Shown piece by piece: positions 1-36,866 of a stretch of DNA of 36,866 nucleotides; within the stretch, counting starts at the first letter, position 1, and every line of letters starts with the position of its first letter. Position numbers and translations under genes: made by a program. The DNA comes from a virus. The stretch spans positions 1-36,866 of the IMG/VR virus record IMGVR_UViG_3300020203_000047; one strand, 5' to 3'. The notes beneath the pieces were generated by a model. The model did not search any database. It saw only the letters and a program-made list of their open reading frames with translations, and was not told the DNA's origin.

Positions 1-225
1 AGTTGCCGCGAATGTCGCGCCGGATGCCTCGTCATGATCCTGTCCGGCAAGGACGTGGAAGCCAGCTTGCCGGAAACCCTCAGATAGGCCGCCTGCACCG
101 CAGAACAGGTCTATTGCCGTCATCGTCTTGATCTTCGGCGTGGGACTGGATTTCTTCTTAGTACCGGGACGATAGGCAAGTACGGTGTCGGTGATGGCGT
201 TCAGCGCCGCGATCCCGGTCGTCAT
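1..225 (-). CDS. C5-cytosine DNA methyltransferase, N-terminal part (runs off the window)
   Basis: The frame starts at ATG 225 and is open to base 1, giving 75 residues with no stop. After a 37-residue leader it has the AdoMet-binding motif I of C5-cytosine methyltransferases (IDLFCGAGGLSEGFRQAGF), followed by a motif II-like stretch. The family transfers a methyl group from S-adenosylmethionine to cytosine in DNA. Phages use such orphan enzymes to escape host restriction. The start overlaps the stop of the preceding ORF as ATGA, so the two are probably translationally coupled. The PCQ and target-recognition regions lie outside the window, so activity and specificity cannot be judged. Confidence 0.88.
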   Translation of the reverse strand, partial: MTTGIAALNAITDTVLAYRPGTKKKSSPTPKIKTMTAIDLFCGAGGLSEGFRQAGFHVLAGQDHDEASGATFAAT

Positions 226-494
226 GCGGTCAACTCCTTATAGGTAATACGCGGGCCGCGCTTCAAAACCGCCCACACGCTTTCGATACCGTTGGTGGTC
301 ACACCATCCCGGACATACTCGCCGTCGCCGTGATTGATCCGCTCGTGCTTGTAGAACACACCCTCAAGGCCAACATAGCCGCCATGCTCGTCGGGAAACA
401 GCTTAAAAGCTGGAAGGTGGAAATGGTCGAACGGCTCATAAAATGCTCCCCGATGCGGTAGTAGATAACTACCCTTTTTCGGTGAGGGAGTCAT
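222..494 (-). CDS. IS1595/ISXO2-type transposase C-terminal fragment (90 aa)
   Basis: Residues 35-84 match the end of the ISXO2-like (IS1595 family) transposase domain. The segment FPDEHGGYVGL resembles the region around the second catalytic Asp. NHGDGEYVRDGVTTNGIES and VWAVLKRG match the family hallmark that carries the last catalytic Asn/Glu. The zinc-ribbon N terminus and the first catalytic Asp are missing; a full transposase is about 300 aa. The first ~32 residues are unfamiliar. No clear Shine-Dalgarno precedes ATG 494. The stop overlaps the methyltransferase start (ATGA). It is either a decayed insertion or a small protein retained by the phage. No terminal inverted repeats were found, so transposition is not expected. 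Confidence 0.6.
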   Translation of the reverse strand: MTPSPKKGSYLLPHRGAFYEPFDHFHLPAFKLFPDEHGGYVGLEGVFYKHERINHGDGEYVRDGVTTNGIESVWAVLKRGPRITYKELTA

Positions 495-575
495 CTATAT
501 AATTCCCAAAGGTAGCCAGGGCCAAGCCCCGTCGCTAAGGCCACCACGTGCCAAATTCCCCAGGAGTCCCAACGT

Positions 576-609
576 AAAAAGGCCCCACCGCTGGGGACGG
601 TAGGGCCTT
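576..609 (-). terminator. Rho-independent terminator ending the late operon
   Basis: Read on the minus strand, AAGGCCC (609-603) pairs with GGGCCTT (585-579), extended by TACC against GGTG through pairing with one wobble. The loop lies in between and a run of five T follows (580-576). It sits downstream of the last structural/lysis gene, as expected for the end of the long leftward transcript. The transposase fragment and methyltransferase beyond it would then need readthrough or their own promoter. Confidence 0.75.
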
Positions 610-805
610 CTCACCGGGTAGTCCTGAGCGTCAAGGAGGGGACCGCCCAGGTAGCCGATTTGGTTTGCGCTCGACTCGGTGGCCAGGTTAGGCTGGTCGG
701 GCTTGGACGTGGTTAATCACCAACGTTCCCGCTGACCAGGAGGCGATCATGTAGACCACCCAAGCGTAGATGCTTTTGAACCTCTGGTGATCCAGAGAGT
801 GTAGG

Positions 806-844
806 ACGCCCCGGTTGTCCAGATTGATTATCTGGCCGGGGCGT
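806..844. other. Compound hairpin just after the 66-aa ORF
   Basis: The outer arms ACGCCCCGG (806-814) and CCGGGGCGT (836-844) are perfectly complementary over 9 bp. They enclose an inner hairpin CCAGAT-TGATT-ATCTGG (819-835), leaving only a TTGT bulge. On the plus strand it is followed by a weak TTCTC tract; on the minus strand there is no U-run. It is most likely a transcript-stabilising or processing hairpin. Confidence 0.5.
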
Positions 845-852
845 TTCTCTAT

Positions 853-1053
853 TCAGCCTTCACCAGGCTGAGGAGCCATGGCGCGCTGCTCGGCTGCGGT
901 GATGACCGTATCCAGCTTCTCCCAGTCGGCGTCGCCGGCCACACGGTTCTCCTCGTAGATGGCACGCACGCTCTGCACCAGGTCGAACACGACGATGCCG
1001 GCGTCGATCATGGCGGGCACCTTCGTCATCAGCATCGTCAAGAATGCAAGCAT
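853..1053 (-). CDS. Small hydrophobic protein after the lysis cassette (66 aa)
   Basis: The N-terminal ~28 residues form an amphipathic to hydrophobic segment (FLTMLMTKVPAMIDAGIVVF). A charged, probably helical tail and a short QPGEG end follow. The start ATG 1053 is preceded by GGGAGGA at good spacing, one base beyond the stop of the lipoprotein gene, so the two are co-translated. I do not recognise a family. Its position as the last gene of the lysis group suggests a membrane-associated accessory, but that is inference only. Confidence 0.65.
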   Translation of the reverse strand: MLAFLTMLMTKVPAMIDAGIVVFDLVQSVRAIYEENRVAGDADWEKLDTVITAAEQRAMAPQPGEG

Positions 1054-1054
1054 G

Positions 1055-1465
1055 TCATCCTCCCACCTTGTTGTCGTTGATCACTTTTTTGAACGTGGCC
1101 ACAGAGCGCTGCGCTGCTTCCACGACGAGCTTGGCTACACTCGGATCGGTGCCGACGTTTTTCACTACGTCGACAGCGGCTTTGGTAGCCGGTCCTGCCG
1201 TGCGGATACCGTCGCGTAGAAGGTTCACCACCGCCTGCGACGAGCACGGTGCCGGTGCGATGGTACAACGACGTAGTTCGTTGTACTCGGCTGCGACCAC
1301 CACGTAGCCGGCATATGCCGCCCGCGCTGCAAACGCCGCACGGTTCAGCTCAGTCATGTCGACCTTAGTCGATGCGACCTCAGCGATGGTGGCCGTGGCC
1401 TTTAAGGTATCGCACCCGCCCAGGGCCATCAGAGCAATTGCGAACAGTCCGTATAGATAGCGCAT
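1055..1465 (-). CDS. Phage lipoprotein of the lysis region (136 aa)
   Basis: Residues 1-17 are a lipoprotein signal peptide and the lipobox is LGGC, with the acylated cysteine at position 18. The mature chain is Ala-rich and helical, with a second pair of cysteines around residues 67-74. Asp follows the lipobox Cys (CD), the classical Lol-avoidance signal of E. coli, which would keep it in the inner membrane; other bacteria differ. It sits downstream of the endolysin, where outer-membrane spanins often lie, but it is longer than a typical Rz1 and is not proline-rich. A spanin-like or superinfection-exclusion role is possible but unproven. Confidence 0.7.
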   Translation of the reverse strand: MRYLYGLFAIALMALGGCDTLKATATIAEVASTKVDMTELNRAAFAARAAYAGYVVVAAEYNELRRCTIAPAPCSSQAVVNLLRDGIRTAGPATKAAVDVVKNVGTDPSVAKLVVEAAQRSVATFKKVINDNKVGG

Positions 1466-1482
1466 GTCAGTTCCTTCCTCGG

Positions 1483-1989
1483 TTAGGACGTGCTGGATTG
1501 CGGCACGACCTTGGGCTCGTTGGAATCGGCAAGGGCCTTGCCGACTCCGTTGGACGCGTTGTCCTTGACCACGATGTGGGTGACATCAGGCAACGCGGTA
1601 ACGGATGCGATCTTTACCTCGTCGGACATGACATCTGCGATGCGAATCTGCACGTCGGCAGGCATCGTGGCCACGGCGGCGGCGACGGCCTTGTTGGAAA
1701 GCGACGCTGCGATGCGGGCTTGATCGTCAATGGTCAACGATGCCACTGCCGTCGATTTCTTATCATCGGACATGTTGGCGACGGCCTGCACCTGTGACTT
1801 CTCGGTGCGAGACGCGGCCATCCATGCCGTCGCGAGGATCGGGGTCAGGGATGCGATCACGTCGAGCCACATCTTGGTGTCGTCCGTCGACAGGCCGAGC
1901 TTTTTGGAAAGCACCCATGCCAGCGGGCCGGTGGCGGCAAACAACGATTGATAGATGACTTTCCACTGTTCCTGATTCAAGCCTAGCAT
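1483..1989 (-). CDS. Membrane-anchored protein of the lysis region (168 aa), holin or spanin candidate
   Basis: The N terminus carries one or two hydrophobic segments (about residues 14-27 and 43-59). A long, soluble-looking Ala/Val/Asp-rich part (about 65-168) follows, with helical repeats such as SDDKKSTAVASL and SNKAVAAAVATM. The start is ATG 1989 with AGGAAAGG upstream. It lies directly between endolysin and lipoprotein genes. An inner-membrane anchor with a periplasmic helical tail, next to a lipoprotein, resembles a two-component spanin, but the chain is not an obvious coiled coil. Function is not recognised from the sequence. Confidence 0.6.
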   Translation of the reverse strand: MLGLNQEQWKVIYQSLFAATGPLAWVLSKKLGLSTDDTKMWLDVIASLTPILATAWMAASRTEKSQVQAVANMSDDKKSTAVASLTIDDQARIAASLSNKAVAAAVATMPADVQIRIADVMSDEVKIASVTALPDVTHIVVKDNASNGVGKALADSNEPKVVPQSSTS

Positions 1990-2001
1990 GGTATGCCTTT
2001 C

Positions 2002-2676
2002 CTAGTTGATGCCGAGTGCGGCACGCGTGTCGTTGCCGACGATAGGGATCGCCAGCGCCCGCATGGTCGCGTGCCCCACCATGCCGTCAGCCACGAGGCC
2101 ACGGCTGCGCTGGAACGCCATGATATCAGCGCCCTCCTGCCCGGTGTCGACCAGCGGCAGGCCGAGCAGCGCCCGGTTGCGATCCCAATACATGCGACGG
2201 TCGCTGAAGCCGTTCATTCCGCCGTTGATGCGGACGGTCATCGCTTTGAACCAGTTGCGGTCGGCCAGAAGCGAAAGCTGCCGGCTGTTCCAGAACCAGA
2301 CGGCGGCGCGCGTGCCGTGCTCGGGCATGGTGATGAGCAACGGATCGGCGATCAGGTCGAGCCCCAGCACCTCGCCGCAATCCAGATGATTGTTGCGCCC
2401 GGTGATCTGCATCGGGCAGTGGCCCTTGAACTTGACGCCATCGCCGGGGTGAATGTTGCCGAGGTCGCTGCGACCCTCATAGGCGCTGCCGTCCGCGATC
2501 TCCTCCATGTAGCGGTACTCGCCGCTCTCGTGCGCGAGTTGCGCCAGGAAGGCCGTGATGCGCTTGGGGGTGCCGATGCGCCCCTCGATCATCGCCGGCA
2601 CGATGAACGGCAGGTGCGGATCAAGACGAGCGCCCGCGTTCGGCATCATCTGCCGTAGTTGCAGTTCGGTGATCAT
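2002..2676 (-). CDS. Endolysin, GH19 chitinase-like with C-terminal peptidoglycan-binding segment (224 aa)
   Basis: Residues ~25-175 look like the glycoside hydrolase 19 lysozyme fold used by phage endolysins. The catalytic Glu lies in AHESGEYRYMEE (E50, with E58/E59 nearby). The substrate-groove motif is FKGHCPMQITGRNNH, and VRINGGMNGFSDR matches the conserved C-terminal helix region. Residues ~183-212 (MAFQRSRGLVADGMVGHATM) look like a half peptidoglycan-binding repeat. It would cleave the glycan strands of murein from the periplasm. No signal peptide is seen, so export should depend on a holin. ATG 2676 has AGAGG upstream and sits beside the holin candidates. Confidence 0.88.
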   Translation of the reverse strand: MITELQLRQMMPNAGARLDPHLPFIVPAMIEGRIGTPKRITAFLAQLAHESGEYRYMEEIADGSAYEGRSDLGNIHPGDGVKFKGHCPMQITGRNNHLDCGEVLGLDLIADPLLITMPEHGTRAAVWFWNSRQLSLLADRNWFKAMTVRINGGMNGFSDRRMYWDRNRALLGLPLVDTGQEGADIMAFQRSRGLVADGMVGHATMRALAIPIVGNDTRAALGIN

Positions 2677-2693
2677 GATGGCCTCTTGGTCGG

Positions 2694-2999
2694 TTAGGGA
2701 TTCGGCGTCAGCGCGTTGGTGTCGGCGGCGCGCCGCTCGCGCCGGTCCTTAGCCGCCGCCCACACCATCACGACGGCGAGGGCCGGGATCAGCACCCAGC
2801 GCGACGCCGGCCAGCCGGGCGGGGCGTATTTCCAGGCGTCGATAGCTTCCCAGAACAGCGCGCCGGCCAGTACGGTGTAGGTCCACCAGAGCCACCACGG
2901 CGCGTTGCGATGACGGAAGCGCTGCAGATGGAAGATGGCGAACATGCCGGCCAGGCAGATGGCGATGTAGGCGAGCTGGACGATCCAGAGCGGAATCAT
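2694..2999 (-). CDS. Small membrane protein, holin candidate (101 aa)
   Basis: The protein is dominated by three hydrophobic segments: residues ~4-24, ~33-52 (very Trp-rich, WWLWWTYTVLAGALFW) and ~65-82. A charged RRERR tail follows. I chose ATG 2999 because it overlaps the upstream stop as ATGA and gives a membrane protein starting at the first helix; an upstream in-frame extension to 3200 would read through the neighbouring gene and looks non-coding. Three helices and a basic C terminus fit a class I holin or antiholin. With the next gene it makes a pair. Confidence 0.6.
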   Translation of the reverse strand: MIPLWIVQLAYIAICLAGMFAIFHLQRFRHRNAPWWLWWTYTVLAGALFWEAIDAWKYAPPGWPASRWVLIPALAVVMVWAAAKDRRERRAADTNALTPNP

Positions 3000-3340
3000 T
3001 TCGGCGCGCCCCGCCACAGAGACCACGCCCAGGCGAGGGCGGCTTGCGGATCGGTGCGCCACTTCTCGGCAAAGGTCGCGAAGCCGGCTAGCAGGTTGGC
3101 ACCGAGGAAGGCGATCAGCAGCGCGATGATGCGTTCCTGTTTGTACGAGGCTCCCAGAAATTCGGTGACACCCGGCGTAGCGAAGAAGCTGAGGCACCAC
3201 GAACTCAGCACCGCCAGCCCGCGCGTGACCGGCGAACTGTCGACTAGGGTGCGCAAGGTCAGCAGCGAGCCGACCGCTGCCGCTGCCATGGTCCAGAACG
3301 AGACGCCGGAGCCCGGCAAGGGGTCGTTGAAATCCGACAT
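2996..3340 (-). CDS. Small membrane protein, holin candidate (114 aa)
   Basis: Hydrophobic segments lie at about residues 14-30, 38-54 and 72-88, with a Trp-rich amphipathic end (AALAWAWSLWRG). ATG 3340 has GGGGAG six bases upstream. It overlaps the following membrane gene by four bases (ATGA). Size, helix count and position next to the endolysin fit a holin that releases or triggers the endolysin at the inner membrane. Which of the two neighbours is holin and which is antiholin cannot be told from sequence. Confidence 0.62.
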   Translation of the reverse strand: MSDFNDPLPGSGVSFWTMAAAAVGSLLTLRTLVDSSPVTRGLAVLSSWCLSFFATPGVTEFLGASYKQERIIALLIAFLGANLLAGFATFAEKWRTDPQAALAWAWSLWRGAPK

Positions 3341-3343
3341 TTG

Positions 3344-3847
3344 CTACTCCCCACCGGGCCAGCCAATCGTGATGTCGTAGGCGGCGACGGCCTCGGCCGT
3401 CTCAAGCTGGCGGATAGCCATCTTCGTCGTGAAGGCGAAGCCGAACAGCTTTTGCACGCCCACGTCGGCGGCATCGGCCAGCTTCAAAAACTCCTCTGCC
3501 GTCTCAAAGACTCTGACGGTGTTGTCGGCCGTCACGAATGGCAGCGGCGTCCAGTGCCGGTTTTGCAGAGCCAGGCAGCCGACAGCCTTCGCACCCATGC
3601 TCGTGATGAACGCGATGCCCTTCGCGTTGACCTCGAAGCGCTTGCCGTCGAGCGGCACCCCGGCAAGGCACTTGGCATTGTAGAGCGCGTCAACTTCGTC
3701 GCAGCGTTTCTCGCGCGCAGCGATCAAGGCTATAGCCAAGAGTTCCGGCGCGTCGTCATCAAGATATTCTATGGGAGGGTCTTGCTGGATGGCGAAGCTG
3801 TTGCCAAGGCTTCCGTCCTTCCGCCGCTCGTAAAATCTGCCAGCCAT
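3344..3847 (-). CDS. DUF4376-like tail-associated protein (167 aa)
   Basis: Residues ~43-160 resemble DUF4376: a helix with REKRCDEVDALYN, the GVPLDGKRFEVNAKG strand, then a W-x-T/P plus 'ADN-V' block (WTPLPFVTADNTVRVFET). A final helix follows that would contact a partner (QLETAEAVAAYDI). Proteins of this kind usually sit beside tail-fibre genes and may be fibre-tip or assembly proteins. It follows the large fibre gene by nine bases and has a strong AGGAGAG before ATG 3847. The first 40 residues are polar and probably the partner-specific part. Confidence 0.65.
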   Translation of the reverse strand: MAGRFYERRKDGSLGNSFAIQQDPPIEYLDDDAPELLAIALIAAREKRCDEVDALYNAKCLAGVPLDGKRFEVNAKGIAFITSMGAKAVGCLALQNRHWTPLPFVTADNTVRVFETAEEFLKLADAADVGVQKLFGFAFTTKMAIRQLETAEAVAAYDITIGWPGGE

Positions 3848-3856
3848 CTTTCTCTC

Positions 3857-5896
3857 CTAATCCCGACCACGACGGTCGATCCAGCCTGCTGTCCCAAGGT
3901 TTCCGCCATTCGAGTTGGCGGAAACCTGAACGTAAATCTGCCCGCTTGTGTTGGTCGGAGGACCAATCTCGACACCGCCGTAGATGTAAATGCCGGTGCC
4001 CGCGCCATTTGAGGACGTGCCCCCTAAGACGCGCGAAAGCGCGGAGTTGCTGGCTGGCGCAACCAGTATCGTAGTGCCGGTGTTATTGACCGAGGATGAG
4101 TAGCCCTTAATCAGCGGCAACAGCGAAACGCCAGTGGGCACACTCAAGGTTCTCAGCGTCATCCCGCTCGTGCCGCCGAACGAAAAGTCGGTGACTTCGA
4201 GAGTGAAGAAATAATCTCCCGACTGCTGAAACGACGTCCACTGAGCAGATCCATTCGTTTTCATCGATCCAAGGCGGCGATAGTGCGTGTAGCCGGTCGG
4301 CAGCTTCGGCGCGCTCGTTGCCGTGTGAACGCCGCTCTGCGAGCCCGTCGTGTTGATGGCCGAGCCACCTTGCGTCGTCGCCAACTGGAATGCACCCGTC
4401 GTGAAGCCAGCCGCTATGACGAAGTAGCGCACGCCCGCCGTGAAGCCCGTCGGCAGCGCGCCGGTCGTCGTGAACACCACGCCCGATCCGATCTGTAGGC
4501 CATGGTACGCCCACGTGACGACGCCGGGGGTGGCGATAGTCATTGTTACAGTTGAGGACCGATCCGGCGATAGAGAGGTTAGGTAGTCAGAAACCAACGT
4601 GTCCGACCGCTGGATTTGATAGGTGTGATACCAAAGGTTGTTCGCGACGGTGCCTTCGTCGAGCGAGCCGTTGGCGGTTCCAACCGCCCACGCACTCGCC
4701 GTCTTGGTGTAATCCGTCGACACGACCATGCGCGCGGTCGCTGCGCTGTCGACGGTCTGGCAAGCCGTCACGCCGAACGTGGCGCTGGAGCCTGCTGTCG
4801 AGAGCGTGCAGCCGTAGAGGAAGCCCGGCATCGCTTGAACGATGGCTGCCTGCGTGGCGACCTTCGTGCTGGCGTCGTTGCTTGACTGCGAGGTCGCAGT
4901 GGTGCCGTTGGGCAGAGCAGTCGTGCCAGAGACAGCCGTACCGCTGCCTGCATAATAGGCAATCTCATTTGCGGTGCCGCTGTTGACCGTGCCCGAGCCA
5001 CCCGGCGCGGCCCAAGTACCATCACCTCGCCAGAACGTCGCGGCCGAAGCACTCGTTCCACTGTTCAGATTACCTACCGACAAGTTTCCTGTAACACCAG
5101 TGGTGAGCGGCAAGCCGGTCGCGCTCGTGAGTGTGCCAGAGGATGGTGTACCTAGTGCGCCGTTGAACAAAATCGGAGCGCCAGCCGAGCCGACGTTGAC
5201 GGCAAGGGCCGTCAACACGCCTGTTCCCGCGCCTGTCAAACCTGTGCTGATCGGCAGGCCGGAGGCGCTGGTCAGCGTGCCCGACGAGGGAGTTCCCAGC
5301 GCGCCATTGAACAGGACGGGTGCTCCAGCGGAGCCGACGTTGACGGCAAGGGCCGTTGCAACGCCTGTACCGAAGCCGCTGATACTTCCAAGAGGTAGCG
5401 CGCCGGTGACTGTCGTGGACAGGTCGACCTTGCCCCACGAAGGGGCCGCGCCCACGCCGCCAGACAGAAGCGCATTGCCCGTAGCGATGTCGGCGAGCTT
5501 CGCCAGCGTCGTGCTGCTGTTAGCGTAGAGCAAGTCACCGATGGTATAGGTGGCGAAGCCGGTGCCACCGTTGGCTGCGACCAGCGTGCCCGCGAGCGAA
5601 ATCGCACCCGTGCTGACTGCGCTGGGCGTGAGGCCAGTACTGCCTGCGCTGAACGATGCCACGCTGCTCGCCGTCGTGGGTACCGCAACACCACCAACGT
5701 AGATGCCAGTGGCATTGATCGTACCAGCACCCTTGTTGCCACCAGCAACAGACGAAGGCACGGTAACGCCTGTGCTCGAAGTGATCGGTGATATGGATGC
5801 ACCGTTCTGGGTCCAGGGACCTGGTACCGGTCCCGGCTGGGCGTGAGCCGCACTTGCTGCAAACAGAAACAGCAATACATTTCGGAGAAGTTTCAT
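3857..5896 (-). CDS. Large tail-fibre/decoration protein with a signal peptide and inserted module A (679 aa)
   Basis: I chose ATG 5896: AGAGG lies seven bases upstream, and the chain then begins with a Sec-type signal peptide ([20 protein letters not shown], probable cut after AHA). Upstream in-frame codons overlap the preceding gene. The body is Gly/Ser/Thr-rich and repetitive. Two ~47-aa repeats (core [11 protein letters not shown], then [16 protein letters not shown]) lie around bases 5100-5385, a pattern common in phage fibres. Residues 449-525 are module A. The C terminus ends in a short beta-rich domain ([16 protein letters not shown]), probably a head or trimer tip. The likely role is host-surface contact or virion decoration. 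The signal peptide is odd for a virion protein. Confidence 0.75.
4322..4552 (-). repeat. Module A copy 1 (in the signal-peptide fibre)
   Basis: This 231-bp coding module (77 aa) opens with [14 protein letters not shown], has [14 protein letters not shown] in the middle and closes with [11 protein letters not shown]. It has the same length and same key residues as copies in the collar fibre and in the small protein at 27.1-27.6 kb. The DNA has diverged, so this is an old protein-level relationship rather than a recent DNA repeat. Confidence 0.85.
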
Positions 5897-5906
5897 GTTC
5901 TTGCCT

Positions 5907-6218
5907 CTACCAATAAATCGATGACAGCTTGTGGCCAGATGTCGCTGCGTTGACACGAGTCTGAGTGCTCTGTCCTGGAATGACAGGCCACGTTTGTCCT
6001 GGATAAAGCACAAAGCATGTGCCGTTAGCAGCACCGGGCGTACTGCCAGGCACGTTAATGGGATCAACGTAAAGCGGCTCGGGGTCAGGGCTGATGCCTT
6101 GATCGGCAGCAGAGTAAGGGTTCTGAATGAAACCGCCCAGGGGGTTTGCGGGAATTGAGGTGATCGCCGTGCCACCGGTGACAACCTCAGCTCCTCCTGC
6201 TACAGGAGTGACTGCCAT
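5907..6218 (-). CDS. Small tail/decoration protein, paralogue of the N-terminal domain of the gpI-position protein (103 aa)
   Basis: Residues ~27-103 run [14 protein letters not shown] ... LYVDP ... LYPGQTW ... [15 protein letters not shown]. This matches the N-terminal domain of the protein at 7669-8730 (GGMIQNPAASEDQG ... LYIDF ... IQPGQIF ... VNAASAGHKFSGIVV). Both look like small beta-sandwich domains. ATG 6218 has a strong GAGGAG six bases upstream. It lies between two fibre genes and probably forms a stand-alone copy of a baseplate or fibre-attachment domain. No catalytic motif was seen. Confidence 0.68.
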
Positions 6219-6228
6219 GTTTTTCTCC

Positions 6229-7656
6229 TCAGGTCTTGATGATCATGTTGGCTGTCAGCGACGGCTGCAGGATTGAGGCTGACGTGGTCGTAATTGTCAC
6301 CGAAGTGTGAACGTGAGCGTCGACGCTGAAAGCCGAAGCTGAACCCTGGTTACCTGCTGAACCGACATTTCCGTTGGCAGCACCTGTGCTACCGGTACCA
6401 GCAAAGGTCTTAGCCTCGACACCGCCCGTAGCTCCAAGCGCTTCGCCGTTCGGCAACATGCTAGCACTAGTCAGACGACCAGCTGCCGACGTCCCCATGG
6501 TATCGCTGCCAACGATAGTGCGACCACGTGCATCGGGCAGCGTGAACGTGCTTGTACCATTGCCGCAGCCATAAGGATTGAGGCGACAGGTCTGGACACC
6601 GGACTGGCTGCCAGCGGTGTTGACCGCAGCACCGCCAGGCGTGGCGCTCACCTGGAAGGTATTAGCTGCGAATCCAGCGGTGATAACGTAGTAGTTGGTG
6701 CCAACCGCAAGGTTGGTGGGCAGCGCGCCTGTGGTCTCGAACGACACCACGTCACCAATCACAAGCGGATGTGAATTCCATGTCACCACGCCTGGGCTGG
6801 CAATTGTGATGGTGACCGTAGCGGTTTCAGTGATGGCAGCAAACAGTGCTGCGTAGGTGGCACGCGATACAGCCGTGCCATTGCACAGCAGCCAACCTGA
6901 AGGAGCTGTGCGACCTGAAAACGGGAGTGGGCCTGTGCCAGACGGTGCTGAAGCCACAGCGCTCAAAGCAGCAGCGAGACGAAGAGGCGTTACAGCACTG
7001 TTGTTGTCGGTGCCCACTGTAACGGCAGATGCTGTCGTCGGCTGAATGCCCATGAGCTGGACGTTCGAACCTTGGACAATAAACTCAGCCACTTGACCAC
7101 TGAGCAACTCACCACCGATCAACGCACTGCCATCACGACGATAGATGGGCACAGCACCTGCACCGTAGTCGAGCGTGCTTGACCCGGTGTTATCATTGTC
7201 AATCAAGACGCGAAGCGGGGTGCCTTCGATGACTGAAGTGATCACAGGCAACATGCCGACTATGTATGAGTTGACGCTGCCAGTATCGACGGCGTAGTTA
7301 CTCGCCTGAGCCTGCGCCTGACTAGCCTGGAGGAAGGTGGTGAGGCCACCAGATGTAACCAGTTGGGCGAACAGGTCATTGGCCGTCCAGCTAAGCCCCG
7401 TTGTGCCCTCCTGGGCACGTTCAACTATGAGTGTATCACCAGTACGTGCAGTCATGAGCACGACCTCACGCAACAGCCCTGTGGCCGTATCCGTAAGCGT
7501 GCAAGGCACACCCTGACCGGGGGCAGGATTGGGAAACAGCGCACCACCACCTGATGCCACGGTGATCGTGGTAGTGATATTATTGATGGACCCTGCCAGG
7601 GTCGTCTGCGCGTTGTTGGCGAAGAGCAGCTCTTGGGAGTACGCGTTCACGGCCAT
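6229..7656 (-). CDS. Tail fibre with phage tail-collar domain split by module A (475 aa)
   Basis: The N-terminal ~200 residues include a beta-domain with ARTGDTLIVERAQEGT, typical of phage fibre attachment regions. Residues 245-275 start a tail-collar domain (PFSGRTAPSGWLLCNGTAVS, YAALFAAI). Module A (280-356) then interrupts it, and the collar resumes at ~359 with NPYGCGNGTSTFTLPDARGR. The chain ends in a Gly/Ala-rich tip with HVHTS, similar to collagen-like or metal-binding fibre ends. The likely role is receptor binding or short-fibre function at the baseplate. It is downstream of baseplate genes and upstream of two other fibre-type genes. Confidence 0.8.
   Translation of the reverse strand: MAVNAYSQELLFANNAQTTLAGSINNITTTITVASGGGALFPNPAPGQGVPCTLTDTATGLLREVVLMTARTGDTLIVERAQEGTTGLSWTANDLFAQLVTSGGLTTFLQASQAQAQASNYAVDTGSVNSYIVGMLPVITSVIEGTPLRVLIDNDNTGSSTLDYGAGAVPIYRRDGSALIGGELLSGQVAEFIVQGSNVQLMGIQPTTASAVTVGTDNNSAVTPLRLAAALSAVASAPSGTGPLPFSGRTAPSGWLLCNGTAVSRATYAALFAAITETATVTITIASPGVVTWNSHPLVIGDVVSFETTGALPTNLAVGTNYYVITAGFAANTFQVSATPGGAAVNTAGSQSGVQTCRLNPYGCGNGTSTFTLPDARGRTIVGSDTMGTSAAGRLTSASMLPNGEALGATGGVEAKTFAGTGSTGAANGNVGSAGNQGSASAFSVDAHVHTSVTITTTSASILQPSLTANMIIKT
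6589..6819 (-). repeat. Module A copy 2 (inserted in the tail-collar domain)
   Basis: This 231-bp module encodes residues 280-356. It begins TVTITIASPGVVTW, has FETTGALPTNLAVGTNYYV in the middle and ends NTAGSQSGVQT. It sits exactly between the two halves of the collar signature, so the insertion point is visible. Length is identical to the other two copies. Confidence 0.88.
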
Positions 7657-7668
7657 GTTACGATCCGA

Positions 7669-8730
7669 TCAGTTTGTGTTGACGATAAATTGAAATTGGA
7701 ACGGCAGCTCAAGCACGCCGGCATCAACTGCAGCCTTGAATATGGGAACCAGCGGACTAACAGGAATTGATATCGACGTAGTGATAAACTCGTTGATAGT
7801 AAAATCATTGATGAGTCCTGCACCAATGATTGCACCACCATCTGCATAGCGCCTGGTACTTTGGAGGTTGATGTTAACCTGGTTGTCTACTCCAAAAGTA
7901 ACGCTGATATCGTATGTCTCATCAACGTAACCAGTACCACCATTCAATCCTGTCAGAAATCGTTTGATGCGGCGTTTAAGCCATCGAATATCAAACAGTT
8001 TTCCATCGCCCTTCCACAAGTGCCAAGTCAGGATGCGGCGAAAGACGTCGTCGTCAGTGAGGAAGTAGTTCGACGGTCCTCTGATATCCAACTCGTTGAT
8101 CGCCAACGTATTTAGCTGGTAGGTGTTGAGAGCACCCAAGTCCGTGCTCATCCCAGAAGGCAACGCTGGGCGAATCATTCCGTACAAGCCTGATGCAACC
8201 CAATCCAGCAGCGAGCCTGATACGTTTGGGTTGGTATAGACCGGAAGCATGATCGTCGCGAACCATGTCACGTATAGCTGTGCTAGATCGTTGTAAGCTT
8301 CGACAAACGCAATCAGATCTTCATCGTCGTTATATTGAAGGTACAGATACGACGGAATCACTGCGGTGCGCGTCGTAGGAGCTGTTGGCGGAAAGGGACT
8401 TGTTGACGGCTGATAGTTCGGTGGCTCATGAACAACGATGCCTGAGAACTTGTGTCCTGCGCTGGCGGCGTTGACGCTGACCTGCCTCACACCTTCAGGA
8501 AAGTAGAATATCTGACCAGGCTGAATGGGAAAGGTAGTAGCGGTCTCGTAGAGGGCAGCAGATCCCGTAAAATCAATATAAAGAACCTCCAGAAGAGACA
8601 CCCCTTGATCCTCGGACGCGGCAGGGTTCTGGATCATGCCACCGAGCACAGGACCATAGGCCACCGTTACTGGTTGGCCTCCTACGGGAACGGCATCCGC
8701 TACCAGAGCCCAAAGCTTTACTTCTGACAT
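7669..8730 (-). CDS. Baseplate/tail protein in the gpI position (353 aa)
   Basis: I chose ATG 8730, four bases after the J-protein stop; the longer frame from 8799 would overlap J by 65 bases. Residues ~1-110 are the small beta-domain shared with the 103-aa protein at 5907-6218. Residues ~125-353 have FVEAYNDLAQLYVTWF, then LLDWVASGLYGMIRPALP. A helical WHLWKGDGKLFDIRWLKRRI segment and a beta-rich end follow. In P2-like and Mu-like tails the gene after J encodes protein I, which links the wedge to the fibres. Context and length suggest the same role here. The family is not certain from sequence. Confidence 0.65.
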   Translation of the reverse strand: MSEVKLWALVADAVPVGGQPVTVAYGPVLGGMIQNPAASEDQGVSLLEVLYIDFTGSAALYETATTFPIQPGQIFYFPEGVRQVSVNAASAGHKFSGIVVHEPPNYQPSTSPFPPTAPTTRTAVIPSYLYLQYNDDEDLIAFVEAYNDLAQLYVTWFATIMLPVYTNPNVSGSLLDWVASGLYGMIRPALPSGMSTDLGALNTYQLNTLAINELDIRGPSNYFLTDDDVFRRILTWHLWKGDGKLFDIRWLKRRIKRFLTGLNGGTGYVDETYDISVTFGVDNQVNINLQSTRRYADGGAIIGAGLINDFTINEFITTSISIPVSPLVPIFKAAVDAGVLELPFQFQFIVNTN

Positions 8731-8734
8731 TGTA

Positions 8735-10396
8735 CTAGCCCTGATCCACGTCGATGCCACTAGACTCGGCAAAGAAGTATGATTCTGGATCGCCTTCAAC
8801 GATCACCGTACCTGCCACAGGAGGAGTAGATATACCGTTGATAGAAACGGCGAACACAAGTCGCGTCAGCAGCTCAGGCGCAAGCACCGGCGCGATAGCA
8901 GCACGAAACACTTCAGCTGCAGTGTCGAGGTTAATAGGCTGGCCGGCATAGATACTGTTGACGTAGTCAGCAACAGCAGGTCCTCCCAGCTGGGCCACAG
9001 CGGCAGGAGCCACGAAGTTCAACGACGACGTGTTCCAGGTTATAGCCATGGTCACCACCTGCTGAGGTGGATTTACGAACGGGATCACATACGAGTCGGG
9101 CCAGTCGTTGATAGTAACACTGAGGTTGCGTGGGTTTGGCGTTACGATACCGTCAGAAGTATATGTGAGCGCTGTCGTATCAAACAAGGCAATGCCAGCC
9201 ACAATGGACCCCAGTACCGTAGACGAGCCGGGAGTGACCATCTGCGCGGCTTTAAGGGTGGTACCGGTTGTACCAGCTACAGCCACGTACGTACCATTGT
9301 ATCCAGCAGGACTACTACCAACGATAGTGAACGTGCTACCTACGGTGATACCGTGCGATGCTCCAGTCGTGTATGTAGTTTCATTAGCCGACCAAGATTG
9401 CCCGGTCAGGTTACGTGACGAGAAGCGAGTGCCCAGGGAGAAGCTTTTCTCGTTGATTACCGCCAGGACGGCATACGAACCGTCGAACGTGCCAGGATCA
9501 ACAGCATCAATCTCAATGTTGTCCCCCTGGGCAAAACCGTGATTCAGAAAGGTGTCGACCACGCCAGGATTGGTACTGCTGATGTCTGATATGAACAGCT
9601 GTGATCCTGACAGATTATTTACGTCGAACAGCGCGGTCCAGATAGCATAGGCCACCTTGTAAGGATCGCCTCCACCGACAATTACCATCCATTTTCCATC
9701 GTCGCGCTGCTGGACAGCCACCAGTCTGGGCTGCACACCGCTTACGTTTCCTAACATGGTCCTCAGATAACGTGCCATGCCCTGCGAAGCTGCGAGGTTT
9801 GCCTGCAACACCCGCGAGCGATATGACTCTGCTGTTTCCGTTCCAGTGCCAGGCACACCCGCTTCGGAGTTGACAACAGTAAGTGTGATCGACGACGGCG
9901 GTGGGGTAACCAACTGAGTGACCGTACCAGGCGGCACTGCCCAGGAGCCTGACAGAGAAGCCAACGCAAACAACTGATCGGAGAGGCCATCAGTACCAAT
10001 GATGCCTCCGCTCTGCACCACGTACTGATACGTGCCGTCCGACACGATAAAGCCCTGTGTGATAACAAAGCCTGCTGGACCGCTGAACGTAAGCAGTACG
10101 CTGGTGTTGCTACCTACACCGAGCGGGATGCCTAGCATTTGCCCCAGCTGCGCCAGCAAGAAGTTGTTCGCACCGAGTGGAGTAAGCGAGTTGACAGTCT
10201 CCACGCGTGCCGAGTCGCACTCGACGATAGCAGCTACGTCGGTCGAGGAGATGTCCTCGATCAGCGAGCCCGGCAAGTTGGCGGTGTAGCCTGGGCGCAC
10301 CGCTGCCACCGACGCCAACAGCTGCGCCTGAATGGCTGCCGGTGTTTGGGGCTGAAGGCCGGCTGCAGTGATCACAACGGGAAGATTGTCAGCCAT
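8735..10396 (-). CDS. Baseplate J-like protein with two inserted beta modules (553 aa)
   Basis: Residues 1-265 follow the baseplate J/gp47 pattern. They contain LPGSLIEDISSTDVAAI near the start, NFLLAQLGQMLGIPLG, a beta-domain (FIVSDGTYQYVVQSGG) and the ESYRSRVLQANLAASQGM helix. Residues ~270-330 and 334-401 are FCCH-like modules (module B type). The J frame then resumes with PRNLSVTINDWPDSY and ends with LDTAAEVFRAAIAPVL, a gp47-like C terminus. J proteins form the wedge arms of the contractile baseplate. The gene follows a gp25-like gene. The insertions make it longer than Mu gp47 or P2 J. Confidence 0.85.
   Translation of the reverse strand: MADNLPVVITAAGLQPQTPAAIQAQLLASVAAVRPGYTANLPGSLIEDISSTDVAAIVECDSARVETVNSLTPLGANNFLLAQLGQMLGIPLGVGSNTSVLLTFSGPAGFVITQGFIVSDGTYQYVVQSGGIIGTDGLSDQLFALASLSGSWAVPPGTVTQLVTPPPSSITLTVVNSEAGVPGTGTETAESYRSRVLQANLAASQGMARYLRTMLGNVSGVQPRLVAVQQRDDGKWMVIVGGGDPYKVAYAIWTALFDVNNLSGSQLFISDISSTNPGVVDTFLNHGFAQGDNIEIDAVDPGTFDGSYAVLAVINEKSFSLGTRFSSRNLTGQSWSANETTYTTGASHGITVGSTFTIVGSSPAGYNGTYVAVAGTTGTTLKAAQMVTPGSSTVLGSIVAGIALFDTTALTYTSDGIVTPNPRNLSVTINDWPDSYVIPFVNPPQQVVTMAITWNTSSLNFVAPAAVAQLGGPAVADYVNSIYAGQPINLDTAAEVFRAAIAPVLAPELLTRLVFAVSINGISTPPVAGTVIVEGDPESYFFAESSGIDVDQG
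9194..9397 (-). repeat. Module B copy in baseplate J
   Basis: This module encodes about residues 334-401. Key residues are SWSANETTY, SHGITVGSTFTI, PAGYNGTYVAVAGTTG and VTPGSSTVLGSIVAG. A more diverged related unit precedes it in the protein (bases ~9407-9589; NHGFAQGDNIEI, GTFDGSYAVLAV). Together they form a tandem pair inserted in the J core. Confidence 0.8.
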
Positions 10397-10405
10397 GAGT
10401 GATAC

Positions 10406-10780
10406 CTACGTGGGTACGGGCTGCTCAGCGGCAATGCGCCTGGTGAGCGTGATGCCTTGGTGGGTGGTGACACGGAAATCATACACCGGGTCGGGAAGGT
10501 TGCGCTTGGCTACGATGAGTGCAGCGAAGAACTGCGAGTAGTACTGCTGCGTGTACACAATATAGAAGTCAGGCATGATCTGTTGCAGCACACTCTGCTT
10601 GGCTGGGATGCCGAAGTTCGCCCAGAAGGGAGACTCGTTCAGGTTGAGCTTGAGCGTCTGGGCCATCGCGGTCAGGTAAACGAAGTCGTTCAGACCATTG
10701 GCATCGGTTGACACCTCCACCCAACGTTTCGGGCCATCGGGCTGAAGCGGGTCGACGAGCACACGTCCGTAGGTCCTCAT
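10406..10780 (-). CDS. gp25-like baseplate wedge protein (124 aa)
   Basis: ATG 10780 overlaps the spike stop as ATGA and has AGAGGA just upstream, so I prefer it to the TTG at 10795. The chain has a helical core (DFVYLTAMAQTLKLNLNESP), then FGIPAKQSVLQQIMPDFYI and a beta end (PVYDFRVTTHQGITLTRRI). This pattern and the position between spike and J fit the gp25/gpW (P2) wedge family, which nucleates sheath assembly on the baseplate. The match is by pattern and context only. Confidence 0.68.
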   Translation of the reverse strand: MRTYGRVLVDPLQPDGPKRWVEVSTDANGLNDFVYLTAMAQTLKLNLNESPFWANFGIPAKQSVLQQIMPDFYIVYTQQYYSQFFAALIVAKRNLPDPVYDFRVTTHQGITLTRRIAAEQPVPT

Positions 10781-11403
10781 GGTATCCTCTGCCAACGTAG
10801 ATATCCATCGGGGTCTTTGTAGACACCGTCGAGCGGGATGCCCTTGGACTTGGCGTCAGCGTCGTCGGTAGCCTCGGTCCAGTTTCCCTTGAGCAAGTTC
10901 TGGCCCAGGGGGCCGTTCAGCTCGATGCCGCCGTCCTTGGTTAACAATAGGCTCACCGTGCTGTCCTGCGTGCGGAGCAGCACTCCGTCAGGTCCGATGA
11001 TCACATGCCAGTTAGGATCGTCGGTGTCTTCGAACTCGGCGTTACCTACTGGCAGGAACACCGCGTTAGATAGATTTGGTAGTTGATCGAAGCTGGCGAC
11101 ACCGCCTCCCAGTCCGCTCATGCCTCCCATGTACAAATCAGCTGGCACCACATATCCTTTAGTGCCTGCTTGGATGGGCAACCGCGTCCACTCAGTACCA
11201 GCCAACGGGCAGGTCACATTTGGAATCGTGATCACGTCACTTTGTATCTCGAACTTCACCGTGACAATAGTCCCGGTCTCGTCGATGCTAACTACAGATG
11301 CAGGCAGTCTTTTTCCCATGAGTTGTTCATGAGAGGCCTGTTTGTCATCTACAAAGCGGTTAAGGCTTTCGACGAGAGGAGTTTTTTGCGCGTTATCAGC
11401 CAC
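10777..11403 (-). CDS. Baseplate central spike protein, gp138/gpV-like (208 aa)
   Basis: Residues ~30-120 form an OB-fold-like barrel typical of phage spike N termini: MGKRLPASVVSI, then TVKFEIQSDVITIPNV, and a GTKGYVVPADLYMGG segment. A beta-helix-like stretch follows (HVIIGPDGVLLRTQDSTVSLL, DGGIELNGPLG). The chain ends with DPDGYLRWQRIP. The trimeric spike plugs the tail tube and pierces the outer membrane. No apex metal-binding HxH was seen. It starts two bases after the hub stop and overlaps the gp25-like gene. Confidence 0.8.
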   Translation of the reverse strand: MADNAQKTPLVESLNRFVDDKQASHEQLMGKRLPASVVSIDETGTIVTVKFEIQSDVITIPNVTCPLAGTEWTRLPIQAGTKGYVVPADLYMGGMSGLGGGVASFDQLPNLSNAVFLPVGNAEFEDTDDPNWHVIIGPDGVLLRTQDSTVSLLLTKDGGIELNGPLGQNLLKGNWTEATDDADAKSKGIPLDGVYKDPDGYLRWQRIP

Positions 11404-11405
11404 GG

Positions 11406-12509
11406 TCAGCTCGGCGCGTTGAAGGCTGCGTTGATCTTGGCCTGGTTGTTAGCCTCGATGGTAGCAGCCGATGGAGGTACGAATACGGCATCGTACGACG
11501 TCACCCAGCTAGCAGCATCGGCCTGACGGAAATTCCCAAAGTGGTGAGCCTTTTGCACTACAAACACCCCTTTGAACGCGCTGTCGGAACGTGCAGGCGT
11601 GCCTGGAAAGGCAGCTCCAGGTACCGTCAACACGTAAGGCGAGTTGAGTTTTTCAGGCATCTTGATGTAATCAGCCACGCTTATGTCGGCGCGCATTACC
11701 GTTTTAAAATTAATGCTTGTGGCAGTGATCCATGTCGGCTGACCGATCATATCTTCGAATGCGATCTTGATGGGATTGGAATACGAATTCTTGCTGTAGT
11801 CCTCGGTGCCATCATACACGAGCACCGTGCGTTCTTTGATAGTGATCTCTACACCTTTGTAGGAGATGCCTGACAACGTTTGGAAACCAGCGAACAGCTT
11901 TTGCCTCGTCAACCGCTGGATAGCGGTAGCAAAATCAGACAGCTTCGTGTAGATGCCGGTCTGCTCAGAACTCATTTTCAAATCGGCGCTTATGGACATC
12001 TTAATCTCATAGCCAGGCAGGGCTACCTGCAACGTGGCACGTATCGCCGACGACAGCGGTGTGTCCTTGGGCCAGATAAACGAGAAATTCAGCGGCACTC
12101 CACCCACGCCGGTAGGCGGGAGAATAATCATGTCCAACGTGCGATCAGTACCGATCATGTTACCGAACGCCTGGAAGATGGTGCCTACCACGATCACACC
12201 TGCCTGCCCAGGTTTGGCTAGCGGTAACCCTTTCTGCATGCCCGCTTTGATAACAATATTATGCTTGGCCAGGTTGTTAGCTTGGCCCAGCTCTTCAATG
12301 CTCACGCCCCAGACTCGTACAAACGATCCCTGCAGTGGCGTCGCATAGTTGTAGAGCGGAATATTCAGCTCGACGTTAAGCGCTCCTGGTAGCGTTCGAC
12401 CGTTCACATAGCTGCTATAAGTATCTGTCAACTGTAAAGCTGACAACGAGCGCGGTCGTACAACTTCACCGCTCTCAGGGTTAGTGATTTTAATGCTGTA
12501 GTAGCGCAT
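11406..12509 (-). CDS. Baseplate hub protein, gp27/gpD-like (367 aa)
   Basis: Length, order (plug, hub, spike) and domain feel match phage hub proteins. A beta-barrel opens the chain (RYYSIKITNPESGEVV ... ALNVELNIPLYNY). A middle segment with ATLQVALPGYEIKMSI and a segment GISYKGVEITIKERTVLVYDG follow. The end includes FKGVFVVQKAHHFGNFRQ, near the 'H' loop common in hub proteins where Mu gp44 or P2 D contact the spike. It forms the trimeric adaptor between the sixfold tail tube and the spike. Its start overlaps the plug stop as TGATG. Confidence 0.75.
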   Translation of the reverse strand: MRYYSIKITNPESGEVVRPRSLSALQLTDTYSSYVNGRTLPGALNVELNIPLYNYATPLQGSFVRVWGVSIEELGQANNLAKHNIVIKAGMQKGLPLAKPGQAGVIVVGTIFQAFGNMIGTDRTLDMIILPPTGVGGVPLNFSFIWPKDTPLSSAIRATLQVALPGYEIKMSISADLKMSSEQTGIYTKLSDFATAIQRLTRQKLFAGFQTLSGISYKGVEITIKERTVLVYDGTEDYSKNSYSNPIKIAFEDMIGQPTWITATSINFKTVMRADISVADYIKMPEKLNSPYVLTVPGAAFPGTPARSDSAFKGVFVVQKAHHFGNFRQADAASWVTSYDAVFVPPSAATIEANNQAKINAAFNAPS

Positions 12510-13000
12510 CAGGGATTAACCTCAAACTGCTGCGAGGCCTCCCTGAACACCAGCGTCGACGAGGCAAAGTAGCCCTCGGCCAAGTTGATATTATAGCTGA
12601 CCAACCCCAAGGTGGAAGCCTCACCAAGGTCGACCTGAATGGGATAAACAAATTCGTTCGCCTTAGTTATCAAGGCCCGTACGAGACCGTTGTAACCCAC
12701 AGGCGCGCAACCACGAACGGTCAAAGCTAATGTATCCAACACGTTGAAACCATGAGGTTCCTCCGTGGTCGCTACAGCATACCCGTTCGCCCATGTTAGA
12801 GATTGAATCGGTATGGCACTGATCGATCCGATCAATGCTTTAGAAAACACCAGCGTTCCGTCCAGTGCGTAGAGGTTGAGGTACCAGCGGTTGCCGAAAA
12901 AACTCCACATCACGCTGGCTTGATACGTTTGACGATCAAGCTCAGGTTGGAAGGTGAAGACCTGATTCGGCGGCGGGTTAAACTGGATGAGCGTAGTCAT
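12509..13000 (-). CDS. Baseplate plug-like protein with module B insertion (163 aa)
   Basis: The first ~67 residues (FTFQPELDRQTYQASVMW, FFGNRWYLNLYALDGTLV) and the last ~27 (LAEGYFASSTLVFREASQQF) together match a ~95-aa phage family like the Pam3 gp18 baseplate plug. Residues 68-136 interrupt it with module B (PHGFNVLDTLALTV, PVGYNGLVRALI, LGEASTLGLVSY). The plug lies below the tube and holds the hub in the resting tail. ATG 13000 overlaps the upstream stop (ATGA). Confidence 0.72.
   Translation of the reverse strand: MTTLIQFNPPPNQVFTFQPELDRQTYQASVMWSFFGNRWYLNLYALDGTLVFSKALIGSISAIPIQSLTWANGYAVATTEEPHGFNVLDTLALTVRGCAPVGYNGLVRALITKANEFVYPIQVDLGEASTLGLVSYNINLAEGYFASSTLVFREASQQFEVNP
12593..12799 (-). 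repeat. Module B copy in the baseplate plug
   Basis: It encodes residues 68-136, the most diverged of the B copies. It keeps LTWANG, HGF, the P-x-GYNG turn and a final GLVSY strand. It splits an otherwise compact ~95-residue protein, so it must form an added surface domain. Confidence 0.7.
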
Positions 13001-13746
13001 AGCGGACCAGTGTTAAACGCTGAGGCTGCGGACGTACCAGCCGCAATAGCACCAGACTGCAACGGTGCAACAGCCACGCCCGCGATGCTACCTGGGATGC
13101 TAGCTGCGGTTGACAAGCCCGACCACGCAGCGTTGCCAGGTATCTGTACGCCCCCAGTGATCATGCTGAAAAGTCCGTTCTGGGCCTGCTCAGCCTCCTC
13201 AAGGGTGATCAGCGGACGCTCAAAATCGAACTGCCACGCGTTCTGGGGCTGCTTGGTGAGCGCCGTGCTTGCATCACGCATGCTGCGCATGATGCAGTTG
13301 GTATAGATGTACGATGGAGTTGCCACAATGTATGTGCCACCGCTGGAGTTATGAAGCGTCAGCACCTTCTGCAGTGCCATGATAATCGGTAGGCGCTCCC
13401 AATAGCCAAAACCGTTCTGCACCGGGCACACCATCAACATAGACACCGTGAGTGGCATGCTGATGGTAGCGTTGGCAGCCACGCTCTGAGTAGCGAACGG
13501 GTAGCGACCAATCTCCTGGTCGATCAGGGTTGAGCCGGGCAGCGGCTGGAAGTTGGCGAAGAAGCGATCAAGACCAATGCCACCCGCACCACTCAAGAGG
13601 CCCAGGGGGAGGTTCAATGCCTCGGTCACCGCTAGGATGGGCAGCATGCGGCCAGGGAAGCTGTTCACGAGCCCATTGGTGAGGATGATGGGGCTGATCT
13701 GGAACGCAACTTTCCAAGCGGCCAGGCCGGGGGTGTAGCCGCTCAT
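12997..13746 (-). CDS. Tail/baseplate protein after the tape measure (249 aa)
   Basis: Recognisable blocks are FFANFQPLPGSTLIDQEIG, then SMPLTVSMLMVCPVQNGFG, a TLHNSSGGTYIVATPSYIY strand pair, and PQNAWQFDFERPLITLEEAE. The C-terminal ~60 residues are low-complexity Ala/Ser/Gly. Such proteins recur between tape measure and plug/hub genes in small contractile tails and are likely tube-terminus or baseplate adaptor proteins. I cannot name the family. It overlaps both neighbours by four bases, which argues for fixed stoichiometric expression. Confidence 0.65.
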   Translation of the reverse strand: MSGYTPGLAAWKVAFQISPIILTNGLVNSFPGRMLPILAVTEALNLPLGLLSGAGGIGLDRFFANFQPLPGSTLIDQEIGRYPFATQSVAANATISMPLTVSMLMVCPVQNGFGYWERLPIIMALQKVLTLHNSSGGTYIVATPSYIYTNCIMRSMRDASTALTKQPQNAWQFDFERPLITLEEAEQAQNGLFSMITGGVQIPGNAAWSGLSTAASIPGSIAGVAVAPLQSGAIAAGTSAASAFNTGPL

Positions 13747-15488
13747 AGGTTTGGTATCCCCATGCCCGAAGTGGTCACGATGGCGCTACCACCGGTGTTG
13801 TTATTGATCTCGACCTTGAGTTTGGGCTGGCCCATGCCGGCATTGAACTTGTCGGAGTAGCCCTGGACGCTGGTGCCGAGCACGTCCTTGGCACCCCGAT
13901 TGTTCATGCCACCCTCGCCAGCGAACCATGCGCGAGCAGCAGCTTCGGGCGAACCATACTTCTTCACGTAGTCGCCGAAGATCTTCTCGAACACTTTCTC
14001 CTGGGCAGCAGGGTCGGCCAAGAACTCGGCAGGCGTCATCGCTCGACCGATTGCTGACTGCGTCCAGCTGGGTATGTTGGCACCCATGACCTGGTACTTG
14101 CCGTGTGCTTGATCACCCTTGACCAGAGGTCCGAGGACGCCGTACGGATTATTGTGTCCAGCACTCTCGATGCCTGCGATGGACTTCTTCCAATCGTCCA
14201 TGCCGCCGGTCTTATTTGGGCCGCCGAAAATCGGCGTAGTCATCCAGTCTTTGAGTGCGCCGCCCTTGCCGCTGATCCAGTCCCACAGGCCGTTGCCTGT
14301 AGCCCTACGGCTCTCGCGACGTGCCTCGGCACCTGAAGCAGCTTCACTATACGACTTCGCTCGACGCTCGGCTGCGCTGGGAGTAGCGTCACCACCAGGG
14401 ATCAAACCGAGCCAACGCAGTGCAGCGACCGTCTTCTTCGCCAGCATCTCAATGGACTCGGCGAAGATCTTAACATCGTTTTGAAACTCATCGCGTTTAA
14501 CGTAATCGGCGAAGGTCTGCAGTCCACGTGCGATGGTATTGATTACGTCTTTAAAGCCGTTTGAGCCCAGGAGGGAGAGGATGGCGTCACCGAACGCGTC
14601 CGAGAGCTGCGTCAGTGGTTTAGCGAGTGCAGTCAGTCCGTCGATAAGCGCGGTCTTGATTTTCGATCCTGCAGCATCGAGCTGGACGTAGAAATCCTGC
14701 CACTGCTTCAGAGACTTGTCGCCGACGTCGAGCTGGCCAGCGCGCTTGGCGTAGTCGGCACCGTACTCACCAAACTCGCTCTCGGACAGGCCTTTGATGC
14801 GGCGTAGGTCCTCGGCGTTCAGGCCAAGCTCACCCAACCTCCTGGATTCGAGGAGCATGCCTAGTTGTTCATCGGGAGTGTTTTGTGCGAGCTGACGGAC
14901 GCGCTTGAGCGCTTCCATCGCTACATCGGCTGTGTTGCCGCCTGCAGCCGGGTTCATTCCCAGGCTGTAGAGAGCGTGAGCAGGACCGCTCGCGACGTTG
15001 CCCCGCGCTGTCGAAACGCCGCCTAGAAAGCCGGCTGAATCAATCAGACGCTCATAGGAAATTCCGAAGGCCTGTTGCTGGCCATACCGCAGCCCCAGGC
15101 CCGAGCTGGACCGCCTTCCGGCTGAAGCTGCCCCTGCCAGCCGGTCCAGGCCCCAGACGCTGCCACCTGCCGCCAAACCCGCCACAGCGGTGCCAATGCC
15201 GGTCCAGCGCATCAGGGTGTTCACAGCACCGCTGATATTGCCGTAGACGCTCTTGGTGCTACTGGCGATATTGGACCAGTAGGTGGCGGTGGTGCGGGTG
15301 GAGGTTGCCAAGCCCTCTTGGACGCCCAGGAGAGACTTGAACGAGTTGTTGAGCTTCTTGCCGAGTTTTTCGCTGTCGGCACCGCTCTTGGCAGCGCTCT
15401 CCTTGTACTTGGAGTAGAGCGCGTAGAACCTCTTGAACTTCTCGTCGTCGACGGGAATTTCGAGGATTGGACGCTTAACTGCCATCAT
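13743..15488 (-). CDS. Tail tape measure protein with C-terminal lysozyme-like domain (581 aa)
   Basis: The N terminus is helical and polar. A hydrophobic Gly-rich segment around residues 93-122 (MRWTGIGTAVAGLAAGGSVW) could be membrane-inserting. A long helical middle follows. Residues ~436-550 resemble a transglycosylase/lysozyme fold: SIAGIESAGHNNPYG with E441 as candidate catalytic Glu, then QAHGKYQVMG and AARAWFAGEGGMNN. The tape measure sets tail length, and such domains help breach the murein during DNA injection. At 581 residues it predicts a short tail. ATG 15488 (or the adjacent ATG 15485) overlaps the frameshifted chaperone stop. Confidence 0.85.
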   Translation of the reverse strand: MMAVKRPILEIPVDDEKFKRFYALYSKYKESAAKSGADSEKLGKKLNNSFKSLLGVQEGLATSTRTTATYWSNIASSTKSVYGNISGAVNTLMRWTGIGTAVAGLAAGGSVWGLDRLAGAASAGRRSSSGLGLRYGQQQAFGISYERLIDSAGFLGGVSTARGNVASGPAHALYSLGMNPAAGGNTADVAMEALKRVRQLAQNTPDEQLGMLLESRRLGELGLNAEDLRRIKGLSESEFGEYGADYAKRAGQLDVGDKSLKQWQDFYVQLDAAGSKIKTALIDGLTALAKPLTQLSDAFGDAILSLLGSNGFKDVINTIARGLQTFADYVKRDEFQNDVKIFAESIEMLAKKTVAALRWLGLIPGGDATPSAAERRAKSYSEAASGAEARRESRRATGNGLWDWISGKGGALKDWMTTPIFGGPNKTGGMDDWKKSIAGIESAGHNNPYGVLGPLVKGDQAHGKYQVMGANIPSWTQSAIGRAMTPAEFLADPAAQEKVFEKIFGDYVKKYGSPEAAARAWFAGEGGMNNRGAKDVLGTSVQGYSDKFNAGMGQPKLKVEINNNTGGSAIVTTSGMGIPNL

Positions 15489-16167
15489 TCCCTCCGTGCC
15501 GCTGCGGCGATCACGTCGCGATTACGGAAGGCTTGAGCGGTGCTCCATGGCGAGTTGAACCGCCCGAAGTACTCCTCGAAGCCTTCCTCTATAGCCCACC
15601 CTAAACTGGTATGGACGATGGAGTCTCCGTCGCGCCAGTATTCGCGGCCAAGGTCGAGGTCGGCAATGAACGAGCGTACTCCGTAGAGTCCAACGAGGTA
15701 GTCAGCACGCCAGACTGAGCCACCATCTCGTACATCCCCGGCAGCTCCCTCCGGCCATGGACCCAGGAGGCCGAGGTAAAAAAACAAACGTAGTTCTTCA
15801 CCTCGTCGACATCACCTGAGGAGAGCCATTCACCCTTCATGGCCTCGTAGAACGGGACGGTTTCCCATCCACGTTCGCCTGGCACCACGACGTTGGTGAG
15901 CCGCCAGATCTCGTTGAGCAACGTCTTTTCGACGTCCTTGAAACGGTCACCGTTGTCGCGGATCGATTCGAGCATGGCGTCGTGCACAAGCCGGGTGCAC
16001 TGGGCTGGTGTCATCCCGTCCATGTAGAGGCCGAACAAGACCTTGGAGATGAAACGGAAGTGACTCTTGTAGATCTCGCTTGAGATAGGCGTGTGGTGGA
16101 TCGCTACCACGCTGTTGTCATCACGCTCTATCTCAAGCACCAGGTTCAGCTTCTTGTCGATCTTCAT
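15485..16167 (-). CDS. Predicted -1 frameshift fusion of the tail assembly chaperone (GT-like, 227 aa)
   Basis: The upstream frame (ATG 16167) is read to the T7 run at 15778-15784. A -1 slip there enters the second open frame, which runs to the stop at 15485-15487. The product has 130 residues of the upstream protein plus 97 of the -1 frame (first residues YLGLLGPWPEG). In many long-tailed phages a minor G-T fusion is required to load the tape measure, and this locus sits exactly between tube and tape measure genes. The -1 frame has only a TTG inside the run as independent start and no good SD, which favours frameshifting. Confidence 0.75.
15601..16167 (-). CDS. Tail assembly chaperone, zero-frame product (G-like, 188 aa)
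   Basis: This acidic, helical protein starts at ATG 16167 behind a GGGGG stretch. Its first half (MKIDKKLNLVLEIERDD, LFGLYMDGMTPAQCTR) and a helical middle make up the shared chaperone part. The zero-frame tail after the slippery site (ASWVHGRREL, then a Thr/Ser-rich end) is polar. It overlaps the -1 frame by 187 bases. It is expected to coat the tape measure during tail assembly and to be absent from mature virions. The call rests on locus position and the overlapping-frame layout. Confidence 0.72.
   Translation of the reverse strand: MKIDKKLNLVLEIERDDNSVVAIHHTPISSEIYKSHFRFISKVLFGLYMDGMTPAQCTRLVHDAMLESIRDNGDRFKDVEKTLLNEIWRLTNVVVPGERGWETVPFYEAMKGEWLSSGDVDEVKNYVCFFTSASWVHGRRELPGMYEMVAQSGVLTTSLDSTEYARSLPTSTLAANTGATETPSSIPV
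15778..15784 (-). promoter_or_regulatory. -1 ribosomal frameshift slippery site T_TTT_TTT
   Basis: On the minus strand the zero-frame codons TTT TTT are preceded by T, so both tRNA-Phe can slip back one base with full re-pairing. Two bases downstream CTCGGCC can pair with GGCCGGAG across a 12-base loop (one bulged G), a possible stimulator. Slipping gives the fused chaperone. Confidence 0.75.
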
Positions 16168-16194
16168 GACGACCCCCAGAGTCGGTTTAGAGTG

Positions 16195-16644
16195 TTAAGC
16201 CCCGTCCCAGAGGCTCGAATTGATGATGTAGTAGCCGCCGAAGGTAACCATGTAGCCGGCGTCTCCACCGTTCATGCGAAGCTCAGCGACGTTATCGATG
16301 CTCATGTTGATCAGCTCAATGGGACCGAGGCCACCGGCCTGGGTGTCGGGACGCAGCGTGCCACCGCCGAGGATGCTGTTGGTCTGCTTCCGCGTCTCGT
16401 AGAGTTGTGAGAGGTTCTGGGTCTTGAGCAGGTTGGCCCTCACAATGATCGGCTGGTAGGGCTCGGGGCTGTTGACGATGCCGGTCATGGTCGGGATACG
16501 CCCGGTCGCCTGACCCTCGAAGGAGATGCCAATACCCTCCTGTCCGAGAAACGGCGGTGTGATGTTCAGGTCCGAAGCATCGATCCAGATAAGCGATGCA
16601 CGGAGGCGGTTCAGATTCCCCTGGGGAACGCGCGGGTCGGCCAT
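16195..16644 (-). CDS. Tail tube protein (149 aa)
   Basis: The opening ADPRVPQGNLNRLRASLIW, then PFLGQEGIGISFEGQAT and RIPTMTGIVNSPEPYQ, the ANLLKTQNLSQLY helix and the final GYMVTFGGYYIINSSLW are typical of small contractile-tail tube proteins. Length is normal for a tube subunit. It stacks as hexamers inside the sheath and conducts DNA. ATG 16644 has GGGAGAA upstream, and the gene follows the sheath gene by 12 bases, the usual sheath-tube order. Confidence 0.85.
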   Translation of the reverse strand: MADPRVPQGNLNRLRASLIWIDASDLNITPPFLGQEGIGISFEGQATGRIPTMTGIVNSPEPYQPIIVRANLLKTQNLSQLYETRKQTNSILGGGTLRPDTQAGGLGPIELINMSIDNVAELRMNGGDAGYMVTFGGYYIINSSLWDGA

Positions 16645-16656
16645 GTCTATTCTCCC

Positions 16657-18303
16657 TTAACCGGCCACAAAGTCGGTAACATTGATGTTGATGGTGATGC
16701 TTTCGAATCCGCGCAACGGTGTGAACGTAACGCTGAGACCATCGTACTTGCCGATGCGATAGTGGCTCGGGTTAGAGATGGAGTAGGGTACGAACGGTAC
16801 AGCGTTGACCACGACGTTGCCGGCGTAGGTCCCACGATCCAGCTCCAGCGCGAAGTCTGGACCGTTCAGCTCGGTCTGAATGACTTTGCCCAGGGCGAGG
16901 CCGTAAGTGATGGCGCTGCCGCCGACACCTGCCAGGACCTGCTGCAGGCGGTTGATGCCGTTCTGATCGTAATACAACGGGTTGATCGGTGTGTTCGACC
17001 CATTGATGATGGCGTTGGCCACGAACAGCGCGCCGTTGATCTGCATCCAGTCGACGCTGTACCAGTAGTTGAATGGCCGTCCATCCTTGACATGCCCCCA
17101 GAGAAGCATGGTGTTGGTGATACCACCCTCGGCACCAGTGCCGACGTAGTTGTCGCTCGACGTTTTCAGCGACGACAGCCGCGCTGCATTGCCCTTGATT
17201 GGAAACTCAGTCACGCCATAGAGATAGCTGAAGGCAAACGGCGTCACCTTGTTGGTCGTGCTCGGATCGTAGTTGAGCGTGACCCAGAAGTCAGCAGCGT
17301 GATCGAACTGTGCTGCTGGAGGAGGATCGGAAACATAGAGGCTGGCCACAAGCACGCCTTGGACGCTGTCGGCACCCGGATCAGCAGGCACAGCGTAAAT
17401 GAGCGTGCTGCCAGTCGTACCATTCAACGCCAAGAAGGTACCGTTGTATCCATCTGGCGTGAAGCCGGTGCTGCTGAAGTACTGCCCAGGGATGATGCCG
17501 TGAGCGCTCGTGGTCGTGAGCGTGACTCGACCGCCTGAGTAGGTGGCATTGGTGATCACGTTGGTGGGCCACGCGCCTACGAACGGGGCTTCGACGAACG
17601 CTTCGACGCACTTCATCGTGGCTTCATAGACGCCTCTATTCTGGAGCGACGTCGTCACAAAGAAGTAGGTCTTGGCGGTCGTGCTCTCGAAGCCTCCGAG
17701 GAAGGTCAGGAAGGTGCTGTCACCGTCCCAATTGCGGGGGACGAGATAGCTGTAGAAGATCTGACCGTTCGCCGTGATGAACGCAGACAGGTTGGCCACG
17801 CCAGTCGAAGGCTCGCCGGCACCAAGCTCCAGCACGTAGACGCCCTGCTGGGCTCCCTGCGTGAAGAAGGTCGTTGCCATCGACACCAGCTCCGCGCTGT
17901 TGCGCGGAGTGTAGGTGCCTGCCGTTGTCTGAGCGCCAGGATTAGCAGTGAGATAGTAGGTGAACGTGGCAGCGCCGGTAGCCATCGCAAGGTAGGTGCC
18001 GTTGTAGGCAGCAGGCACGACGTCTGCGATGGTAACGGTGAACTGCTGACCCGCAGCGATGCCGTGGTTGGCAGCAGCCGTCGCCGTCACCTGGCCACCA
18101 AAGGTGGAAGCCCAGGCGACGGAGGTGAGGCTGAGAGGCGTTGCCAGCAGCGGCGTGAGATCGCTGAGCTGGGTGAGTAGACTGTACTCACCCACCCCAA
18201 GCGTGGTGCCACCCTGGCTGATCAACGCTCCCGTCTTCTGGAGCGCTGCCGGAAGCGGAGCCTGCGTCTGGGTGACGTTGACGACAACAATCGGGTTAGC
18301 CAT
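16657..18303 (-). CDS. Tail sheath protein with two inserted module B domains (548 aa)
   Basis: The N terminus has TQTQAPLPAALQKTGALIS and the C-terminal third carries the sheath core. This includes NYWYSVDWMQINGALFVANA, NGINRLQQVLAGVG, and the terminal strand RGFESITININVTDFVAG that links neighbouring subunits. Residues 62-132 and 250-321 are module B copies, each with the P-x-x-YNGT turn, and should lie on the outer face. The sheath contracts to drive the tube into the cell. It has a very strong AAGGAGGG before ATG 18303, as expected for an abundant protein. Confidence 0.88.
   Translation of the reverse strand: MANPIVVVNVTQTQAPLPAALQKTGALISQGGTTLGVGEYSLLTQLSDLTPLLATPLSLTSVAWASTFGGQVTATAAANHGIAAGQQFTVTIADVVPAAYNGTYLAMATGAATFTYYLTANPGAQTTAGTYTPRNSAELVSMATTFFTQGAQQGVYVLELGAGEPSTGVANLSAFITANGQIFYSYLVPRNWDGDSTFLTFLGGFESTTAKTYFFVTTSLQNRGVYEATMKCVEAFVEAPFVGAWPTNVITNATYSGGRVTLTTTSAHGIIPGQYFSSTGFTPDGYNGTFLALNGTTGSTLIYAVPADPGADSVQGVLVASLYVSDPPPAAQFDHAADFWVTLNYDPSTTNKVTPFAFSYLYGVTEFPIKGNAARLSSLKTSSDNYVGTGAEGGITNTMLLWGHVKDGRPFNYWYSVDWMQINGALFVANAIINGSNTPINPLYYDQNGINRLQQVLAGVGGSAITYGLALGKVIQTELNGPDFALELDRGTYAGNVVVNAVPFVPYSISNPSHYRIGKYDGLSVTFTPLRGFESITININVTDFVAG
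17341..17556 (-). repeat. Module B copy 2 in the sheath
   Basis: It encodes residues 250-321: NATYSGGRVTL, SAHGIIPGQYF, PDGYNGTFLALNGTTG, then ADPGADSVQGVLVAS. It is closest in pattern to the J and decoration-protein copies (paired GTTGSTL and dPG-x-S-x-x-G-x-L). Confidence 0.82.
17908..18120 (-). repeat. Module B copy 1 in the sheath
   Basis: It encodes residues 62-132: VAWASTFGGQVT, NHGIAAGQQFTV, PAAYNGTYLAM and ANPGAQTTAGTY. Its downstream edge coincides with a perfect 8-bp DNA hairpin (17890-17909, CTCCGCGC-TGTT-GCGCGGAG). Confidence 0.82.
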
Positions 18304-18337
18304 CTAGGCTCCCTCCTTCTGATTGAGGTGAGTCTGA

Positions 18338-19300
18338 TTAGCCTGCTGCGACCGCGATGCCGCCAGCAGCGTTGGCAGCCGGACCAGTCACGTAGACGGC
18401 CTGACCGGTGGCAATCTTGGTTGCACCGACGCTCATGGGGTTGTTCAGCATGAGCGAGGCCGACGCTGCCCAGGAGATGGCGACCGTGAGTGCTGTCGCG
18501 CTGCTGTCCACACCGTTGAAGAACATCGGGTTGAACATGAACTGCGCTCGGTCAGTGCCACCAGCCAGTGCCTTGATGTGCAGGTTGGTCGCAAGGCTGG
18601 ACTGCATGCGGAAGATCGGATCGTAGAACACATTCCGCTGACCCTGGCCGGCGCTGTTGACAAACTCCAGCGTGGCGTTCGCGTTGGTGGCGCGTGCCAC
18701 CGTATCGAGGCCGAAGGTACAGCGGTTGAAGATGTTCTCGCCTTCAGCACCGATGATGAGGCTGCGCATGCCGGCCTGAGCCGCTGCCGTCGAGTCGGCA
18801 CCGCCGTTGAACTGGACGTTATCGTAGTAATTGCGACCGCCCAGCGCCTGCCAGCAGATCTGTGTCGTCGCCGACGCAAAGCCGTAGAAGGTGCCGACAT
18901 TGATGAACTGACAGCCTTGAGCGGTGACGTTGACGAGCGGAGTGAACACGCTGCCACCTCCCTGGATGCTGGCGCGGTTGTTCTGGCTGCCTGCGTTGAC
19001 GCCGATCAAGCTCACACCGTTCTTCGCCCAGGTGAGTGTGGCTGTGCGCGTCTGCGTGCCCCGGAAGAGAATGGCATCGCCGTTGTTGGCGACAGCAGCC
19101 TCGTAAGCGGGATCGAGCGAAGCAAACGGCTTGCGGAAGCTGCCGTTGCCACTGGAGTCGCTGCCGGTCGTGGCGTTCACAAACCACTTGTTGCCAGGGA
19201 ACTCCTGCGCAACGAGCATGCCGATGTTGTTGGCCGGCGCTGCGATGGGGCTGCCATTGGGCTGAATGAAACCAGTAAAGAGCCGTATGTTCTGGGACAT
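18338..19300 (-). CDS. Parallel beta-helix protein, virion decoration or depolymerase candidate (320 aa)
   Basis: Residues ~35-80 carry the typical opening of a right-handed beta-helix (KWFVNATTGSDSSGNGSF, then RKPFASLDPAYEAA and DAILFRGTQ). Short repeated strands follow (GVSLIGVN, ASIQGGGSVF, CQFINVGTFYGF, YYDNVQFNGG, IFNRCTFGLD). No clear catalytic Asp/Glu pair of a pectate lyase or hydrolase stands out. The last 60 residues are Ala-rich. It lies between a neck-type gene and the sheath, an unusual place for a tailspike. AGGAG lies before ATG 19300. Confidence 0.65.
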   Translation of the reverse strand: MSQNIRLFTGFIQPNGSPIAAPANNIGMLVAQEFPGNKWFVNATTGSDSSGNGSFRKPFASLDPAYEAAVANNGDAILFRGTQTRTATLTWAKNGVSLIGVNAGSQNNRASIQGGGSVFTPLVNVTAQGCQFINVGTFYGFASATTQICWQALGGRNYYDNVQFNGGADSTAAAQAGMRSLIIGAEGENIFNRCTFGLDTVARATNANATLEFVNSAGQGQRNVFYDPIFRMQSSLATNLHIKALAGGTDRAQFMFNPMFFNGVDSSATALTVAISWAASASLMLNNPMSVGATKIATGQAVYVTGPAANAAGGIAVAAG

Positions 19301-19310
19301 TTGATATCTC

Positions 19311-20396
19311 CTACGGGGTTATAACTTCGCTACCTACGATATACGTGGGTACGCACGACTCGATCAGCTGGCGGGCTACATCTCTCACTACCGCCTGATT
19401 GTAACTGACCTCGAACACGATCCGCTTTTTCTGAGCAATCGTGTCTAGCTCGTTCTGTCCTTCTTTATCGTCAAGGACAATTGGTATGTTGGTGACACCG
19501 AACAGCTCGGTGTCCAGGGAGTACTGCAGCATCGAATAGAGCATGCTCTGAGCGACGTCGTTGTTGCAGCCATAGAGGGTTAACCCTACTCGCTCCTTCG
19601 CGAGCGCATACTGCGATGTCCTTGGTCCCAGCGTTGGCATGCTCTGCATACCCTCGGTGTCAGTGCCACTGATATGCACGGCCACGTAGGGAGGCTTACG
19701 GTTGTCAGGCACAAGCATCGATGGAAATAACGTCACCAGTGGGCGTGGCACAGGCACATGCCAGACAGGATTGAAGCTGTTGTATGCCAACCAGATCGGT
19801 AAGCTGTTGGAAACGATCAACTGACTGGTTGCCAACGTACGAGGATCGTCTACCACCTGCGTCGACATAGTCGGATACACCGCGTACCCGATGTAGTGCC
19901 AAAGGTTAGCCTGACGATAGTAGCTCCCTCGACTGCTAAACGCGAAGCGCACGGCGGTGGTTGATGCTGGAGCACGCGAGCTACCTGGAATAGGACCGTC
20001 GAACGTAGCGATATAGAGCAGGTCGGGACCTATGGCGTTCAGGTCTTGGATCGGAACCTCAGACGTAAAAACCATCCTGTTAGCCGAGTAGTTAGCAACC
20101 TCCGTTTGTCGGCTGTCGGTGGCGTAATGCAAACTCCCCTGGGCGATAAAGTTCGAAGGAGGTGTCACTCCCTGAGGCTGGCCAAGCATAGCAGCGTTAA
20201 GGGCCATGGAGTTGATGAGAGCCGACTCGCTCAGCGTCGACGCCTTCACCCAGAACGCGTACCCGTCAAGCGGCAGTATCAAACGCACGTACAGATCGAA
20301 AATGATCTTCTGGTTGTACGACAGCGTGTCGACGCCGGCCTTCAGATCAGACCCTATGGGAGTCCTGGCTGTGACTGCTTCTTCAGCCGTAGCCAT
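19311..20396 (-). CDS. Virion protein upstream of the beta-helix gene (361 aa), unknown family
   Basis: I chose ATG 20396, which overlaps the upstream stop as TAATG; the longer frame to 20507 runs into the neighbouring gene. Visible blocks are LDGYAFWVKASTL, QGSLHYATDSRQTEVANYS, LLYIATFDG and VAVHISGTDTEGMQSMP. A helical NNDVAQSMLYSMLQYSL segment is followed by a strand with KKRIVFEVSYNQAVVRD. There is no signal peptide or TM segment. Position in the neck-to-sheath interval suggests a tail-terminator or connector-associated structural protein, but I do not recognise a family. Confidence 0.65.
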   Translation of the reverse strand: MATAEEAVTARTPIGSDLKAGVDTLSYNQKIIFDLYVRLILPLDGYAFWVKASTLSESALINSMALNAAMLGQPQGVTPPSNFIAQGSLHYATDSRQTEVANYSANRMVFTSEVPIQDLNAIGPDLLYIATFDGPIPGSSRAPASTTAVRFAFSSRGSYYRQANLWHYIGYAVYPTMSTQVVDDPRTLATSQLIVSNSLPIWLAYNSFNPVWHVPVPRPLVTLFPSMLVPDNRKPPYVAVHISGTDTEGMQSMPTLGPRTSQYALAKERVGLTLYGCNNDVAQSMLYSMLQYSLDTELFGVTNIPIVLDDKEGQNELDTIAQKKRIVFEVSYNQAVVRDVARQLIESCVPTYIVGSEVITP

Positions 20397-20707
20397 TATG
20401 CAGGTCCGATATAAGACCAGCCATGAGCAGCAAGGTATGCTGACGTGAACGCGACACGACGACCGTTGCCGAGGTACGGCATCCACGTCTTCGTAGACAA
20501 GCTCCACAACATACTCATTGGCTCAGCCTCGTTTGGCGGTTGGAGCATGTGAGCACTACCTTCAACGGCTACCAGAGGAGGCTCGCAGTCAGCCGCAGCT
20601 GCCATAGGAGACTCAGGTATTGGCGGTTGGCCCATGCGTATGTATCCCTTACCGGGAACGAAACGATAGGCTGAGGGGTTCTCGATAACTTCCCTGAGAA
20701 TTGTCAT
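20396..20707 (-). CDS. Small neck-region protein (103 aa), unknown
   Basis: ATG 20707 overlaps the previous stop as TGATG, so I prefer it to the ATG 12 bases upstream. The chain starts TILREVIENPSAYRFVPGKG and is polar and Pro-rich in the middle (GQPPIPESPM). It ends STKTWMPYLGNGRRV, AAHGWSYIGPA. It overlaps its downstream neighbour by one base. No domain is recognised. It is probably a minor structural or assembly protein, as is common between head-completion and tail genes. Confidence 0.58.
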   Translation of the reverse strand: MTILREVIENPSAYRFVPGKGYIRMGQPPIPESPMAAAADCEPPLVAVEGSAHMLQPPNEAEPMSMLWSLSTKTWMPYLGNGRRVAFTSAYLAAHGWSYIGPA

Positions 20708-21186
20708 CAGTCGACCCATGCTTTGAATGAGCCTTCAAACAGGCCCGTATCGATGAAAGAAGGTCTCGGCGCGCGTTTGGCGTAAGGATGCTTGAAGCGC
20801 TTAGAGTGGCCTTCGAGAGATGCTTGGGTGGGGACACCCGGTATCCCGAGCGACTCCATTTCTTTTTTCATGAGAAAATCTCTGAAGCGCTCCTCGATCT
20901 TGGAGCCAGCTTCGCCCAGGGCGTCAATGCTCGTGGGAGCTCCCATGTCGATGTTTTCAATTGCACCAGCCAAGGAGTTAACCAAGTCCTCAGCAATCTC
21001 GTCACCATGAAGCTCGAAGAAAACCTCCATGATGTGATATTTCTCTTCCAGGATCGCAGCTACGTCACCAGTGGTGCTGCTACCCATCTGCTTAGGCTTG
21101 CGACGACCGGCCTCGCGGTAGGACGCACCATCCGCATACGGCAAATCCATGACACCCAGGAAAAGAGTGCTCACGATATCCCCCAT
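20707..21186 (-). CDS. Head-tail connector or tail-completion protein (159 aa)
   Basis: The chain has MDLPYADG near the N terminus. A helical ATGD-type middle (TTGDVAAILEEKYHIMEVFF, LVNSLAGAIENID) follows, with F-R-D-F-L, then VPTQASLEGHSKRFK and a final PSFIDTGLFEGSFKAWV. The last block, a basic loop followed by an S-F-I-D-T-G-L-x-x-x-S-F-x-A-W-V strand, is typical of HK97 gp10-like neck proteins. The start may be ATG 21186 or GTG 21174. The latter overlaps the upstream stop as GTGA and has GGGGGA at good spacing, giving 155 aa. Confidence 0.65.
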   Translation of the reverse strand: MGDIVSTLFLGVMDLPYADGASYREAGRRKPKQMGSSTTGDVAAILEEKYHIMEVFFELHGDEIAEDLVNSLAGAIENIDMGAPTSIDALGEAGSKIEERFRDFLMKKEMESLGIPGVPTQASLEGHSKRFKHPYAKRAPRPSFIDTGLFEGSFKAWVD

Positions 21187-21662
21187 GCGCTCGGGCCGAA
21201 GTCCTGAACTAACTCAAGGTATTGTCGTCCCCACGGCGTCTTCAGCCTCTGTAGGTCGCTCAGGGTGAGCGACTCAAAGGCCTTCGGCACCACGAGGCTC
21301 ACGTTGGTGGCCTCGTCGCCGGTGCTCTGGACCACGCCCGACGTGAAGCCGCTCAGGTTGAGCGTGGTCCGCATGCAGGCAAAGAACTTCATCGGAGGGT
21401 TACTACCTTCGATGACTTCTGCACCAGGCAGGTCCTGAGCGTAATTGACCAGGCGGTCGCCGGCCAGGTTGTAGACGGCGAGACCATAGATCGACGTGTA
21501 CGGGCTGCGTGGCGCGCAGACAGCCTTCAGCTGCTTGTTGACCGTCGCCAGCGCGACCTGGTAGCTCCACTGGATGTACACCGAGTTGTCCGGCAGCAGG
21601 GCACTGTTGATACCCATGATGGCACGGATGAACTCGATGTAGCAGGCGACGGTCGGACCCAT
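21171..21662 (-). CDS. Head-completion/connector protein (163 aa)
   Basis: An N-terminal helix (CYIEFIRAIMGINSALLPDN) is followed by beta-rich parts (YIQWSYQVALATVNKQLKAV, YGLAVYNLAGDRLVNYAQ). It ends with LQRLKTPWGRQYLELVQDFG. It lies among connector genes just after the capsid locus, and length fits a gp6- or gp16-like head-completion protein that extends the portal. Family not named with certainty. ATG 21662 follows the preceding stop by two bases. Confidence 0.6.
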   Translation of the reverse strand: MGPTVACYIEFIRAIMGINSALLPDNSVYIQWSYQVALATVNKQLKAVCAPRSPYTSIYGLAVYNLAGDRLVNYAQDLPGAEVIEGSNPPMKFFACMRTTLNLSGFTSGVVQSTGDEATNVSLVVPKAFESLTLSDLQRLKTPWGRQYLELVQDFGPSAWGIS

Positions 21663-21664
21663 AA

Positions 21665-22204
21665 CTAGCGTCGCTTGCCAGGGCCTTTGGCGGTACGCTC
21701 GGTGCCAGGCGTTGCGACGTCGTTACCTGATACGCGCAGGCCTTCGGCCACCGGCTTCTCGTCGCCTTCATGAACCATGCCGCCCGACTTCTCTTCGATG
21801 AGCGTGGTCTCGAAATTGTCCAGGGTGCCAGGAGCGGCTTCTTCCATGACCTGGCTGGAAGCGAGAGCTGCCTGCTGACGCACTTCGTCGCCGCGCAGCT
21901 TGAGCACACCCTTGTTGTGATCGAGCACGCGCTTGATGGCGGTCACCGGCACAGGCTTGTCGACGCTGAGGATGTAGGGAATGGTCGTAGCGTAGGAGCG
22001 CTTGCTGCCGATCTCATCGATCTTGATCGAGCCGTACTTGGACATCTGTTCGACGATAGAGTCGACGTCCTGCTGGGCAAGGTCCTTCGGAACTCGCACC
22101 TGACGACCGCGCGCAATGTTGAGCTGAATGTTCTTGGTGACTTCGGGGACGCGCAGGTTGGCGATCCGATTCTGCATGGTAGCGTTAGCGATATAAAGAT
22201 TCAC
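21665..22204 (-). CDS. Conserved head-region protein (179 aa), unknown function
   Basis: It starts at GTG 22204 behind a very strong AGGAGGG. The first ~110 residues form a compact-looking domain with MNLYIANATMQNRIANLRVP, NIARGRQVRVPKDLAQQD, SIVEQMSKYGSIKIDEI and SVDKPVPVTAIKRVL. The tail (Glu/Gly/Lys-rich, to GPGKRR) looks disordered. Proteins with the same YIANAT-x-Q-N opening recur after capsid genes of contractile-tailed phages. It follows the capsid terminator hairpin, so its expression depends on readthrough or a local promoter. Confidence 0.62.
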   Translation of the reverse strand: MNLYIANATMQNRIANLRVPEVTKNIQLNIARGRQVRVPKDLAQQDVDSIVEQMSKYGSIKIDEIGSKRSYATTIPYILSVDKPVPVTAIKRVLDHNKGVLKLRGDEVRQQAALASSQVMEEAAPGTLDNFETTLIEEKSGGMVHEGDEKPVAEGLRVSGNDVATPGTERTAKGPGKRR

Positions 22205-22237
22205 GGCTTCCCTCCTGAGGAATTCGGTTTGTGAGAA

Positions 22238-22264
22238 AACCCCAGGGGATGCTCCCCTGGGGTT
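22238..22264 (-). terminator. Strong intrinsic terminator or attenuator after the major capsid gene
   Basis: On the minus strand AACCCCAGGGGA (22264-22253) pairs perfectly with TCCCCTGGGGTT (22249-22238) over 12 bp with a 3-base loop. TTTTCTC follows. Sitting between capsid and connector genes, it should cut transcription so that capsid transcripts exceed tail transcripts, unless antitermination acts. Confidence 0.85.
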
Positions 22265-22291
22265 CGCGGGTGGTCTGGAGCTGCTAAGCTC

Positions 22292-23311
22292 CTAGAACTC
22301 CATGCTGATGATGGTGATCGCCTCGGGGCGAACGCCCCAGCCCGAGGTGAGACGCCATTCGAGCAGCAGGTCGGTGGCACCACCCGGCAGCGGAGAAGTC
22401 AGCTCCTTGGGGGCCGCCATGTCGGCATACATCGTCACGCAGGCGTCGTTGCCAGGCGACACACGAGCGAACTCGTTAGTGTCGATGCCTTCGACGTTCT
22501 GCTTCTCGACTTCAGGCATGGTGATGATCACCGCGTCCGTTCCGCCGTCGCCCTTGCCGATCAGCGTGTCGTCATACGACCACGTCAGCATGTCCTTGTT
22601 GCGCTTCAGGATTTCCTCGAAGAGGCCCTTGGTCGTTTCGCTGCCGGCTCCGGTGCGCTGGAACTGGCTGAGCTGGACGACGTCGGGGTACTCGAGGAGG
22701 CCCAGGATGCGCTGGGGACCGAGGATGGTGAACTTGCGTCCGATGCCGAGCTGGTTGGTCCGGCTCTTCATGTTCAGCACAGTCGTGAGCAGGAAGAACG
22801 CCATCTCGCCGTTATCGTAGGTCTGAACGGTGTCGTTACCGTTCGAGTCGGGCGGAAGGTTGATCGCCGTGGCACCTGCGCAGTTGAGCAGGCCCTCGCC
22901 GTTCTGGGGATTGGCACCGTACAGCAGGAGGTTGCGAGCCTGCTGGAAGTGCGCCTGACGCAGGCCGCGACGGTAGAGATCGGGCAGCGACGAATTCCAA
23001 CGCGCAGCGGCGTTGACGTCGTGATGATCGTACTCGGCGCGGTTACGGAGCAGGTAGGTGGGAGTAGACAGCTGGCTGAACGCGATGTTCACGCCCGGCA
23101 GCTGGTTGTAGGCGCTCTGGCCGCCCGCGATGGAGGTGCGGAGATCGACGCGGCTCATGTAGACGTAGAGATCGTCCTCGGCGAGCCGCACGCGCGGCTG
23201 GCCCCCTTCGAGCGTATCGAAGGCACCCGACGCCTGCGCGTACGGGAGAACCAGTCCAGGCTCGAAGAAGTTCGGGCTGACCTGGACGAATGCGGGAGCG
23301 TTGACAGCCAT
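22292..23311 (-). CDS. Major capsid protein, DUF2184-like HK97 fold (339 aa)
   Basis: Features of this capsid group are the N-arm region (SPNFFEPGLVLPYAQASGA) and the DLRTSIAGGQSAYNQLPG loop. The spine helix with DLYRRGLRQAHFQQARNLLL, the FFLLTTVLNMKSRTNQ helix and a C-terminal LEWRLTSGWGVRPEAITI strand also fit. It forms the icosahedral shell. It follows a decoration protein and a protease/scaffold gene. ATG 23311 has AGGAAAGGG upstream, and a strong hairpin follows the gene. Confidence 0.88.
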   Translation of the reverse strand: MAVNAPAFVQVSPNFFEPGLVLPYAQASGAFDTLEGGQPRVRLAEDDLYVYMSRVDLRTSIAGGQSAYNQLPGVNIAFSQLSTPTYLLRNRAEYDHHDVNAAARWNSSLPDLYRRGLRQAHFQQARNLLLYGANPQNGEGLLNCAGATAINLPPDSNGNDTVQTYDNGEMAFFLLTTVLNMKSRTNQLGIGRKFTILGPQRILGLLEYPDVVQLSQFQRTGAGSETTKGLFEEILKRNKDMLTWSYDDTLIGKGDGGTDAVIITMPEVEKQNVEGIDTNEFARVSPGNDACVTMYADMAAPKELTSPLPGGATDLLLEWRLTSGWGVRPEAITIISMEF

Positions 23312-23326
23312 GTTGGCAGCCCTTTC

Positions 23327-24208
23327 CTAAATAAGGATGATCGCTGCGGCACCATCACGGTCCCACGTAGCGAATCCGGTTTCAGAATCGTAGTCGACGA
23401 TCATGCAGTTGAAAGCCTGCACGCGCAGGATACGGCACGGGAGAGCTCCGCCGCCTGCTTTGAGGGTGCCCAGGACGGTGCTCGAACCTGGATCGACCAG
23501 CTTGACCGCGACGAGGGTGTCGGTGGCCGTGCCGGTGATGGCCACGTAGGTGCCGTTGTAGGCAGCCGGCGTGGAGCCGCTGATGGTGAACGAACCGCCG
23601 ACATCGACCGTGTGATTGGTCGTCGTCTGGAACGTCACCTGGCCGCCGCCGGTCGACGCCCACGACTGGGCGAGCAGCGCGTTGGCCGGGAAGGCAACCT
23701 CGTACTGCACCAGCATCTGCGCGTCGTACTCCCACGAGACCGGCGTGGTCTCGATGTCGTCGCCCAGGGAGAGCAGGGCCGCGTCCATCTTGACCGCGAC
23801 ACGTGCGCCGGAACCGAGGCGATAGAAGTTGACGTTGCCGCCAGCCGACTGCAGCGGCACCGGCGACTGCGGCGTGTTGATCGCAGAGTAGTTCTGATCG
23901 AACACACTGAAGCCGCACAGGTTCTTCGCCGTGCTGCCACCGGTAACGTTGGTGGCACGACCGACCTTGGGGCCGAGCATGACGTCGGGCGTCGTGGCCG
24001 GCGAGCCCTGAGGAGCCGGCACGTCGGCGTAGATGCCGACACCACCCCACATCGGCAGCGTCTCCGTCGTGGCCAGTCGGCCACCAGAGAGGCTGTTACG
24101 GATGGCCGGGTCCGGCCAAGCCGTACCCTGCATGAGGCCATCCCACTGGACGCCGAACGTACCCGGCGCGTTGACCGAGACGTTCGGGTTGATCGTAATT
24201 CCGCTCAT
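23327..24208 (-). CDS. Head decoration-type structural protein with module B (293 aa)
   Basis: Residues 1-181 have TLPMWGGVGIYADVPAP, LGPKVGRATNVTGG, then GFSVFDQNYSAINTPQSPVP and NFYRLGSGARVAVKMD. This head-protein pattern recurs beside DUF2184 capsids. Residues 182-254 are module B (SWASTGGGQVTF, PAAYNGTYVAIT, LVDPGSSTVLGTLKAG). The short C-terminal strand (RILRVQAFNCMIVDYD) completes the original fold. It probably sits on the capsid outside, with the module pointing away. AGGAAGGA precedes ATG 24208. Confidence 0.75.
   Translation of the reverse strand: MSGITINPNVSVNAPGTFGVQWDGLMQGTAWPDPAIRNSLSGGRLATTETLPMWGGVGIYADVPAPQGSPATTPDVMLGPKVGRATNVTGGSTAKNLCGFSVFDQNYSAINTPQSPVPLQSAGGNVNFYRLGSGARVAVKMDAALLSLGDDIETTPVSWEYDAQMLVQYEVAFPANALLAQSWASTGGGQVTFQTTTNHTVDVGGSFTISGSTPAAYNGTYVAITGTATDTLVAVKLVDPGSSTVLGTLKAGGGALPCRILRVQAFNCMIVDYDSETGFATWDRDGAAAIILI
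23447..23665 (-). repeat. Module B copy in the head decoration protein
   Basis: It encodes residues 182-254. It shares P-A-x-YNGTYVA and PGSSTVLG with the baseplate J copy, linking head and tail proteins of the same phage by one module. The flanking halves read as one continuous domain. Confidence 0.85.
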
Positions 24209-24235
24209 TTGATGATCCTTCCTTTCTGGAGGGCG

Positions 24236-25144
24236 TTAGCGATTGGAGCCGGGCTTGGTGCCCTCGAAAGAACCCGCTTGCAGCGGGGGCATGAACGAGC
24301 GCATCCACGAGATGGGCTCGCCGATCCACTTGGTCTCGTTGTGGCCGCTGTCGAGGCGAACCGAGACCTTCTGCAGGCGACCAGCCGGAACCTTGGCCGG
24401 ATCGCTGGCGCTCTTGAGGGCGTCTTCGAGCACCTGGCTCTCGATGCCGGCGAAGATGCCTTCGTCCACAGCGGCGACGCTGATCTCGGCTTCCTTCCAC
24501 CGCTTCGAATGCGGCTTGAGGTCGACGATGATGCGCTTGCGATAGTCGATCAGGCTCTCACCCGGTCCCGGTCGAGGCGCGTTGCCACCCATCGCAGCGT
24601 AGACAGCGTCGGCGCGGGCCTGGACACGACCATAGCTGGCAATGTCGGCGTCGGGCTGACGAGTCTGATTGGCGACGAGGGCCTGGAGAGTTTCGAGCTG
24701 TTTCTTGATGTCGATGCCGAGGCCCAGGGCCGCAGCTGCGTCAGCACGAGCCTTCTCGTTCTTTTCCTCGTCCTCGGTGTCGGCGAGCTTCTTCTCGCTC
24801 TCATCCTCGGCGTCCTTGCGGGAGTCAGCAGCCTTCTTCTTGGCGTTTATCTCGCCGGCCTCTTCGAGCGCGTCGCAGTACACCTTCTCCTCGGTGTCCA
24901 TGCGCTCCTTGAAGTCCTCATTGGACTCGCCGTCCTTGCGCTCGCCAAACTTGAAGTTGTCGGCGCGACCGCGTGCGTCGGCACGAGCCGCTTCCTCCTT
25001 CTTAATGTCGTCCTCGTCCATGCGCGTGGCCAAGCGGCCAAGCGTGGTGCCGAGAGCCGTCATGCCCTCGCTGAGGCCTGCGAGCTTCTTCGCGTCCTCA
25101 GCACGTGCGTCGTCCATCATCTTCTTCAGTTCTTCAGCGGTCAT
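24236..25144 (-). CDS. Internally initiated scaffold protein (302 aa), in frame within the protease gene
   Basis: In-frame ATG 25144 is preceded by AGAGGAGA seven bases upstream, an excellent ribosome site in the middle of the longer gene. The product would begin MTAEELKKMMDDARAEDAKK and holds the charged, coiled-coil-rich scaffold half. The last ~140 residues carry DIKKQLETLQALVANQ and a C-terminal domain. This copies the lambda C/Nu3 logic, where scaffold is made in excess from an internal start in the protease gene. Nesting is inferred from the start site alone. Confidence 0.6.
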   Translation of the reverse strand: MTAEELKKMMDDARAEDAKKLAGLSEGMTALGTTLGRLATRMDEDDIKKEEAARADARGRADNFKFGERKDGESNEDFKERMDTEEKVYCDALEEAGEINAKKKAADSRKDAEDESEKKLADTEDEEKNEKARADAAAALGLGIDIKKQLETLQALVANQTRQPDADIASYGRVQARADAVYAAMGGNAPRPGPGESLIDYRKRIIVDLKPHSKRWKEAEISVAAVDEGIFAGIESQVLEDALKSASDPAKVPAGRLQKVSVRLDSGHNETKWIGEPISWMRSFMPPLQAGSFEGTKPGSNR

Positions 25145-26260
25145 GTCGCTGTCTCCTCTGGTTGCAGTTACGCCTACAGGATCGCCACCCTTGTCCCAAA
25201 CCCCCTGCCAACAGATGGCGATATGATCCAGCAGGCCGGGTTTTCCTTCAATCAGGAACTTGTGACCGTCGACTTCCGACATGCTGCCGGGAGCCTCGTG
25301 CCATACGACGCCAGGGCTGGTGGAGAGCGTCTGGCTCTCCATCATTGAGGCTGCCTTGTCGTCGTATATCTTGGCAATGGCCCAGACCTCAGTGCCCACG
25401 ATGTAGGGCAGAAAGACGGTGCCGATGCCTCGGTTTGCGAACTCCTCTGAGTCCACCATCATGCCCTCGGGATGCTCCAGCACCACCGGGAGGCCATTGC
25501 AGCGGGCCAGGAATTCGTCGTTGAGATAGAAGGATGGATCGCGATAGACATATTCAGCGTCACGCTCGATGAGCTTGCCACTGAGTGTATCGACCTTTGT
25601 GCCCTTCTTTATGTCGTCCTTGGTAGCCTTCGCACCCAGCTTGCGGCTGCGGTAAGCATACTCAGTGCCGGTGATACGAATAGCAAAGAGCGTGAACTTC
25701 TCGTAGCGCTGGGGACTGCTCAGCTCGCCATCGCGGATGGCCTGCGCTACCTCCAGCTCGTTCATGTTCCCAGCGCGGCGCAGTGCAATGGCGCAACCAG
25801 GATGCAGCGGCTGCGGCGGGCTGCCCAGGGGAGCCCATGCGTATCCGGTGTGCTCGTCGCACAGGATAGGGGTGAACTCCTCGACATCTTTTTCAATGAA
25901 CGTCGTGAAGTCCACCTGGTCGGGCGCGATTGGATCGGCTGGCGGTGATGCCGTTGCCGCGTTGTGGATCGCGTCGCCCAGAGTCTGCGGAGTCATCGCC
26001 TGCTCAGGTGCAGGGGCAAGCGCACTCGTCCCTGGGCTAGAGGCGATGCTGCGGGTTAGATAGGTGAGGTTCTTCTCCTTGGCCTTGTAGCCAGCCTCCT
26101 CAAGCGTCTCGCGAATAGCTGCGCCGATGACGTCTTCACCATCCTCCACACGCCCGCCTGGCACGCACCAGGTGTCAGGATAGTCGCCACCAGGCCCGCG
26201 CTTCAGAAAGAGAGCGTTGCCCTTGGTGGAAACAAGGAGAATGCCGGCAGCACGAATCAT
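24236..26260 (-). CDS. Nudix - DUF2213 prohead protease - scaffold fusion (674 aa)
   Basis: Residues 1-155 are a Nudix domain with a near-canonical box: G36-x5-E42-x7-R50-E51-x-x-E54-E55-x-G57. It has an Ala/Pro-rich insertion at ~70-112. Residues ~165-365 match DUF2213, a phage head-maturation protease group (YRSRKLGAKATKDDIKKG, LPVVLEHPEGM, a TLSTSPGVVWHE strand around S313 and LLDHIAI with H346). Residues 373-674 are charged, coiled-coil-rich scaffold. It lies two genes upstream of the capsid gene, as expected for a protease/scaffold. It overlaps its upstream gene by ATGA. Fusing a pyrophosphohydrolase to a capsid protease is odd; Nudix function is undetermined. Confidence 0.78.
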   Translation of the reverse strand: MIRAAGILLVSTKGNALFLKRGPGGDYPDTWCVPGGRVEDGEDVIGAAIRETLEEAGYKAKEKNLTYLTRSIASSPGTSALAPAPEQAMTPQTLGDAIHNAATASPPADPIAPDQVDFTTFIEKDVEEFTPILCDEHTGYAWAPLGSPPQPLHPGCAIALRRAGNMNELEVAQAIRDGELSSPQRYEKFTLFAIRITGTEYAYRSRKLGAKATKDDIKKGTKVDTLSGKLIERDAEYVYRDPSFYLNDEFLARCNGLPVVLEHPEGMMVDSEEFANRGIGTVFLPYIVGTEVWAIAKIYDDKAASMMESQTLSTSPGVVWHEAPGSMSEVDGHKFLIEGKPGLLDHIAICWQGVWDKGGDPVGVTATRGDSDMTAEELKKMMDDARAEDAKKLAGLSEGMTALGTTLGRLATRMDEDDIKKEEAARADARGRADNFKFGERKDGESNEDFKERMDTEEKVYCDALEEAGEINAKKKAADSRKDAEDESEKKLADTEDEEKNEKARADAAAALGLGIDIKKQLETLQALVANQTRQPDADIASYGRVQARADAVYAAMGGNAPRPGPGESLIDYRKRIIVDLKPHSKRWKEAEISVAAVDEGIFAGIESQVLEDALKSASDPAKVPAGRLQKVSVRLDSGHNETKWIGEPISWMRSFMPPLQAGSFEGTKPGSNR

Positions 26261-27069
26261 TCAATCACCAAATAGAAGTTTCCACCGAGCTCGCGTTTTC
26301 CAACAACAATTTTTGCATCAGAAGCGCCAACAACACCTGGAGACTTATAAACGTCTCCAATCGTATGAGCCTTGAAGATAACCTCAGTGACTTTGACTTC
26401 TTTTTTGTTGGCATCACCCCGAGCCTTCGCCTCAACCGCAGCATCGAACTTCGCTCGCGCCTCTGGATCGGTCGGGGGCGTGAGGCCAGCGGGGATGGCG
26501 TCGCCACGCCCCCGATCCAGGTTCGTGAGCAGCCTGCCTTCCCACAAGTCGTCGCTCACCTTGCCGACACCAGGAATTTCAATCGGAGGGCTAAACTTGA
26601 CACGATACATTTTGCCTTCTTTGGCAATGATCATGCCCTCCTTGCCATAGAACTCCTTCATGCCGCCACTGCTCTTGATGCGGACGCGGGTGCCGGAGTC
26701 CATGGCGTCACCAACAGCGGTGATAGAGGACACCGCAGGCGTAGCGGACGTGAGGGTTTCGTCTCCAGCATCAGACCTCGCAACCAGCGCCTTCGCGGTC
26801 TTGCCAAGGGTGTTGAGACTGGCGATCATGCTGTCGAGTGTATTCACCTTGGGCTCCTGTGAGTCGGGCCGACCGTACCCGGTCCAATGCTTGCCGGCTG
26901 CGATGTTGTCTGCGGCAGCCTTGGCGCGTCGCATGGCTTCGCTCTCGGTCTTGCACCAATAAAACTTTTGAGCAACGCGGAAGATAAACGGCGTCGACAC
27001 ATCCTCAGGATCGCTCGACTTGTGGACCGTGATCCCTTTGCCGAAGTCTTTAATAAGGGTCTCAGACAT
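26257..27069 (-). CDS. Head-region protein with a KOW-like segment (270 aa), unknown
   Basis: The N-terminal ~75 residues have FIFRVAQKFYWCKTESEAMR and KAAADNIAAGKHWTGYGRP, with aromatic-rich strands. Residues ~126-160 (GTRVRIKSSGGMKEFYGKEG, then KMYRVKFSPP) look like a small SH3/KOW-type barrel. The C-terminal part has VIFKAHTIGDVYKSPGVVG and ends in a hydrophobic strand. I do not recognise a family. It is between the small module-A protein and the protease fusion. AGGA precedes ATG 27069, and it overlaps the next gene by ATGA. Confidence 0.58.
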   Translation of the reverse strand: MSETLIKDFGKGITVHKSSDPEDVSTPFIFRVAQKFYWCKTESEAMRRAKAAADNIAAGKHWTGYGRPDSQEPKVNTLDSMIASLNTLGKTAKALVARSDAGDETLTSATPAVSSITAVGDAMDSGTRVRIKSSGGMKEFYGKEGMIIAKEGKMYRVKFSPPIEIPGVGKVSDDLWEGRLLTNLDRGRGDAIPAGLTPPTDPEARAKFDAAVEAKARGDANKKEVKVTEVIFKAHTIGDVYKSPGVVGASDAKIVVGKRELGGNFYLVIE

Positions 27070-27077
27070 GTCAATTC

Positions 27078-27647
27078 CTAACGGTAGAGAGAGGTGATAT
27101 CGGCTGCAGCACCGCCTGCAGCGATCACCAGCAGGCCTTGTGCGAACGAGGCTCCGTTCACTCCAGAAGGGATGTTCCCCTGGGCGAGCGTGCTATAGGT
27201 GCCGATCAGGTTGTAGAGCGCGTAACCGGTGTGCACGCCACTCTGCGATCCACTCGTGTTCACAGCTGCACCGCCAGCAGAGGAGCTGACCCGGAAGGTT
27301 CCGGCTGTGAGCCCGGTCGCGAGGACGTAGTACGTCGTCCCTGCAGTCAATCCGGTCGGCAACGCTCCAGTGGTCTGGAACTTGATGCGTTGGCCAGCGC
27401 TGAAGCCGTGGTCAGCCCAGGAGATGACACCGGGTGTGGCGATGGTCATCGTAACCGTCGCGCTCTTGGCGTCCCACACAGCTGCGCTCGACGTGGTGCC
27501 ACCGGTGTTGACGGTGAGCCCACTGAACACGCCCGAAGCGTTCTTGGCCTGAAAATATCCGTTGACCGCCATGTTCAAAGGCGTGCTGCCAGCGATCCAG
27601 ACCGGAATAGCAGCAGCCGGATTGCTTTGTGCGTTAGGGTAGCCCAC
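27078..27647 (-). CDS. Small head-region protein carrying module A (189 aa)
   Basis: The flanks (NGYFQAKNASGVFSGLTVN, then YNLIGTYSTLAQGNIP and GLLVIAAGGAAADITSLYR) form a ~110-aa beta-rich unit. Residues 64-140 insert module A ([14 protein letters not shown] ... GSQSGVHT). It starts at GTG 27647 in a TAGTG overlap with the membrane ORF. The host protein may be a small surface or fibre-type component, but the family is not recognised. It is in the head operon far from the fibre genes, which shows module A is not confined to fibres. Confidence 0.65.
   Translation of the reverse strand: MGYPNAQSNPAAAIPVWIAGSTPLNMAVNGYFQAKNASGVFSGLTVNTGGTTSSAAVWDAKSATVTMTIATPGVISWADHGFSAGQRIKFQTTGALPTGLTAGTTYYVLATGLTAGTFRVSSSAGGAAVNTSGSQSGVHTGYALYNLIGTYSTLAQGNIPSGVNGASFAQGLLVIAAGGAAADITSLYR
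27228..27458 (-). repeat. Module A copy 3 (in the 189-aa head-region protein)
   Basis: This 231-bp unit encodes residues 64-140, with [19 protein letters not shown] in the middle. Same length and end motif as the fibre copies ([11 protein letters not shown]). Confidence 0.87.
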
Positions 27648-27811
27648 TAGAGCAACCCGGCGCGACGTGCTATCGCGAGCGCGGCTAGCACAATAATGAG
27701 ACCCTGGATCAACTGCACGATGAGCGGCTTCACAGGCAGCTTCTCAGCAGCCCATAGGAAGAGGCCCATAACGATCAGGATCAGAATAATAACTACGATC
27801 AAAGATTCCAT
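27647..27811 (-). CDS. Two-helix small membrane protein (54 aa)
   Basis: ATG 27811 (GAGGG upstream) starts a chain of two hydrophobic helices, SLIVVIILILIVMGLFLW and LIVQLIQGLIIVLAALAIA. They are separated by a short EKLPVKP loop, and the chain ends RRAGLL. The stop overlaps the next GTG start (TAGTG), which supports coding. Small two-TM proteins of this kind recur in head operons of proteobacterial phages. Function is unknown; an inner-membrane role is likely. Confidence 0.68.
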   Translation of the reverse strand: MESLIVVIILILIVMGLFLWAAEKLPVKPLIVQLIQGLIIVLAALAIARRAGLL

Positions 27812-27853
27812 CAGGCTGCCCTCATCGCTGCTATTGCGTTCGGATATTCCATC

Positions 27854-28693
27854 TCAATTCTCCATCTTTGCTTTGGCTGCAGCCAGGGCGGAGCGACCCT
27901 TCTCGGTGACCATGGCGTCGGGCAGAGCCCTCACGCTGTAGATGTATCGATAGAAGCAACGGCAGAACGGGAACTCGCCGGGCTGCTCGATCTCATCGGT
28001 GTACTTCGAGCCGGCCTTCTTGACGTAGCCCTTCTGCATCGCCCAGCTGTCGCGTACCAGATAAGGCAGCTTCTCCGATTCAATCTCGCGGTCCTTGTGC
28101 TCCTTGCGGTAGTCGTATCCAGCCTGGTGGAAGTGACTCCTCCACACCGCTGCGATGGCACCGCCGCCAACCGCGATCACGCTGTTGATCGCTGACTCCA
28201 GCTTGTGGCCCTGGTCAATCAGGACACGGCGCTCTCGAAACTTGAGGCCGCTCAAGCTCTTCCTGATCTTCTCCGACTCTTCTCCACTCTTCTGGTCGGT
28301 GCCACCCTTCGGAATGGACGTGGCCCAACCATTGAACCGGCGCATGGTGGCCGCGATCTCCTCGTCGTGGTTCAGCTTGATCAGCGAAGCGTTCGCCATG
28401 ATGCGGCGATCCAGCTCAGCCCTCAGCTGAGGCTTCATTCTATCCAGCGTGAACTTCGGCACGCCTGGATGCTTGCTGAGCACCCCACCCTTCTCGATCA
28501 TGCGCTTGTAGATCGCTTTCATGGCGTCGGCGATCATGCGTTCCATCTTCTGGGAAGGCGTCATGGATGCGGCTGCGGCAGCACGGAGCTTCGCATCCCA
28601 GTACGCCAACGCCTCGGAGCTGTCGTATCCGTTGGAGCTGAAATACGCCATTGCCTCCTTTAAGACGGAGTCGAAATCTTTTTGATCGGCCAT
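27854..28693 (-). CDS. Minor head protein, Mu F-like head morphogenesis family (279 aa)
   Basis: The helical N-terminal half (DQKDFDSVLKEAMAYFSSN, MIADAMKAIYKRMIEKGG) is followed by a beta-type core with KFRERRVLIDQGHKLESAI, AVWRSHFHQAGYDYRKEHKD and LPYLVRDSWAMQKG. The end EQPGEFPFCRCFYRYIYS is the hallmark Cys-x-Cys strand of Mu F-like proteins. These bind the portal and are ejected or remain in the connector. It directly follows the portal gene and one small ORF. Strong context support. Confidence 0.78.
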   Translation of the reverse strand: MADQKDFDSVLKEAMAYFSSNGYDSSEALAYWDAKLRAAAAASMTPSQKMERMIADAMKAIYKRMIEKGGVLSKHPGVPKFTLDRMKPQLRAELDRRIMANASLIKLNHDEEIAATMRRFNGWATSIPKGGTDQKSGEESEKIRKSLSGLKFRERRVLIDQGHKLESAINSVIAVGGGAIAAVWRSHFHQAGYDYRKEHKDREIESEKLPYLVRDSWAMQKGYVKKAGSKYTDEIEQPGEFPFCRCFYRYIYSVRALPDAMVTEKGRSALAAAKAKMEN

Positions 28694-28902
28694 TAGGACC
28701 GCCTAATCACCTTATGAGCAGCAGCCAGGCTATCACAGTACGCATCGACTGCGTCCTTGATCTTAGCGCGAGCGCATTCAGATCTACCCCAATCACCAAC
28801 GATGCATGCAGCCTGAAATTGATCCATGCCCTCGGAGAAGATGTCCTTGGCACGCGATGCCGATGCTACGTCAGCAGTCACTTGCTCCAGGCTACTGGTC
28901 AC
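28693..28902 (-). CDS. Small protein between portal and minor head genes (69 aa), unknown
   Basis: It starts at GTG 28902 in a GTGA overlap with the portal stop and ends in a TAATG overlap with the next start. Tight coupling on both sides supports a real gene. The chain is helical (LEQVTADVASASRAKDIFS, RAKIKDAVDAYCDSLAAAHK) with two further cysteines in ACIVGDWGRSECAR. No family recognised. It could be a connector-assembly helper. Confidence 0.58.
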   Translation of the reverse strand: MTSSLEQVTADVASASRAKDIFSEGMDQFQAACIVGDWGRSECARAKIKDAVDAYCDSLAAAHKVIRRS

Positions 28903-30443
28903 TTCACAACCTTCCGATGCTCATCGAGCTTGACCACCGCGCCTCTCAACAGCTCGATGGCTTTGCCAACACGCTCGGCACTGTCGCCACGCATGCCAAA
29001 GCCTTTAACCTCACCGTCCTCGCCACCTTCAGCAGCGGTCTGAGCAGCGTCCTTCTCGGCCTGGACGGCGTCGTGGGCTGCACTCGCGATGGCTTCATAG
29101 TCGAGATTCAATGGCGACGTGAACAGCGTGCTCATCTCGTTCACGTTGTCAGCTACCCACTGCAACACCACAACGGTTTCATCGCCGTCCAGCTTCTGCC
29201 CCAGGAACAGCTCGGCTACAGCTACAAGCGCACGAAGCTTGACGTCATCGACCTTGACCTTCTCGCTGTCGGGCTCGGTGATCAGGTTCGGCCACGGAGA
29301 CACAAACGAGTTACGCCAGGTGTAGAAAATATCCTCGTAGGATTTGTCGCCGTACTCCTCGGGGAAGTCCTTCTTGATGGTCTCGACGAATTCAGGGCTC
29401 CAGGCACGGTGCTGAACAATCTTGTCCATGAGCATGAACAGCGGGTCCATCTTCTCACGGATACGGTCAACGTAGCGCGCCTGGGCACGAGCGTCCTCGG
29501 TGCCCTCGCCGAAGCCCTCTGCGAAGCTCTCCTCGGTCAGCATCTTCGCCGGCATCGGCACCGCTGAAGCAGTGTTTTCGATGATGTTGTGGCGGGCCAG
29601 TTTGAACGGCTCGGCCAGGTTCTTCAGGTCGATGGACTCGATGGAGTCGCCGTCGCTGCCGACGCTGATGACGTTGCCGACCATGGCCTCCTTGACCACG
29701 TTGCGCTTCAGGCCCAGGGCGGTCTGCATCATCTCCGTAATGAAGGACCCAGCCTGCTGAATCTTGGCGACCAGGACGCCGGCCTTCACGCTCACCATGT
29801 CGTCGGTGATCATGGTCTGGACGAAGCTCTTGAGCGGCAGCAACGCGCGCTGGTACACCGACCTGCCAGTGAAGCCGTACGTGCTCGACTGGAACACGAT
29901 GTACATGGGCTTCTCGTTCATCATCACGCAGGTCCGGCTCTTGTGGAAGGTCGAGCCATTCACCCTGATCTCGGTGACGTTCTGAAACTTCATCGACAGT
30001 GGGTTCTGGTCGAGGACGAGGCTGCCGGCTGTGTTCAACGGGTCGTAGACGTTGAAGCTGATGCTCTGCTTGTGCAGCTTGGCGAAGTCGAGGGGCTGCT
30101 CGTTGCGAACGCCATCGGTGAGCACGGCCAGGGAAGCGATCCCGTACACCCGGCTCTGGCTCATGACGTTGAAAATAACGTCGTCGGCACCGATCAGCTT
30201 CCACTCCTTTTCAAACGCCTCCTTGACGCGGTCGCCGGGCGAGTCTGGCACCTCGATATCGCGCTTCTGGCTCATCGCGATCTCGATGGGCTTCTCCGCG
30301 ATCTTCGCGCCGAGAGGATGAAATAGGTAGATCTGCTTGCACAGCTCGTAGCTGGGCTGGCTGCCTGCGCTGATGTCGTCGGCCATCAGCATCAGCTCGA
30401 ACGCCGTGCCGATGCTGCTGCCCTTGACGGTGATGGTTGCCAT
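28899..30443 (-). CDS. Portal protein, DUF1073-like (514 aa)
   Basis: The sequence has the portal layout of the DUF1073 group. The wing opens with QPSYELCKQIYLFHPLGAKI, IEIAMSQKRDIEVPD and VIFNVMSQSRVYGIASL. Then come RTCVMMNEKPMYIVFQ, KLARHNIIENTASAVPMPAK with LTEESFAEGFGEGTEDARA, and a stem/clip with YVDRIREKMDPLFMLMDKIV. The tail is Ala/Glu-rich and probably partly disordered. The dodecameric portal docks the terminase and starts the capsid. It follows the terminase genes, as usual. Its ATG overlaps the upstream stop (TAATG). Confidence 0.85.
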   Translation of the reverse strand: MATITVKGSSIGTAFELMLMADDISAGSQPSYELCKQIYLFHPLGAKIAEKPIEIAMSQKRDIEVPDSPGDRVKEAFEKEWKLIGADDVIFNVMSQSRVYGIASLAVLTDGVRNEQPLDFAKLHKQSISFNVYDPLNTAGSLVLDQNPLSMKFQNVTEIRVNGSTFHKSRTCVMMNEKPMYIVFQSSTYGFTGRSVYQRALLPLKSFVQTMITDDMVSVKAGVLVAKIQQAGSFITEMMQTALGLKRNVVKEAMVGNVISVGSDGDSIESIDLKNLAEPFKLARHNIIENTASAVPMPAKMLTEESFAEGFGEGTEDARAQARYVDRIREKMDPLFMLMDKIVQHRAWSPEFVETIKKDFPEEYGDKSYEDIFYTWRNSFVSPWPNLITEPDSEKVKVDDVKLRALVAVAELFLGQKLDGDETVVVLQWVADNVNEMSTLFTSPLNLDYEAIASAAHDAVQAEKDAAQTAAEGGEDGEVKGFGMRGDSAERVGKAIELLRGAVVKLDEHRKVVK

Positions 30444-30637
30444 TAGGCTCTACCCTCGCACGGCTTGGCAAGCAGCGAACACGCCTGGCCTTCCATTGCA
30501 ATTGCCTCGACAGGCGCACGATGGCTGATCAAGCCTAGCGCCTGGTCGCAGCGCACCTGCTCAAGAGCAGCCTCGTATAGCGTCCAGGTCGAATAGAACC
30601 TGGTGTTATCGCCCAGGAGGATCGAACGGAAGTTCAT
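30443..30637 (-). CDS. Small protein between terminase and portal (64 aa), unknown
   Basis: ATG 30637 has GGGAGAG six bases upstream, so I prefer it to the in-frame GTG 30712, which adds 25 residues. The chain is MNFRSILLGDNTRFYSTWTL and then a helix YEAALEQVRCDQALGLISH. It ends in a polar tail and overlaps the portal start as TAATG. No family recognised; the location suggests a packaging or portal accessory. Confidence 0.55.
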   Translation of the reverse strand: MNFRSILLGDNTRFYSTWTLYEAALEQVRCDQALGLISHRAPVEAIAMEGQACSLLAKPCEGRA

Positions 30638-30888
30638 GCTGTTCTCTCCCTTCAGGATGATGCGGCCCGCTCGACGTTCACTCGGGCTAAGGATGGTCAC
30701 GGTCGATGCCACTCAGAACGCTGCGCGAGCAAGCGTCTGGGCCTAAGGGTCGCCACCGCTACAGAAGCGCCTATCTCTATCCACCCAACCACATCATTTC
30801 AGCTTGCCATCGGCAGCATCGACGAGGACCGGTGCGCTCGCCATACCACTCTGGGTTTACTTGGTAAGCAGTGTCTGTCGATGGCAAT
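30638..30888. other. Gap between small portal-side ORF and terminase
   Basis: About 250 bases without a convincing gene, if the short start at 30637 is right; 176 if the GTG at 30712 is used. No strong hairpin, tRNA or repeat was seen. A promoter for portal and head genes could lie here, but no convincing -35/-10 pair was found. Confidence 0.4.
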
Positions 30889-32508
30889 TTACTTCTTCCC
30901 TTTCGCATCCTTTGCCTGCCCGAACATAAGCAGGTTGGCGTAGCAGAAGATATCAAACAACTCATCTTCGTCTAGCGGCGTGCCGTGGCCTACGCGGAAC
31001 TCCGTCACCTGCGTGAAGAAGTGGTTGGCCGAGCGGCCCTTGTAGACCTGCGTCTTCTCGAACGCCTCGTCCGTCATCAACATCATGTTGTTGCTGACGT
31101 ATCCGCTACACGACACCGCGCGGCCCTCTTTGCCCATCGCAGTCATAGCGCCTGCTATCGGCGTCGCCCGCAGCTTCGAACGCTGCGCTTGCTGGAGCAG
31201 TATCTGCCCCGAGTCCTTGTCCTCGATCAGTGCACCCAGGAAGCCATTGCGCGCTCCGCAGCGTCGCGCCAGCTCCTCACCGCGTGCCATTACGCTCGGC
31301 AGCCAACCGATCAGCAGGTCGGCCTCGACCTGGCGCAAGTCCCAATCGAGCACGAAGCCCTGCGGCTTGGGGTGCATGCTCAGCGCGAACCATCCCGTGC
31401 CAGTGCCGTCGCGCTTCTTGCCGGTCTTGGTCGCAGTATCCATGATAGCCAGCACGCCGTCGCAGCGCGTAGGCATCGGTACCGGCTGCAGCTCCTCGCC
31501 TACTTGGCGAAGGATGTTTGCCCTATTGAAGAAGAATGCGCCCTCGCGGGCACGCGCCATCTGCTGGTACTGCGTCGCCCAGGCATGCTCGCCTGAGGTG
31601 ATCTTGAGCTTGCTCGCTTCCTCTGGCCCGATGCGCTCGGGATGGAGTAGCTCGCCTTCCTTCGTGCGCGGGTCGGTGAACCACTTCGTGCTCACCGTCG
31701 TGCTGCGTACGTACTCCATCGGCAAGATCAGCTTGACGTACGGCAGTCCCAACTCTTCGATCACACCGCACAGGTCCTTCGGATGGAGCCGGTGCATCAT
31801 GATCATCAGTGCATCGAGTTTCTGATCGTTGAGTCGGGATGTGGCCGACTCTCTGAACATTCGCGTCGTCCTCTCAAGCTCGGCGGGGCTCTCGACCATT
31901 TCGGTCGAGTGCGGATCGTCGATGATCAGCCTATTGCCTCGGCCTGCCGTTAGACGACTGAAAGGGACAGCCTTACGGCCTCCCTTCATAGTGTTCTCGA
32001 AGTCGCTTGCGTCGTGGCGGATGAGCTTCACACCAGGCCACAGCGCCTGGTACCACTGGCTCAGCACCAGGTCGCGGTGCTTGCGGCTATCTCGCTCAGC
32101 GTATCCGGCTTCGTACGAGGTGGTGAAGTACCGCAGCCAGGGTTTCTTCGTCCACTCCCAGGCCCCGAACATCACCGAGACCGTCGTCGATTTCATCAGC
32201 CCAGGGGGCATGTTGCACAGGAAGCGTTGAATCTCCTCGTCGTGGATGGCCTGGAGGTGCTCACCGATGGCGTCGACGTGCCAGTTGTGAAGATACGGCG
32301 TGCCAGGCTCGATGACGTGCCAGGCCTCTTTGACGAAGCCCGAAAAGGTGTAGCAGCGCTCGCGCACCGCAGCGGCGTTGTCGGTGATCTCCTGGAGCCG
32401 GTCCAGGCTCTCTTTCCGCTTAGCCTGCTCTAGCTCAATGCTTTGTCGCAGCTGCGAGAGCGCTTGCAGCTTGGCTTGTACGGGCAGCGAGTCTGGCGAG
32501 GTCATCAT
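30889..32508 (-). CDS. terL: Terminase large subunit (539 aa)
   Basis: The ATPase half has Walker A-like PPGLMKST (101-108) and Walker B RLIIDD (193-198). A conserved FTTSYEAGYAERDSRKHRD segment lies between them, and ALMIMMHRLHPKDL follows. The nuclease half shows the acidic triad in LAIMDTATKTG (Asp357), IEDKDSG (428-434) and DEDELFDIFCYANLL (513-527). It translocates DNA into the prohead and cuts the concatemer. The start ATG ATG 32508 overlaps the small subunit by 74 bases. Length is normal. It is adjacent to terS and upstream of portal. Confidence 0.92.
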   Translation of the reverse strand: MMTSPDSLPVQAKLQALSQLRQSIELEQAKRKESLDRLQEITDNAAAVRERCYTFSGFVKEAWHVIEPGTPYLHNWHVDAIGEHLQAIHDEEIQRFLCNMPPGLMKSTTVSVMFGAWEWTKKPWLRYFTTSYEAGYAERDSRKHRDLVLSQWYQALWPGVKLIRHDASDFENTMKGGRKAVPFSRLTAGRGNRLIIDDPHSTEMVESPAELERTTRMFRESATSRLNDQKLDALMIMMHRLHPKDLCGVIEELGLPYVKLILPMEYVRSTTVSTKWFTDPRTKEGELLHPERIGPEEASKLKITSGEHAWATQYQQMARAREGAFFFNRANILRQVGEELQPVPMPTRCDGVLAIMDTATKTGKKRDGTGTGWFALSMHPKPQGFVLDWDLRQVEADLLIGWLPSVMARGEELARRCGARNGFLGALIEDKDSGQILLQQAQRSKLRATPIAGAMTAMGKEGRAVSCSGYVSNNMMLMTDEAFEKTQVYKGRSANHFFTQVTEFRVGHGTPLDEDELFDIFCYANLLMFGQAKDAKGKK

Positions 32509-32818
32509 CGCTCATGTCCCCCAGATTGAGCGGCGACAGATCAGGATTGGATACAGGCTGGATCGGCTTGCCGTGGCCGCGCTCCAGGACCATCGCCGCT
32601 GCAGTCAGGCGCACGTTCGGCTGATTGCCGGGGTTACGCATGATCGCGAGTATCGTTGCCATCGCACCACGAGTGTGCTTTCGCGCCATATCGCGGAGGT
32701 CAAGCATCTTGCTGTCAGGCGGACGCGTCCCCTCAGGGTTGCCCGACCGGCCAGCCACCCAGCCACCCTTCCCGGTCGGGTTGCCGACTTGGCCCTTCTT
32801 TCTGTTATTCAGCGGCAT
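32435..32818 (-). CDS. terS: Terminase small subunit, DUF5681-like (127 aa)
   Basis: I chose ATG 32818; TTG at 32836 would add six residues. The N terminus has the basic KKGQVGNPTGKGGWVAGRSG and NPEGTRPPD motif that marks DUF5681 and TerS-like phage proteins. Two helices follow (LDLRDMARKHTRGAMATILA, RLTAAAMVLERGHGKPIQP). The end is LARLAARTSQAASALAAATKH. It recognises viral DNA for packaging. It overlaps terL as usual and follows the NusG-like gene closely. Confidence 0.78.
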   Translation of the reverse strand: MPLNNRKKGQVGNPTGKGGWVAGRSGNPEGTRPPDSKMLDLRDMARKHTRGAMATILAIMRNPGNQPNVRLTAAAMVLERGHGKPIQPVSNPDLSPLNLGDMSDDDLARLAARTSQAASALAAATKH

Positions 32819-32839
32819 CAGAACTACCTGCTCCAAATA

Positions 32840-33421
32840 TCAAATTATTGATTCTACGTCCTTTTTCGCGAGCGTAATCACTCGCGCTGGCGTTTCGGCT
32901 TTCCTAACCAGCTCAAACATACCCGCGCTCCCCTCAACTTCTGAGGGTCGACCAAACATGTGAACTAAAACTTTGAGGCGGTCATACGTTGACCACCGAA
33001 CGGGTCCTTCAAAACCAACAAACGGTCCCTCAAGAACCTTAACCGTAGCACCGACCTCGAAAAGCATCCGATCCGCCTGTTGCTCAATCACATAACCTTC
33101 CGAACTACACAGACTCATAAGCGGCAACAACGCTTCATCGCGAACCCTGGCTGGTATCTCACTAGCCGAATACATGAGTCCCTTGAGTCCGCTCCCGGGC
33201 AAGGCATTCAAATCCTGCCAGCCATATAAGAGAACATCGAATCTTACAAATAGATAGCCCGATATGTACGGCCTGATTATTTCTGTTTGCTTTCGGCCGC
33301 GCGAGGGTTTCCGTAAAGAAACAATCTTGGGGTTGAAAACCTCGAACCCTTTGGCCGCGACGCACTTTTCCGCGATCATTCCTTTATGGGGCTCTACCTT
33401 CGCAACATGCCAATTGAGCAT
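32840..33421 (-). CDS. NusG/RfaH-family transcription factor (193 aa)
   Basis: I chose ATG 33421; the frame upstream to 33520 looks non-coding. The chain opens like a NusG N-terminal domain (LNWHVAKVEPHKGMIAEKCV, KGFEVFNPKIVSLRKPSRGR, IIRPYISGYLFVRFD). A KOW domain follows (LFEVGATVKVLEGPFVGFEG, LKVLVHMFGRPSEVE). Length fits bacterial NusG/RfaH/LoaP paralogues. These bind RNA polymerase and alter pausing or termination, often on one operon. It is the first gene before the packaging and structural genes, downstream of the repeat region, so it probably controls that leftward operon. Confidence 0.88.
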   Translation of the reverse strand: MLNWHVAKVEPHKGMIAEKCVAAKGFEVFNPKIVSLRKPSRGRKQTEIIRPYISGYLFVRFDVLLYGWQDLNALPGSGLKGLMYSASEIPARVRDEALLPLMSLCSSEGYVIEQQADRMLFEVGATVKVLEGPFVGFEGPVRWSTYDRLKVLVHMFGRPSEVEGSAGMFELVRKAETPARVITLAKKDVESII

Positions 33422-33536
33422 TTCCGAACAGCCCCCGGACAACCGCGCGCTCGAGGGACGATCCCCAAGCGGGCAGTACAACCAAGTCGCGACATCTCGC
33501 CAAAAACTTAACGATTGCAAGGGCTATTAGTTGCCG

Positions 33537-33599
33537 CAACATTATTGCGTCAGCAAGCAACATTATTGCGTCAACAAGCAACATTATTGCGTCATGCAA
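33537..33599. repeat. Three 21-bp AT-rich tandem repeats
   Basis: Units start at 33537, 33558 and 33579 with consensus CAACATTATTGCGTCA followed by A/G CAAG. The third copy changes to TGCAA. Exact phase of 21 bp (two helical turns) would place sites on the same DNA face. They lie upstream of the NusG-like gene. Confidence 0.9.
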
Positions 33600-33622
33600 T
33601 AGGATAGGTCAGCCCAATAGGA

Positions 33623-33672
33623 GGTCCCTGATAGCCCTGATGTCCCTGATCTCCCACTCCCAACCACATGCA
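33623..33672. repeat. Left arm of a 50-bp inverted repeat
   Basis: This arm begins GGTCCCTGATAGCCCTGATG and ends CCAACCACATGCA. It is the reverse complement of 33769-33818 with three mismatches. A further near-match (TTTTAGCCTA-TTC) continues inward, so the pair could form a long cruciform or RNA stem with a ~96-base loop. Confidence 0.9.
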
Positions 33673-33768
33673 TAACCGTTTTAGCCTATATTCTCGTGAA
33701 CCTGACCTGTAGCTTGATTCCAGTCTACATATAGGAGCTCTATGGCAGGAAAGTAGGCTAAAAAAAAG

Positions 33769-33818
33769 TGCATGTGGTTGGGAGTGGGAGACTAGGGACA
33801 TCAGGGCTATTAGGGACC
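33769..33818. repeat. Right arm of the 50-bp inverted repeat
   Basis: This arm reads TGCATGTGGTTGGGAGTGGG at its start and TAGGGACC at its end, pairing with 33623-33672. Because it includes the reverse complement of the 9-mer, sites on the two arms point in opposite directions. Confidence 0.9.
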
Positions 33819-33860
33819 AGCGCCCTGATGTCCCTGAAATAAAATTACCTCCGATAGGGC

Positions 33861-33895
33861 GTTGAGTGGTCCCTGATGTCCCTGATTATTGAAAC
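33861..33895. repeat. 35-bp direct repeat, copy 1 (two tandem 9-mers)
   Basis: It starts GTTGAGTGG and then has two tandem GTCCCTGAT units (33869-33886), ending TATTGAAAC. It differs from copy 2 at 33926 by one base. Confidence 0.92.
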
Positions 33896-33925
33896 AACAT
33901 CGGCGCACTGGCCAGCAACGGCGAG

Positions 33926-33960
33926 GTTGAGTGGTCCCTGATGTCCCTGATTATTAAAAC
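33926..33960. repeat. 35-bp direct repeat, copy 2 (overlaps the end of the primase-helicase gene)
   Basis: This copy (GTTGAGTGG, two 9-mers, TATTAAAAC) overlaps the stop codon and last codon of the primase-helicase gene. The iterons therefore begin right at the gene's end. The 65-bp start-to-start spacing to copy 1 is about six helical turns. Confidence 0.9.
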
Positions 33961-36221
33961 GGGATGTCGTTGTTACCTGGGGCAGCAACCGGGCCCCCGC
34001 CCCCTTTTGTCGCCAAGGCACTAGCGGCGGCAAGTCGTTCGCGCATAGAAAGGTCGATGCGGGCATAAACAACGAGGCGTCGCCCTGCTATTCTCCAACG
34101 ACCATCTTCGGAAACATCGTTACGCATAGGCGAGTACCCGCATTGTTCAAAACGGTGCGGTATGGCCCGCCTGTTCTTGCGATCTTTTAGCCAAGCACGA
34201 AAAGTATCATCGGCCTTAAACGCGACCATGTCGTTGGTTACAGCGGGAAGGTTACCAAGCTCCTCCATGATCTGACGCAGCTCGGAATCCTCCGGAGCCT
34301 GATTGGCATCGACAATATCCCAAAACGCGGGGGTCTTGGGCGGCGGTGCCTTGGGGTTGTATGCGCTGATATCGATGGATGACAGGTAGGCAGCAACATG
34401 GCCGAAGCCTCCCATGTGATACCACCGCCACATGTGGTTCCAATACTCGTCATCGAAGCCACCGCTTTCGACATCGCTCCAAGCGACATAGTGCCGGCGG
34501 TCATTGGCCGGCAGGTAGATGCCATCGGTCTTGTAGTTGGTCGTTATGATGACGCCACAGCAGTTGGTCACATAGTGCTCGCGCAGGTTTTTTTCATCAC
34601 AACGCAATACATCGGGCGGCGACGCCATATAGATTTTGGTACTGTCGTAAAACTGATATCGGTTTACCTCCAGATCGCGCGCCTCGCTGATGCGCAAAAT
34701 CACCGACTTAACAAAACCGTTGAAGCGGCCCAGCATGGTTTGAGGAGTTATCTCGGCAAAGTTCCACGGCCCCACCGCATACTTGACCGGCTCCAAGATT
34801 GTATCTTTGCCAATGCCTGGTTTGCCGCCCAGGACCAAAGCGTGGTTTGGTTTGATGTGCGGCTGTTGGACGCGTTGCGCCAGGTAGAGAATAATGTGCG
34901 TCGCATCGTCAGGATAAACCTTCAATATATGGTCGGTCCATTGACTGGCCTTATGGGCATCGCCTAGCGCAATGTTGGCCGCAAGGTATTCGTTATATGA
35001 AGCCGTGCCGATCTGCTCGGACCACCCGCCGTTAACGATCAGGCGGTCCCTGATGATTTGCGGCTCGCCCGGTGCCCACGTAAGTTGGTGAACCCTCCTG
35101 TGGCGATCCAGCCAGGACGATGCTGTCATCGTCTGTTGCTTCTTTGTTGCCTCACCCTCCTTGTTGACTACCATCACCTTTTCGCCAGTGCTGTCGGTAA
35201 TGGGTATCGGGCGGATGCAGGCGTTTACGCTTACCGCCGGCCATTGCTCGCCGGTTGGCGTGTAAATGTATGTATGCTGTGGCAGGTAAGCCCAAAAATC
35301 CTCAAGCTCAACGGATCGATAACCAAGCTGATTTCGCAGCCAACGCAACGCCTCATCGAACGTCTTGCCCATGTGCTCCATGACCAGATCAATCGCGGTC
35401 CTGTTGCCACCCCGCTTGTCGCCCATATCGTGAACGCCAAAGTCCTTGATACCCTGTGGACTGATACTGAGGTCTTCCTCGAGTTTTCTCCCTAACGCCT
35501 TGGACGGCACCCGATAAATGCCTTTGGATGATTTTGCTTCAGGGAAAATGACCGGCACCCACGATGCCAACGACTCCAGGGCCAAGTCGTTTATGCGACC
35601 CGGGTCGCTACCCATGCGCCCGCTCAAGTTAGCGACACCGTTAAGTTTGGACTCCTCTTTTTCAATGTCAAAAACTTCCTCACCGTAGACACCATGGTCG
35701 CCTATATCGACGATGGCAGTCAAAAACGGATCTGCTTTTTTGTGAAGGAAACCCGGCAGGCGCATGACGCGCGGCAGATCGCAAACCTTGGGGTCGCTGT
35801 TGAACTTCTTGGCTAGTGCTTTTTGGGCACCTGTAAACGACGCCAAGGGAAATTGATTGACCAGCCAATAGGCGTGCCACCGGCCGGGCGATGACTCGAC
35901 GACGATATGCGGAGGACGGGTTTTATCTTCCAACACCGGCTCCAATGGCGCACCATCAAGATCGACGAACAGGGCGCGGATCGATATCACATTGGCGGCG
36001 GTCCTGCCACGCAAGTCGGTCTCGTTTACCGTTACGAAAACACCGGCACCACTTTCGTTTAACTTAGCGAGCTCATCGTAGCACTCCTCTATGGTGCCAT
36101 GGATGATCCTGGCCAATTTCTGGTTCTTTGCCTTGCTATCATCGAACGTTTGAAACGTAAAGCGGTCGCCTTCCAAGGCTTCGAGGAACGCTGCGGCCAT
36201 TTCCTTGTTTGTCGGGGACAT
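33954..36221 (-). CDS. Replication protein: RepB-like primase plus SF3-type helicase (755 aa)
   Basis: Residues ~60-165 match the RepB-primase/archaeo-eukaryotic primase-like domain of phage replication proteins (VFVTVNETDLRGRTAANV, ALFVDLDG with D87/D89, HIVVESSPGRWHAYWLV, RVMRLPGFLHKK). Residues ~455-620 form the DUF5906/SF3-like helicase: Walker A GGKPGIGKD (465-473), GVIITTNYKTDG and PANDRRHYVAWS. The gene begins phage DNA replication by priming and unwinding. The very end is a Gly/Pro-rich linker and NNDIPF, an SSB-like tip. AAGGAAAT precedes ATG 36221. The gene lies just before the repeat region. Confidence 0.85.
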   Translation of the reverse strand: MSPTNKEMAAAFLEALEGDRFTFQTFDDSKAKNQKLARIIHGTIEECYDELAKLNESGAGVFVTVNETDLRGRTAANVISIRALFVDLDGAPLEPVLEDKTRPPHIVVESSPGRWHAYWLVNQFPLASFTGAQKALAKKFNSDPKVCDLPRVMRLPGFLHKKADPFLTAIVDIGDHGVYGEEVFDIEKEESKLNGVANLSGRMGSDPGRINDLALESLASWVPVIFPEAKSSKGIYRVPSKALGRKLEEDLSISPQGIKDFGVHDMGDKRGGNRTAIDLVMEHMGKTFDEALRWLRNQLGYRSVELEDFWAYLPQHTYIYTPTGEQWPAVSVNACIRPIPITDSTGEKVMVVNKEGEATKKQQTMTASSWLDRHRRVHQLTWAPGEPQIIRDRLIVNGGWSEQIGTASYNEYLAANIALGDAHKASQWTDHILKVYPDDATHIILYLAQRVQQPHIKPNHALVLGGKPGIGKDTILEPVKYAVGPWNFAEITPQTMLGRFNGFVKSVILRISEARDLEVNRYQFYDSTKIYMASPPDVLRCDEKNLREHYVTNCCGVIITTNYKTDGIYLPANDRRHYVAWSDVESGGFDDEYWNHMWRWYHMGGFGHVAAYLSSIDISAYNPKAPPPKTPAFWDIVDANQAPEDSELRQIMEELGNLPAVTNDMVAFKADDTFRAWLKDRKNRRAIPHRFEQCGYSPMRNDVSEDGRWRIAGRRLVVYARIDLSMRERLAAASALATKGGGGPVAAPGNNDIPF

Positions 36222-36234
36222 GAAATTATTTCCT

Positions 36235-36441
36235 TCAACGCTTTACATTCTTGGATCGTTTCCTCATCCACATAATAACATCATCCAAATCATAGAAGAT
36301 GGTCATGCCTTCCTTGATGATTGGCATCCCCCGCTTTTGCCAGTCCCCAACGGTCTGCGGCTTGATTCCAAGCTCGTTGGCAAGCTGATCGCGGTTAAGT
36401 ATGCCGCGACCATGCAATAGTCCTGCAGGTTGGACGCTCAT
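36235..36441 (-). CDS. Small helix-turn-helix DNA-binding protein (68 aa)
   Basis: Residues ~15-55 form a HTH (RDQLANELGIKPQTVGDWQK) and a wing-like strand (GMPIIKEGMTIFYDLDDVIM). This is the layout of excisionase/AlpA/MerR-like phage regulators that start with an N-terminal HTH, and of Nu1-type proteins. The C terminus is basic (RKRSKNVKR). It is the first minus-strand gene, just upstream of the primase-helicase, and could regulate the divergent promoter region at 36442-36655. Confidence 0.75.
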   Translation of the reverse strand: MSVQPAGLLHGRGILNRDQLANELGIKPQTVGDWQKRGMPIIKEGMTIFYDLDDVIMWMRKRSKNVKR

Positions 36442-36655
36442 TGGCTAATGAATCCTTATTAAAACAGGGCGCAAACCCTACCGTATAGCTATTAGAATCC
36501 GCAAGCCTTAAAATACCCCTTGCGATTGCGCCCCGCCCAGGCATAGGGTGCCGGCTACGTTGCTTAACAGGAAATGATTCCGGTTAGCCTCCGACCTCCA
36601 CCAATTCTCCCCCCGGTGGGGGTCGGGTCGGGCCTTAAAAGGAAAGAGATGTGAG
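36442..36655. promoter_or_regulatory. Divergent control region between leftward and rightward genes
   Basis: Minus-strand genes start at 36441 and plus-strand frames start at 36656, so promoters for both directions should lie here. No clear -35/-10 pairs were identified. It contains the hairpin at 36592-36625 and a start-stop element at 36649. Confidence 0.5.
36592..36625. other. Stem-loop in the divergent region
   Basis: CGACCTCCACC (36592-36602) pairs with GGTGGGGGTCG (36615-36625) with a single wobble, around a 12-base loop. It lies in the 5' leader of plus-strand transcripts, 30 bases before the first start. No U-run follows, so a terminator is unlikely; an operator or leader structure is possible. 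Confidence 0.5.
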
Positions 36656-36835
36656 ATGGATCGAAATGAAATCACTGAAACACCGGAACGACAGACCCGC
36701 ATCCGCGAGTTGCTTCATGCAGCGACGGCCACGCAACGACGCGGAAGAATGGTCGCCAGATGCCCCACAAATTCCCAAAGCCTCCGCTTCCCTCACATCA
36801 TCTTATCTCCCAGGAGACGTCATGAACGTGTGTGA
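36656..36835 (+). CDS. Small plus-strand ORF (59 aa), uncertain
   Basis: The frame reads MDRNEITETPERQTRIRELL and continues in a basic, Arg-rich stretch to a TGA at 36833-36835. It overlaps the start of the next frame (36822) in another phase. AAGGA upstream serves a start-stop element (ATG TGA, 36649-36654) two bases before this ATG. Amino-acid composition after residue 30 is poor evidence for a folded protein. It may be an early small gene or a leader. Confidence 0.35.
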   Translation: MDRNEITETPERQTRIRELLHAATATQRRGRMVARCPTNSQSLRFPHIILSPRRRHERV

Positions 36836-36866
36836 AACGATTAAGTTATGGAGCGTCAAGGTCCGC
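36822..36866 (+). CDS. Start of a plus-strand gene running off the window
   Basis: ATG 36822 is preceded by CAGGAGACGTC, an almost ideal ribosome site. The frame (MNVCETIKLWSVKVR) is open to the window end. Only 15 codons are visible, so no function can be given. It marks the beginning of rightward transcription. Confidence 0.55.
   Translation, partial: MNVCETIKLWSVKVR

Follow-up and report, generated by a model that had tools for sequence, protein, structure and literature searches.

A mobile small beta domain inserted in collar, fibre and head-cluster proteins of a contractile-tail phage

We analysed a 36,866-base viral contig (hereafter the window) and found that a 77-residue segment shared by three of its proteins, here called module A, is a real mobile insert domain, comparable in kind to phage Ig-like domains and the barrels of endosialidases. 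Judged by anatomy alone, module A is very probably an autonomous small domain that has been inserted at loops or joints in a wide range of phage structural proteins. The window carries sheath, baseplate hub, baseplate J, portal and terminase genes, which identify a contractile-tail phage, and nearly all of its long genes lie on the minus strand. The three genes originally predicted to carry the 77-aa module were confirmed, all on that strand (Table 1). For the smallest of them, described in that prediction as encoding a head-region protein, the location holds by gene order, and the protein is a putative virion component.

Table 1. Coordinates of module A, module-B-type segments, collar halves and module A host genes in the window.
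Feature	Position	Strand	Remark
Fibre gene with module A	3857..5896	-	679 aa counted from ATG; a TTG start at 6184 would lengthen it
Module A in fibre	4322..4552	-	empty-site relatives L111-L113
Collar fibre gene	6229..7656	-	475 aa
Collar domain, second half (residues 357-385)	6502..6588	-	alignment to intact collars; second PF07484 stretch
Module A in collar fibre (residues 280-356)	6589..6819	-	empty-site relatives exist
Collar domain, first half (residues 243-276)	6829..6930	-	PF07484, E 5e-16 for whole protein
Module-B-type segment, baseplate J-like protein, second copy	9194..9403	-	
Module-B-type segment, baseplate J-like protein, first copy	9410..9595	-	most divergent
Module-B-type segment, protein weakly similar to Pam3 baseplate plug	12590..12808	-	
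Module-B-type segment, tail sheath, second copy	17344..17553	-	
Module-B-type segment, tail sheath, first copy	17902..18126	-	kinship to A suggestive
Module-B-type segment, gene adjoining major head protein	23450..23671	-	PHROG family about 80 aa shorter
Small head-cluster gene with module A	27078..27647	-	189 aa; gene order same in L106
Module A in head-cluster protein	27228..27458	-	empty-site relatives L105-L107

Some further features of the phage were observed. Contigs from other metagenomes (L102-L104 and L149) are 99.8-99.9% identical to the window over 24459-30644 and 20950-26171, so close relatives of the same phage have been sampled repeatedly. The head-cluster protein encoded by 24236-26260 (-), which weakly resembles head maturation proteases, has a NUDIX domain (phrog_1198, E 3e-15) at its N-terminus, and the same fusion is present in L106, L150 and L153. 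The N-terminus of the fibre encoded by 3857-5896 (-) resembles a secretion signal, which is unusual for a phage fibre; a module-free relative of the head-cluster protein, in L105, also has a signal-like start, MKKLLLALMLLLGPVSLASAQ.

The three copies of module A run over 77 aa without gaps or stops and carry the motifs first reported for them (TVT-x-TIA-x-PGV and others). Pairwise protein identity is 60-62% and DNA identity 60-63%; with the collar copy as query, the other two were recovered at E 7e-25 and 2e-26, which excludes chance resemblance. Pairwise dN was 0.30-0.40 and dS 1.5-1.9, giving a ratio of about 0.16-0.25. At identical residues the same codon was used in 16-18 of 45-46 cases, compared with 16.5-17.8 expected from random draws on the phage's codon usage; for one pair the values were 18/46 and 17.8. 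Because synonymous codons have been randomised in this way, the copies are old, and neither recent copying nor conversion is seen. In a tree with few resolved forks, the collar copy was nearest to collar copies of other phages, and the head-cluster copy was nearest to modules in other proteins. Recent copying of module A within the window's genome was considered and ruled out by this tree placement together with the randomised codons. By these comparisons, module A is under purifying selection and has long been kept. The original prediction of old, selected copies with low DNA identity was thus borne out by the dN/dS ratio and the random codon sharing. The identical length of 77 aa also holds in all three copies but is not diagnostic, since the commonest length among 108 full-length relatives is 75 aa (45 cases), and 23 of them have 77 aa.

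Module-free homologues exist for all three host proteins, and they lack exactly the module A segment. For the fibre, homologues without the module were found in three phage records (L111-L113) and homologues with it in L110. For the head-cluster protein, homologues lack it in L105-L107 and carry it in L108/L109; these module-free relatives came from viral contigs, the phage records yielding none. The gene order in L106 (portal, head morphogenesis, module-free head-cluster protein, protease-like gene) is conserved, so the missing segment there is a true empty site. The boundaries are sharp: conservation drops from about 3.4 bits at either terminal residue of module A to below 1 bit two to three residues outside. 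As befits a mobile insert, the module has module-free homologues of its hosts and occurs in several unrelated ones.

The collar fibre shows the insertion most directly. Pfam Collar (PF07484) matches this protein in two stretches flanking module A, at 58.8 bits against a cut-off of 24, and intact collar homologues exist, in agreement with the predicted splitting of the collar domain. The same site carries module A in other phages. In L018 two collar genes stand side by side, one with module A and the other with the short loop GTTF instead. On the tree, collar insertions required at least 9 changes, 2 of them forced by well-supported branches. That they all go back to a single event is neither shown by these sequences nor rejected (AU p 0.139).

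Module A is widespread. In one scan with one query, at least 146 loci were found in viral contigs, of which 80 were kept. One scan of bacterial and archaeal genomes gave at least 35 loci, ranging from Pseudomonadota to Acidobacteriota, Chthoniobacter, Planctomycetaceae and two archaeal bins; many of these may be prophages or phage contigs in bins. Among phage records, 27 of 50,697 matched. Cultured phages with a module-bearing tail protein include Sinorhizobium phage phiLM21, Bradyrhizobium phage ppBdUSDA122-1 and phage LE3, which infects the saprophyte Leptospira biflexa. Masking module A leaves the proteins that carry it at the viral and phage-record loci in 24 groups with no detectable kinship, so that the module is found far outside any one family. 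Among its partner domains are Collar, tail tube, nozzle, SU10 adaptor, Gp10_C, pectate lyase, CBM 5/12, collagen, C1q and S74 chaperone; a few of these matches are weak. Two hosts have cellular-type domains. One is a large PA14 protein from Chthoniobacter flavus, in which module A occurs four times (L120:2219-8230), and the other is a TadE/G-VWA protein of a Methyloceanibacter bin (L130:2960-4984). These are not obviously phage proteins and are rare among module A hosts.

Structure models bear out the view of module A as a separate compact domain. The module alone is modelled as a confident beta domain (mean pLDDT 86), and a model of the collar fragment predicts both collar halves and the module well but not the tip. 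In fold searches the FCCH domain of UBA1 matched with probability 0.72 and TM 0.54 for module A alone, and with probability 1.00 and E 5e-3 in the collar context. Endosialidase NF (3ju4) was matched with the collar model (probability 0.85, E 0.05) and was not listed with the module alone; a capsule depolymerase matched with probability 0.97. All PDB fold matches had E above 0.001, with weak to moderate scores.

Family models gave no clear match. Seven of 48 module A members touched Pfam End_beta_barrel (best E 1.3e-4) and two touched the E1_FCCH model (E 0.013). Ig-like, PKD and similar Pfam models likewise gave only Ig_7 at E 0.03 (2/48) and PKD_6 at E 0.068 (1/48). On the window, PF12195 and PF16190 did not match the module A copies, no NCBIfam model matched the module, and a PDB sequence search with its profile returned no match up to E 1. 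PF12195 matched elsewhere in L082 at about 21 bits against a curated cut-off of 35, and hhalign aligned module A to the endosialidase barrel at E 0.05 over just 19 columns. On these searches, module A has no family model of its own in Pfam or NCBIfam, its kinship to PF12195 and PF16190 lying below the cut-offs.

The window also holds six segments of a second type, module B, with HG..G and YNGTY-like motifs. One lies in the 293-aa product of the gene adjoining the major head protein, which a PHROG family of 211 positions matches end to end, so that about 80 aa of the protein are extra. Comparison of the two modules gave an hhalign probability of 42-50% and pairwise E of 2-3e-4, values no more than suggestive of homology. 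In the collar protein of L151/L152 (L151:1472-3127), whose neighbour genes are as in the window, module A occupies its usual site and a whole module B is nested in a loop of A, a clear case of domain-in-domain building in virion proteins. It is possible, though rather doubtful, that A and B form one superfamily of mobile insert barrels serving as a particle-wide toolkit (in this phage, three A and six B segments across fibres, sheath, baseplate and head cluster), which would stack by loop insertion into branched multi-barrel arms like the collar{A{B}} arrangement of L151.

Module A probably has an E1-FCCH/endosialidase-barrel-like fold. In the collar fibre it would fill the loop between the collar halves and protrude from the fibre, and it may equip the particle with a binding face of low specificity and general use, most likely through weak adhesion to surface glycans. 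We favour this reading over the others, tentatively, and hold the anatomy and the adhesive role taken jointly to be somewhat short of an even prospect. Hosts of the module include collars, spikes and carbohydrate-binding modules. Module A is probably not a strain-specific host-range determinant, since the phages in which it stays 50-70% identical infect very different bacteria. The same high conservation is equally compatible with a structural role, in which the barrel, with no ligand outside the particle, would be a spacer or stabiliser adding bulk, rigidity or subunit contacts to virion parts. Such a role is a serious contender, given less weight than adhesion: the module is under purifying selection, it also serves in tail-tube, nozzle and adaptor-like proteins, for which contact with the host is not required, and close homologues work without it. 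Adhesion agrees better with the module's position in loops of collars and spikes and with its match to the fold of a glycan-binding barrel.

The module might instead be a tolerated passenger that spreads by recombination, its ends splicing well into loops, at little benefit to the phage. Module-free host proteins do exist, and the nesting of one module in another shows how easily insertion is tolerated, but a dN/dS of about 0.2 with saturated synonymous sites speaks of long-lasting selection and makes a passenger improbable. That the segment is native to each protein, as a fixed architecture or a chance resemblance, could draw on the collar site being fixed across many phages and on the single origin that was not rejected. 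It is contradicted by the 60% identity that proteins with no other kinship share across 77 residues, by an empty collar beside a filled one in one contig, and by the empty fibres and head-cluster proteins, and we regard it as extremely unlikely.

The original prediction saw in module A a mobile surface-domain family used on head and tail and a candidate for a new virion-decoration system. What stands is an autonomous domain inserted in many unrelated proteins, found in tail proteins and in a protein encoded in the head gene cluster. Neither of the outcomes named as refuting that prediction came about, since module A is a separate domain in the models and is not confined to one family. The idea of a new system, with the copies acting together or forming something dedicated, is unsupported; fold and promiscuous insertion match known phage insert barrels and Ig-like domains, and a few cellular-type hosts occur. 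Filled and empty relatives at the collar, fibre and head-cluster sites make the barrel's effect on adsorption and stability directly testable.

By fold, the highest-scoring PDB match to module A, at weak to moderate strength, is the E1 FCCH domain (PF16190), ahead of the glycan-binding barrel of endosialidase NF; the phage context implies no ubiquitin-like chemistry. Literature searches for FCCH in a phage context returned only ubiquitin papers, FCCH with prophage returned none, and neither did a separate search on endosialidase. Weakly similar proteins of Vibrio phage MZH0603, Nostoc phage Nsp-JY18 and Microcystis phage Mel-JY33 carry the database name 'FCCH domain ubiquitin-activating enzyme E1', a fold label that is likely misleading. 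The boundaries now given to module A are clear enough for building a profile and for correcting misleading 'ubiquitin-activating enzyme' labels on phage proteins.

The endosialidase barrel (PF12195) is comparable to module A in that it, too, is a small beta barrel set within a different domain, in this case of a phage tail spike, the K1F barrel lying within the span of the propeller match; the two share the HGL..GD.V.F motif, and the collar model gave the weak to moderate fold match described above. K1F endosialidase binds polysialic acid at three sites, one of which is the beta barrel, also a hotspot of host discrimination (PMC12632334). Module A differs in scoring below the Pfam cut-off, in having its own conserved TTGALPT and GSQSGTHT motifs and in its many unrelated hosts. 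Phage Ig-like domains, too, are promiscuous small beta domains found in different virion proteins (Fraser et al. 2006, as cited in PMC13370021), and display on phage K1F has demonstrated a role in adhesion for some of them (PMC13370021). Unlike them, module A has another nearest fold and often sits in a loop of another domain rather than being just appended. Its distribution is also akin to phage domain mosaicism, in which tail fibres, spikes and baseplate proteins generally shuffle their domains (PMC10684548); the main text of that study does not mention FCCH, and module A is here given boundaries, empty sites and nesting.
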